Made by a program: the position numbers and the translations under genes. This document shows, one piece after another, positions 1 through 52,354 of a stretch of DNA of 52,354 bases (within the stretch, counting starts at the first letter, position 1; each line of letters opens with the position of its first letter). Origin of the DNA: an uncultured bacterium (GTDB lineage Bacteria > Cyanobacteriota > Vampirovibrionia > Gastranaerophilales > Gastranaerophilaceae); NCBI GenBank assembly GCA_903868125.1, contig CAIPUE010000044.1, forward strand, positions 1-52,354, given 5' to 3'. The notes under the pieces are model-generated. The model did no database searches, was not told the DNA's origin, and saw only the letters and a program-made list of their open reading frames with translations.

Positions 1-16
1 AAAGCAAAAGTACAAT

Positions 17-44
17 AAAAGTTAAATAGCTCTATACAGCTGAG
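17..44 (+). repeat. Leader element upstream of tRNA-Arg(TCT), antisense to the D-arm
   Basis: Lies 57 bases before the tRNA. Its last 16 bases, GCTCTATACAGCTGAG (29-44), are complementary at 15 of 16 positions to the D-arm of the following tRNA (111-126). Nearly the same 28-base element, with one substitution and one gap, precedes the tRNA-Arg(ACG) gene on the minus strand at 52276-52304. Seen in sequence; role unknown. It could be a remnant of another tRNA on the opposite strand or a leader that pairs with the D-arm in the precursor. Confidence 0.6.
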
Positions 45-100
45 AAAGCTAAGACAAATACAGAATGATAATTGAATAGTAAACAGAAACTCAAAGTTAT

Positions 101-236
<136 letters not shown>

Positions 237-257
237 TTTGAGATTATTTTTATAAAT

Positions 258-275
258 TACTACGGATTTACTACG
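258..275 (+). other. Paired TACTACG repeats, candidate integrase arm site
   Basis: TACTACG occurs twice with an 11-base period. Equivalent pairs are TACTGCA at 4892-4909, the same distance (84-85 bases) after the duplicated tRNA end, and TACTACA at 4618-4635. Paired short direct repeats flanking an att core are typical of arm-type binding sites of tyrosine integrases. Inferred from position and spacing only. Confidence 0.55.
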
Positions 276-364
276 TTTTGGAAAAAATTTGAATAAAATA
301 GCTAACTTCCGCCCTCCTACAACTCATAATAAAAATGTGAGAAATACGAAAAAAGGGGGTAACA

Positions 365-463
365 ATGATGGTAGCTTTAGTCGCAAGATGCATAATCGCA
401 TACTTATTCTTATGGTGCTTTGATAAGGTTATCGATTATTGGAATGATAATAAGAGTTTATAA
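365..463 (+). CDS. Small membrane peptide (32 aa)
   Basis: A 32-residue ORF preceded by AAAGGGGGTAACA, a good ribosome binding site, with two adjacent ATG codons. It has a single hydrophobic segment (about residues 3-19), then a charged tail ending DKVIDYWNDNKSL. Its stop codon overlaps the end of the convergent gene at 458. It sits in the island between the two att copies. The function is unknown. The strong ribosome binding site and membrane character favour a real small protein over chance. Confidence 0.45.
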   Translation: MMVALVARCIIAYLFLWCFDKVIDYWNDNKSL

Positions 464-778
464 GTTTTTGGTATTGGTAGCTTCTTGGGCTGATTTGATT
501 GAATTACCCTTTTCATAGTCATCTCTAAATATGTATGGAGTGTCATCATTTGGATTTAATTCTACATCGTGGTCATAGAGCTCTAATCTTTTTCTATCAT
601 TTTCTCTTGATAATTCCTTCTTGTGATAATGGTCCATTAATAAAATAATTCCAACAATTACTCCATATAAACCTATTAGCAAGGCGTCAACATTTCTGCT
701 TAAAATACACACAATGCCTAGAATAAGGTGAGGCCACCCTAAAAATAGTCCTAGATTTCCCTCGTGGACGTCTACCAT
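458..778 (-). CDS. Two-segment membrane protein of unknown function
   Basis: This 106-residue protein has two predicted membrane segments (about residues 8-26 and 30-49) joined by a tight turn, followed by a highly charged cytoplasmic tail of about 55 residues beginning HYHKKELSRENDRK. AAAAGGAG lies just before the start on the minus strand. I do not recognise a family. It lies in the tRNA-Arg island and converges on the 32-residue peptide at 365-463. The hydrophobic hairpin resembles small holin-like or accessory phage membrane proteins, but nothing specific supports that. Confidence 0.55.
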   Translation of the reverse strand: MVDVHEGNLGLFLGWPHLILGIVCILSRNVDALLIGLYGVIVGIILLMDHYHKKELSRENDRKRLELYDHDVELNPNDDTPYIFRDDYEKGNSIKSAQEATNTKNL

Positions 779-926
779 ACAAAACTCCTTTTATACCGAT
801 TATATTTTAAACCTAGCAGCAATCAATAATTTGTAAGTTTATATTAAGAAAATAAATTGACTTATTATTTAATGTCCTAAATAATATTTATTTTATTGTA
901 TAATTGCCCTAGCAATTTACAAATTA

Positions 927-1337
927 ATGTTTGGATTTATGAAAAAGATTTTAATCTTATTAATCTCTGTTTTTTTGACAAGTACAAGTGCAACTGCGAG
1001 CATGAAAATTAATGTGGACAAATTCAAATGCGAAAGTTCTATGTTTCAATCAGATGGGTTTAATTATTGTAATTTATCAGGCTCAATAAATATTAAATCT
1101 CCTGAAATTAAATCTAAGACGGCACAGGTAAGTTGTAATGGAACTATTACATACGAGATAGCTAATGGATTTATGTCTTCAAAGCAGTATTTTGATTTTA
1201 GGGATTCAGTTTTTATTAGTTATGGCTCTGGTTCTGTAAATTTTTATGAAAAAATTAATTTTACAAATGCGTTTTTATCAAAAGTTATATCTGCTCAACT
1301 AACAGAATTGTCTTGTAAAGTTACTTCTATGTATTAA
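927..1337 (+). CDS. Secreted cysteine-containing protein of unknown function
   Basis: This 136-residue product has a clear signal peptide: lysines, a hydrophobic core (residues 7-18) and a likely cleavage after STSATA. The mature part of about 110 residues has four cysteines, placed so that two disulfides are possible, and is rich in Ser, Asn and Tyr like a beta-rich extracytoplasmic domain. The true start may be the second ATG at 939, which gives MKKILILL. No family is recognised. It is island cargo beside an integrase remnant. Confidence 0.6.
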   Translation: MFGFMKKILILLISVFLTSTSATASMKINVDKFKCESSMFQSDGFNYCNLSGSINIKSPEIKSKTAQVSCNGTITYEIANGFMSSKQYFDFRDSVFISYGSGSVNFYEKINFTNAFLSKVISAQLTELSCKVTSMY

Positions 1338-1339
1338 TT

Positions 1340-1525
1340 TTAAGTTCCAAATCTCTTAATAGGCTCTTCTGTGAAGTCAACAAGACTATCAAGAGCCAAG
1401 ACGCATTGTTCACTAACCTCTGGTAATAAGTGAGTGTAAATATCCATTGTGGTTTTAATTGTGGTATGACCTAACTGGTGCTGAATGTATTTCATAGAGA
1501 TATTTTTAGCAAGAGCACCTATCTT
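1340..1525 (-). pseudogene. Tyrosine integrase, C-terminal remnant
   Basis: The open frame ends with a typical tyrosine-recombinase C-terminus: KYIQHQLGHTTIKTTMDIYT holds the GH of box II and the catalytic Tyr in DIYTHL, and the tail ends in FGT. Upstream of about 1525 the frame no longer matches the family, so the N-terminal DNA-binding domain, the first catalytic Arg and the HxLR box are absent. It is closely related to the remnant at 6029-6430, whose tail has nearly the same sequence. It is probably the dead integrase of the island. Confidence 0.8.
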
Positions 1526-1836
1526 CACCAGGCATTGAGCCTGATTTAAGTAACTTAAGGCTAAATATGTCCTGTTTTCTAACGTTTCTTTGCTCATGAA
1601 ACAACTTGTCCTTTACGTTTATATAGATATAACTAGCCCGTGACCTATTTCCAACTTTGGAAGTCAACGATTCTAAAGTTATCTTAACGTGTCCAGTCAA
1701 AGAAGTTAATATAAAGGTCAAAGATTAACGACAAACATTTGCGAAACTTAGAGCTTCACATGTCAATGTATTGCCATCGATGCCCTTTCTTCAAAAATGA
1801 TGAGAAAGGAACCAAGAAGCAAGATTTAAGATAAAT
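1526..1836. other. Intergenic stretch without a supportable gene
   Basis: About 310 bases between the integrase remnant and the fic gene. Short open frames run on the minus strand, but none has a ribosome binding site or a recognisable motif. The stretch probably includes decayed island sequence. Confidence 0.4.
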
Positions 1837-2961
1837 TTATCTAAATATTTTCAAATACTCTTCATAAACAAAATACCTATTGCGCTTGAATCCTGTCTTT
1901 TCTTCCAATATTCCAAGCTCAACAAATGACTTTAATAGACCATTTGCAGACACTACAGAAAGTTCGAGACCTTCTGCGACATCTTTTGCAGTTAATTTTG
2001 GTTTGGAGTAAAGTAATTCTAAAAGTCTTTGACCGTTTTTAGCCTTTTTGCCAAGCGACAGAACTTTATCTTTAACTTCTTTTTTAAGTTTAATAATCTG
2101 GCCCAAAGTCGTTATGCTATTATTTGCTGTTTCTATCACTCCAGATAAAAAGAATTTTAGCCACTGCTCTATGTTATTTGATTCTTTGACGTGAGAAAGT
2201 GCATCATAATAAGAACTTCTATTTCTTTCAAAAAAGTCTGATATGTAAAAAATTGGTTTTTTGAGGATTCCAGTATTTACCAAATACAAAATAATCAGCA
2301 AACGCCCTACACGTCCATTGCCATCCAAAAATGGGTGAATCGTTTCAAATTGATAGTGTGCAATTCCAGCTTTAATCAATTCAGGAACTGGCAAACTATC
2401 ATTATGTAAGAATTTTTCTAAATCTGACAACAATTCGCCCAAGACGCCTGGCTCTGGTGGAATGAAAAATGCGTCCTTAAGCGAAGAACCACCAATCCAG
2501 TTTTGAGATTTACGAATTTCTCCTGGAGATTTATGCTTCCCTCGTACTCCCTGCAATAGAATCTTATGAGAGTTTTTTAAAAGTCGTAGCGACAAAGGCA
2601 ATGTGTCGAGTTCTTTAATTGAAAAATTTAACGCATCAATGTAATTTTGAACCTCTTGCCAATCATCTCTAAACTCAGGAGAAATGTGTTCAATTGGTGT
2701 TATCGCATCGTCAAACGTGGTTCTTGTACCTTCAATTCTGTTTGATGTCGTAGCTTCCTTGGTCGCGTACATTTTGATAAAAAAGTCAATGTCAGGAATT
2801 AGCTCCGCATAAGCATTTAACTTACCAATCAAGATACATGATTCTTGAAGCATTTCTGTAAGATTCAAAAGTGGCCATTCAATTTCTTCATTAATAAATG
2901 AGGGTAAAAATGGCTTATAGCCCTTGTGTAATATGTATTTACCTGCTGTGTATGACTTCAT
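1837..2961 (-). CDS. Fic family protein (AMP-transferase-like)
   Basis: Fic enzymes transfer AMP or related groups from nucleotides to hydroxyl side chains of target proteins. The 374-residue protein has a Fic_N-type N-terminal region, the intact active-site motif HPFLDGNGRVGR at residues 209-220 with catalytic His209, and an N-terminal inhibitory motif SNRIEG (73-78) matching [S/T]xxxE[G/N]. That motif places it in the class with an in-cis inhibitory helix, so it needs no separate antitoxin. The last 60 residues look like a winged-helix domain (KLTAKDVAEGLELSVVSANG), as in many Fic/DOC regulators. It is island cargo; the target is unknown. Confidence 0.92.
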   Translation of the reverse strand: MKSYTAGKYILHKGYKPFLPSFINEEIEWPLLNLTEMLQESCILIGKLNAYAELIPDIDFFIKMYATKEATTSNRIEGTRTTFDDAITPIEHISPEFRDDWQEVQNYIDALNFSIKELDTLPLSLRLLKNSHKILLQGVRGKHKSPGEIRKSQNWIGGSSLKDAFFIPPEPGVLGELLSDLEKFLHNDSLPVPELIKAGIAHYQFETIHPFLDGNGRVGRLLIILYLVNTGILKKPIFYISDFFERNRSSYYDALSHVKESNNIEQWLKFFLSGVIETANNSITTLGQIIKLKKEVKDKVLSLGKKAKNGQRLLELLYSKPKLTAKDVAEGLELSVVSANGLLKSFVELGILEEKTGFKRNRYFVYEEYLKIFR

Positions 2962-2993
2962 TATAAAATTCCTATAATTAACTTTAACTAACT

Positions 2994-3207
2994 AAACTTA
3001 ATTATAACATATTTATATTAAAGTTTCAATTTATAGTATTATACTTAATGCTTTTTAATAATTGTTTATATTTACTTTAAATAAAAACCCCTTACGGGTT
3101 CGATTAATCAAAACTGAAATAAGAAGGTAAAATTTGTTGCATTATTTCAAGTTCATAATTAAGTTTAACAAGAGAAACTTAATTATGAAGTATTTATATT
3201 AAAGTTT
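2994..3207. repeat. Two 33-bp direct repeats and a 13-bp inverted repeat
   Basis: The 33-base sequence beginning AAACTTAATTAT and ending ATATTAAAGTTT occurs at 2994-3026 and 3175-3207, matching at 30 of 33 positions. The second copy also forms a perfect 13-bp inverted repeat with 3154-3166 (CATAATTAAGTTT, 8-base loop). A small AACCC/GGGTT hairpin lies at about 3088-3102. The block fills the gap between the fic start and the end of the nuclease gene. It may be an operator, a terminator or a small mobile repeat. Confidence 0.6.
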
Positions 3208-3979
3208 AATATTGTCCAACAACTCTAATTAGCCTGTATGGGATTTTTTTCTTTATAAGGAATTCTGCCCATGTGATTTGGTCTTCGCGTAGTTTTTCTT
3301 TCTCCCGCTTTACTTCAACAAAAATAAGTTCTTTTTTATTCCAAACAATATAATCTGGTGTCCCTCTTGTGTTATCACCAGGGTATAACGCTATTTGATA
3401 AATAATTTTTGTAAAAGTTTTATTATCAATTCTGTCTAAAAATTCTTGTACAATAGGACTTTTAAAATATTCAACAGTATTCGGATAGCCCTCAATTTCA
3501 GTATCATATAGCAATCTAGTCTTAAAACTTTCATGCTTTTTTATTTGCGAATTTATAAACTCTTTCAAGTTTGATTTTTTAATCAGATTGTATTTATTAT
3601 CAATTCCCATTTTTCTGTTTGAATAAAATTCTTTTCTTGAAATATCAAACGGAATATCATTTGGATAAGCTTGTTGGTCCATATTTGTAGAAAATATTTC
3701 TTCAAAAAATGATAATGTAAACATTGCACGCCAAAATGCGTGTTCTGCTCTCATTACACTGTAGCCTCTGTTTTTATAATATTCTCGAACTACTTGTTCT
3801 GTTGAACACTTTTCTCCGTTCGTACAATAAAAATATGTTTTACCTATTTCGCCGGTTGTTGGTGCTTCGATTGTTTTTGTGATTTTTATGATGTCAGGCG
3901 GCAGGACTTGTCTAGCCATCGCAAAATTTGCCCCAACGACAAAGATGATTAAAATAACTATAAACTTAAATCTAAACAA
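3206..3979 (-). CDS. Signal-peptide protein with VRR-NUC-type nuclease domain
   Basis: This 257-residue protein starts with a convincing signal peptide (FKFIVILIIFVVGANFAMA, probable cleavage near residue 22) and ends with a VRR-NUC-like domain of the PD-(D/E)XK superfamily. GTPDYIVW supplies the metal-binding Asp, FVEVKREKEKLREDQ supplies the E-x-K pair, and WAEFL follows as in the family. The domain covers roughly residues 195-255; the middle is unassigned. Family members are usually intracellular DNA enzymes, so export would be unusual and suggest a secreted nuclease or toxin. The alternative is a membrane-anchored enzyme using an uncleaved segment. Confidence 0.7.
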   Translation of the reverse strand: MFRFKFIVILIIFVVGANFAMARQVLPPDIIKITKTIEAPTTGEIGKTYFYCTNGEKCSTEQVVREYYKNRGYSVMRAEHAFWRAMFTLSFFEEIFSTNMDQQAYPNDIPFDISRKEFYSNRKMGIDNKYNLIKKSNLKEFINSQIKKHESFKTRLLYDTEIEGYPNTVEYFKSPIVQEFLDRIDNKTFTKIIYQIALYPGDNTRGTPDYIVWNKKELIFVEVKREKEKLREDQITWAEFLIKKKIPYRLIRVVGQY

Positions 3980-4021
3980 ATTTCCGCTCCTAATTAAGAC
4001 TATTATAGCAGAAATAAGCTG

Positions 4022-4408
4022 TTAAGCCTTGACGGTCCTGATAAGCTTACAGTGACAGTTTTCATGTATAGGTGGGGTGTAAGGTGCATCCTCTTCCTTT
4101 TCGTAAGTCGTACCATCCAAATCAGCACAAGTTTCACAAGTTCCGTCTATGAATTGAGTTACCCAAACCCACTCAACAGTTGGGTCGTTTTCGTAATTCT
4201 GCTCATTGCTAACTTGAATATCTTGTTCGGTGGGGATTCCAATAAATTTTAATTGCAACATAATTGCTTTTTCATTTTTGGTAAACTCTTCAGGAGACAT
4301 ATTTGCTATTTCTTCCCTCGTGTAAACTCTCTTCTCTTCAGTTAGAGGGTTGGTATATGTTGAATAATCCATTATTCTTTGTGCCCCGTTGATATATTTA
4401 ACTGCCAT
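4022..4408 (-). CDS. Phage head-protein-like (minor capsid C-terminal motif) protein
   Basis: Residues 85-125 of this 128-residue protein contain WVTQFIDGTCETCADLDGTT followed by TPPIHENCHCKLI. The spaced CxxC, DG, PP and CxC with His match the C-terminal end of SPP1 gp7/Mu gpF-like head morphogenesis proteins. The first half (TREEIANMSPEEFTKNEKAI) resembles small phage proteins found beside such genes. At 128 residues it is far shorter than a full head protein, so it is a fragment, a fusion or a minor variant. It is isolated from other head genes. Confidence 0.5.
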   Translation of the reverse strand: MAVKYINGAQRIMDYSTYTNPLTEEKRVYTREEIANMSPEEFTKNEKAIMLQLKFIGIPTEQDIQVSNEQNYENDPTVEWVWVTQFIDGTCETCADLDGTTYEKEEDAPYTPPIHENCHCKLIRTVKA

Positions 4409-4766
4409 AAATGTTCCTTTATTCTTTCGATAACTTTTATCAGTTTAACGGGATTCCGAGCACTTCACAAGTCCGTAAAAGTACTTACATCAACTCTTGT
4501 AAGAGATTTTACGGATGGCAACAGTAAGCAAGGATTTCATTTTTCAAAAAATGGTCGGGTATTTATCTAGCTCTAGTCGTATAGGTTAATGCGAAAAAAC
4601 ACCCTATAGGGCGGGCCTACTACAAAATTACTACAATTTTTCTGATAAATGGTGATAAGCGTTGATATATAATGACATTTGTTATACCCTTAAGAAGAAA
4701 GAAAACAATGACTTCTGATAACTTCTGATAAAACCTGAAAAGCCTTGATATAACTGCATTTTTCTT
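4409..4766. other. Island end with candidate integrase sites
   Basis: No supportable gene lies in these 360 bases before the displaced tRNA half. They hold TACTACA twice with an 11-base period (4618-4635) and ACTTCTGATA twice in tandem (4711-4730). Pairs of this kind next to an att core are what arm-type integrase sites look like. Confidence 0.5.
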
Positions 4767-4870
4767 CTTCTAAGCGGTAGGTCATTGGTTCGAATCCAAT
4801 CCAGGGTATTTTTCTTTTAATAAGATATAACTGAAATTCAGCCACTTTATAAGACGGCTGATTTTTTGTT
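4767..4870 (+). repeat. attR-like displaced tRNA-Arg 3' half
   Basis: This second copy of 133-236 matches at 102 of 104 positions and includes the T-arm, acceptor 3' strand and terminator hairpin, but no 5' half. It therefore cannot be a working tRNA and marks the far end of the element inserted at the tRNA, about 4.6 kb away. A TACTGCA pair (4892-4909) follows at the same distance as the TACTACG pair after the first copy, so the duplicated unit may extend beyond the tRNA and point to a second, tandem element. Confidence 0.85.
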
Positions 4871-4891
4871 ATATAATGAAAAATATAGAAA

Positions 4892-4909
4892 TACTGCAAA
4901 TTTACTGCA
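4892..4909 (+). other. Paired TACTGCA repeats after the second att copy
   Basis: TACTGCA occurs twice with an 11-base period, 84 bases after the displaced tRNA end. It is equivalent in position and spacing to 258-275. Probable arm-type integrase site of a second element; inferred. Confidence 0.5.
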
Positions 4910-4931
4910 AATTGGTTTAAAGGTTGTTAAA

Positions 4932-6032
4932 ATGATAGATAATTTTGTCGATGAACGAATAGAAAAATTTAATAAATTTATAAATAAGTGGACTGTTGAA
5001 AAATTAAAAATAATTAAACTTGAAGAATATACAAATTCAAATTATGATTCTTTTGTTTACGACATAGAATTTGATACCTTAGAACTTGGAGATATAAGGG
5101 GTAACACAGCTTTTAAGTTTGGTATTTATAAAAGAAAAGACACATCTGAACAAGCAAATAAAATGGGAAGAATCTATACGGACGATTACGGTTGGTATAA
5201 AAGATATGGAAGCAATGAAGGTATTGCTTTTGAAAATATTAAAGCGGCCGTGAATGATGTAATTAGTCAGGTTCAAAGTAAGAATATTAAAGCAATTGAT
5301 AAAATAGATTTAGCACCATTGTACAAATGGAAAATAGCTTTCTTATTTCAAAATAAGAATAATATTGCCATAATTCCAATCTTTACAAAAAATGCGATGA
5401 GATTATTTCTTGAGAAAAATGGCTATTATAAAGCAGGTATGAATATGTCAGACATGCAAGCATCAATTGTACAAAGTGAAAGAATTTCTACTCTTGAGGA
5501 TGCTTTTCATCTCGCAGATATTATTTGGGATGAATATATCAATTTTAATATATTGCAAGAAAAAGAGACTATAAAAAACAACAAAGATTTAACTGCGAAC
5601 CAAAGAACTAATGCTACATCTAATTTAGAATATATTGAATATGAAATAAAAGCACAAAAAGTTAAATATAGGAATAGGCACAATTCATTAGAAAAATCAT
5701 TTAAAAAATTTTTAGAGTTAATTAAGGTGCAAGATATTGAAAAAGATAAAACATATATTGATTTTCAGTTCATTCAAAATAATAAACAATATATTTGCGA
5801 ATTAAAACCTACCGATGATGAAAAAGAAATAAAATATGCCGTACAAGGTGCTATTGGACAGATATTAGGATATTCGTATAATAAAAATTATGACGAAAAA
5901 ATTATAGTTTTTCAAAACAAACCAAGCGGTGAAAATTTGAAGTTTTTAAATTATTTAAAAAGCCAACATCAGATTAGTTATCTATATGAAACAAAAGAAG
6001 GATATTTTGAAGGCAATATTTTAAATTGCTAA
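4932..6032 (+). CDS. PD-(D/E)XK-like nuclease, putative restriction or defence protein
   Basis: I chose ATG 4932 because AAAGGTTGTTAAA precedes it; the frame could open at a TTG at 4866, inside the att repeat. The 366-residue protein is not a family I can name. Its C-terminal part reads YIDFQFIQNNKQYICELKP, giving an Asp and an E-x-K spaced as in PD-(D/E)XK nucleases, then AIGQILGYSY, whose Gln and Tyr suit the helix after the active site. The first 200 residues could be a specificity domain. It sits alone between the displaced att and a dead integrase; its stop overlaps the convergent integrase stop by two bases. Confidence 0.55.
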   Translation: MIDNFVDERIEKFNKFINKWTVEKLKIIKLEEYTNSNYDSFVYDIEFDTLELGDIRGNTAFKFGIYKRKDTSEQANKMGRIYTDDYGWYKRYGSNEGIAFENIKAAVNDVISQVQSKNIKAIDKIDLAPLYKWKIAFLFQNKNNIAIIPIFTKNAMRLFLEKNGYYKAGMNMSDMQASIVQSERISTLEDAFHLADIIWDEYINFNILQEKETIKNNKDLTANQRTNATSNLEYIEYEIKAQKVKYRNRHNSLEKSFKKFLELIKVQDIEKDKTYIDFQFIQNNKQYICELKPTDDEKEIKYAVQGAIGQILGYSYNKNYDEKIIVFQNKPSGENLKFLNYLKSQHQISYLYETKEGYFEGNILNC

Positions 6033-6430
6033 GTTCCAAACTTCTTAATCACAACTTCTTCAACTTCCATAATGCTGTCAAGCATAGCAACGCATTGTTC
6101 ACTAACTTCTGGTAATAGGTGTGTGTAAATATCCATCGTGGTTTTGATTGTTGTATGGCCGAGTTGGTGTTGGATGTATATTTTTGGCAAGCAACAAACT
6201 AGCGTAAGTGTGTCTCAGGTCGTGGAATCTTATTGCGTTTATCCCAGCTCTGGCCAAGGCAGGTTTAAAGCGTCTTTTAAGCATATTATTGGCGTCGGTG
6301 TATTCACCCTTTGAATTCGGAAAAACCAAGCCATGACGACTGTGTGGGCAAGCTAGCTTCCATTCTTTTAACACTTTAATTAGTTGAGCGGACATATCAA
6401 CATAACGCATTCTGTCTGTGTAAACAATTA
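6029..6430 (-). pseudogene. Tyrosine integrase remnant, truncated and frameshifted
   Basis: Read on the minus strand it begins in the catalytic domain (RMRYVDMSAQLIKVLKEWK). It passes the FHDLRHTYASLLLAKN box with the His-x-x-Arg pair, then loses frame near 6190 and resumes as YIQHQLGHTTIKTTMDIYTH with the catalytic Tyr, ending KKFGT with stop at 6029-6031. The N-terminal DNA-binding domain and the first catalytic Arg are absent. Truncation and frameshift make it inactive. It is a second copy of the family seen at 1340, which supports two former elements at this tRNA. Confidence 0.85.
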
Positions 6431-6480
6431 AGTTTAACAGTGTATTTTTCTTGGCTAGAAGGCTATGACTAAGTTATCAA

Positions 6481-6521
6481 CAACAAGGGTCGGTTTTGCT
6501 TTGCAAAACCGACCCTTGTTG
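6481..6521. terminator. 19-bp perfect hairpin
   Basis: A perfect inverted repeat (arms 6481-6499 and 6503-6521, loop TTT) is followed by TTTT on the plus strand. It sits between the island and ppdK and resembles other long bidirectional hairpins in the window (16021, 17855). Confidence 0.7.
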
Positions 6522-6526
6522 TTTTA

Positions 6527-6564
6527 AAATTGTAGGTCGAGCAAATATGCTCGACCTACAATTT
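6527..6564 (-). terminator. 17-bp hairpin after ppdK
   Basis: Arms 6527-6543 and 6548-6564 with loop AATA directly follow the ppdK stop on the minus strand, with a short T run beyond. It is the likely ppdK terminator, backed up by the hairpin at 6481. Confidence 0.7.
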
Positions 6565-6565
6565 G

Positions 6566-9229
6566 TTAATTATGAGAGATAGCCAAAGAGCCTTCTTCAA
6601 CAACCGCTTGCGCTGCTGCTAATCTTGCTTGTGGCACTCTGAAAGGTGAGCAAGATACATATTGCAAACCAATTTTATGACAGAATTTCACTGAATCAGG
6701 ATCTCCGCCGTGTTCGCCGCAGATACCGCGTTTTAGATTAGGTCTTACAGGAAGAGCTTTTTCTATAGCGATTTGCATCAATTGACCAACACCTTCTGTA
6801 TCAAGTGTTTCAAACGGGTTTCTTGCCAAGATTTTTTGGTCAACGTATGTTCCTAAGAACTTGCTTTCTGCATCATCTCTTGAAAATCCGAATGTCATTT
6901 GTGTTAAATCGTTCGTTCCGAATGAGAAAAATTCAGCGAATTCAGCGATTTGGTCAGCTGTAAGCGCCGCACGAGGAATCTCAATCATTGTTCCGAACAT
7001 ATAGTCAATAGTAACTCCTTTTTCAGCCATAACTTCTTTTGCTACTCTTTCAAGTACAGTTTGAACTGATTTCAATTCGTTAACGTGACTGATTAAAGGA
7101 ATCATAATTTCAGGTTTAACGTTTAATCCCTCTTTCTTCAAATCGCAACAAGCCAAGAAAATAGCTCTAACTTGCATTTCATTGATTTCAGGGTAAGTTA
7201 AGCCCAATCTGCAACCACGAAGCCCCATCATAGGGTTTGACTCAGATAAGTTTTCAACGATATGAAGAAGATCTTCTTTCGCCTTATAATCCTGACCCAA
7301 CGCTTTTAAAGTCGCAACTTCAGCAATTAATTCTTCCTTAGACGGTAAGAATTCATGTAAAGGCGGATCTAAAAGTCTGATTGTCATTGGAAGTTCGCCA
7401 AGAGCCTTAAACATATCATAGAAATCTTGATACTGCATAGGAAGCAAGTTGTCAAGCGCTTCTTTTCTAGCTTCAGGAGTTCCTGCTATAATCATTTTTT
7501 GAACCCAAGGTAATCTTGAAGGATCCATGAACATATGTTCTGTTCTGCAAAGCCCAACGCCTTTAGCGCCTAATTCTAAAGCTTTTGCAACATCAGCAGG
7601 AGTATCTGCGTTAGCTCTTACTGTTAATCTCTTTATTTCATCAACCCATTTGAACAATGTGTCAAATTTATCATCCATTTCAGGGATAATCGTAGCAACT
7701 GAGCCTTCCATAACTTCACCTGTACCGCCGTCAAGAGATATAATATCGTCTTTGCGGAATACTTTTCCGTTAGAAGCCGTCAATGTTTCGTTTACCAAGT
7801 CGATTTTCAAATCTTCGCAACCGGCAACGCATGGTTTACCCATACCTTTTGCAACAACCGCCGCGTGAGATGTCATACCGCCTCTAAGTGTCAAGACACC
7901 TTGAGCTGCAATCATACCGTGGATATCATCAGGGCAAGTTTCGATTCTTACCAAGATAACATTTTCGCCGGCTAAGCCGCGTTCTGAAGCTTCGTCAGTA
8001 TTAAATACGATTTTACCAACCGCCGCACCAGGAGATGCTGCAAGACCTGTAGCTAATTTAACCGCTTTTTTCTTAGCATCTAAGTCAAAGCCCGGTAACA
8101 ATAATTGGTATAATTGGTAAGGGTCAACAAGTTGAACTGCTTTTTCCTTAGTAATGATACCCTCATTAGCCATTTCAACAGCGATTCTTACTGAAGCTGC
8201 TGATGTTCTTTTAGCGTTTCTTGTTTGAAGGATGTATAATTTACCTTTTTCGATTGTAAATTCCATATCTTGAACATCTTTGTATCCAAGTTCTAATTTT
8301 TTAGCAATGTCAACGTACTGTTTGTACAATGCTGGCATTTCAGTTTCCAACTCAGCAATCTGTTTTGGAGTTCTGATACCGGCAACAACATCTTCACCTT
8401 GAGCATTTGTTAAATATTCACCGTAAAATTTATTTTCGCCTGTGGATGGATTTCTTGTGAAAGAAACGCCTGTCGCACAATCATCGCCCATGTTTCCGAA
8501 GACCATTGTTTGAACGTTTACGGCTGTACCATAGTTGTGATCAATTTTGTAGTGGTTTCTGTAAGCAACCGCACGAGGAACATTCCACGAGCTGAATACT
8601 GCTTCAATAGCCGCTTCAAGTTGTACATAAGGATCTTGAGGAAATTCTCTTCCGGTTTCTTCCAAGATAATTGCTTTATAAGCAGGAATCAAAGATTTTA
8701 AACCTTCAACAGAAACTTCTGTATCTAATTTAACGCCTTCTTTTTCTTTAAGCTGTTCTAAAACGTGTTCGAATTTTTCTCTTTCGATATCCCAAGCAAC
8801 AGAACCGAACATTGTCAAGAAACGACGGTAACTGTCATAAGCAAATCTTTCGTTTTGCGTTAGGTTAACCATCCCTTTTATAGTTTCATCATTCAACCCT
8901 AAGTTAAGGATTGTATCCATCATCCCCGGCATAGAAAGTCTAGCACCTGAACGAACAGAAACCAATAAAGGGTTAGACGCATCACCGAATTTTTTTTCTG
9001 ATTGATATTCAACTTCTGCCAAAGCTTTTTTTACACCATCCATTACGCCTTCAGGCATTTTATTTCCGCCGCTGATGTATTCCATACAAGTTTCAGTCGT
9101 GATTGTCAATCCCGGAGGTACAGGAAGCCCTAAATTTGTCATTTCTGCAAGGTTAGCACCCTTTCCGCCAAGAAGATTTTTCATTGAAGCATCCCCTTCT
9201 CTAAAAAGCCATACTCTTTTTTCTGTCAT
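6566..9229 (-). CDS. ppdK: Pyruvate, phosphate dikinase
   Basis: This enzyme interconverts pyruvate, ATP and phosphate with phosphoenolpyruvate, AMP and pyrophosphate. In anaerobes it serves gluconeogenesis or PPi-dependent glycolysis in the cytoplasm. The 887 residues match the usual length. The N-terminal nucleotide-binding part starts with LLGGKGANLAEMT, the swivelling domain has the phosphohistidine motif GGMTSHAAVVAKGMG, and the PEP-binding barrel includes CRTEHMF and GLRGCRLG. I chose the start at 9229 because AAAAGGAGAATTGAAA precedes it; the frame stays open 35 codons further without family resemblance. Confidence 0.97.
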   Translation of the reverse strand: MTEKRVWLFREGDASMKNLLGGKGANLAEMTNLGLPVPPGLTITTETCMEYISGGNKMPEGVMDGVKKALAEVEYQSEKKFGDASNPLLVSVRSGARLSMPGMMDTILNLGLNDETIKGMVNLTQNERFAYDSYRRFLTMFGSVAWDIEREKFEHVLEQLKEKEGVKLDTEVSVEGLKSLIPAYKAIILEETGREFPQDPYVQLEAAIEAVFSSWNVPRAVAYRNHYKIDHNYGTAVNVQTMVFGNMGDDCATGVSFTRNPSTGENKFYGEYLTNAQGEDVVAGIRTPKQIAELETEMPALYKQYVDIAKKLELGYKDVQDMEFTIEKGKLYILQTRNAKRTSAASVRIAVEMANEGIITKEKAVQLVDPYQLYQLLLPGFDLDAKKKAVKLATGLAASPGAAVGKIVFNTDEASERGLAGENVILVRIETCPDDIHGMIAAQGVLTLRGGMTSHAAVVAKGMGKPCVAGCEDLKIDLVNETLTASNGKVFRKDDIISLDGGTGEVMEGSVATIIPEMDDKFDTLFKWVDEIKRLTVRANADTPADVAKALELGAKGVGLCRTEHMFMDPSRLPWVQKMIIAGTPEARKEALDNLLPMQYQDFYDMFKALGELPMTIRLLDPPLHEFLPSKEELIAEVATLKALGQDYKAKEDLLHIVENLSESNPMMGLRGCRLGLTYPEINEMQVRAIFLACCDLKKEGLNVKPEIMIPLISHVNELKSVQTVLERVAKEVMAEKGVTIDYMFGTMIEIPRAALTADQIAEFAEFFSFGTNDLTQMTFGFSRDDAESKFLGTYVDQKILARNPFETLDTEGVGQLMQIAIEKALPVRPNLKRGICGEHGGDPDSVKFCHKIGLQYVSCSPFRVPQARLAAAQAVVEEGSLAISHN

Positions 9230-9551
9230 TTTCAATTCTCCTTTTATTTTTCTAAAATAACTACTTAAATACCTTATAAATAGAGTAGCACAAACAAAAT
9301 CAAAAACAAGAGAATCGGTGAATGGGCAGTGCAAATTTATTAAAACCGTTTTATCCTTGTATTTCTTACGAGATAAATCTTTATCAGGTTAAAAATGTTT
9401 GACTGGAATAAAAAATCCCATTAATTACATTTCTCAATGTATTGTAAAAAAAGTTTATTAAAGTTAATATTAGAGTGGCAAATGTTAATTTTTTTTACTT
9501 TTTAGCAAAATATATTCAGTTAATGTTTTATAATAATAGTAGTACTGTGTT
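9230..9551. other. Divergent intergenic region between ppdK and the c-di-GMP gene
   Basis: These 320 AT-rich bases must hold the promoters of both flanking genes. A TATAAT at 9529-9534 lies just before the rightward gene, but no convincing -35 box is spaced with it. No conserved RNA structure was recognised. Confidence 0.4.
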
Positions 9552-11411
9552 ATGGTAGTGGAAAATTTGAATAAAGACAATCAATTAGCAAAAAATAAGG
9601 AAGTGCTCTACGATAAAGCCCCCCAATCAAATCCCATAAATAATAATGGGATTATTGCCCGTATTAATTCTTTAAACAACAGAACTAACGTAAGTAAAAT
9701 GTATGGCAGTTATAATCAAAATCTTCGGACTATGTTTGCCGCAATAGATTATCCGGAAGTAATTCAGTCATTAAATGAGGTTTTAAAAAATAAAACAAAT
9801 GTAAATGATTTCTTTTATTCAATTCATAATATTCTAACTAATAAATTAAATTGTTTTTTTACCGCTTTTGGAAGCTACAATACTCAGGCTAATTATATTA
9901 ATTTAAAACTTATAGATAAAATAGGCGGAACTTATTCTTCGAGAATTTTTTCTTCAGAGTCCGGCAATCCTATTATCGAATGTTACCAAAATAAATGTTC
10001 TGTTATTAAAACTGATTCCAAATTTTTGAATATCCCGTATCTACAAAATTCACAAGTGGCTGTTATACCGCTGATTTCTGTGAACAACTGTATCGGTGTA
10101 ATGTTAGTCGGAGACAATAATGCCAAGAATAATTTAGATTTATATTCTTTTTTAGCCTGCCATTTAGGCTTGTTTATACATAATTCGGAATTAATTGAAA
10201 AAGTTAGTGAAAAAACAAATATAGATTCATTGACACTGTTAAGTAACCACAGAGGTTTTCAGGAAATACTTTCAAATGAACTTACGACAGCGCAAACAAA
10301 AGGTTCTCGCCTCTCTATAATAATGATGGATATAAATAATATTTCTAAAATTAACAGGGAACTGGGGCATGCAAAAGGTGACGAAGTTATCAAGCTTGTG
10401 GCGGAAAAAGTTCAGCAAAACATAAGAAGCTCAGATTCCGCAGGAAGGTACGGCGGTGATGAAATTGCAATAATTCTTCCTGATACTGATACAGATGAAG
10501 CCAAGTATATTGCTGAATATCTTACTTACAGTTTATCTTGCTGTTTTGTGGATGATGTCGGTCCCGTAAAAGTTGCTGTTGGGATTGCAACTTTCCCTGA
10601 GAGCACAAAAGATCAGGAAAAATTACTTATTTTGGCGGAACAGGCTATGTATATTTCGCAATCAAAAGGCTATAAAGACGGTATGTCTGCGATTGTAAGC
10701 TCAACAGATTTCAACTTTTGGGATGACATGGCGCTTAATTCTTTTGCCGAAGTCCTTACCAAGCGTCACTCACAAATAGGAATAAATTTTGAAGAAGAAT
10801 TAGTCCATAAATTTAACAACGAACAAATAAATTCAAAAAATCACTTAATGGAAATGGTAACATCACTGGCTAGTGCGATTGATGCGAAAGATACTTATAC
10901 AAAAGGTCATTCGACGTCTGTTTCGAGGTACTCCGAAGCGCTTGCGAGGGCGATTAACCTTCCTGAAGCAGAAGTTGAAAGAATAAAACTGGGTGCGCTG
11001 TTGCACGATGTCGGTAAAATCGGAATTCCTGAAAATGTACTAAGAAAACCAACCAATCTTTCTGAAGAAGAATGGGAGATTATGAAACAACACCCCGTAA
11101 TTGGTGCTGAAAAGGTTTTGATGCCAAACGAAACGCTAAGAGACTTAATTCCGATTGTAAAATATCACCACGAACATTGGGATGGAACCGGATATCCTGA
11201 TAAATTAAGAGGCGAAGAAATTCCATTCTCGGCAAGAATTGTTTCTATTGCGGATTCTTATCATGCACTAATCAGTGACAGACCCTACAGAAAAGGGCTT
11301 ACTGTCCAAAAAGCTTGCGAAATTTTAAAAATGGGTGCAGGCATACAATGGGATAGTAATTTGGTGAGACAATTTATTCAAATTGCACCGTCGCTCTCAA
11401 CCATGGTATAA
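9552..11411 (+). CDS. GAF-GGDEF-HD-GYP cyclic-di-GMP signalling protein
   Basis: This 619-residue cytoplasmic protein has three parts: a GAF-like sensor (about 80-215), a diguanylate cyclase domain (about 222-380) and an HD-GYP phosphodiesterase domain (about 430-610). The cyclase motif reads GGDEI at 301-305, an acceptable variant of GGDEF, with an RxxD inhibitory site (RSSD, 292-295) five residues before it. The phosphodiesterase has LLHDVGKIGIP and HHEHWDGTGYP, so both activities could be intact. It heads a plus-strand run of secreted and TPR proteins. The start is uncertain because no clear ribosome binding site precedes 9552. Confidence 0.93.
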   Translation: MVVENLNKDNQLAKNKEVLYDKAPQSNPINNNGIIARINSLNNRTNVSKMYGSYNQNLRTMFAAIDYPEVIQSLNEVLKNKTNVNDFFYSIHNILTNKLNCFFTAFGSYNTQANYINLKLIDKIGGTYSSRIFSSESGNPIIECYQNKCSVIKTDSKFLNIPYLQNSQVAVIPLISVNNCIGVMLVGDNNAKNNLDLYSFLACHLGLFIHNSELIEKVSEKTNIDSLTLLSNHRGFQEILSNELTTAQTKGSRLSIIMMDINNISKINRELGHAKGDEVIKLVAEKVQQNIRSSDSAGRYGGDEIAIILPDTDTDEAKYIAEYLTYSLSCCFVDDVGPVKVAVGIATFPESTKDQEKLLILAEQAMYISQSKGYKDGMSAIVSSTDFNFWDDMALNSFAEVLTKRHSQIGINFEEELVHKFNNEQINSKNHLMEMVTSLASAIDAKDTYTKGHSTSVSRYSEALARAINLPEAEVERIKLGALLHDVGKIGIPENVLRKPTNLSEEEWEIMKQHPVIGAEKVLMPNETLRDLIPIVKYHHEHWDGTGYPDKLRGEEIPFSARIVSIADSYHALISDRPYRKGLTVQKACEILKMGAGIQWDSNLVRQFIQIAPSLSTMV

Positions 11412-11432
11412 TTTAGCTGAGGGGTTAAATAA

Positions 11433-11999
11433 TTGAAAAAAATAATAATATTTCTGTTTTTAATTATTTTTGGAGCAAATGTATCTTTTTGCTCTGAAGC
11501 CGATTATAGGCAAATTTATCTTGATTTGCAGGTTCCGACTTTTTCCTACGTTCATGGGATAGATCCGGGGCAATATTATGATAATAAAAATGCTTCTTAT
11601 TCAACTTACCCACTCTTCCGCCTGAGTTCCCCGCTTTATTTCAAAACTATTACAATTTTGTCGGGCTACTATGCTTTAACTCCAGTAACTTACAAAGGTG
11701 AACCATATCTTCTTTTTAAGGATTGCGGGGTGGTTAAATATATCGTTCCCGTGTATAAAAAAGAATTTGTACCGGAAGGGTTTTATGAATCTCACTTGCC
11801 AAAGCCAAAGCTTAATCTTAAACAACAAATGACTGAAAATTTCTACGGTTTTTTAGGGAAATATGTTAAAAATGCGCAAAGAAAGCCGGCAGTAAAAACA
11901 TATTTGGAAGTAAACGATTTGGACAACCAGCTTGTGTCAATAATAGTTTACTATGGACCTTACAGGTATTATACGATTTTCAGAACCGTTCAGATGTAA
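11433..11999 (+). CDS. Secreted protein of unknown function
   Basis: This 188-residue protein starts at TTG 11433, with TGAGGGGTTAAATAA before it. Residues 1-20 form a signal peptide (KKIIIFLFLIIFGANVSFC); the Cys lies at the end of the hydrophobic stretch, so a lipoprotein is possible, though no clean lipobox is seen. The mature part is rich in Tyr, Pro and Leu (YRYYTIFRTVQ at the end) and looks beta-rich. It is only 22 bases after the c-di-GMP gene and is probably co-transcribed. I recognise no family. Confidence 0.6.
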   Translation: MKKIIIFLFLIIFGANVSFCSEADYRQIYLDLQVPTFSYVHGIDPGQYYDNKNASYSTYPLFRLSSPLYFKTITILSGYYALTPVTYKGEPYLLFKDCGVVKYIVPVYKKEFVPEGFYESHLPKPKLNLKQQMTENFYGFLGKYVKNAQRKPAVKTYLEVNDLDNQLVSIIVYYGPYRYYTIFRTVQM

Positions 12000-12051
12000 A
12001 AAGTAGGTTGTTCTGTATTATTAATTTAAAATCCGTGTTATAATTATTACC

Positions 12052-13503
12052 ATGAAAAAAGGGATGTTATTTTTGGTATTGGCTTTTGCTTTGATGGCTT
12101 TGCAGTTGGCGAATTTTGCTTCTGCAAGCGAATTGACCGATGATTATTTAGATATTGCCAATAATTATATTAATTCAAACAACTGTAATAAAGCTCTGGA
12201 ATATTTGGATTTAATTCTTGTTATTGAACCTGAAAATCTTGCTGCAAAAGCTTTAAAAGAAAAAATTTTACCGACAAATAACGAGCCTAAAACTGCAGAA
12301 ATTGTCCAAGTACCACAGCCTGAACAAAAAAATGTTGTAATCATTCAACCGACTAACCCGGAGCCGGAAAAACTCATTTATAATTCTGATTATTACAATA
12401 AAAAGGGGTTGGAGCTTTATGAAAAAAAAGATTTTGATAGCGCTATAGAATATTTTTATAAGTCAATAAATCTTAATAAAAATAACGCCCAAGCTTATAA
12501 TAATTTAGCAATGTCTTATTTGTTTAAAAATAATACTTCTGCTGCAATAAAATATTTAAAAAAATCAAGTTTTATAGATAAAAAATACACCCAACCTCTT
12601 GTAAATCTAGCTATGCTTTACAAGCAGTTGGGAGATGACGAAAGTCAGCTTTATTATTTACAAAAAGCCGTAAATGGAAATCCAAACGATTATTTGGCTT
12701 ACTATAGACTCGGCGATTATTACAAAAACGCCGGAAAATATCCCGAAGCAATAAAAAATTACAAGGAAGTTGTGAAAATAAATCAAAAATTTCCTGAAGT
12801 GTATTTAAGCTTGGCAATGAGTTTCTTTGAGACCGAAGAATTTAACTATACACTGATGGCTCTGGGGCAGTATAGAGAATTCTATCCTGACTCCGATTTC
12901 GCTTTCTTTTTGGGGGCAAGGGCAAACTTGGCAATGTGTCGTTATAGTGAAGCAAAAGCGGATATAGAAAGGGCTATCGAAATTAATAATAATAATGCAT
13001 ATCAGCTTGAATTAGCTAAAATAAATTATTATTTGGAAGATTACACAACGGCGTTGGAAATTTTCCAAAATCTGCTTAAATCAGGAGAGAACGCAGAAAT
13101 CTTCAATTACATCGGGCTTTGTCACTACAAGCTAAAAAATATTGAACTTGCCATGACCAATTTTAATAAAGCGATTGAATTGGACGGGCTCAGATCGATT
13201 TATTATTATAACTTGTCCCAATGTTATAAATCGCTGGGAGATAAGAAAAATTATGTTAAATATGTTAACACTGCAACAAAAATTACTCCAATAAATTATC
13301 AGGATTTTATTGATTTGAGTTATATCTATTATGATAACTCAAATCCAAGCTACTCGATAAATTTGCTTAATAATGCGATTGCAAAATATCCAAGCGTAAA
13401 ATCACTTTATTTATCAAAATTAAAAATTTATGAAGCAATTGGAGATAATTTACATTATAATGAAACTAAGAATTTAATTGAGATGAGATTTAACAAAAAA
13501 TGA
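12052..13503 (+). CDS. Exported TPR repeat protein
   Basis: A signal peptide (LFLVLAFALMALQLANFASA) precedes a short linker rich in Pro and Glu (about residues 85-120). About nine tetratricopeptide repeats then fill residues 120-480, with repeated patterns such as AQAYNNLAMSYLFKNNTSAA and IFNYIGLCHYKLKNIELA. TPR proteins are scaffolds for protein-protein contacts; here the scaffold would be periplasmic or cell-surface. Its stop overlaps the next start by four bases, so it is translationally coupled to the phosphoesterase. Confidence 0.88.
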   Translation: MKKGMLFLVLAFALMALQLANFASASELTDDYLDIANNYINSNNCNKALEYLDLILVIEPENLAAKALKEKILPTNNEPKTAEIVQVPQPEQKNVVIIQPTNPEPEKLIYNSDYYNKKGLELYEKKDFDSAIEYFYKSINLNKNNAQAYNNLAMSYLFKNNTSAAIKYLKKSSFIDKKYTQPLVNLAMLYKQLGDDESQLYYLQKAVNGNPNDYLAYYRLGDYYKNAGKYPEAIKNYKEVVKINQKFPEVYLSLAMSFFETEEFNYTLMALGQYREFYPDSDFAFFLGARANLAMCRYSEAKADIERAIEINNNNAYQLELAKINYYLEDYTTALEIFQNLLKSGENAEIFNYIGLCHYKLKNIELAMTNFNKAIELDGLRSIYYYNLSQCYKSLGDKKNYVKYVNTATKITPINYQDFIDLSYIYYDNSNPSYSINLLNNAIAKYPSVKSLYLSKLKIYEAIGDNLHYNETKNLIEMRFNKK

Positions 13504-14501
13504 AAAAACAAAATCAAAGAAGTAAAATAAAAAGAAAGAATAAGGAAAAATTTGTAACCAAACTAATTAATGGAATTTCGGTAATAATGTTATCCGCCGT
13601 AATGCTTTTGGGGCTAAAGGTATATTCGGCTTCTGGTAATAACCTCACTTTTGCTCAAATAAGTGATGCGCATTACTCGTCTTCCAAAACGAATACTTCT
13701 TATAAATTGCTGGCAGAATCGGGAGAACTTTTAGCTGATGCAGTTGAACAAATTAATGAAACTCCCAATATAGATTTCGTGATGTTTACGGGGGATATGA
13801 TTAATACACCTTATCAAAAAGAATTAATGAAATTTTTGCCTTATGCAAATCGACTTAGATATCCTTGGTATGCGGTTTTGGGGAATCATGATATTTGTGT
13901 CGGCGGATTTTTATCAAAAAAAGAATATTTAGATATTTTAAATTCGCATAATAAAAATTTTAATTTTTCAAAACCTTACTATTCGTTTTCACCCCAAAAG
14001 GGATACAAGGTTATAGGGCTTGATTCTATAATTGATACAAAAATAACTACCAATGGGGAGATAAGCGCCACTCAGTTGAAGTGGCTAGACAAAGAATTAT
14101 CCAAATCTAAAAATGATGTGGTTTTGATATTTTTGCATGTACCTTTAATTGAGCCGCTTAATAGTCCGGGGCATGCTCTTTTAAATGCAGATGAAGTACT
14201 TAAAGTGATAAATAAATACAAAAATCCTATCGCAGTATTCTCGGGACATTATCACACTACGAAAATAATACAACAGGGGAATATTTTGCACGTAAGTACC
14301 CCTTCTTTGGTTTCTTACCCGAATGCGTTTAGGATAGTTAAAATAAATAATCAGAAGAAAAAAGTTACTTTTGATATAGCTTTTAAAGAGACTAGATTTA
14401 AAGATGTTCAGAAAAGAGCTAAAATGATGGCTTTTGGTTCTAAATCTTATTACGGTGCAGATGAAGACCGAGGCGGCACCTATGTTATTGAGAAAAAATA
14501 A
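13500..14501 (+). CDS. Membrane-anchored metallophosphoesterase
   Basis: This calcineurin-like phosphoesterase has all the metal-binding blocks: DAHYS (D-x-H), FTGDMIN (GD), VLGNHDI (GNHD), LHVPL and SGHYHTT (GH-x-H). An N-terminal hydrophobic segment (about residues 26-46) after a basic stretch makes it a membrane-anchored or exported enzyme. The family hydrolyses phosphomonoesters or phosphodiesters, and the substrate cannot be told. The start overlaps the upstream TPR gene (ATGA), and the beta-lactamase-fold gene follows 15 bases later. Confidence 0.9.
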   Translation: MKKQNQRSKIKRKNKEKFVTKLINGISVIMLSAVMLLGLKVYSASGNNLTFAQISDAHYSSSKTNTSYKLLAESGELLADAVEQINETPNIDFVMFTGDMINTPYQKELMKFLPYANRLRYPWYAVLGNHDICVGGFLSKKEYLDILNSHNKNFNFSKPYYSFSPQKGYKVIGLDSIIDTKITTNGEISATQLKWLDKELSKSKNDVVLIFLHVPLIEPLNSPGHALLNADEVLKVINKYKNPIAVFSGHYHTTKIIQQGNILHVSTPSLVSYPNAFRIVKINNQKKKVTFDIAFKETRFKDVQKRAKMMAFGSKSYYGADEDRGGTYVIEKK

Positions 14502-14516
14502 GGATGGTAAAGAAAT

Positions 14517-15455
14517 ATGAAAAAGATTAAAGATGAATTTAGGGTTAAATTTAGGGGTATCAGAGGAAGTTACCCGATAGCGCACAAGGATTATTTAAAA
14601 TATGGTGGAAATACTTCTTGCGTAGAAGTTAATGTAGGAGGACACCTTATTGTTCTTGACGCAGGAACAGGCTTGATTGAACTTGGCAATGAATTGATGA
14701 AAGAACATATTGCTTCAGGCACTAACTTATATGACAGAACTCCGATGGAGGTAACTTTACTTTTGAGTCATATACACCAAGACCATATACAAGGATTTAC
14801 GTTTTTTAGACCTTCGTATCTCCCTACAACAAAACTGAATGTTCTGGGTACAGCAGATTATAATGAAAATTTGGCTGACGAACTTTCTCAGCTTCTTTTT
14901 ACAAAATCATTTCCTCTTAATTTAGGTGATATTGCTGCCAATTTGAATATTATGGATGTGAATGAAACAGAATGTATCATTTTAGATGACAGGGGGATTA
15001 AATTAAAAAGAATTGAGACAGGGGAGACATTAACGCCTCAAAATGATGAAGTAATTATATCTTGCTACAAGTCTTATGCCCATCCACAAGATGGCGTACT
15101 GATTTATAAAATCGCTTATAAAGATAAGTCTCTGGTTTATGCAAGCGATAAAGAAACTTATATAGGCGGAGATAAAAAGTTATCAATATTTGCGAGAAAT
15201 TGCGATTTATTGATTCACGATGCTCAATATACAACAGATGATTATATGAATTCATATTCTCCAAAACAAGGATATGGACATTCAACTTTCGACATGGCAC
15301 AGGAGTGTAAGGCTCAATCAGGTGCAAAAAAACTGGTATTTTATCATTTTGACCCAAGTTATAATGATGAGAAATTGGATGAAATAGCTCAATATTATCA
15401 GAAAGTTTCAGACACCAGTTACGTTGCGAGCGAAGGACTTGAAATAGTTTTATGA
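14517..15455 (+). CDS. Metallo-beta-lactamase-fold hydrolase
   Basis: The 312-residue protein has the metal-binding signature LLSHIHQDHIQGF (H-x-H-x-D-H), a later conserved YASDKETY block and HDAQY, in the order of RNase Z/ElaC-like and related MBL-fold hydrolases. The N-terminus (VKFRGIRGSYP with KYGGNTSCVEV) is typical of a subfamily often found with signalling genes. It has no signal peptide, so it is cytoplasmic. RNase Z itself is unlikely because its exosite arm is not apparent. It overlaps the next gene by four bases. Confidence 0.88.
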   Translation: MKKIKDEFRVKFRGIRGSYPIAHKDYLKYGGNTSCVEVNVGGHLIVLDAGTGLIELGNELMKEHIASGTNLYDRTPMEVTLLLSHIHQDHIQGFTFFRPSYLPTTKLNVLGTADYNENLADELSQLLFTKSFPLNLGDIAANLNIMDVNETECIILDDRGIKLKRIETGETLTPQNDEVIISCYKSYAHPQDGVLIYKIAYKDKSLVYASDKETYIGGDKKLSIFARNCDLLIHDAQYTTDDYMNSYSPKQGYGHSTFDMAQECKAQSGAKKLVFYHFDPSYNDEKLDEIAQYYQKVSDTSYVASEGLEIVL

Positions 15456-16015
15456 AAAAAAATGCAGTTGTGATTGTGGCTCTTTTGAGCACGATGTTTT
15501 TTGTTTCCGGTTATACAAGACCCGATGTATACAAAATTGATGCGGCAAAAAATGCTATTATACATAACAACCTCGGACTTAATGCTCTTGATGACAACAA
15601 TTACTACGAAGCTGTTCAAGAATTTATTCTTGCGGTTTTACTTAATCCAAAAACGCAAGCAACTGCTGTATATTATAATAATTTGGGCGAAACTTATATG
15701 AAAATAGGTTATTTTAAGGAGGCCCAAAGTTGTTTTGAAAATTCGATAAAACAATACAACCTTAATTTTTTGTATTATCAAAATCTTGTAAAATCATTTA
15801 AAGCGCAAAAAATCATTGGAAGTAAAATTAAATTTTATGAAAATCAAAACAAAAAAAACTCTCTAAATATGGTATTATTGGGGCTTTTGTACATTGAGAA
15901 CGGTGATTTTAGACGCGGGATAATAAAACTCGATGAATTTTGCATGAAAGAACCTGATTTATTAATAACAAGCGGGGTTAGAAGTTATTTAAAAGGGATT
16001 ATTCCCAGCGACTAA
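15452..16015 (+). CDS. Exported small TPR protein
   Basis: The 187 residues comprise a signal peptide (VVIVALLSTMFFVSG) and at least two tetratricopeptide repeats (NLGLNALDDNNYYEAVQEFI and NNLGETYMKIGYFKEAQSCF). Its ATG overlaps the stop of the hydrolase gene, and a strong terminator follows six bases after its stop, so it ends the plus-strand operon. It is probably a periplasmic scaffold partner of the larger TPR protein at 12052. Confidence 0.85.
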   Translation: MKKNAVVIVALLSTMFFVSGYTRPDVYKIDAAKNAIIHNNLGLNALDDNNYYEAVQEFILAVLLNPKTQATAVYYNNLGETYMKIGYFKEAQSCFENSIKQYNLNFLYYQNLVKSFKAQKIIGSKIKFYENQNKKNSLNMVLLGLLYIENGDFRRGIIKLDEFCMKEPDLLITSGVRSYLKGIIPSD

Positions 16016-16020
16016 AGACT

Positions 16021-16068
16021 AAAAAAGAAGGCGGATTTTTGCATTTGCAAAAATCCGCCTTCTTTTTT
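16021..16068. terminator. 22-bp perfect bidirectional terminator
   Basis: Arms 16021-16042 and 16047-16068 pair perfectly around loop ATTT. The A run on one side and the T run on the other make it work in both directions. It separates the plus-strand operon from the convergent ferredoxin gene. Confidence 0.92.
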
Positions 16069-16082
16069 ACCTAAATATTTAA

Positions 16083-16259
16083 TTATTCAATAACAATAAC
16101 GCCAACAGGACAAGCATCAGCAGCTTCCTTAACGCAATCAATGTTATCAGCGACTGTCGCTTGGTTTACAACAGCAATGTCTTCTACTGTAAATACAGCA
16201 TCACAAATTGATTCACAAGCACCACAAGCGATGCATCCGTCTTCGATTTTTACATTCAT
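16083..16259 (-). CDS. Single-cluster [4Fe-4S] ferredoxin
   Basis: A 58-residue ORF preceded by AAAAGGAGAAATTAAG. It has CIACGACESIC near the N-terminus and CVKEAADACP near the C-terminus. Three cysteines of the first motif and the CP cysteine would bind one [4Fe-4S] cluster. The two extra cysteines (ESIC and DCVKE) match the disulfide pair of the Thermotoga maritima type, a small low-potential electron carrier. It converges on the operon at 15452, separated by the bidirectional terminator. Confidence 0.93.
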   Translation of the reverse strand: MNVKIEDGCIACGACESICDAVFTVEDIAVVNQATVADNIDCVKEAADACPVGVIVIE

Positions 16260-16660
16260 CTTAATTTCTCCTTTTTAATAAGTTATTTCGTCGTGTAAAT
16301 ATTTTACGTAAATAATTATAACAAAAAAAAAATAAAAAGCTATCCTTCCACAAAATAAAAAATAGACCATATTAAAGAGGCTAATTACAAAGCAAACTTA
16401 TTGAATATTCCCCAATTAGGGGGGACAATTTAGAGGATACAATTTTAAAAATTTAAATTTATACTTGATAGAGATTGCGGAAAAATTAACATTTTTCTCG
16501 TAATCTACTCTGTCCGGCTTAACCCCCTACCGCCGGCTATCACGCAGCCGGTAGGGGGTTAGCACTTCTCAGGTCGGATTTGAAAAATCGCAAAAAATTG
16601 TCATTTTTTGAATTTTTCAAATCCTCATAAGAAAAAACATAAAAAGGAGTATCAATTGCT
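16260..16660. other. Intergenic region with two large palindromes
   Basis: These 400 bases contain a hairpin at 16520-16561 (arms TAACCCCCTAC/GTAGGGGGTTA, inner CGGCT/AGCCG). A second palindrome lies at 16576-16624, with GGATTTGAAAAAT pairing with ATTTTTCAAATCC and inner CAAAAAAT pairing with ATTTTTTG. The first is unusually GC-rich for this DNA. Either may be a terminator, a leader structure or a small mobile repeat. The ferredoxin promoter must lie near 16270-16330. Confidence 0.6.
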
Positions 16661-17119
16661 ATGAAGCCAAAAACACCACAACCAATTAAAAATGGGCATG
16701 AAAATTTATCTTCCGAACTTAAAAATATAATCGATTTAAAAGGGAATATTGCACAACCCGCTCAAATACTTTACGAAGTGATGTCTGACCACTTTGAAAA
16801 AGAGGAAAAATACGCACTTCCTCCATTGAGTTTCTTGTTGGCTCTATCAAAGGGAAATTGGGAAATTAATTCAAATGAAGCCATCAAAATGGCAGATAAA
16901 TTGCAGTCTAAACTTGCAGAATTAACACAAGATCATGAGAATATTCTTAAATCGCTGGAAGATTTAGAAGTTATGGCAGAGGCTGAAAATAATGTTCCTG
17001 CAAAACAGTTCGTTAAAAATTTAAGAATCCATGCTGAAGTTGAAGACCAAGTTTTATATCCCACTACAATATTGATTGGTAATTATTTAAAAAACATAAA
17101 ACTCCATCAAGAAATATAA
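16661..17119 (+). CDS. Hemerythrin-like (HHE) domain protein
   Basis: This 152-residue all-helical protein has regularly spaced His and Glu: GHENL, DHFEKEEKYALPPL, LTQDHENIL and IHAEVEDQVLYPTTIL. That is the pattern of hemerythrin HHE cation-binding domains, which hold a di-iron site for oxygen, nitric oxide or iron sensing and repair. AAAAAGGAGTATCAATTGCT precedes the ATG. It lies beside a ferredoxin, which may suit a redox role. A small hairpin (17128-17145) follows its stop inside the end of the convergent gene. Confidence 0.85.
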   Translation: MKPKTPQPIKNGHENLSSELKNIIDLKGNIAQPAQILYEVMSDHFEKEEKYALPPLSFLLALSKGNWEINSNEAIKMADKLQSKLAELTQDHENILKSLEDLEVMAEAENNVPAKQFVKNLRIHAEVEDQVLYPTTILIGNYLKNIKLHQEI

Positions 17120-17125
17120 GAAGAA

Positions 17126-17788
17126 TTATTGATGGTTTTCCATCAATTTATTATAAAATCCCAAATATTGCTTTGCCAATTTAGAACTATTAAGCATTTT
17201 ATAAGTGTAAGCCAAGTTATAATGAAAATCAGGTTCGGTATTTTTGAGTTCAATCGCTTTTAAAAATGCGATTTTAGACTTTTTCAGCTCCCCTATTTTT
17301 AAATATGCACAACCTAAATTATAATAAGCATATGGAAATTGATTATTCGCTTTGTTTGCTTTTCGATAATTTTCTACTGCCAAATATGGTTTTTCCTCTT
17401 CTAAATATATATTCCCTAAGTTATAATAAGGTTTATAATTCTTTGGGTTAAGTACAATAGCTCTTTGATACATAAAAATAGCATCGGATGTTCGATTTTG
17501 GTCTTGAAGTATATTTCCCAGCAAAATCCAATCCTGAACATTGCGTTCCGATTCCTTTATTGTTAACAAAATTTCGAATGCGCTTTTTAAATTATTTTCG
17601 TTGTAAAACAAATTTGCCTGCTCGCTTTTTGTCAACTCGTCGTCTGCTGATTGCTCTGCTGCAAGTACTTTTTCTGTCTGCAGCGGTTTCTTTGTAAAAT
17701 TCTTGACAGAGTTCCAGTCAAAGCCCTGAGCAAATACATAGTTTGCCGAAAACAAAATTAGAGTCAATATTAAAAAAAGCTTTTTCAT
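17126..17788 (-). CDS. Exported TPR repeat protein
   Basis: The 220-residue product has a signal peptide (KKLFLILTLILFSANYVFA) and four or five tetratricopeptide repeats from residue 55 onward, for example FMYQRAIVLNPKNYKPYYNL and YAYYNLGCAYLKIGELKKSK. It is the third secreted TPR protein in the window and stands alone, converging with the hemerythrin gene six bases away. The function beyond scaffolding is unknown. Confidence 0.87.
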   Translation of the reverse strand: MKKLFLILTLILFSANYVFAQGFDWNSVKNFTKKPLQTEKVLAAEQSADDELTKSEQANLFYNENNLKSAFEILLTIKESERNVQDWILLGNILQDQNRTSDAIFMYQRAIVLNPKNYKPYYNLGNIYLEEEKPYLAVENYRKANKANNQFPYAYYNLGCAYLKIGELKKSKIAFLKAIELKNTEPDFHYNLAYTYKMLNSSKLAKQYLGFYNKLMENHQ

Positions 17789-18248
17789 AATAACATTATA
17801 TGAACAAATGAGAAAAAAGGAAAGAGCGAAGATAATTAATAAAATAAAAAAGAATCCTCACCGAGAATTGTTTTGAAACAATTCTCGGTGAGGACCAATC
17901 AGTAAAAGAGACATCCCTAACATCATGGCATACGTTTTTTAAAAGTCCAATAACTAAAGAATTTTGATAAGGTCGAAAATTTATTGACGAAACGAAGCAA
18001 TTTGGTTCGCACAAATCGCTCTTATGTCTTTGCGAGGCGAGGGTTTTTTAGGTTTGAAAATTATTGACGGAACGAAGCAATCTTGTTCGCCTTTAGTCAT
18101 AATGCGGGGGGATTACTTCGGTGGACACTTTTGTTTGCATTAAACTTTTAACATTTCTTAACATTAAAACATTAAAAAGGCAATTTAGAAATATAAAATG
18201 TTTTTATAACAATATAGAAGGTTTATTTATCAATTTGGAGGTTTGGTT
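17789..18248. repeat. Intergenic region with hairpin and two repeat copies
   Basis: A perfect 19-bp hairpin with a 2-base loop occupies 17855-17894 (arm TCCTCACCGAGAATTGTTT). Two copies of a 35-base repeat containing TTGACG(A/G)AACGAAGCAAT lie at 17975-18010 and 18056-18090, 81 bases apart, with TTTGCGAGGCGAG between them. Repeats of this TTGCGAGG...GAAGCAATC kind are scattered between genes in many bacterial genomes. TTTGGAGG at the right edge is the ribosome binding site of the next gene. Confidence 0.65.
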
Positions 18249-19582
18249 ATGTCAGGTGCAACTTTTAAGCTCAATGCGAGCAATAGTTTAGGTGGGTCCC
18301 CATCGTCATATTTTGACAATTATGCAGCTCAAGTAGGTGCATTGGATGGAAGCTCTGGGCTTGATTCAGATTTAATGGGCCCCGGTGGTTCTGTTTTTAA
18401 TGGCGGATTTTCAGGATTGGGAGGCGGATTTGGTGGTTCTTATAGTTTATATAATGACCCAACTACTTTAGCAATGACTCCTGAGGAACGCATGAAATAT
18501 TTTGCAAAGATGCAAAAAGAAAAAGCGATAATAGACATTGAAACTCAAAAAGAATTAAATAAAATTCAATGGGGGGCTCAAGTTGACCAAAAACATCAAA
18601 GTGAAGTTGCTGAATTCCAAGCTACTGCGGCTGAAGATGTAATTACAAGACAATGCGGCATTTTAAAAGATAAAATTAAGGAAAACGAACAAGGGCATGT
18701 CGCTGAGGAGTACACAAAGTTAGTCCAAGCTGTCAGAGAAAAATTCGCAGAAGCAGGCTATAAAAATGTGGATGAATTACAAGTTAGGGCTTATGCCGAA
18801 AAACTTTACTATAATGCAACCGGTGTACGCTTAATTGAAGATATAGAAAAACATAGCGACAGTGAGTTTGTTACAGGCTTGAAGCAAGGTGCTTCTTTAG
18901 GGACAGGCTTGTTTGCAAGTAATGTAAGTGCAAAAGACAATATTGCAGGCATAAACGGTGGCGAAGTCTCTGGCAGGGATAAAGCATCAATAATTGCAGG
19001 TAATCTCCTAGGAGGATTTACCGCAGTGGTAGTCTTAGGGGTAGCAGCACTTGCTTCAGTCCTCTTGTTGAAAAAAGGCGGAGGAGCTTTGTTAAAAAAA
19101 TTAGCAAAGGAAAGTGGGAAAATCGCTAAAAGTACAGAAAAATTAGCTACAAGCGGTACAGAAGAAGTAGCATCAACTTTGCAAAGAACTGCTACAGGCG
19201 GAGGCGCAACAACTAGCGTTAGAAGCAGAAGCGTATCTACTGATTTAACAGAATCATCAAATAGGGTTGTAATTAATGCCACAAGAGATGTTTCAAGAAG
19301 CAATGCCAGTGAGCAGCTCCTGCCCCAAGCGCTCCCCTAGCTAATAAGCCTGCAGTAAGCATCTCTCGTGCAGCAATGGCTGAAAGAATTACTAACTCTG
19401 GATTTGTGAAACGAAAAAAATTCTTTGAAGAAATGAAAAAGATTCAAACTCCAGGGGAGAATGCTTTCGGTAACGGCATTTATAAAGAAGCTCGCAAACA
19501 AGCTTGGAAGCTTATAAATGACAAAAAAGATTTTACAGAGGTTGCTTGGGAGCAAATCAGAGATTTAGGATTGCCAGTATAA
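18249..19582 (+). pseudogene. Glycine-rich membrane protein interrupted by a -1 frameshift
   Basis: ATG 18249 follows TTTGGAGGTTTGGTT. The first frame gives about 363 residues: a Gly/Ser-rich N-terminus (residues 40-75), a charged helical middle, a membrane segment (about residues 256-278, LLGGFTAVVVLGVAALASVL) and a Ser/Thr-rich tail that stops at TAG 19338-19340. A second frame, open after a TGA near 19313, reads AAPAPSAPLANKPAVS and continues another 70 basic residues to 19582. The shift falls by two CCCC runs, so loss of one base, a sequencing error or recoding are all possible. No family is recognised. Confidence 0.6.
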
Positions 19583-19648
19583 TTGAATAAAAATATCTCG
19601 TGGGTAAATCGTTAGTGAAAAATATAGTGTAAAGTTAGTGAATGTGTT

Positions 19649-19682
19649 AAGGTTGGTTAAAATCCAACCTTTTTATTTTTTA
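19649..19682 (+). terminator. Rho-independent terminator
   Basis: AAGGTTGG pairs with CCAACCTT around a 7-base loop, followed by TTTATTTTTT. It ends transcription of the frameshifted gene and lies just before the convergent SIMPL gene. Confidence 0.85.
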
Positions 19683-19688
19683 ATATAT

Positions 19689-20408
19689 TTATTTTACGTA
19701 AAATGAGGCGTCTATATTAGCGTAAATTTTAGAGGTACCTTTTTCTATCGGGGATGATAAAGCGTCACTTTTTACAGCACTATTCATCATCATTCCATAA
19801 AAAGGTCTTGGGCTGTTTTCGGTATTGCAAGTCGCATTAATCAATTTTATTCCTGTGATTTGGGAATTAATCGATTTTAACATTAAATTTGCCTTGCCAT
19901 AAGCTCTTTTAGTAAGTTCTGCCAGCGCATCATTACATATTTCGTTATAATCACCACTCGCCACGGAAAAATATAAGTTGTCAATATCAGTCGCACCATT
20001 GGCGATTGCTTCATCAATAAACTTAGAAACAAGTTCAAGTTTTTTTGTTTTTATCATAACGGTATTTGAAACTATGTATTTATCAAAAATTCTCTCATTT
20101 TCTTTTGTATAAACATATTGGGGGCTTGCCGTATAATTATCTGTTTTTATAGAATCTTCCATGCCCAAAAGTGCTTTTATACTTGAATAAACTTTGTTGG
20201 CGATAGCTTTATTCTTTTCTGAAGCATTTTGTAAGGATTTGTCAGAAGTCTTAATCCCAATAGAAATTTCAGCCTGATTTGGAGAAATCTCTTTTGTCAT
20301 AGACTCATTTACAGAAATATATCCCAATTCATTTTCAACGGCTTGAACGGTTGTCAAAAATCCGAATAATAAAGTTAAAATCAATAAAAATGCTGAATTC
20401 TTTTTCAT
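19689..20408 (-). CDS. SIMPL domain (DUF541) periplasmic protein
   Basis: This 239-residue protein has a signal peptide (NSAFLLILTLLFGFLTTVQA) followed by the family pattern: ISVNESMTKEISPNQAEISI near the start of the mature part, then NKAIANKVYSSIKAL, YTASPQYVY and a C-terminal region containing ANLMLKSINSQITGIKLI. SIMPL proteins are periplasmic or outer-surface proteins of uncertain biochemical role. It is last in a minus-strand cluster with speB, ligA and a small membrane protein, 30 bases downstream of the latter. Confidence 0.88.
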   Translation of the reverse strand: MKKNSAFLLILTLLFGFLTTVQAVENELGYISVNESMTKEISPNQAEISIGIKTSDKSLQNASEKNKAIANKVYSSIKALLGMEDSIKTDNYTASPQYVYTKENERIFDKYIVSNTVMIKTKKLELVSKFIDEAIANGATDIDNLYFSVASGDYNEICNDALAELTKRAYGKANLMLKSINSQITGIKLINATCNTENSPRPFYGMMMNSAVKSDALSSPIEKGTSKIYANIDASFYVK

Positions 20409-20438
20409 AAAATGCTCCTATTACTTATATTTTATCTC

Positions 20439-23691
<3,253 letters not shown>

Positions 23692-23846
23692 CTATCTTAA
23701 ATTACACCATACAATTTTACTACAAAAAAATGGGTTTATTAACCTTTTATTAAGAACTGGATTAAATATCTTTATTTGGTATAATAAAGTTATTGTAGAT
23801 TGGGTTGGACGAAAAACTAACCGACAAGAAGATTAGAGGATTTTAA

Positions 23847-24659
23847 ATGCAAGAAGTTTTAAATAGTTCAAATAAATTTACCAAGGAAATGAAAAAAGTC
23901 GAATTAATTGACTTTAACTGTGATTTGGCACAAAGTTTCGGGGTTTACAAAAACGACAGCGAATTCGATTTGCTGGATTATGTAAGTTCAGTAAATATTT
24001 CTACCGGTTTTCATGCCGGCGACCCAATCGCTATAAAAAATGCGCTTTTAAGAGCAAAGGATAAAAACGTAGTAATCGGCGCACACATTGGGTTTAATGA
24101 CATCCAAGGATTTGGTTCAAGAGTTATGAATTTGAGCGAAGAAGAAGCAGAAACTCTCGTTATTTACCAAGTCGGAGCATTAATGTCATTTGCGAAAGCT
24201 TACGGACTTGAAGTAGAACACGTAAGACCGCATGGCGCTATGTATAAACTTGCAAGCCAAAATTTTACATTTTCTTGCGCGATTGCAAAAGCTGTTAAAA
24301 AATGTTCAAAATGGCTTACTTATGTCGGTGCTTCAGGTGATATAATTTCAAAAGTAGGCGATTTTGTGAAAATCCCTATCGCTCAGGAAGTTAAATTAAA
24401 CAAATCATATAACGCTGATGGAACGATTGATTACAACTCAATTGATATTACTGATGCAGATTTGTTAAGCAGAAGACTTCAAAAATACTTACTAACTTCT
24501 CAAATTGACAATAATTTAAGAGGTGTATCACTTGTTGAAGCGAATACAATCCATTTTGCGAGTGGAGGGAATTCTCTGGAATTAATTAAAAAAGCAAACG
24601 AATTAATCACTCCAAAACCGGTTAATTACAGTAAAGTGGAGAGTTCCGGCTGGGTATAA
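23847..24659 (+). CDS. pxpA: LamB/YcsF family protein (5-oxoprolinase subunit A-like)
   Basis: PxpA works with PxpB and PxpC to hydrolyse 5-oxoproline to glutamate with ATP. The 270 residues carry the family signatures DFNCDLAQSFG, SVNISTGFHAGDP, NVVIGAHIGFND and EHVRPHGAMYK. The usual opening contains CDLGE; here it is CDLAQ, a notable change at a strongly conserved place. No pxpB or pxpC lies nearby, so the protein may act with distant partners or differently. TTAGAGGATTTTAA precedes the start, and a TATAAT lies at 23780-23785. Confidence 0.88.
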   Translation: MQEVLNSSNKFTKEMKKVELIDFNCDLAQSFGVYKNDSEFDLLDYVSSVNISTGFHAGDPIAIKNALLRAKDKNVVIGAHIGFNDIQGFGSRVMNLSEEEAETLVIYQVGALMSFAKAYGLEVEHVRPHGAMYKLASQNFTFSCAIAKAVKKCSKWLTYVGASGDIISKVGDFVKIPIAQEVKLNKSYNADGTIDYNSIDITDADLLSRRLQKYLLTSQIDNNLRGVSLVEANTIHFASGGNSLELIKKANELITPKPVNYSKVESSGWV

Positions 24660-24700
24660 CGGAGGGGGAAACAATTAGGTATTGAGGTAAAAATAAAAGG

Positions 24701-26008
24701 ATGAGATTTTTTAAAGATAATATAAAAATGCCAAAAGATGCAGGGTGGTTATTACCAGGTTTGCAGATTAAGAGATGGTTTGCAATGATTTTTGTCGGCT
24801 CGTTTCTTATTTTGTTAGGTACAATGATTATATTTAACATGCGTCCTGTTTATTTCACTATGGAATTTATCAGACAAATCGCCGAAAAGGCGCCGTCTGG
24901 AATAGTCGGCGTTTTAGTCGGTGCGTTTGGTGCCTTTATTTTCTTTAAGGGCTGGCAAAAAACGAATTTGTCAATGTTGGACTTAAACAACGGCAGAGAA
25001 CAGGGGACAATGCTGGAAGCATTATACAGGAGAAGAAAACTAAACCGTGGACCAAAGATTGTAGCCGTTGGTGGTGGAACAGGTCTATCCATGCTTTTAA
25101 AAGGGATTAAGAAAATTACGAATAACGTTACTGCAATAGTTACAGTTGGAGATGACGGCGGAAGTTCCGGCCGTTTACGTGAAGAAATGGGTATTTTGCC
25201 ACCGGGTGATATCAGAAATTGTATTGCGGCACTTGCTGATGACGAAGATTTAGTGACGAAATTATTCCAATATAGATTTAAGACCGGTGAAGGACTTGAG
25301 GGGCACAGTTTTGGAAATTTATTTTTAAGCGCACTTTGTTCTATCACGGGTGATATGGTTAGAGCGGTGAAAGAGTCTTCAAATGTTCTTTCAATCAGAG
25401 GAAGAGTTTTACCATCGACCTTGGATGATATGAAGCTTGTTGCAGAACTTGAAGACGGAAGAATTATTAAAGGTGAATCTAATATTCCTGAGGCGCATGG
25501 TAAAATAAAGAGATTGTTTACCGACCCTAAAGATTGTAGACCGCTTGAGGATGTAATACTTGCGATTAAAGAAGCCGATTTAATTATATTGGGGCCCGGA
25601 AGTCTTTATACAAGTGTTATCCCAAACTTGTTAATTAAAGAAATTGCAAAAGAAATAGCTAATTCCTCTGCAAAAAAAATATACGTTTGTAACATTATGA
25701 CTCAACCGGGTGAAACTGATGATTATAATGTATCAAGCCATGTTAATGCAATTATTGAACATGCCGGTAGTAGCAACATAATGGACGCGGTGCTTGTCAA
25801 CGATAGCTTGCCAAAGAATTTGGCATTAAAATATAAAGCAGCGAACTCTTTTCCTGTAAAACTTGATGTGGAAAATATTAAACATTTAGGCGTGAAAATT
25901 GTTTCTAAACGATTGATTGAAAATAACAAGGAAGGACTCGTCCGACATAGTTCCAACAGGGTTGCGAGGGCAATATATCATTGGTATCGACGAGGCGAAT
26001 GTAAGTAA
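24701..26008 (+). CDS. yvcK: YvcK/CofD-like protein with N-terminal membrane anchor
   Basis: The family (gluconeogenesis factor YvcK; CofD-like fold) binds UDP-sugars and affects carbon metabolism and cell shape. Residues 110-435 carry VAVGGGTGLSMLLKGIK, TVGDDGGSSGRLREEMGILP, GDIRNC and LGPGSLYTSVIPNLL. The first 90 residues add two membrane segments (about 23-47 and 62-86), a layout known from cyanobacterial and actinobacterial homologues and absent from Bacillus YvcK. It follows pxpA by 41 bases. The ribosome binding site is weak. Confidence 0.92.
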   Translation: MRFFKDNIKMPKDAGWLLPGLQIKRWFAMIFVGSFLILLGTMIIFNMRPVYFTMEFIRQIAEKAPSGIVGVLVGAFGAFIFFKGWQKTNLSMLDLNNGREQGTMLEALYRRRKLNRGPKIVAVGGGTGLSMLLKGIKKITNNVTAIVTVGDDGGSSGRLREEMGILPPGDIRNCIAALADDEDLVTKLFQYRFKTGEGLEGHSFGNLFLSALCSITGDMVRAVKESSNVLSIRGRVLPSTLDDMKLVAELEDGRIIKGESNIPEAHGKIKRLFTDPKDCRPLEDVILAIKEADLIILGPGSLYTSVIPNLLIKEIAKEIANSSAKKIYVCNIMTQPGETDDYNVSSHVNAIIEHAGSSNIMDAVLVNDSLPKNLALKYKAANSFPVKLDVENIKHLGVKIVSKRLIENNKEGLVRHSSNRVARAIYHWYRRGECK

Positions 26009-26094
26009 AAAGTAAGCAAGAAGTGCAAAACCCTTCAACCTTTCAACTATTCAACTAAAATAAAGTAAAGGCGATAGCAATACAAGCAGGTGTA

Positions 26095-26946
26095 ATGATT
26101 AAAAAAAATGTTAAAACTATTCAAAAACTAAAAAATGATGGTCAAAAAATTACAGCATTGACTGCTTATGATTATTCTACTGCAAAATATTTGGACGAAG
26201 CAGGCGTTGATATTATTTTGGTAGGTGATTCTTTGGCAATGGTTGCTCTTGGCTATGAAACAACCCATTCTGTAGGCATGGAGGAAATGCTTGTATTTAC
26301 AAAGGCGGTTGCTAAAGGTGTTAAAAATGCTTTAATTGCTACCGATATGCCGTTTATGAGTTATCATTCCGATGTTGCCACTGCGATTAAAAATGCAGGA
26401 GAAATGATTAAAATTGGCGCAAAGGCGGTTAAAATAGAAGGTGCAAACGATTACATTTTAGAAGTCGTTGAAAGATGTGTGCAAAGCGGAATACCGGTTA
26501 TTGGTCATCTTGGCTTCACTCCTCAATTTTTAAACACAATCGGCGGATATAATATTCAGGGGAAATCTTTTGCGACTACTTTAGAAATTCTTGAACAGGC
26601 AAAAAAGCTTGAAAAAGCAGGTGTTTTTTCAATTGTTTTGGAGATGGTGCCTGAGGAAAGCGCAAAATATATTACAGATAATTTAACTGTTCCAACTATT
26701 GGAATTGGGGCTGGAAGGTACTGTTCAGGGCAAATTTTGGTATCGGACGATATTTTAGGGAAATTTTCCGATTTTACTCCTACATTTGCCAGAAAATATG
26801 CCGATTTAAGTATGATTATTAAAACCGGTGCAAAAAATTACGTTGAAGATGTTCTCAGTGGCAAATTCCCTTGCGAGGATGAAGTTTTTAAGCTTTCTGA
26901 GGAAGAATTAAAACAATTAAATATACATGAAGAGTTAAATAAGTGA
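26095..26946 (+). CDS. panB: 3-methyl-2-oxobutanoate hydroxymethyltransferase
   Basis: PanB makes ketopantoate from 2-oxoisovalerate and methylene-tetrahydrofolate in pantothenate synthesis. The 283 residues include ALTAYDYSTAKYLDEAGVD, ILVGDSLAMVALGYETTHSV (substrate and metal contacts), KIEGAND, PVIGHLGFTPQ and IGIGAG. Length and order are normal for the family. AAGCAGGTGTA precedes the start. It is separated from panC by a toxin-antitoxin pair with its own promoter, which is unusual for this pathway. Confidence 0.96.
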   Translation: MIKKNVKTIQKLKNDGQKITALTAYDYSTAKYLDEAGVDIILVGDSLAMVALGYETTHSVGMEEMLVFTKAVAKGVKNALIATDMPFMSYHSDVATAIKNAGEMIKIGAKAVKIEGANDYILEVVERCVQSGIPVIGHLGFTPQFLNTIGGYNIQGKSFATTLEILEQAKKLEKAGVFSIVLEMVPEESAKYITDNLTVPTIGIGAGRYCSGQILVSDDILGKFSDFTPTFARKYADLSMIIKTGAKNYVEDVLSGKFPCEDEVFKLSEEELKQLNIHEELNK

Positions 26947-26962
26947 ATAAGTGCTTAATACC

Positions 26963-26991
26963 TTGACAAAGTGTGTCATCGGGTTTACAAT
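26963..26991 (+). promoter_or_regulatory. Consensus sigma-70-type promoter for the toxin gene
   Basis: TTGACA (26963-26968) and TACAAT (26986-26991) are separated by 17 bases. The ATG at 26998 begins seven bases after the -10 box, at the expected transcription start, so the mRNA should be leaderless or nearly so. Confidence 0.8.
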
Positions 26992-26997
26992 ATTAAT

Positions 26998-27315
26998 ATG
27001 AAAGAGATTAAGATATACAAGACATTATTTGGGAAAGAACCTTATCTTGATTGGTATTTATCACTAGACAATTCGCAAAAAATCACTATTTCAAAAAGAT
27101 TAATGCGAGCGAAACTTAATAATTACGGTGATTATAAAGATTTAAGCGAAGGATTAAGAGAACTCAAGTTTAAAAACGGCATAAGAATCTATTTTACTGA
27201 GACACAAAAAACAATTATTATTTTATTTATCGGTGGTAATAAAAAAAGACAGTCAAGCGATATTAAAAAGGCGAAAGAATATCTAACCGAATATAAAGAA
27301 AGGAACAAGTCATGA
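26998..27315 (+). CDS. RelE/HigB-type toxin
   Basis: This 105-residue protein of the phage-derived Gp49-like/HigB addiction-module killer type shows YLDWYLSLDNSQKITISKRL, GDYKDLSEGLRELKFKNGIR and IYFTETQKTIIILFIGGNKK. Family toxins are ribosome-dependent or free RNases. A start at 26971 is possible in frame but would lie between the promoter boxes; ATG 26998 fits the promoter. It overlaps the antitoxin gene by four bases. The toxin-first order is typical of higBA. It is inserted between panB and panC. Confidence 0.88.
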   Translation: MKEIKIYKTLFGKEPYLDWYLSLDNSQKITISKRLMRAKLNNYGDYKDLSEGLRELKFKNGIRIYFTETQKTIIILFIGGNKKRQSSDIKKAKEYLTEYKERNKS

Positions 27316-27647
27316 ATAAAAAAGAAAGAAAATTAATTGAAAGTTTTAAAAACTTTGATGAAATACTATTAAATGATTTGCGAAATCCTGAATTTGCCCA
27401 AGAATACTTTGAAAGTATTCTGAATGATTATATTAAAGATAAGGATATTGCGTCTTTTTTGCAATACCTAAAACCTCTTATTGAAGTTCGGGAAAATATC
27501 AGTGAATTTTCAAGAAAAGTTGGAATAAGCAGAGCTTACTTATATAAAATTTTTAAAAACAAAGTCAATCCCGAATTTGAAACATTAGAAAAAATATTCA
27601 GAGGCTTGGGGTTTGAGCTTTGTATTAGCGTAAAAAAGGTCGCTTGA
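27312..27647 (+). CDS. HigA-like HTH antitoxin
   Basis: The 111-residue protein has an N-terminal helical part (residues 1-45) and a C-terminal helix-turn-helix (ISEFSRKVGISRAYLYKIFK, about 70-90). It pairs with the toxin by a four-base overlap and ends one base before panC. HigA-type antitoxins neutralise the toxin and repress the shared promoter, which in this case would also affect read-through into panC. Any operator around 26963-26991 was not identified by symmetry. Confidence 0.87.
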   Translation: MNKKERKLIESFKNFDEILLNDLRNPEFAQEYFESILNDYIKDKDIASFLQYLKPLIEVRENISEFSRKVGISRAYLYKIFKNKVNPEFETLEKIFRGLGFELCISVKKVA

Positions 27648-27648
27648 A

Positions 27649-28557
27649 ATGTTAGAAACAGAAATTAAAGAAATAAGAGAACAAATTTCCCAATGGAAGG
27701 TAAATGGATTAAAAATTGGTTTAGTTCCGACCATGGGTGCGTTGCATGAGGGACATTTAAGCCTTATTAAGAAAAGTGTTGAGACTTGTGATAAAACAGT
27801 AGTTTCAATTTTTGTCAATCCTATTCAATTCGCGCCCTCAGAAGATTTAGATAAATATCCGAAAACTATTGATGCTGATTTGGAACTGTGTAAAAATGCC
27901 GGCGTTGATTTGGTTTTTTCTCCATCTCCATCAGAAATGTACGGCGAGGGGCATATTTTATCTAATGATTTTTTGACTTATGTAGTGCCTCCTTATTTTT
28001 ATACGAATAAATTATGCGCTAAAAGCAGAATAGGGCATTTTGACGGGGTTTGTACGGTTGTTATGAAGTTGTTTAATATTGTACAGCCTGATTATGCCGT
28101 TTTTGGACAAAAGGACGCCCAACAGCTTATTGTAATTAAAAAGATGGTGAAAGATTTGAATATTCCGATTGAGATAATTGCTTGTCCTATTGTGAGAGAT
28201 AAAAACGGACTTGCGCTTAGTTCAAGAAACCAATATCTGTCTGAAGAAAGCAAAAAAGAAGCACTTGCATTAAATAAAATTTTGGTTAATATTAAAGCAT
28301 GTTATAAAAAAGGGATTACTGACATTAAATCGCTTTCGGAAACTGCATTGGCATTTCTAAATAATAATCATGAGCTTGAGTATTTGGAATTTGTTGATAA
28401 AGATACGTTCGAAAACAAAACGGCAGCGGATAACGATACGTTAGTCTTAATCGCAATTAAGATTAATAATATTGTAGGGGAGGGGGATACTTCCCATCTT
28501 AATTCAGAGTTACAAAATAATATTGTGAGGTTGATTGACAATTGTTTTATAAATTAG
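27649..28557 (+). CDS. panC: Pantothenate synthetase
   Basis: PanC joins pantoate and beta-alanine using ATP. The 302-residue protein contains VPTMGALHEGHLSLIKKS (HIGH-like loop), VSIFVNPIQF, FGQKDAQQLIVIKKMV and LALSSRNQYL, the canonical blocks. It begins one base after the antitoxin stop, so it can be transcribed from both the panB promoter and the toxin promoter. It overlaps the next gene by 16 bases if the TTG start there is right. Confidence 0.96.
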   Translation: MLETEIKEIREQISQWKVNGLKIGLVPTMGALHEGHLSLIKKSVETCDKTVVSIFVNPIQFAPSEDLDKYPKTIDADLELCKNAGVDLVFSPSPSEMYGEGHILSNDFLTYVVPPYFYTNKLCAKSRIGHFDGVCTVVMKLFNIVQPDYAVFGQKDAQQLIVIKKMVKDLNIPIEIIACPIVRDKNGLALSSRNQYLSEESKKEALALNKILVNIKACYKKGITDIKSLSETALAFLNNNHELEYLEFVDKDTFENKTAADNDTLVLIAIKINNIVGEGDTSHLNSELQNNIVRLIDNCFIN

Positions 28558-29459
28558 GTAAAAAGTTTTTTGAAATTTTTATTAATTTCCTGCATTTTAT
28601 GCAGGTGAGTTTGATTTTTTTATCTTTCTGTATAATTCTATACTGGCTTTTACAGCTTGGGGGAGCTACGTTTATTCAACCGTTTGCCCCATTTTTTGAA
28701 ATAATAAAAGATATTACGCATCTTTTTTATGTTAGAACAGTAAAAGTAGATGAAGTTACCATAGATTTTTCGTTTTTAGTCGCAACTTTTGCAATCTTAT
28801 TTGTGGTATGGGGATTGAAATTTGTGATTGAAGCCCTTAAACTTCTTGAAACTAAATATGATATGGTTCACAACTATCTTAAAAGAAAAGCTGAGGATTT
28901 GTTCAATTTCACTCTTGAAACACAACATTCTATTAATGAATACAGATGTAATAATTTTTTAATTTTCATCAAATTTTCTGCATTAAATTTAGCAAAAAAC
29001 AATCTTTTTAACAAAGATGCAGATGCCGGCGTCGAACAAAAACAGGTAGAAATGTTGAAAAATTTTTATAATAATCTTGACTTATTTTTGCCATGCCAAA
29101 ATAAGCTTTTACAAGGCGGGGTTTTGTTATATTTTGATGATTTTAAAGATGTAGATAGAATTCTTTTTCAGCTCCAAGATATTATTTCAACTTTAAAACA
29201 AAAATATGAAGCCGAGAAATGGCAAGCAACTTATCTTTTAGGTATTGAAGCCTACTCAAATCAGGAAGAAATTGTACAAAAAGTAGAAAAATTAATAAAA
29301 TTGACAAATCTGGGACTGAAAGACAGAATGGTTTGTCTTGGAGAATTTAAGCAAAGATATTCATTACTGGACGCTCCTAAGTGTTATATAGAGGGAAAAG
29401 GAGTTTATCAGTTAACGAAAGGCGAGGAAGAAGTTTTTTATGTAAACAACTTAAGATAA
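28542..29459 (+). CDS. Membrane protein with cytoplasmic domain, function unknown
   Basis: The 305 residues contain two membrane segments (about residues 13-40 and 78-99) and a 200-residue cytoplasmic part. That part includes GGVLLYFDDFKDVDRILFQL, IISTLKQKYEAEKWQATYLL and GIEAYSNQEEIVQKVEKLIK, whose alternation suggests an alpha/beta fold, possibly a degenerate cyclase-like domain. The TTG start inside the end of panC is uncertain. I cannot assign a family. Confidence 0.6.
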   Translation: MFYKLGKKFFEIFINFLHFMQVSLIFLSFCIILYWLLQLGGATFIQPFAPFFEIIKDITHLFYVRTVKVDEVTIDFSFLVATFAILFVVWGLKFVIEALKLLETKYDMVHNYLKRKAEDLFNFTLETQHSINEYRCNNFLIFIKFSALNLAKNNLFNKDADAGVEQKQVEMLKNFYNNLDLFLPCQNKLLQGGVLLYFDDFKDVDRILFQLQDIISTLKQKYEAEKWQATYLLGIEAYSNQEEIVQKVEKLIKLTNLGLKDRMVCLGEFKQRYSLLDAPKCYIEGKGVYQLTKGEEEVFYVNNLR

Positions 29460-29520
29460 CTTTACTTGAAAAAGGGAGTGGTACTGTATTATAATGATTA
29501 TAAATAAGGTGTGATGAGAA

Positions 29521-30519
29521 ATGAGACAACAAAAAATAGCTGTGATAGGATGCGGAGTTTGGGGCAGAAATATTGTCCGAAACTTTAATAATTTGAATGT
29601 TTTGGATACTGTTTGCGATATAGATGAAGAAAACTTGAACAAGGTTATCCAAGAATATCCGCAAGTAAAAACAACAAAAGATTTTAATGACATTATCAAC
29701 AACCCTGAAATCACTGGTGTAGCAGTTGTAACTCCAAGTCATATGCATTATAAATTGGTCAAAGAAATGCTCTTGGCTGGTAAACATGTTTATGTTGAAA
29801 AACCGATTTCTACCGTGGCAGATGAAGCTCAAGATTTAACCAATCTTGCTAATGAACGCGGCTTAATTTTAATGGTCGGGCATTTGCTTTTGTACCATCC
29901 TGCGGTAAACAGGCTTAAAATGCTTATCGATGAGGGAATGTTGGGCGAAATAATCTACGCCCAAAGTGATAGATTAAATGTAAATTATTTTAAAAATGAC
30001 AGAAGTGTTATGTGGGATTTGGCTCCGCATGATGTTTCAATGATTAGCTATGTTATAGGCAAAGAGCCTAAACGTGTGATGTCTGCGATTGGGTGCTCTT
30101 CAAATAATGATGAAATTATGGATATTACCCACATCGGAATAGAATTCGAAGGCGGAGTTATAGCACATATTTCAGATAGTTGGATTACACCTAAAAAAAA
30201 TGTGACATTACTTGTCAGAGGAACTAAAGCTACCGCAATATTGGATGATACAGTTGCTGAAAATAAACTTCAAATTTTTGATAATTATGCAGGAGGTACA
30301 TCTAAAAATATTCAGTTGGATTATTTGGAAATAGAACCACTGAAGCTTGAATGTCAGCATTTTATAAGCTGCTGCAAAAATAGTAAAAAAGCTCGTTCGG
30401 ACGGTGAAAATGGCTATACTGTAGTAAAAATATTAGAAGAAGCTGAAAAGATTATGCTTGGTGAAAAAGTAAAAAAGCTTGATGAATTTAACTTTGCGCT
30501 ATCAAGACTAAAAAAATAA
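29521..30519 (+). CDS. Gfo/Idh/MocA family oxidoreductase
   Basis: This NAD(P)-dependent sugar-dehydrogenase-type enzyme of 332 residues has the Rossmann start IAVIGCGVWGRNIVRNFNNL, the conserved AGKHVYVEKPIS with catalytic Lys, and the WDLAPHDVSMISYVIGKEP helix. Members oxidise or reduce sugars and sugar nucleotides, for example UDP-HexNAcA in cell-surface glycan synthesis; the substrate here is unknown. A TATAAT lies about 35 bases before the start. A phosphatidyltransferase gene follows. Confidence 0.92.
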   Translation: MRQQKIAVIGCGVWGRNIVRNFNNLNVLDTVCDIDEENLNKVIQEYPQVKTTKDFNDIINNPEITGVAVVTPSHMHYKLVKEMLLAGKHVYVEKPISTVADEAQDLTNLANERGLILMVGHLLLYHPAVNRLKMLIDEGMLGEIIYAQSDRLNVNYFKNDRSVMWDLAPHDVSMISYVIGKEPKRVMSAIGCSSNNDEIMDITHIGIEFEGGVIAHISDSWITPKKNVTLLVRGTKATAILDDTVAENKLQIFDNYAGGTSKNIQLDYLEIEPLKLECQHFISCCKNSKKARSDGENGYTVVKILEEAEKIMLGEKVKKLDEFNFALSRLKK

Positions 30520-30536
30520 ATCGAAAAGGAGTTAAG

Positions 30537-31133
30537 TTGGCAAATATAATTACCATTTTTAGAATATTTTTGATATTCATTTCAACGTTTTTATTGTTTA
30601 AACATACTTCTTTTTCTTACATTTGTGCTCTTGTGCTTACAATAACTGCTTTTGCGCTTGACGGAGTTGACGGTTATGTTGCGAGAAAATTTAATGAAAC
30701 TTCAAAACTCGGTGCTATGCTCGATATTATGAGCGATAGGATTGCCGAAAACGCACTTTGGGTAACGTTTGCAGTATTAGGCTGGGTACCGATTGTATTT
30801 CCGTTAATCTCGCTTACAAGAGGGTTTATAACAGACGGAATAAGAAGCGTTGCAATGGAACAAGGATTTACCGCTTTTGGTGAAGCAAGTATGCAAAGCG
30901 ATAAAATAGGCTATTTTATTTGCAGTTCTAAGTTTTCAAGAATCTCTTACGCGGTTGCAAAATTGGTCGCATTTATTCTTATGATTATCGCAAAAACTCC
31001 GGGATTGGACAAGGATTTGGCAGCATTTTTCTCTGCAATTGCTTATATGGCTGCGATTTTTGCAATATTATTCTGTGTGTTGAGAGGTTTGCCTGTTGTA
31101 TTTGAAAGCAAGAAGTTTTTTGCTAAAAAATAG
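30537..31133 (+). CDS. CDP-alcohol phosphatidyltransferase (PgsA-like)
   Basis: This 198-residue integral membrane enzyme has the diagnostic active-site pattern D-x2-DG-x2-AR-x8-G-x3-D-x3-D, seen as DGVDGYVARKFNETSKLG followed by AMLDIMSD. Family members move a phosphatidyl group from CDP-diacylglycerol onto glycerol phosphate, inositol or similar alcohols; glycerol phosphate is the likeliest acceptor. TTG at 30537 is the start, preceded by AAAAGGAGTTAAG. About five or six membrane segments are expected. Confidence 0.9.
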   Translation: MANIITIFRIFLIFISTFLLFKHTSFSYICALVLTITAFALDGVDGYVARKFNETSKLGAMLDIMSDRIAENALWVTFAVLGWVPIVFPLISLTRGFITDGIRSVAMEQGFTAFGEASMQSDKIGYFICSSKFSRISYAVAKLVAFILMIIAKTPGLDKDLAAFFSAIAYMAAIFAILFCVLRGLPVVFESKKFFAKK

Positions 31134-31143
31134 GAATAAATAA

Positions 31144-31692
31144 TTGAAAAAAATTAATGTTGTATTATTTGAACCGGAAATCCCACAAAATACCGGAAAT
31201 ATAGCAAGATTATGCGCCTGTACGGGTGCAAATCTTTTTCTGGTAGGCAAATTGGGATTTTCGCTTTCTGATAAATATACAAAACGCGCTGGGTTGGATT
31301 ATTGGGAAAGTGCTAATATCAGAAAAATTGATACCTTAGAGCAATTGCAATCTGAGTTTAAAGACGCTACTTTTTATTATCTGACAACTAAAAGCAAGAA
31401 ATCTTATTTTGATGTTAAATTTAAGGAGGGGGATTTTGTAATGTTTGGTCCCGAAACGAGAGGAATTCCTGAAACAATTTTAGATGCCAATAAAGAAACG
31501 GCGATTACGATTCCAATGTTGGAAGGTCAAAGAAGTTTGAACTTGTCAAATTCTGTTGCAATAGTAGTTTATGAGGCGATAAGACAAAATGGGGGGGGGA
31601 AATGGATAAACATTTTGACGAAAAATATGTTAAAACTCTTTTGCCAAAACGCCCAGAGAATTCTCATAAGGGAACTTTTGGGCATGTGTTAA
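31144..31692 (+). CDS. trmL: tRNA (cytidine(34)-2'-O)-methyltransferase, C-terminus altered by G9 tract
   Basis: TrmL methylates the wobble base of certain leucine tRNAs with S-adenosylmethionine. The SPOUT motifs are present: EPEIPQNTGNIARLCACTG, FGPETRGIPE and the knot IPMLEGQRSLNLSNSVAIVV. The family normally ends about ten residues later. Here the frame passes through nine G (31591-31599) and continues about 30 residues inside the next gene. With eight G it would stop at TAA 31607-31609, overlapping the nnrD start, the normal arrangement. The start is TTG 31144. Confidence 0.92.
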   Translation: MKKINVVLFEPEIPQNTGNIARLCACTGANLFLVGKLGFSLSDKYTKRAGLDYWESANIRKIDTLEQLQSEFKDATFYYLTTKSKKSYFDVKFKEGDFVMFGPETRGIPETILDANKETAITIPMLEGQRSLNLSNSVAIVVYEAIRQNGGGKWINILTKNMLKLFCQNAQRILIRELLGMC

Positions 31693-31793
31693 ATATTGCG
31701 GGTTCGGAGTTTTATACAGGGGCTGCTTTTTTTTCCAGTGTCGCACCGTTAAAAGTATTCCGTGGAATGGGCGGCTTCCTATTAGCTTGTTAA
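31602..31793 (+). pseudogene. nnrD: NAD(P)H-hydrate dehydratase, truncated N-terminal fragment
   Basis: The 63 residues read LPKRPENSHKGTFGHVLNIA then GSEFYTGAAFFSSVAPLKV, the N-terminal core of ADP/ATP-dependent NAD(P)H-hydrate dehydratase, an enzyme of about 280 residues that repairs hydrated nicotinamide cofactors. The frame stops after GGFLLAC and nothing related follows, so the rest has been lost. The break coincides with the start of the rearranged region at 31.8 kb, suggesting that the insertion or deletion event cut this gene. Confidence 0.8.
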
Positions 31794-31971
31794 AATAAGT
31801 TGCTATATTCGAGATGAAATGTATATTAAATTTCATTTGTTAATATCTATACAAAAATAGCAGCTTTAGCCAATTTTGTTTTTCCTGGTGCAACACATAC
31901 AAGATTTTCTCATTTATATTACTTTTACCTATGTTGAAACAAGTAGTAGGATAAATAGATTTCAACGATTA

Positions 31972-32709
31972 CTACCCCAAAAAATCTAAGATTGCATTGA
32001 TTATTGTAAGCGGGTGAGCAGGGCAACCTGGGATGTATAAATCAACTTTATGTTTTTCTAAAAATTCTCTATTTATTTCTTCTGAATTTTGATATATACC
32101 ACCACTTATAGCACAAGCTCCTACTAAAATTACAATCTTAGGTTCTGAAATCGCCTGATATGTATCTTCAAGAGCCTTAGCCATATTCTTTGTAATTGGT
32201 CCTGTTATAACAACTCCATCAGCGTGTCTTGGGGAGGCTACAAATTCAATTCCGAATCTTCCCATATCAAAATTAGCATTTGAACAAGCTCCCAATTCCA
32301 TCTCGCAAGAGTTACAACCACCTGCTGAAATCTGTCTTAACTTCAAAGAACGTCCAAACGTTTTCTTGATAAACTCTGTTGATTTGATTGAGTCTAATTC
32401 ACCCTTTGTAATTAAATTATCGCGTAACGTAGAGCCTATTTTGTGAAAATTGCTGAGTTTAATAACATCTGAGCCACAAATTCTCTCACATTCTCCGCAA
32501 AAAATACATCTACCTAAATCTATCGATAAATCTGCACCTAACTCAATTATGGCATTTGTAGGGCAAATATTTTTACACTTTTCACAATTCGTACATTTTT
32601 CAGCACAAATTTTAGGTAATCCTCTAAAGGAATCACTTACGGTAGCATTTTTAATATCTTTTATAACCTGATTTTTTTGTAATTCTATACATTTAATTGT
32701 TTCTAACAT
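31972..32709 (-). CDS. Ferredoxin-NuoB-like fusion (energy-converting hydrogenase small subunit type)
   Basis: The N-terminal part (about residues 30-85) has two [4Fe-4S] motifs, CTNCEKCKNICP and CIFCGECERIC. The C-terminal part (115-245) matches NuoB and the group 4 [NiFe] hydrogenase small subunit, with GGCNSCEMEL, VLVGACAISGG and PGCPAHP giving the four cysteines of the proximal cluster. Such subunits pass electrons within membrane complexes (EchC, HycG). No other subunit is nearby: it begins ten bases after a broken phage gene and ends before the truncated nnrD. It is likely an orphan carried by a rearrangement. Confidence 0.85.
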   Translation of the reverse strand: MLETIKCIELQKNQVIKDIKNATVSDSFRGLPKICAEKCTNCEKCKNICPTNAIIELGADLSIDLGRCIFCGECERICGSDVIKLSNFHKIGSTLRDNLITKGELDSIKSTEFIKKTFGRSLKLRQISAGGCNSCEMELGACSNANFDMGRFGIEFVASPRHADGVVITGPITKNMAKALEDTYQAISEPKIVILVGACAISGGIYQNSEEINREFLEKHKVDLYIPGCPAHPLTIINAILDFLG

Positions 32710-32719
32710 TCTTTACACC

Positions 32720-33045
32720 TCAACACGAAATCTTACATGTTCCGCTTGCCTTTGAAATTTCTGCATTCATTTTATCAATCAATTTTTCAAAAATCTCAGC
32801 AGAAGACGATTTTTCAGCCTCCTGAATTTCAACTGAACTGTCATCAGGAATAACCGCAATTGCATCTTGCACCATATTCTCAAGTAAGTCAGCAAGTGTT
32901 TCGGTTTCTTCTTTTGATGCTCCTCTTGGGTGCTTCCCAACGAGATGTGGAATCCCATATTTTTCAGTAAAGACAACCCAAAACTTCATCCCGCCCTTTT
33001 TAAAAGTAACGGGCCAGAAGACTCGAGAAAGAACTCTTTCGCCAT
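32720..33045 (-). pseudogene. Mu gp29-like portal (DUF935) internal fragment
   Basis: Reading upstream of the ATG at 32989 extends the family match: RVFWPVTFKKGGMKFWVVF, then TEKYGIPHLVGKHPRG and LADLLENMVQDAIAVIPDD, typical of Mu-like portal proteins. A stop near 33050 cuts the N-terminal side. The C-terminal side diverges after FEKLIDKMNAEISKA. About 105 of roughly 500 residues remain. It shows that Mu-like late genes once lay here on the minus strand, the same strand as the tail genes at 44-47.6 kb. Confidence 0.75.
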
Positions 33046-33348
33046 ATTAGGGCATTTTGGCTTGTCAACAAATTGACATGATTGTAAAATCTTATTTTCC
33101 ACTATTACTTAATTCCTGGAGGTCGAACTCCTCCCATTGTAATATCAAAAATATCACTTCAATCACTCATTTCACTAATGTATTTTCCGTTTTAATTAAA
33201 TTGTCAATTTGTTCTTAATATTTTTTCACACTATACTAGCCACTTGGGCTAGTTGCGGGATGTAAAAATTTTTCATATTGCCAATTAATTAAGGCTCATA
33301 TGAATGGATCTTTGTTATAATACTTATATAAAATTGGAGTTTAAAGAA
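33046..33348. other. Junction intergenic region
   Basis: Three hundred bases without a gene. They hold a GGAGG/CCTCC hairpin near 33119-33136, whose TTCGA loop only superficially resembles a tRNA T-arm, and an ACTAGCC/GGCTAGT hairpin at 33234-33252. A TATAAT at 33315-33320 is the probable -10 box of the next gene. Confidence 0.5.
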
Positions 33349-34920
33349 ATGCCTTTAGTTGAAAAGAAGTGTAAAATGGACAAATCTCTACTTTATGAAA
33401 AAGTAGAGCAATATGTTTTAGATTATAAAAAATTTATTAGCTTATTGATATTTGACACTAATGAACTACAATCGATTAAAATTCTTTTAGAAAAAATCAT
33501 TTCAAATATTGAAAGTGCTAACTATTTAATTAGAGAAAATAAAATAAATGAGGCAAAAATAGTTTTAAATAGTTCTTTAAAAACAGTTGTCTTAGTTATT
33601 TACTTATGTTGTTTTCCTTCTAAAGTTGAAGAATATCTAGCGGACAGTCAATTACTAACCCTAGAAAAGGATATAGATGATTTTGTTATGGCTATAAACG
33701 ATGAAAAAGAGCAAGCTAAACAAGGAATAACAAGATTATACTTAATTAAAGAATATGAAAATAATTTCAACAGATTAGTCCCATTAGCTAAAGAAAAAAT
33801 ATTAAAAATTATAAATATAAATCAATTCAAATGTGATGATGAGATACTAGCAAAATTAAGTATTTTTTTTAAGGACTTCAACCCATTTTTCTTAAACCTT
33901 GAATTTATGTCCAGAGAGCTAAAAAATAATGGATATAACATAGAACAAGGGGCCAATAAGCTGGAGATAGAGTCAATAATATTACCACTTTTAAACAAAA
34001 CTTCTAAAATTATTGATGGGTCCTTTTTAGAATGGCAGACGAAAAAAATATTGGAAAATGAAAGTAAAGAGTTATTTTTAAACATTAACAGGTCAGTTTT
34101 TCCGCCTATATATTTTTTGAAGCGAATAGTTAAGCCTTGCAACAATATGCAGGCTGAAAAGGTATATAATAGAATTGGCAGACAATATAACGCTTTAGAC
34201 TCATTTGTTTATGATGGTATTATTCCAGAAATTAGTTATGAAAAAAAAGTTGTTTTCTTTATTGATATATTAGCATTTAAATCAATGATTGAAGGTGAGG
34301 GAGAAAATCAGGAAAATAAAAAAACGGCTAATGAAATATATAAACTTTTTGATGATATGCAAAAACATTCTTATGAGTTTAACTCAGTAAATAGCAACAT
34401 GGTTAGCAATATTAAAATAACCCATTTTTCAGATAGCTTAATTATATCCTTTGGGGAAGAAGATAAATTTAATATTTTTGGAGTAATATACTCAATACTA
34501 AGGTTACAGTATTGGCTGCTTAAAAACCATAAAGTACTATTAAGAGGGGGCTGTGCATATGAGGAGTTATTGCATAATGATAATAGAGTATTTGGTAAGG
34601 GGTTAAATTCAGCTTATAACTTAGAGAGTAAATTTGCTAAAAATCCGAGAATTATAATCCCTGAAGAAATTATAAACGAATGTTGTGTTAATAATGAAAC
34701 CAGAGAAAACCTGAAAGAGTTACTGGCAAAAGATGATGATGGCTTTTGGTATGTTGACTATATAAACATTAAACATTTAATGTCAAATGAGGAAAAATTA
34801 TTCAAAGAATATTTAACTTGCATAAAAGAAATTATCAAAAACAATATAAACAATGACGATGAGTCGATAAGAAAAAAATATTTATGGTTGCAAAGTAAAT
34901 ACAATGAAGTTCAGTATTAA
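33349..34920 (+). CDS. Protein with C-terminal class III nucleotidyl-cyclase-like domain
   Basis: ATG 33349 is preceded by TTGGAGTTTAAAGAA; an earlier in-frame ATG lies before a TATAAT box and is unlikely. Of 523 residues, the first 290 are mostly helical and unrecognised. Residues 300-460 look like an adenylate/guanylate-cyclase fold: VVFFIDILAFKSM (Asp306) and HFSDSLIIS (Asp362) supply the two metal-binding aspartates, then LRGGCAYEELL, VFGKGLNSAYNLE and NPRIIIPEEI follow the family order. Such domains occur in Pycsar-type antiphage cyclases, but no effector gene adjoins. The function is inferred. Confidence 0.6.
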   Translation: MPLVEKKCKMDKSLLYEKVEQYVLDYKKFISLLIFDTNELQSIKILLEKIISNIESANYLIRENKINEAKIVLNSSLKTVVLVIYLCCFPSKVEEYLADSQLLTLEKDIDDFVMAINDEKEQAKQGITRLYLIKEYENNFNRLVPLAKEKILKIININQFKCDDEILAKLSIFFKDFNPFFLNLEFMSRELKNNGYNIEQGANKLEIESIILPLLNKTSKIIDGSFLEWQTKKILENESKELFLNINRSVFPPIYFLKRIVKPCNNMQAEKVYNRIGRQYNALDSFVYDGIIPEISYEKKVVFFIDILAFKSMIEGEGENQENKKTANEIYKLFDDMQKHSYEFNSVNSNMVSNIKITHFSDSLIISFGEEDKFNIFGVIYSILRLQYWLLKNHKVLLRGGCAYEELLHNDNRVFGKGLNSAYNLESKFAKNPRIIIPEEIINECCVNNETRENLKELLAKDDDGFWYVDYINIKHLMSNEEKLFKEYLTCIKEIIKNNINNDDESIRKKYLWLQSKYNEVQY

Positions 34921-34938
34921 TTTTTTCACAACTTCTTC

Positions 34939-35019
34939 TAGAGAAGTTCGCCAAGGCTCACTTCCGGATTTAAAGCTCCGACTCCCCATTTTGCTGACGT
35001 CGGCAAAATGGTCTTTTAC
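34939..35019 (+). repeat. Left copies of the 45-base repeat and 26-base palindrome
   Basis: Bases 34939-34983 match 50796-50840 at 44 of 45 positions. The palindrome 34986-35011 (CCATTTTGC...GCAAAATGG) is the exact reverse complement of 50924-50949, and TCTTTTAC follows both. The palindrome could be a terminator of the upstream gene. The pair marks the left edge of the prophage region. Confidence 0.75.
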
Positions 35020-35130
35020 AACAAGGGTTAATAAAAAATGAATTTAGTATCTGTGACTCTGAGAAAAATTTTCTTTCAGTTTAAGAAAAACTTCCCCAAC
35101 TTTTTATCATTTTTGAAGAATTTTATAAAT

Positions 35131-35148
35131 TTCTCAAACCATCTGCTA
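35131..35148 (+). repeat. Left copy of TTCTCAAACCATCTGCTA
   Basis: This 18-base sequence recurs exactly at 51381-51398. At each end a degenerate second copy stands about 21 bases away (TTCTCAAATGG on the left; CTTAAACTATCTGCTA on the right). Matching short repeats at both ends could be transposase-binding sites. Confidence 0.6.
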
Positions 35149-35171
35149 CTTTTTCTCAAATGGTATAGATC

Positions 35172-35290
35172 CTGAAAGTCTAAAAAGGGCTATAAGACAG
35201 ATCCAAAATATTGAAGTCGAAAATGAAGAGTATCAGGTAATATTAACAACTATGGAATATCCAGAAGAATTTGTATACTTTCGCAGGTAA
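35172..35290 (+). pseudogene. Possible gene remnant
   Basis: One frame reads NGIDPESLKRAIRQIQNIEV and then ENEEYQVILTTMEYPEEF before stopping at 35288-35290. The charged, helical composition looks protein-like, yet there is no start codon or ribosome binding site and no upstream continuation. It may be the tail of a gene broken by insertion. Weak. Confidence 0.25.
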
Positions 35291-35300
35291 AATTGTAAAA

Positions 35301-36053
35301 AAGTAATCGAAGATTTTAGGGCTGTTGTTTAGTGTTTGTGCGGATTTATACCGCTTCCCCCAGTTTGATAAAAAGGTAATCGAAATGCCCAGAATGCCCG
35401 AACAATTACCTTTTTAATTTTAGAAAAAAGTAATTCAAATTGGATTTTTTTAGCGGAGATTAGCTTGTTATCTATCTTGTAGCCCTGTGGCATTTTTATG
35501 GGCAATCCGGTAATTTCATTTCCCCAATATCCAAATTCCCCCGAAGTCGGTATAACTTTCATGGACAAATGGAAAGGCAAGTAATTGAAATTTAATGCCT
35601 ATTTCATAAACTGTATGGGCGTTTGAGCCACTTCCCCCATTAGACGAACCAGTAAGTAATTAATGTCCGAAATGTCCGGTTTTCATCCTTAAAAAGTCCG
35701 GCTCTCGGACACGGATTTTGCCTCTTTATCTATATATATCTAGCTTTCAGGCATGGACATTTTATTTTTCGTTCAATTACCTGAAAGCCTTAATTCCCTC
35801 TAAAGTCGGAAGTGTTTACAAAGCTTTTAAAACAGGTGTTTCCGCTTTTAAACGTGGAACTCACTTCCCTCTCGTTTCGATTACCTGAAATGAGAATTCT
35901 CATTCTGTCTGTTATTTATATCATATCAACCCAAACCCTTTAAGGGGGAAGTTTTCGTGCGAATTTTTGCCAAAATTTTCAATATTTGATTAAAAATAGA
36001 AAATAAATGTGCCCAAGTAATCGAAATTTCAAATTTCAGGTAATTGAAGCACG
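35301..36053. repeat. Array of about ten AGGTAATYGAA motifs
   Basis: The motif AGTAATYGAA or its complement occurs near 35301, 35374, 35404 (minus), 35429, 35578, 35654, 35771 (minus), 35871 (minus), 36014 and 36038, some copies degenerate. Two copies lie in a longer repeated context with CTTCCCCCA before and an ATGCCC/ATGTCC end. No gene is supportable in this stretch. Clusters of short sites in both orientations before muA match the transposase-end and operator arrangement of Mu-like phages; binding is inferred. Confidence 0.6.
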
Positions 36054-36214
36054 AAATATTTGAATATATTTAAACAAGAACGAACACATTTCCCCCAAAT
36101 CGGTTCCAATTTGAGAGTAAACGATTTATCATTCAGGACAAGCGGATTGCGAGCAGAGGGCGAAACGAAGTGCAGACCCGTTTAATGCGAGCAACCAAGT
36201 TGAGGAATCAAGAT

Positions 36215-38269
36215 ATGGCAAATATAAATAATATTAATACAGAAAACACATGGCTTGATGTTGAGACGGTTGCAAAATTAAAAAACATAAGCAAAAGAGG
36301 AGTTCGGCTCTCGCTTAATCAAGACCGCTATGAATATAAGGTGGAAAAGGTTAAAGGCGGAAAAACATATAAAGTTAAACTAAGCTCTTTAGAAGAAGAA
36401 TATCAGATTAAGTACATCAAAGAATATTATAACGATTTAACTTCCGTAAACGGAGAAATAATTGAACTACAAAATTTCAATGTAAAACAGGAAAAGCTGA
36501 TATCGGAGAACCAAAAGAAAATGGCACTTGCCAAATATGATATTATTATGTGCTGGCTGAACTTCAGGTCGGACTTTAAAAAGAATAAAATTAAAAATGT
36601 AAATGTAGACAAAAAATTTATCGAAGTCTACAACACAGGAATGCTGCATGAGGAAATATTTAAAACTCTCGGCAATGTTTCATTTGGTTCATTGTATAGA
36701 TGGAGGGCTCTCCTTAAATATGATAGTGATTGGACAGCTTTAGTCGGGCAATACAAATATTCAACAAGTAAAGAATATAATACATCCTTGAATGAAGAAC
36801 AGGTCAAAATATTTTTAAAAATACTTTTATCCCCGAATTCGTTTTCAATAGGAAAATCCATTAGTCTCACAAAACATATATTAAATGAAAGAGGTTATGA
36901 AATTCTTCCAAAAGATGTAACCTTCAGAAGATATGCTGAATGGTTCAGGGATGCAAATTATGACAAATGGATACTTGCCCGAGAGGGACAAAAAGCACTG
37001 AAAGACAAAGTTGAACCATATATCGTACGAAACGCAAGTCTTTTGAAAACAGGACAAGTATTAATCGCAGATGGGCACACTTTAAATTTTCAAGTAATAA
37101 ATCCATTCACAGGAAGACCTTGCCGAGCAACATTGCTCGGCTTTTTAGACTGGAAATCAGGTGGGCTTGTCGGCTACGATATTATGCTCGAAGAGTGTAC
37201 ACAAAATATTGCATCCGCACTAAGAAATGCTGTTTTAAATTTGGATCACATCCCCGATTTTGTTTATCAGGATAACGGTAGAGCATTTAAAAGCAAATTT
37301 TTTAATGGGGGCAAAAAGTTTGAAGAATTAGGCTTTACAGGGATTTATCAAAAATTAGGAATAAAGCCTGTTTACGCTGTTCCTTACAATGCTCGAGCAA
37401 AAGTAATCGAAAGATTTTTCCTCGATTTCCAAGAGGGGTTTGAAAAACTTATGCCAAGTTATATCGGAACCAGTATTGAGAATAAACCTGCTTACATGAA
37501 AAGGAATGAAAAATTACACCGGGAGCTCCACGAAAAAAACAACTTTATTCCGACTATTGAGCAGGCAATGATATTTATAAACGATTGGCTGAAGTACAAA
37601 CACGCACAACCCTGCACCAACGCTGAAGGTAAAACAATTCAAGAAGTGCTTGATGAGGTTGAAAAACAAAATATTATTGAAAAACAGCTTGACGATTTAA
37701 TGATGGCTCAAGAGGTAAAACACATCGGCAGAAACGGCATCAGGTTCTTAAAAGCCGATTACTTTGACGAGGCATTATACGGAATTAAAGGGCAGGCAAT
37801 TATTAAATACAGCTTATCGAATTTGAGTTACATAAAAGTTTATTCTCTCAAAGGTGAATTTATCTGCCGAGCCGACAGAGTAACAGAAACCCATCCACTA
37901 GCTGTGCAGATGGGCGGAATTAAAGACATTGAAGATTTCAAACACAAAATCGAAAAACAGCAGAAGCTCAGACGAAAAACTATAAAGGCTGTCAAAGAAC
38001 ATTTCAAGCTGGATGATATTGAGCTTATAGAAAAGGAATTGGTTAATAAAATGTTGGTTAGAGACAATTTAAATCAGCCAAAAAAAGTTGCAAAGGAAAC
38101 AAAATTCATTCCAAAAGTAAAAACTTCGATTGTCGCTCGCCCGATTTTCAAATCAAGTTTTGAAAGATATGACTGGCATATGAAATATGGTTGTATATCG
38201 CACGAAGACAGAAGTTGGTTAGCAAACTATATAAAATCTGAAGAGTACAAAGAAATATATGAAATATAA
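36215..38269 (+). CDS. muA: Mu-type transposase A
   Basis: MuA binds phage ends and carries out strand transfer. ATG 36215 is preceded by GAGGAATCAAGAT; the frame opens earlier but without family sequence. The 684 residues show an N-terminal DNA-binding part (WLDVETVAKLKNISKRGVRL), a second HTH region and the RNase H-like core with LIADGHTL (Asp286), YQDNGRAFKS (Asp353) and AKVIERFF (Glu399), a complete DDE triad. A C-terminal beta domain follows (IIKYSLSNLSYIKVYSLKGE). It is ten bases ahead of the muB-like gene. Confidence 0.93.
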   Translation: MANINNINTENTWLDVETVAKLKNISKRGVRLSLNQDRYEYKVEKVKGGKTYKVKLSSLEEEYQIKYIKEYYNDLTSVNGEIIELQNFNVKQEKLISENQKKMALAKYDIIMCWLNFRSDFKKNKIKNVNVDKKFIEVYNTGMLHEEIFKTLGNVSFGSLYRWRALLKYDSDWTALVGQYKYSTSKEYNTSLNEEQVKIFLKILLSPNSFSIGKSISLTKHILNERGYEILPKDVTFRRYAEWFRDANYDKWILAREGQKALKDKVEPYIVRNASLLKTGQVLIADGHTLNFQVINPFTGRPCRATLLGFLDWKSGGLVGYDIMLEECTQNIASALRNAVLNLDHIPDFVYQDNGRAFKSKFFNGGKKFEELGFTGIYQKLGIKPVYAVPYNARAKVIERFFLDFQEGFEKLMPSYIGTSIENKPAYMKRNEKLHRELHEKNNFIPTIEQAMIFINDWLKYKHAQPCTNAEGKTIQEVLDEVEKQNIIEKQLDDLMMAQEVKHIGRNGIRFLKADYFDEALYGIKGQAIIKYSLSNLSYIKVYSLKGEFICRADRVTETHPLAVQMGGIKDIEDFKHKIEKQQKLRRKTIKAVKEHFKLDDIELIEKELVNKMLVRDNLNQPKKVAKETKFIPKVKTSIVARPIFKSSFERYDWHMKYGCISHEDRSWLANYIKSEEYKEIYEI

Positions 38270-38278
38270 GGAGGAAAA

Positions 38279-39013
38279 ATGAAACGGGTTTTTGTAAAAA
38301 CTAAAAATGTAAAAAACTTTATTACGATGATGAATAACTTACAGCAAAGGGCTGATGGAGTTCCGGGAATGGGGCTTGTGTATGGAGAACCAGGGCTTGG
38401 AAAAACTCAAGCCGTAAACTGGTGGGCAATGAAAAATGATGCGATTGTAGTCAGGTGCAGTAACTTGATGTCAGTGCGTTGGCTTTTATCTGAAGTAGTC
38501 GAGGAGCTAGGAGAAATGCCCTACTATTCAACCGCCGATAGCTTTAAATTAATTGTACAAAAACTTATCAATGAACCTCGGGTAATAATTTTTGATGAGA
38601 TTGACTATCTGACAAGTGAACACAATGTGATTGAAACGATAAGAGATATTCACGATAAAACGAATGTTCCTGTGGTTCTTGTCGGAATGGCACAGGCAAA
38701 CACACGCTTAATGAGGTACAAACACCTCTATGACAGAATATCTGAAATAGTAAGATTTGAACCTTTTACAAAATATGATTTAAACCAAATTTTAAAAGAG
38801 TTAGCAGAGGTTGAACTCACTGACTGTGCCATAAAATATATTCATTCAAAGACAAATCGCTTCAGGCAAATTGTGAAAATTATAAATAAAGCCGAAATTT
38901 TGGCAAAAGCCAACGGACTTTCGACAATAGATGAAATAATTCTTAAGGAGGTGATAAAAGATGAAACAACAGATAGTGAAGCTGTTGAAACGACAGACAA
39001 GATTAAAGTTTGA
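38279..39013 (+). CDS. muB: MuB-like target-selection AAA ATPase
   Basis: MuB-type ATPases coat target DNA and stimulate the transposase. The 244-residue protein has Walker A GEPGLGKT at 36-43, Walker B VIIFDEIDYL at about 103-112, and a sensor region (VVLVGMAQANTRLMR) as in MuB/TniB/IstB-related proteins. ATAAGGAGGAAAA precedes the ATG. Its 3' end overlaps the following gene by 53 bases in another frame, and the next gene's ribosome binding site lies inside it. Confidence 0.92.
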   Translation: MKRVFVKTKNVKNFITMMNNLQQRADGVPGMGLVYGEPGLGKTQAVNWWAMKNDAIVVRCSNLMSVRWLLSEVVEELGEMPYYSTADSFKLIVQKLINEPRVIIFDEIDYLTSEHNVIETIRDIHDKTNVPVVLVGMAQANTRLMRYKHLYDRISEIVRFEPFTKYDLNQILKELAEVELTDCAIKYIHSKTNRFRQIVKIINKAEILAKANGLSTIDEIILKEVIKDETTDSEAVETTDKIKV

Positions 39014-40631
39014 TGAACTTTTAATTCTCTCCGAACTTGAAGAAGACGAACTGGAAAAAATTCTTCAGAAATTGATTTCTGAAGAGATAATAAAAAAAGT
39101 CGGAGATAAATATGTCTACAGACTTCCTCTGATTTCGAGCACCTATGATAAAATGAAAAATCAAAAGGAAAGTAAATATCAAAAATATAATGCTATAAAA
39201 AAGGATTTAAAATCTTTTAATACTGAAGCCCCTAAAAAAGAAAAAGTTTTTAAGAACGAAGAAGAAATTGAGCAATTTAACGCAATGCCTGATTATGCAA
39301 AAAAGTTTGTATTGAAATATCTTACAGCAATGAAAGCCGCAGGTTCTTTAAGAGGTGCGGCCCTGCATCTATTTTTGAAAAATTTTGCAGAACATAACCC
39401 TGAGTACAAAGTAAACTATTCTTCTTTTATGAAAGCACGAAAAGATTATTTAACATCAGGAATTTCAGGTTTAATTCCAAACTATGGAAACAAGAATAAG
39501 TGCTCGATTATCAAAGATGAGGAATATTCTGCATTTAGAGAGCTCTATCTCACGCCTGACAGCAGAAGCGTTGCAGGATGTTTAAAATTAATGAAAGAAA
39601 AAGGTGTGTTTGGTAACAGAATAATTATTCCAACTGAAGTTTCGTTTAAAAGGAGACTTCTCAAAGACTTTTCGGTTGATGAAATAAAGCAGATTCGCAC
39701 CAAGCATATCTTCTTCCCTGAAGAGTTTATGACAGAAGTCAATAATACTATGCCCAAAAAACGAGGTCGAAAAAAGAAAAATATTACATTTATGAATTGC
39801 AAAAATCTGATTCAGGCAAGCGAATTGTTTTTGAAGTCAGATAAATTCTATTCGAATCCTGAAGCAAGGCAGAAAAATATTCAGTCAGTGTTGAACAAAC
39901 ATCTGCTGCCGTTTTTTAAAGATTTAGAATTTAAAGATATTACTGATGAAACTATCGAAAAGTTCAAAATTCAAAAGCTTTCAGAGGGCTATCGACCTGC
40001 CAGTATTTCAATATTTTTAAATGTAATGCAGGAAATAACTTCAAGATATTCTAAAATTCAGATTAAAAATTACTTTATTTATTTAAAAGTTACAGAGGAT
40101 TTTTTAATTTTAAGCACGGCAGAAATGGCTGAATTGCTGAATAAAACAAAACATACAAAATTGTACCTGCCATTATTATTAACGCTGTGTTTGGGGCTAT
40201 CCTTGCCCGAAATAAAGGCTTTAACAGCCGAAGATATAGGCTTAAAAGCAAATAAAATCTCTATAAATAAGATTTTTGGAAATGATGGGTTGCAAAAATA
40301 TCGGACCAAATATCAAATAAGAGAAATTACAATTCCAAAATCACTAAGAAAATTTTTGAATAAACTAACCTCAAAAGATTTTGAATATTTTAAAAATATT
40401 ACCAATGCGGAATTGAAAGGAATATCAGAAAAAGACATAACGTTTCTTGATCTGCAAAACAGTTATATTAATAATCTAATCCGTAATAATATTCCGTTGA
40501 ATTTAATCGCCAAGCAAATCGGCTTGGCGAACACAAACGAACTCGTAGAAAAATACGGTGCATTTATTGATGATAAAGCTTTGGCTAAATTTGATTTTGC
40601 AAGTCAATTAACACTAAAGATTAATGATTGA
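38961..40631 (+). CDS. MuA-like DNA-binding region fused to a degenerate tyrosine recombinase
   Basis: AAGGAGGTGATAAAAG before ATG 38961 supports this start inside muB. Of 556 residues, 1-60 look like a winged helix, and 95-260 resemble the DNA-binding region of Mu-family transposases (GSLRGAALHLFLKNFAEHNP, YLTSGISGLIPNYGNKNKC). Residues 290-365 form a SAM-like core-binding domain, and 395-540 follow the tyrosine-recombinase fold. The catalytic Arg is lost (LGLSLPE, 411-417), HxLR is LDLQ (496-499) and the GH of box II is GL (521-522), while Tyr532 remains. Catalysis is unlikely; a DNA-binding or architectural role is inferred. Confidence 0.7.
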   Translation: MKQQIVKLLKRQTRLKFDELLILSELEEDELEKILQKLISEEIIKKVGDKYVYRLPLISSTYDKMKNQKESKYQKYNAIKKDLKSFNTEAPKKEKVFKNEEEIEQFNAMPDYAKKFVLKYLTAMKAAGSLRGAALHLFLKNFAEHNPEYKVNYSSFMKARKDYLTSGISGLIPNYGNKNKCSIIKDEEYSAFRELYLTPDSRSVAGCLKLMKEKGVFGNRIIIPTEVSFKRRLLKDFSVDEIKQIRTKHIFFPEEFMTEVNNTMPKKRGRKKKNITFMNCKNLIQASELFLKSDKFYSNPEARQKNIQSVLNKHLLPFFKDLEFKDITDETIEKFKIQKLSEGYRPASISIFLNVMQEITSRYSKIQIKNYFIYLKVTEDFLILSTAEMAELLNKTKHTKLYLPLLLTLCLGLSLPEIKALTAEDIGLKANKISINKIFGNDGLQKYRTKYQIREITIPKSLRKFLNKLTSKDFEYFKNITNAELKGISEKDITFLDLQNSYINNLIRNNIPLNLIAKQIGLANTNELVEKYGAFIDDKALAKFDFASQLTLKIND

Positions 40632-40767
40632 TTTTACACAAAAAACATGCTATTTTTGTGTAAATATTTATGGCTGGAATAAAATCTTTTAAAATAGACT
40701 TTAAAAACTTTTTTAAAGAACATATTTTAAAATAAATTTGCTTTAAATATGTTTTTATTCTATAGAC

Positions 40768-42066
40768 CTAGCCTAAAAGTTTGCAAACATTTCGAATTAA
40801 AAATAGTGGAATATTGAACAATCCGCTGTTTTCTTCGTAATTTGCAAGGGATGTTCTAACTACATATTTAGGATTAAATTTTTCTCTATAACTTTTTAAA
40901 CTTTTTGCCTGTAAATTAATTGTGGCCTTAGCTTCAATTGGAATAATCTCGCTTTTATATTGAATTATAAAGTCGAGCTCTGCTCTGTTACTTGACCAAT
41001 AAAATATTGGTAAATCATTTATTGTTTTAAGCTCCTGTAAAACATACTGTTCGGTTATTGCACCATTATAATCATTAAATAATTTGTCATTTTTAAGTAG
41101 TGATTTTACATCTAAATCTGTCATTGCTCCAAGTAATCCAGTGTCTAAAATAAACAATTTATAGGCACTAATATCTTCATAAGCCTTTAATGGCATTTTG
41201 GGCTCAGTCGCTCTTGAAATTTTATAGACTAAGCCTGAATTTATTAGCCAATTTAATGAAATCTCAAAATCTTTTGCTCTTGCTCCGGACTTTATTTGCC
41301 CATAAACACACTTTTTATTTTCCTTTATTAGTTGTGACGGTATTGAGTTCCACAATAAGCGTGTACGCTCAACTTGTTCCGGCGGAATATGTTTTGAAAA
41401 ATCTTGTTCATAGTCATTTAAAATATTTTTTTGAATTTTTCTAACTAGTTGATAATCTTGAGTTTCGGAATACTCTTGAACGGCTTTTGGCATTCCTCCG
41501 ACATAGCAATACTTTCTAAGTAAATCAATAATTTTATCTTTAAAAACCTCTAGCATATCAAAATTGTTATTTTCAATTATTTCCAATATGGAATTTTCTT
41601 TTATTGCAAGCAAAAATTCTTGAAAAGATAATGGGCGCAATTCATAAGATTCAACTTTTCCAACTGGGAATCCGGTTCCTTTATGATATGAAACACCCAA
41701 TAAACTTCCTGCCGCAATAATATCATATTCAGGAGCATTTTCTGTAAAATATTTTAAAGAAGTAATTGCCAAAGGGTTTTCTTGAATTTCATCAAAAATA
41801 ATTAATGTATCTATTGGGGTTATTTTAAATCCAACTTCAATCCCCAATCCATCAAGAAGCCTTTTAGTATTCAAATCCCCCTGAAATAAAATGTCTAACC
41901 TTGGGTTGCTATCAAATGAAACGTAGGCAACTTTTGTGTATTCTTTTTTGCCGAATTCTTGCATTAGCCAAGTTTTTCCAACCTGACGAGCCCCTTTTAT
42001 TATTAAAGGAAGGTGTTTCGGATTGTTTTTCCACTCTATTAACTCTTTTATTGCATGTCTGTACAT
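40768..42066 (-). CDS. AAA ATPase with DUF4143 domain
   Basis: This 432-residue member of the common AAA_14/DUF4143 family has Walker A GARQVGKT (24-31), Walker B TLIIFDEIQENP, and a C-terminal DUF4143 region with a nuclease-like fold containing FYWSSNRAELDFIIQYKSEI and IPIEAKA, a D...E-x-K arrangement. The cellular role of these proteins is unclear; many lie in mobile or accessory DNA. It begins the leftward gene series of the prophage region and is separated from the pseudorecombinase by 137 bases of convergent spacer. Confidence 0.9.
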   Translation of the reverse strand: MYRHAIKELIEWKNNPKHLPLIIKGARQVGKTWLMQEFGKKEYTKVAYVSFDSNPRLDILFQGDLNTKRLLDGLGIEVGFKITPIDTLIIFDEIQENPLAITSLKYFTENAPEYDIIAAGSLLGVSYHKGTGFPVGKVESYELRPLSFQEFLLAIKENSILEIIENNNFDMLEVFKDKIIDLLRKYCYVGGMPKAVQEYSETQDYQLVRKIQKNILNDYEQDFSKHIPPEQVERTRLLWNSIPSQLIKENKKCVYGQIKSGARAKDFEISLNWLINSGLVYKISRATEPKMPLKAYEDISAYKLFILDTGLLGAMTDLDVKSLLKNDKLFNDYNGAITEQYVLQELKTINDLPIFYWSSNRAELDFIIQYKSEIIPIEAKATINLQAKSLKSYREKFNPKYVVRTSLANYEENSGLFNIPLFLIRNVCKLLG

Positions 42067-42106
42067 AAGAACCTCTTTTTTTTATTATACAACAAAATAC
42101 ATTTTT

Positions 42107-42187
42107 CTGCACGACTTTTTAGCATTTCGCTTGCATTTTACGCACGACTTTTTGCGGTATAAGTTGCATTTTACGCACGACTTTTTT
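42107..42187. repeat. Three copies of GCACGACTTTTT with 33-base period
   Basis: TTGCATTTTACGCACGACTTTTT occurs at 42131 and 42164, and a partial copy (CTGCACGACTTTTT) at 42107. The array lies upstream of the DUF4143 gene, where an operator would sit. Confidence 0.6.
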
Positions 42188-42192
42188 TATTC

Positions 42193-42522
42193 TTAAAACA
42201 AAATTTCTTTAATATACTTTTTAAGTCTATCAATATCTGCTTTAAATTCTTTTTCTGCGGCGGCGGCGTTGCTGCGATAAGTTACATGGTAGCAGAGTCC
42301 CTTTGGTGTATTCATTTCTGAATATGGAATTGAGTAAACTGGCTCCCATTTTTCATCTTTCAAAATATATGCTCTAGCGTAGCATTGTTGGTCGTATGAA
42401 TCCGATTTGATTTCTAGTTTTATTCGTTTTTCTTCTAGCTTATAAATTTCTCTAAAACTTATGGATTGGGATCCTTTATAAGTGATTTTTTCAATTGTTG
42501 TTTCTTTTATTTTTTTTGACAT
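42193..42522 (-). CDS. Small protein of unknown function
   Basis: I chose the start at 42522 because AGGAGAACGCC precedes it; nine earlier codons are in frame. The 109 residues have a beta-like first half (TIEKITYKGSQSISFREIYK), an alanine patch (NAAAAEKEF) and a basic helix at the end. No family is recognised. It lies in the leftward phage gene series between the DUF4143 and DUF4268 genes and has a good ribosome binding site, so it is probably expressed. Confidence 0.5.
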   Translation of the reverse strand: MSKKIKETTIEKITYKGSQSISFREIYKLEEKRIKLEIKSDSYDQQCYARAYILKDEKWEPVYSIPYSEMNTPKGLCYHVTYRSNAAAAEKEFKADIDRLKKYIKEILF

Positions 42523-42592
42523 GGCGTTCTCCTTAAGCTCTCTATTCATGCGGGTTTAGGATTGGGGCAAATTGTGCCCACAACCTCTTTTT

Positions 42593-42781
42593 TTATTCTT
42601 CAACCGTGGTTATGTTATCCATCGCTGTGTTGTATTTTTTACCTTGGGAATCAACGCAGGTCGCGAAGTCTACTTTGCCGTCAGCGTAAACGTTAACCCA
42701 GGTTGATATTAATAACCCGATTTCTTGTTTTTTGTGGTTGTAAATTTTAGTTCCGTACATTGTGTAATCTTTAGTCGTCAT
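42593..42781 (-). CDS. Small protein of unknown function (62 aa)
   Basis: Minus-strand AAAGGAGATAAAATT precedes the ATG. The 62 residues are beta-rich and polar (MYGTKIYNHKKQEIGLLIST, then FATCVDSQGKKYNTAMDNI), without membrane segments. No family is recognised. Same strand and spacing as its phage neighbours. Confidence 0.5.
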   Translation of the reverse strand: MTTKDYTMYGTKIYNHKKQEIGLLISTWVNVYADGKVDFATCVDSQGKKYNTAMDNITTVEE

Positions 42782-42888
42782 AATTTTATCTCCTTTGTTG
42801 TTTATCTACAATCACATTAATCACTTGTCGCAGTCCGAATTACAAGCTATTCGGACTATTGCGAATCATTCCAACACAATGTTTTTTA

Positions 42889-43683
42889 TTATAAATATTT
42901 GCTAAAAACGGTTTTAAAATTTTGAGCTAAATCGATATGGGCTTTTATTGCTTCATCGATTTGTGTTGAGTCTGTTATATCAAAGCTCAGTGTTTTTCTT
43001 ATTTTTGAGGATTTGTTATCAGGTTCATTTATCCAATCCAAAACTCCAAGTTCTTTCTCTATCTCTTTTTGATGGGTTTGGAGTTCTTCAAAAATACTCT
43101 TTTTGTAATTTATAAGTAAATCCACTCCGATGTATTTTATTTGAGTGCTTATGGTTAACATCAGTGCAACACCTGCTTTACCCATCGGAAGATATTGCCA
43201 ATGTTGATATCTTGGGTTTATTTGAACATCAGGGTTAACTTCGTCGCATATTTCAAAATATCGCTTCCAGTATTCAATTTGAATCTGCTTCGCTCTACTT
43301 TGTCCTTGAGTTTTTAATTCAGGTTTTAAAAGGCATTTAAACTCAATTTTATCGTTGTTTAAAGAGGCTTTAAAAATAAAAATGCCGAAGTTTTTGTTCG
43401 AAAATTTATTCAATGATTCAACGGCCGTGAGCAAGTTTTCTCTTTCATTTGCAACTATCCAAACTATAAATGGAGGCTGCGGAAGGTTTTTAATTTCGTT
43501 TAGGGCATTGATAATTGTCTCAGAATTTTGTGTTAAATCTGCAATCGTAACGATTGTTTTGCCGTTCGCTTTTGGGTAATCGGCAAGTACCGATATAACT
43601 TCAGGTGCATTGTGATTTGCCATAAATTTTTCAAAGTTGGCTTTGCTTTTAAAAGCATCTTGAGGGATGATTTTTTCTGTCAT
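42889..43683 (-). CDS. DUF4268-type protein
   Basis: ATG 43683 has AAAAGGAGAACTATT before it. The 264-residue protein looks like DUF4268-containing proteins: an N-terminal alpha/beta part (KTIVTIADLTQNSETIINAL, FIVWIVANERENLL) and a C-terminal part with IEYWKRYFEICDEVNPDV, GKAGVALMLTISTQIKYIGV and a helix carrying LQTHQKEIEKELGVLDW. Such proteins are often nuclease-related and carried on phages and islands. The biochemical role is not established, and no clear nuclease triad can be assigned. Confidence 0.6.
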   Translation of the reverse strand: MTEKIIPQDAFKSKANFEKFMANHNAPEVISVLADYPKANGKTIVTIADLTQNSETIINALNEIKNLPQPPFIVWIVANERENLLTAVESLNKFSNKNFGIFIFKASLNNDKIEFKCLLKPELKTQGQSRAKQIQIEYWKRYFEICDEVNPDVQINPRYQHWQYLPMGKAGVALMLTISTQIKYIGVDLLINYKKSIFEELQTHQKEIEKELGVLDWINEPDNKSSKIRKTLSFDITDSTQIDEAIKAHIDLAQNFKTVFSKYL

Positions 43684-43790
43684 AATAGTTCTCCTTTTAT
43701 TTTTTACATTGACATTCATCCCTCGCAATAGCTTTCAATTAAAGTGTTTTAGACTATTCTGAATCATTTAGACACAATAATTTTTGCAAA

Positions 43791-44081
43791 TTATTTTCTT
43801 AAATCAGCAACAATGCCTGATAAATGATTTGCAAAAGATTCAAGAGCGTTCACACCTTGCTCAAAACAATAATTATCAACATCATTTGGTGTCGCGTTGA
43901 CTTTGTCTTTCAATTTAAAAAGACTATCAACTGCCGGTTGAGTGTATTTTGCAAGGTTCTCATAGAGTTTGGTTACACAATTGGGCACGTTTTTTTGAAT
44001 CAGATTCATAATAAACGGTTCAATCAATAACCAAATGACGTTTAATTTTTTCCAATTTGTGAGTAGTGCTAAAAAGTTCAT
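43791..44081 (-). CDS. Small phage protein beside the lysis gene
   Basis: ATG 44081 overlaps the amidase stop (ATGA) and follows AAGGAAAAGCACT. The 96 residues begin with a moderately hydrophobic region (NFLALLTNWKKLNVIWLLIE) and continue as a charged helix. Position and coupling to the amidase suggest a holin-like or spanin-like accessory role, but only one weak hydrophobic segment is visible. The function is inferred from context. Confidence 0.5.
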   Translation of the reverse strand: MNFLALLTNWKKLNVIWLLIEPFIMNLIQKNVPNCVTKLYENLAKYTQPAVDSLFKLKDKVNATPNDVDNYCFEQGVNALESFANHLSGIVADLRK

Positions 44082-44590
44082 AGTGCTTTTCCTTTCTTTG
44101 TTTGAGTAATGTACCAATCAATTTTATTTCTTAGATAATCACCTCCTTTTTCAACTGCTATATTTGGTAAAAACGGGAAGTAGGTAAAATCAATCTTTCC
44201 GTAACTCGTTGTTTTAGGATGTTTTTGTCCGAACTCATGATGCGTAAATACGGTTTCAGGTGAAACTTTGATTCCGTATTTAATACAAAGTTCTGCCGCC
44301 AATTTGCAAAACGCTTCGACCTGAATTTTGGTAAGCGGATATTTTGTTTTTTTATCATTCAAATTAAATCCTGCCATTCCGAGTGCAGATAAACCTATAC
44401 AACCTGTATTACCGCCTCCGCAATGCATTGCGTATTGATTAGGTTTGCAGATTATATTGCATTCAGGCTTAAAATGTCCCTGATAAACTTTTCCGTCCTT
44501 ATCAACCAAAAAGTGATAGGCTTTTAGGTCAACTTCGCAGGGGTAAGATGCTCCGGCGCTCCAGTGTAAACAAATTTTAGTTAGTGGCAT
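44078..44590 (-). CDS. N-acetylmuramoyl-L-alanine amidase (phage endolysin)
   Basis: This 170-residue amidase_2/PGRP-type enzyme cleaves the lactyl-amide bond of peptidoglycan for host lysis. Zinc ligands are likely His in CLHWSAGASYP and HHEFGQKHP, with YHFLVDKDGKVYQGH, GNTGCIGLSALG and a final HPKTTSYGKIDF completing the family pattern. There is no signal peptide, so a holin or similar is needed. AAAGGAAAATAACT precedes the ATG. It lies between tail-fibre accessory and holin-like genes, as in many phages. Confidence 0.92.
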   Translation of the reverse strand: MPLTKICLHWSAGASYPCEVDLKAYHFLVDKDGKVYQGHFKPECNIICKPNQYAMHCGGGNTGCIGLSALGMAGFNLNDKKTKYPLTKIQVEAFCKLAAELCIKYGIKVSPETVFTHHEFGQKHPKTTSYGKIDFTYFPFLPNIAVEKGGDYLRNKIDWYITQTKKGKAL

Positions 44591-44607
44591 AGTTATTTTC
44601 CTTTCTT

Positions 44608-45009
44608 TTATCCAAGTTCTGTTATTTCATTTCTTAATTCATTAACCTGCAAATTGTAATACTCAAGCCAAGTTTGACCGGTTGTTGCATCTTTAATTTC
44701 AGGCTCACACATTGCTCTAATTCTTTTTCTGTCAAGTTCGCTAATTTGCAGCTGCAAATCATTTATTTTTTCATTTTTTTCAGCTGCTGAAATTTTTGAT
44801 TTATAATCATTGGTCTGTGTAATATCAATAATTTTGTTATTTTTATCAAATGAATACCCGTTTCCACTGTTATAAAGAGTCATTTCTGCATCTGTATAAT
44901 CAATGTAACCGTCAGTTTCAAGTAAAGTCGGATTTTGATTATAATTTAAAATATTATCCTTATTTTGAGGTGGAAAAATTAATATTCCGTTTTCGTTTTT
45001 TGCATACAT
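44608..45009 (-). CDS. Phage tail fibre accessory protein
   Basis: The 133 residues end with a pattern frequent in phage tail genes: LQISELDRKRIRAMCEPEIK followed by TGQTWLEYYNLQVNELRNEI, which forms a coiled coil. The N-terminal half has DGYIDYTDAEMTLYNSGNGY. Proteins of this kind sit beside tail fibres as assembly or fibre-cap proteins. GGAGAACGACA precedes the ATG. The assignment rests on pattern and context. Confidence 0.6.
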   Translation of the reverse strand: MYAKNENGILIFPPQNKDNILNYNQNPTLLETDGYIDYTDAEMTLYNSGNGYSFDKNNKIIDITQTNDYKSKISAAEKNEKINDLQLQISELDRKRIRAMCEPEIKDATTGQTWLEYYNLQVNELRNEITELG

Positions 45010-45027
45010 TGTCGTTCTCCTTTATTT

Positions 45028-45765
45028 TTAAATTGTGTTTATAAGTGAAATTGAATTAACTTGCCCATAACAAGATTCCCCCTGGTCATTCGTGACCCAA
45101 CTGGACATAAATATATTCATTCCTCTGCCGGTTAATGTTTCTACAGATACAGAATTAGAAACCAGTGACAAAGTCATTGGTGTATTTCTCAAGTCCCCAG
45201 CTCCAAAGGCCGCATATAATTGATTCCCGATAAGTTTAAATTTTAGAGTGTAATAAGTATTACAATTGCTGATAGTTCCTATTGCACTTGCGTTTAATAT
45301 GCTTCCGTTTAAATATGCATGTGCATTTGTACAAGAACCGTCATAACCTCCCGCTGATAATACCGCAAAACTTAATCCTGTTGTGGTTCTTATATTTCTA
45401 TAATAACTATCATCAGCCACATAACTTGCGTTATTACAAAAGAAATTATATGAAGTGGTTTGCCTATGGAGCGATGTACCCATATAGCCATAAATCGTAC
45501 CTTCTAAAACAGTTGGAACAATATTTGTAAGCCCTGAATATCCAAAATGGTTTATAATATAGCCATAATACCAATTTGTTGTACTTTGCCATTGGATCAT
45601 TCCGTTACTGCTATAATTTATTCTTGGCATATAGCCTGAACCTGCCGACCATCCTCCATATCCGCCAGTATAATCAGTAACATTAGACCAAGCTTGAGTA
45701 GCAAAATTAGATTGCCAAGAGCTTTGTGAGCCGCTTTTAATTAATGATATTTTGGGATTTGCCAT
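45028..45765 (-). CDS. Putative phage receptor-binding / tail protein
   Basis: Start chosen at 45765 (MANPKISLI). The 245 residues are rich in Ser, Tyr, Gly, Asn and Trp (TDYTGGYGGWSAGSGYMPRI, LKFKLIGNQLYAAFGAGDLR) and look all-beta with a lectin- or jelly-roll-like composition. It follows the tail fibre with the start overlapping its last codon, so translation is probably coupled. A receptor-binding tip is likely from position; no named family is recognised. Confidence 0.55.
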   Translation of the reverse strand: MANPKISLIKSGSQSSWQSNFATQAWSNVTDYTGGYGGWSAGSGYMPRINYSSNGMIQWQSTTNWYYGYIINHFGYSGLTNIVPTVLEGTIYGYMGTSLHRQTTSYNFFCNNASYVADDSYYRNIRTTTGLSFAVLSAGGYDGSCTNAHAYLNGSILNASAIGTISNCNTYYTLKFKLIGNQLYAAFGAGDLRNTPMTLSLVSNSVSVETLTGRGMNIFMSSWVTNDQGESCYGQVNSISLINTI

Positions 45766-47240
45766 TATACAGTACCTGTAAATTGTGAGTAATAACCTTT
45801 CCAAGTTGTACCACCATCTTTTGTATCAAAGATGAAGCGATTTACAAGGGTATTCGATAATGATGGAGGTATACCGTAATTCCAAGAAATGTTTGTTGGA
45901 ATTGTTAATGAAATTCCACTTGCTAAAGTGAAATCAATTAATAAGTTATGAAATTTTGTTGAAACGGAAGGTAAAGTCAAAGTGCAAGCTGCTGTTATAT
46001 TTCCCTTATGTACTCTATCTGCCGTAAGTGTAAAATTTGATGTTATTGTACCTAAATCAACAACATCAAAAAGGGTAACGTTTCCAAGGTCAGAATCGGC
46101 TTTTGCATTTAAGCTGTTATTAATTGTCAGTAAACTAGCCGAAACATAGTCTTTAACATTCTTGTATGATGGGATATTTAAATCAGCAGAAGCACTCACG
46201 CTTGAAGCATAAGATAATAAAGCCGTTGCAGTAACCGTTCCATCTTTTTTTAAAAAGTTTTGTGCCGTTATATAATCCTTGACATTTTTATATGAAGGAA
46301 TATCCTGATCGCCTGCCGCGGCTACTGCTGCAGCATATACTAAAAGGCTTGTTGGAAGAACAGTTCCGTCCTTTTTTAAATAATTTAACCCAGCAACATA
46401 ATCTTTGACATTTTTATAAGAGGGTATGTTTAAATCAGCCGAAGCAGTTACGATAGATGCATAAGATAAAAGGCTTGTAGCCGTGACGGTTCCATCTTTT
46501 TTTAAATAATTTAGTCCGGTAATATAATCTTTAACATTTTTGAAAGACGGAATATCTAAATCAGCCGAAGCACTTACTACAGCAGCATAGCCAAGAAGTG
46601 AAGTTGCTTTATTTGTACCGTCCGTCTTAATTATCTTGCTTAAATCAACAGAAAGTTTATTGCTAAGAAGTTTTAAAGTTGTGTCAAATTCAAGCGATAA
46701 AGCACCGTTTGTATTTTTTATCGGCAAAGAACAATTCATTCCGGATATATTCTGAGTAATCATATTTGTAACCTCGCCTGCGGTTGGCACGGTTTGGCTT
46801 GTTGGTGTTAAAACTGCTTGAGTTTGTGGGTTTGTATAAATAATTTTTGGAGTAAAGGTCAGAGGCTGATACAAACCTGAAGCAAGCGCGAATTTATCCT
46901 GCGCCGGAAGTTTGCAGATTAAAATCAAATCATTTTCATCATCAAAAAGTCCGAGCTCCCTAATCGTGAAACCTCCAATGTCAGCAGGGATAAAACATTT
47001 ATATAAAACTTCATTTGCAGCCGCCGGGTTTATAACAATCTGACTTTGAGTTCCTGCAACGAAAGTTCCTGTATATTTTGTATTTACCAAAGCAGTTTGA
47101 TTTTCGTTGGGCTCGTAGTATGCCCCATTGCCATCACCGACTTTGAATGTAATTATATTCAGTGCAGTACCTGATACTTCAGCCAATGCTTTTTTCTGTT
47201 GTCCTATTTTTGTTAGTATATTTGTAAAATTTTCACTCAT
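45765..47240 (-). CDS. Phage tail-collar fibre protein with 42-residue repeats
   Basis: The N-terminus (KIGQQKKALAEVSGTALNII, FKVGDGNGAYYEPNENQTAL) is typical of tail-collar fibre proteins of P2/Mu-like phages and attaches to the baseplate. Residues 200-370 hold four tandem repeats of 42 residues, each with DGTVTATSLLSYAS, SADLNIPSYKNVKDY and LNYLKK, forming the fibre shaft. The C-terminus is a beta-rich tip. The 491-residue length is plausible. It sits directly after tail protein I, as in these phages. Confidence 0.85.
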   Translation of the reverse strand: MSENFTNILTKIGQQKKALAEVSGTALNIITFKVGDGNGAYYEPNENQTALVNTKYTGTFVAGTQSQIVINPAAANEVLYKCFIPADIGGFTIRELGLFDDENDLILICKLPAQDKFALASGLYQPLTFTPKIIYTNPQTQAVLTPTSQTVPTAGEVTNMITQNISGMNCSLPIKNTNGALSLEFDTTLKLLSNKLSVDLSKIIKTDGTNKATSLLGYAAVVSASADLDIPSFKNVKDYITGLNYLKKDGTVTATSLLSYASIVTASADLNIPSYKNVKDYVAGLNYLKKDGTVLPTSLLVYAAAVAAAGDQDIPSYKNVKDYITAQNFLKKDGTVTATALLSYASSVSASADLNIPSYKNVKDYVSASLLTINNSLNAKADSDLGNVTLFDVVDLGTITSNFTLTADRVHKGNITAACTLTLPSVSTKFHNLLIDFTLASGISLTIPTNISWNYGIPPSLSNTLVNRFIFDTKDGGTTWKGYYSQFTGTV

Positions 47241-47243
47241 AAT

Positions 47244-47654
47244 TTATCCAATCATTACTTCGTTTTCAGCATTCGTGTAAGTTAACCAATTAAGTGGTGC
47301 ATCAAACTGTGACTCGATACTGATTTCTTCAAGCACACTCCTAACATTTTTGTATTCATCAATCATTTTTTTTAAGCTATCAAAAACCTTTTCGTTATAA
47401 ATATAATTTTGGAGAAAGATGTCGATTTTAAAGTGATAGGGGTCGCCCTCATATTCAAACCATTCTTGAATTTCACCAGTTATATTTAAAGAGTTCAAAA
47501 CTTTAATCAGGGCATATTTAGTACCTTTATATCGGTGCAATTCAATTGCTTTTTTTATGATTTCTCGTTTATCAGCCTCAGTTTTTGTCTGAAGCCAACC
47601 TTCGTTTCCCATGATGTGAAATTGGTCTGCAAGATGAACAAGTGCAGATGTGTC
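47244..47654 (-). pseudogene. Phage tail protein I, 5'-truncated
   Basis: The frame continues upstream of ATG 47612 as DTSALVHLADQFHIMGNEGW before a stop at 47655-47657. The remaining 137 residues match the C-terminal two thirds of P2 gpI/Mu gp48-like baseplate proteins: LQTKTEADKREIIKKAIELH, RYKGTKYALIKVLNSLNITG and EIQEWFEYEGDPYHFKI. The N-terminal third is gone, and the break falls about 70 bases from the start of the GHKL-TIR gene, so insertion of that cassette or a linked deletion removed it with the upstream baseplate genes. Confidence 0.82.
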
Positions 47655-47723
47655 TTATTTTTTTAAATATCCTTGCATGTTGAATATGTTTAGCTATAAT
47701 TAATAAAAAATAGGGAGTGTAAA

Positions 47724-49619
47724 ATGGCTGCTGAAAAAGAATATAGGTTAGAAATTGACCCAAGTATATTAAAATTATTAGGACCAAATTTATATACAAA
47801 TATTTATTATGTACTTGCTGAATTAATAGCAAATGCTTATGATGCAAGTGCTAAAAATGTCTATATCATTAACAAAGATGATTCAATAATTGTTGAAGAT
47901 GATGGAAAAGGAATGTCTTATCAAAATGGAGAAGTAGACCATTATTTAGATGTAGCAAAAGAAACAAGAACTACAGCTGAAGATGGATTAACTGGTGACA
48001 AGCCTCCAAGACGAAAAATGGGGAGAAAAGGGGTTGGTAAGTTATCAGCTCTATCTGTCTCAGAAAACGTAATTATTAAAACAAAAGCAAATGGGGAATG
48101 TTCAGGATTTGTACTTTCACGTTCTGTGCCGGGTAATAAACTTTTGCAGCCATTAGAAGATGCAACAATTACCTTTGAGAAAATTGAGGATATTAATCAT
48201 GGAACATCAATAGTAATGACTAACCCTGAGTACAACATGCACAAAACTCATGATGCAATTAAGAAAAATTTATTAAAAATATTTCCTATGGTAAATTCTG
48301 ATTTTCAAATACATATTATAACTGCAGATAAGGAAACTGTTATAAATTCGTTTGAAAAAGAAATGGTTGTAGAATTAGGGACTTTAGAATTAATAGGTGA
48401 GGAGTTCAAATATTTAAAGGATTTTTATCAAAATCCCTTCCCTGATAATCCTGATAGTGTAAATTTTTTATTGATGATTCCGGCTATTACAGAATCCATT
48501 TTACTAACAAATAAAAACGGCGACCAAAAAGAATACGTTCAAGAAATAAAAGGTTGGATAGGTACATATAAGTCAACAGCGGGTAAAAAGCTTGGTGATA
48601 AAACTGACTTTCCGGATAATTTCATATCTTTATTCGCAAATAATAAACTAGGCGAATTTAACATATTACCAATTATTGGAAAAAACCGATTGCCTGAGGT
48701 TTATATTGTCGGACAATTACATATAGATTTATTTGAAGAAACAGAATTACCAGATATGGCTCTTAGCAATAGACAAGGGTATAAAACTGAAGATAAAAGA
48801 TACCAAGCTTTATTAAAAAAGGCCGATGTATTACTTACTAAAACTCTTTCCATAAGGAATAAATATGCCGATATTAGCAAAGCAAAACGAACTGAAATTT
48901 TATTAGAAGCCCAAAAGAAAAAAGATGAAGCATTAACAAACGCGGTTGTACAATATAAGGAATCATTTAAAAATAGTTTATCTAAGAATATAAAAAAAGT
49001 TAATGATACAATTTCTGATGACGTAATTCAACAAGTTGCAGATGAAACAAGTAATGAAACAATAGGTTTACTTGGACTCAAACAAGATGCAGACAAAAAG
49101 CGGAAAAGAATATTGCTTAGCCAAACCAAAGCAGATAAACCATTATCGGATATAATATATGAAATGTTACTGTATAATAATATTTCTAAGGAAGAAATAA
49201 TATATAGCAATAGTGCAAATATTGAGTCAAGAATACCTTCAAGAACAGATGTATATGATTATTTAAGAGATTTATTTGTTGATACTTATTCAAAAGAAAA
49301 ATTATACATTATATACGTTACTAGTCAAAACATGCATGAATCTTGGGGATGTCATATGGAGGCAGGAGCTGGATGGATAATCAAAAATGAATGGACCATC
49401 TTTAATAGCAACTCATATATACCAGAAAAGCCAATAGACGATGGTACAATTTGGCATTCTAGCGACTTAGAAGATGGGCGTGTTTCAATGGATGCTGGCA
49501 ATGTAGAAATTTTTATAGAAAATATAAGCCATATTTGCAGTATCTTAGAATATACAAGTAAGAGCCATGATGAAAACTTAAACCACTTAAAAAGAATGAT
49601 TGACGTTATTGAAAATTAA
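47724..49619 (+). CDS. GHKL (Hsp90/MutL-type) ATPase with TIR-like C-terminal domain
   Basis: The N-terminus has the full ATP-binding Bergerat fold: ELIANAYDA (33-41), DDGKGM (59-64) and GRKGVGKLSA (100-109). A transducer-like region follows (RLPEVYIVGQLHIDLFEETE), then a helical stretch. Residues 462-600 read as a TIR-like domain: RILLSQTKADKPLSDIIYEM as first strand and helix, EEIIYSNSA, IPSRTDVYDYLRDLF, then LYIIYVTSQNMHESW and GCHMEAGAGW, where Glu546 sits at the TIR catalytic position. It converges on a cytosine methyltransferase with a 14-base overlap. Probably the effector/ATPase of a restriction-like defence system. Confidence 0.75.
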   Translation: MAAEKEYRLEIDPSILKLLGPNLYTNIYYVLAELIANAYDASAKNVYIINKDDSIIVEDDGKGMSYQNGEVDHYLDVAKETRTTAEDGLTGDKPPRRKMGRKGVGKLSALSVSENVIIKTKANGECSGFVLSRSVPGNKLLQPLEDATITFEKIEDINHGTSIVMTNPEYNMHKTHDAIKKNLLKIFPMVNSDFQIHIITADKETVINSFEKEMVVELGTLELIGEEFKYLKDFYQNPFPDNPDSVNFLLMIPAITESILLTNKNGDQKEYVQEIKGWIGTYKSTAGKKLGDKTDFPDNFISLFANNKLGEFNILPIIGKNRLPEVYIVGQLHIDLFEETELPDMALSNRQGYKTEDKRYQALLKKADVLLTKTLSIRNKYADISKAKRTEILLEAQKKKDEALTNAVVQYKESFKNSLSKNIKKVNDTISDDVIQQVADETSNETIGLLGLKQDADKKRKRILLSQTKADKPLSDIIYEMLLYNNISKEEIIYSNSANIESRIPSRTDVYDYLRDLFVDTYSKEKLYIIYVTSQNMHESWGCHMEAGAGWIIKNEWTIFNSNSYIPEKPIDDGTIWHSSDLEDGRVSMDAGNVEIFIENISHICSILEYTSKSHDENLNHLKRMIDVIEN

Positions 49620-50664
49620 AATGTTTGAGGTGTTTTTGAATTGTTTCACCAATTATTTTCCCTAAATCAACTGGCACAGCATTTCCAATTTGCCTGCCAA
49701 CATGCTTAAACAAAGGTGCCTCACCTTTCTTTATAAATTTATAATTTTTAGGGAAAGTCTGCAAAATTGCTCCTTCTCTTAAAGAAAGTGCTCGATTTTG
49801 TTCAGGGTGACCATATCTTCCTGTCCCATAAATATAAAACTGTGTTGTCATGGTTGGTGATGGCTTATCCCATTCCATACGCCCGTACACAGAACTATAA
49901 GTCTGTCCTGACTTCTTCTTATGACATTCAAGAATTAATGACGCATCCCAATCCTTCCAAGTTCCGCCAGGTTTTGATTGCTTCATTCTCCGTACATTTA
50001 GTTCAGATAAATCTGCACTTCTATGTAATGGGTCTTTTGAATCTGATTCGCCATAGCTAATAGGTGGCAAATCTTTTAAAACATCTTTGACTGTTCGTTT
50101 TTTTAATCTTTTACTAGGTTCAATTAATTCTATAGACCCAAATTTGGAAGCTAATAATACTAATCTTCTGCGTTTTTGAGGTAGTCCATATGTGCTACAA
50201 TCAACAATTTTATAAGAAACATAATACCCCTGTTTTTCCAAATTTGACTTAAATTCATCAAAAACGTCAAAATTTGTTAATTCTGGCACGTTTTCCATTG
50301 AAATAATGTCGGGCTTTACGTTATTGATATGAGCAGTAAACGACTGCAACAAAGTCCACTTTTTGTCATGGATTCTTTCTTTATATTTGTTTGTTTGTTT
50401 TGAAAAAGTTTGACAAGGGGCGCAGCCTACAAGAATTTTTATGTCAGAATTTCCGTATAATTTTGTTATTTCGTGACTGTCAAAACTTGAAACATCTGCT
50501 TGAATAAATTTTGCTTTGTTATTTGCTTCATAAGCATATTGACAGCTCCCATCATTATCAAGGCCTGCAACAACATTTAATCCAGATTTTGCCAATCCGC
50601 AGGTGAGTCCCCCCACTCCACAGAATAAATCCACTATTTTAACATCTCTTTTATCTTTTTCCAT
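49606..50664 (-). CDS. DNA (cytosine-5) methyltransferase
   Basis: This 352-residue Dcm-type enzyme moves a methyl group from S-adenosylmethionine to C5 of cytosine. Motif I is VDLFCGVGGLTCGLAKSG, motif IV GCAPCQTFSK with nucleophile Cys84, motif VI ISMENVPEL, motif VIII near YGLPQKRRRLVLLASK, and motifs IX-X RALSLREGAILQTFP and VGRQIGNAVP. The target recognition region is about 200-270; the recognition sequence cannot be read. The start at 50664 follows TTGGAGTT. It converges with the GHKL-TIR gene and is the likely self-marking partner. Confidence 0.95.
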   Translation of the reverse strand: MEKDKRDVKIVDLFCGVGGLTCGLAKSGLNVVAGLDNDGSCQYAYEANNKAKFIQADVSSFDSHEITKLYGNSDIKILVGCAPCQTFSKQTNKYKERIHDKKWTLLQSFTAHINNVKPDIISMENVPELTNFDVFDEFKSNLEKQGYYVSYKIVDCSTYGLPQKRRRLVLLASKFGSIELIEPSKRLKKRTVKDVLKDLPPISYGESDSKDPLHRSADLSELNVRRMKQSKPGGTWKDWDASLILECHKKKSGQTYSSVYGRMEWDKPSPTMTTQFYIYGTGRYGHPEQNRALSLREGAILQTFPKNYKFIKKGEAPLFKHVGRQIGNAVPVDLGKIIGETIQKHLKHFNFQ

Positions 50665-50688
50665 AACTCCAATTACAACTTTTGTCAA

Positions 50689-51015
50689 GTTCCGTCGAAA
50701 TGATTATAGCACTTACAAAAAAAAATTAAATAGCAAATAGAGATAATTAGCCCAAGTGGATGATACTCAAGCCAAATGACTTTTCGCAACTCTTTTAGAG
50801 AAGTTCGCCAGGGCTCACTTCCGGATTTAAAGCTCCGACTTCCATCTCTGGTGGTAGCGGACTTTAAATTCGCAAGAATTTGAAGTCCGCAAAAATCTAT
50901 ACTTGAATTATTGTGACAAAAGACCATTTTGCCGACGTCAGCAAAATGGTCTTTTACCCCAAAATAAAATTTTAATTATAGATTTTTATGTTAAAACTTT
51001 AACATATTTTCTCGA
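50689..51015 (+). repeat. Right copies of the 45-base repeat and palindrome, plus hairpin
   Basis: No gene is supportable. Bases 50796-50840 repeat 34939-34983. A 15-bp hairpin (GCGGACTTTAAATTC with GAATTTGAAGTCCGC, one mismatch) lies at about 50858-50891. The palindrome 50924-50949 extends to AAAAGACC...GGTCTTTT (50919-50955) and is the reverse complement of 34986-35011. The order is the same as at the left end. Confidence 0.7.
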
Positions 51016-51321
51016 AAAATTATCAGACAGTTTTGTAGTTCTTATCTTTTCCATTTGGAATGTCCGACACCTGAAATGGAAAAATTTCCGACTAAAAATT
51101 CGCAAAATTAAAGTTTTTCCATTTCGCTGTCACGTTTTTCCATTTCAACTGTCAAATTATAATATACAGATTAAATTTGCTAAAAAAATATCAGGCAGTT
51201 TTGTAGTTCTTATCTTTTCCATTTGGAGTGTCTGACACCTGAAATGGAAAAATTTCCGACTTAATTTTTACAAAATTGTAGTTTTTCCATTTCGCTGACA
51301 CGTTTTTCCATTTCAACTGTC
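51016..51321. repeat. Two 168-base-period repeats rich in TTTTCCATTT
   Basis: Copy one begins near 51016 and copy two near 51184, each about 138 bases long and about 90 percent alike. Each unit holds four TTTTCCATTT-type sites (for example 51049, 51073 on the minus strand, 51113 and 51135), next to GACAC/CTGTC-type ends. Arrays of sites in both orientations suggest binding by a transposase or regulator at the right end of the prophage region. Confidence 0.7.
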
Positions 51322-51380
51322 CATTTATATTGGGAATCAACTTGAGAATTCAAAAAAATTCTTAAACTATCTGCTATTTT

Positions 51381-51398
51381 TTCTCAAACCATCTGCTA
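51381..51398 (+). repeat. Right copy of TTCTCAAACCATCTGCTA
   Basis: Identical to 35131-35148, with a degenerate copy directly before it (51360-51376). Third member of the repeat series shared by both ends of the prophage region. Confidence 0.6.
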
Positions 51399-51435
51399 AT
51401 TTATAAAAGCTGAATTTAGAAATTAATATCGCCAA

Positions 51436-51487
51436 GTGTCGTTTTGTGTCGTTATGTGATGTCCTAATCTTGGGTACAATCTTGGGT
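51436..51487 (-). other. Two pairs of short direct repeats downstream of tRNA-fMet
   Basis: GTGTCGTT occurs twice with a 10-base period (51436, 51446) and AATCTTGGGT twice with a 12-base period (51466, 51478), all 50-100 bases beyond the tRNA-fMet 3' end. They resemble arm-type integrase sites like those after tRNA-Arg. No displaced tRNA half was found, so this is suggestive only. Confidence 0.4.
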
Positions 51488-51538
51488 TTTTGCATTAAAA
51501 AAGAGTCTCCGCATATAGCTGAAACCCTTTGTTTATAA

Positions 51539-51615
<77 letters not shown>

Positions 51616-51902
51616 TTAATATACTTCCAATAGCATTATGACACGCACACAGAAAATTTGCAAGTACGACTTTTTTCATCAGTACCTACAACTAATTCGT
51701 CGCTTACCTACAATTATTTATAGGTAAAATCATGCGGGTCGAAAAGTTTGGTGTTTTTAGTGCGTTCTAGCATAATTTACTAAAATCAAAGTCGCGGGGC
51801 GGAAAAAAGAAGCTGTATGCGAGTAAATAAGCTGTTCAATAAGCCCATTAGGTATTAATAGTAGTGGCGGTTGATTGTGGCAGGCAAATTTTCAGGTGTT
51901 TA
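51616..51902. other. Intergenic region with no supportable gene
   Basis: About 290 bases between tRNA-fMet and the short basic ORF. A TTACCTA/TAGGTAA inverted repeat lies near 51700-51726. The tRNA-fMet promoter should be within about 60 bases of 51615; no clear consensus pair was identified. Confidence 0.4.
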
Positions 51903-52019
51903 TTATTCTTTACGACGAGTGGGCTTATAGCCGTTTTTAGTCTTAATTTTCTCTAAACTATTTAAAGATTTTTTAGCTTTTAACCTTTCGGCGTATTTTT
52001 TCCAAGACCGTTTTGCCAA
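51903..52019 (-). CDS. Short basic ORF (38 aa), uncertain
   Basis: From TTG 52019 the frame reads AKRSWKKYAERLKAKKSLNS and continues LEKIKTKNGYKPTRRKE. AACAGGAG lies ten bases upstream. The very basic composition resembles small ribosome- or nucleic-acid-binding proteins, but it may also be the tail of a decayed gene, because the frame stays open about 18 codons upstream without a normal start. No family is recognised. Confidence 0.3.
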   Translation of the reverse strand: MAKRSWKKYAERLKAKKSLNSLEKIKTKNGYKPTRRKE

Positions 52020-52134
52020 GTTAAGGATGCTCCTGTTTTCTTTAACTTTTGTAATCGTTGTAAGCCCCTTTGTTTATGTTAAGATTTTAAGCAAGAGTGA
52101 GTGACGAATAGCATTCGGATGCCTAGGGCAAAAT

Positions 52135-52167
52135 ACAAAAAAACCCAAGTGGTAACTTGAGTTTTTC
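52135..52167 (-). terminator. Terminator of tRNA-Arg(ACG)
   Basis: On the minus strand CTCAAGT pairs with ACTTGGG around TACC, followed by seven T. It begins about six bases after the tRNA end. Confidence 0.8.
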
Positions 52168-52172
52168 TTAAA

Positions 52173-52246
<74 letters not shown>

Positions 52247-52275
52247 ATATTATTGTATTAAATTGTCATTTGCCC

Positions 52276-52304
52276 CTCAGCTGTATAGAGCTTATCTAAC
52301 TTTT
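52276..52304 (-). repeat. Leader element upstream of tRNA-Arg(ACG)
   Basis: Minus-strand copy of the element at 17-44, ending in GCTCTATACAGCTGAG, 30 bases upstream of the tRNA. It is again complementary to 15 of 16 bases of the D-arm of the tRNA it precedes. Two of the three tRNA genes in the window, both arginine, have it; tRNA-fMet does not. Confidence 0.6.
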
Positions 52305-52337
52305 GCTGAACTTTTTCTCCGAAAAAGCTCCAACAGG

Positions 52338-52354
52338 CCAGCTGAGCCACGGGC
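52338..52354 (-). other. Fragment of a tRNA-Arg 5' end at the window edge
   Basis: On the minus strand GCCCGTGGCTCAGCTGG is identical to positions 3-19 of tRNA-Arg(ACG), then diverges to CCTGTTGGAGC and a CTTTTT/AAAAAG hairpin. Too short to be a gene. It may be a duplicated tRNA end from an integration event, or a repeat at which an assembly ended. Confidence 0.6.

Follow-up and report, generated by a model that had tools for sequence, protein, structure and literature searches.

A catalytically dead tyrosine recombinase as putative target selector of Mu-type transposons beside tRNA genes in Gastranaerophilales

Transposition to nearly random sites is classically exemplified by phage Mu and, to our knowledge, canonical Mu requires no third factor of the kind described here. 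What, then, is the role of a third gene that follows muA and muB in one bacterial operon? This question is raised by a stretch of 52,354 nt from an uncultured member of the Gastranaerophilaceae (contig CAIPUE010000044.1; hereafter the window, meaning the whole stretch analyzed). A first-pass annotation of the window described this gene, here called T3, as a transposase-type DNA-binding region fused to a catalytically dead tyrosine recombinase.

The three genes lie on the forward strand. The first, muA (36170–38269), encodes a DDE transposase (phrog_310, E = 4e-87; Pfam Mu-transpos_C, 1e-12) and the second, muB (38279–39013), a MuB-type AAA+ ATPase (phrog_296, E = 7e-51; TniB, 2e-8). A MuA-type DDE transposase and a MuB-type AAA+ ATPase therefore share one operon, which identifies the locus as a Mu-type module. 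T3 is an open frame of 556 aa (38961–40631) overlapping muB by 53 bp, and its ribosome binding site, AAGGAGGTGAT (38945–38955), lies within muB, 5 bp upstream of the ATG. The overlap and the perfect ribosome binding site reported in the first-pass annotation are thus confirmed. No Pfam match to TniQ was obtained in any of the three operon proteins (MuA, MuB, and T3).

The architecture of T3 was deduced from profiles, alignments, and an AlphaFold2 model (pLDDT 79, 19 sequences). Residues 1–57 (38961–39131) are predicted to fit MarR-type winged helices (Z about 11), and the t3n profile finds this part at the N-terminus of third proteins throughout the family; the cysteines of the protein are single and scattered, and the N-terminus is this winged helix, with no zinc fingers. 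Residues 58–248 (39132–39704) constitute a MuA-like DNA-binding module, of which residues 58–237 match the MuA family (phrog_310, E = 5e-8). The core-binding and catalytic domains of a tyrosine recombinase occupy residues 280–545 (39798–40596), as indicated by profile, alignment, and predicted structure: residues 304–539 match integrases (phrog_1, E = 1e-11), and the predicted segment 280–552 fits the Tn1549 integrase with Z 17.8, which corresponds to a full tyrosine-recombinase fold with both domains. Pfam matches are few in T3, a divergent member of its kind; its homologue L036 matches Phage_integrase (E = 4e-18), Phage_int_SAM_3, and HTH_Tnp_Mu_2 (E = 1.5e-5). The resemblance of the N-terminal half to the DNA-binding domains of Mu transposase, noted from the letters alone, is borne out by the phrog_310 match and by HTH_Tnp_Mu_2 in L036, and the predicted structure answers the objection that a recombinase fold might be absent.

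We aligned T3 with four stand-alone integrases of the same genomes, all of which present the set R-H-R-H-Y. The corresponding positions of T3 read S414-L496-Q499-L522-Y532. Because T3 was aligned with these intact controls, the earlier residue calls (recombinase layout and Tyr532 kept, the other catalytic residues lost) can be accepted, and no other part of the protein holds an intact catalytic set. Among fused T3 relatives the first Arg position is S, T, or K and the His of HxxR is present in none; relatives of 357–384 aa mostly read K-D/N-R-D/Y-Y, with L101 alone retaining the first Arg. The Tyr is retained in most T3 relatives, and it may be kept because DNA binding needs it, by analogy with MrpR of SPbeta, which has no recombinase activity, keeps its Tyr, and requires it to bind DNA (PMC10516654). 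The dN/dS of T3 ranges from 0.06 to 0.16, recombinase part included; between the window and L033 it is 0.16 for T3, 0.05 for MuA, and 0.03 for MuB, indicating that T3 is constrained yet faster evolving. These comparisons indicate that the recombinase part of T3 is catalytically dead while under purifying selection, and alignment, profiles, and predicted structure all support the earlier phrase that it was built from a dead recombinase.

We further analyzed the element that surrounds the operon. Its left end (35294–36048) comprises the terminus TGTAAAAAAGTAATCGAA, placed with an uncertainty of some 20 bp, and an array of AGGTAATYGAA-type sites that are likely bound by MuA: seven of the nine AGGTAATYGAA matches in the window fall at 35301–36048, and about 3.4 would be expected in the whole window. 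The terminus motif recurs at L034 with one mismatch, and left-end homology extends to both L034 and L035. The probable right-end region (50781–51402) contains two 147-bp repeats with eight exact copies of TTTTCCATTT (51047–51313), so that both arrays reported in the first-pass annotation are real. A tRNA-Met gene on the reverse strand (51539–51615), its 3′ end toward the element, is the probable target; G092 shows the same arrangement, its tRNA-Met lying next to similar repeats and its T3 being 71% identical to that of the window. The right-end repeats recur in degenerate form at 34907–35160, which suggests an older insertion. No empty site of the window's element was found in G001.

The cargo consists of an AAA_14/DUF4143 protein (40768–42066, −), which PADLOC reports as candidate defence PDC-S01, a partial phage late region with amidase, tail fibre, and Tail_P2_I (42193–47612, −), and a HATPase-type putative type II restriction protein (+) with a C5 DNA methyltransferase (−) (47724–50688). 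A spaced repeat of 126 bp occurs in three diverged copies in the tail-fibre gene, at 46143–46628. Defence-type cargo was seen in the T3 elements of the window (47724–50688), L048 (11057–14206), L043 (3958–6369), and L034 (11573–13369), and cargo types in other T3 elements include type I restriction, HEC-06/Orf5-like, and PDC-S06. Two tyrosine-integrase fragments also lie in the window on the reverse strand, at 1340–1597 and at 6102–6410; the latter still reads HDLRH.

Is T3 an isolated oddity? The genome survey that had been proposed for the muA-muB-T3 order showed that it recurs at about 20 loci of related genomes belonging to several families of the window's order. T3 is therefore a conserved family and not one odd gene, which goes beyond the earlier note, as does the finding that these elements target tRNA genes. 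Tandem copies are found at L038, L040, and L045, split versions at L050 and L052, and the N part only at L051. The tandem copies are diverged pairs that follow a single muB (L038 8951–12065; L040 8657–11974; L045 5157–8432), possibly forming a heterodimeric or two-target selector. Records with a close T3 are, where named, assigned to Candidatus Gastranaerophilales or Melainabacteria. Across a sample spanning the phylum, full-length T3 was confined to the window's order, and the matches outside, among those listed, concern the integrase part alone; phage records and viral contigs yielded no relative of T3.

A search with MuA was positive in 68 of 146 relatives and yielded about 100 muA loci of Candidatus Gastranaerophilales, gut bacteria with cyanobacterial kinship, most of the genomes being metagenome-assembled drafts in which contig ends curtail many loci. 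In nearly all complete loci, a third gene lies 3′ of muB and its product begins with the winged helix of T3 (t3n profile). The genes muA, muB, and this third gene are the sole conserved gene set of the elements, the third gene being the only extra one. What follows the winged helix varies: the MuA-like module alone (L126, L114, and L051), the core-binding domain alone (164–228 aa), the core-binding domain with a dead catalytic domain, either truncated or complete (about 260 and 357–384 aa), or, in T3 itself, the MuA-like module with a dead recombinase. In third proteins of 214–229 aa the module has no confident match, and Foldseek found none for it in the PDB, which does not imply a novel fold. 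In an unrooted and thinly sampled tree, intact integrases separate the short dead proteins from the fused T3 group, a topology compatible with more than one co-option of dead recombinases.

Two other arrangements were observed in the course of this survey. Two transposition modules are apparent in L085 (7100–12824), L092, L093, L119, L121, L127, L135, and L136, where a selector-type operon (muA, muB, and a third gene of about 221 aa) at a tRNA gene immediately precedes a further muA/muB set of the canonical Mu-phage type; these may be elements or prophages. In L055, L060, L066, L113, L129, and L130, mostly located at tRNA-Ile(gat), a short MuA (about 560–620 aa) and a core-binding-only selector (169–205 aa) are accompanied by a conserved, helix-turn-helix-like gene of 132–139 aa.

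Elements of the T3-related muA family sit just 3′ of tRNA genes. Of 69 muA loci with 6 kb of upstream sequence, 40 have a co-oriented tRNA gene within that distance and one has a tRNA gene in the opposite orientation. The tRNA genes downstream of muA are all in the opposite orientation, so that in all cases but one the tRNA 3′ end faces the element. Left termini start 35–118 bp past the tRNA, in most cases on the far side of its terminator-like hairpin, an interval in which about 0.2% of elements would be expected by chance (a rough estimate assuming 40–45 tRNA genes per 2 Mb). Several T3 elements start directly at such a distance: 54 bp past tRNA-Ser (L049), 61 bp past tRNA-Met (L199), 61 bp past tRNA-Ser (L203), and 109 bp past tRNA-Gln (L208). 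A further one, L043, lies 92 bp past tRNA-Ile, after 14 bp resembling another element's end. An upstream tRNA is absent from the sequence at hand in 10 of the 17 fused-T3 loci. Among Mu-phage loci without a third gene, two of nine have a tRNA gene no more than 2 kb away, and nine loci are too few to serve as a control. The targets seen for the T3 family are tRNA 3′ flanks or the left ends of other elements, and no insertion in comM was encountered among them. In 12 genomes of the genus of L043, homology to it breaks off at the tRNA 3′ end or slightly beyond, which identifies this flank as an insertion hot spot.

Many T3 elements are nested in left ends that belong to other Mu-type elements. 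L034 sits after nucleotide 208 of an L105-type left end (100% identical) and L035 before nucleotide 200 of this type; L044, L046, L047, L050, and L052 are nested in left ends of other types, L043 is flanked on both sides by pieces of yet another type, and L042, L048, L197, and L201 look nested by eye. No tRNA is in view at L046 and L052, so a foreign end is their common feature. We had considered the outer left ends of the clade-B T3 elements as their own, and dropped this idea: outer ends differ between L043 and L044, which are 89% identical elements, so these are nested insertions. Restriction of nesting to T3 elements is also weakened, as L059 seems nested while L199, L203, and L208 lie directly at tRNA genes. 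Different T3 elements of genome G001 break one left-end type at the same position (L034 6047–6100 and L035 10735–10770), which could mean that a single composite insertion is seen from both sides or that one site was hit twice; CACAT, common to both breaks on the two contigs, is a possible 5-bp target duplication. The T3 elements of L046 (780–11463) and L047 (2200–12880) are 98.6% identical in genomes of different families of the order, an identity that points to recent transfer. The nesting itself may reflect either a pile-up at one tRNA gene or a MuA-like module reading foreign MuA sites.

We propose that T3 selects the target for a MuA/MuB transposon, and we assign this reading a probability of about 0.6. 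Of the roles suggested in the first-pass annotation, target choice is positively supported by the tRNA siting, by the modular third protein, and by its co-variation with the tRNA, and nothing observed here points to immunity. The identity of the tRNA was predicted by the nearest neighbour at 17 of 42 loci when the C part of the third protein was used and at 10 of 42 when MuA was used (1000 shuffles: mean 3.6, maximum 12). L084 and L085 (both at Met), and likewise L090 and L093 (both at Phe), share selector and tRNA while their MuA proteins are more diverged. As a counter-example, L043 and L044 have T3s that are 97% identical and lie by tRNA-Ile and tRNA-Met, respectively, both nested beside other elements' ends. 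Similarities of MuA and of the third protein are themselves correlated (r 0.81), and the match between tRNA and third protein, drawn from related sequences, is correlative and no proof that T3 acts at the target.

Under the proposed mechanism, the family-wide N-terminal winged helix would be an adaptor docking on MuB or MuA, and the C-terminal modules of T3, the MuA-like module and a recombinase fold without its chemistry, would recognise target DNA. T3 at the target would load MuB, and MuA would then join the element a short way off, in the position 3′ of the tRNA gene and the single orientation that we observed. Sister elements carry other DNA-binding modules on the same winged helix, and therefore the selector would be swappable. 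A more specific version, which we hold only tentatively, is that T3-type elements home, via the MuA-like module, on resident Mu-type left ends at tRNA genes, the winged helix being the fixed adaptor for swappable modules. It is in the same tentative sense that these modules might have been drawn from MuA, from tyrosine integrases, and from a further helix-turn-helix protein.

Alternatively, T3 could be a transpososome factor whose MuA-like module binds the element's own ends and aids assembly or regulation of the MuA complex, leaving the choice of site to MuA and MuB. This end-binding role, also suggested in the first-pass annotation, would account for the relationship of the N part of T3 to the end-binding region of MuA and for the strongly correlated similarities of MuA and the third protein. 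However, several sister elements have no MuA-like module and carry an integrase core-binding domain alone, the third protein predicts tRNA identity better than MuA does, and canonical Mu, as far as we know, does without such a factor; we consider this role unlikely. A repressor of the transposition operon seems less likely again. There are precedents in MrpR, which lost Arg and His, kept its Tyr, binds DNA, and represses (PMC10516654), and in SroF, the phage phi3T repressor, which is among the fold matches of T3, and the winged helix resembles MarR-type regulators. T3 is, however, the last gene of the operon and translationally coupled to muB, and exchanges of its DNA-binding modules among elements go along with changes of the target tRNA. 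Repression and target selection could nonetheless be compatible roles of T3.

The siting might also owe nothing to T3, if insertion is tolerated anywhere and the tRNA flanks reflect survivorship or a general hot spot. Such flanks are insertion hot spots, as the 12 congeneric genomes illustrate, but tolerance alone would not be expected to produce a 40 to 1 bias in orientation or a left-terminus spacing of 35–118 bp, and we regard this explanation as improbable. That T3 is merely a decaying integrase gene without function, as the missing catalytic residues could suggest, is hardly credible: all fused relatives lack the first Arg and the HxxR His, the integrase controls are intact, and the gene is open in the same operon at about 20 loci of several families with low dN/dS throughout, including the recombinase part. 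A single decayed gene is thus ruled out.

Target selection by T3 would have a parallel in TnsF, through which Tn6022 selects comM and which is likewise a dead tyrosine recombinase (Faure et al. 2023, PMC10293859). The earlier statement that Mu needs no such partner holds, but outside Mu a dead recombinase acting as target selector is already known. Both proteins are transposon-encoded inactivated tyrosine recombinases whose genes share an operon with those of a DDE transposase and an AAA+ ATPase, and target choice, for T3 a proposal, would be a further likeness. TnsF has zinc fingers, tandem core-binding domains, a partial catalytic domain, a TniQ partner, and comM as its target, whereas T3 joins a winged helix and a MuA-like module to a full recombinase fold and is accompanied by MuA/MuB instead of TnsB/TnsC, with no TniQ in the operon and with sites at tRNA genes or Mu-type ends. 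Because zinc fingers, a TniQ partner, and a comM target were not encountered, T3 is not a TnsF: it would work like one, with a different build and adaptor, in a Mu-type and not a Tn7-type element. TnsD/TniQ proteins of Tn7 and CASTs similarly combine a common adaptor part with a variable DNA-binding C-terminal part, but T3 has a winged-helix adaptor and no detected TniQ domain. Some CASTs home to tRNA genes. The element resembles phage Mu in having a MuA DDE transposase and a MuB AAA+ ATPase in one operon and a site array adjoining muA; Mu inserts nearly at random and, as far as we know, has no third target protein. MrpR (SPbeta) and SroF (phi3T) (PDB 9rgl, 9rd5) share the tyrosine-recombinase fold of T3, but they are prophage regulators without a MuA-like module, and the available descriptions do not place them in a transposase operon. 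We found no description of a T3-type system in the open-licence papers searched.

Our results suggest that the same MuA/MuB engine can be given a fixed address by one added protein, and that dead integrases were co-opted as selectors in Mu-type elements, just as in Tn6022, an element of the Tn7 type. If true, dead recombinases would be a recurrent source of target selectors and, if T3 elements home on resident left ends, these would be transposons homing on transposons. The family also offers a compact three-protein system in which module swapping could probe target choice. Finally, T3-family elements carry defence genes, and their siting therefore bears on the formation of defence islands in these gut bacteria.
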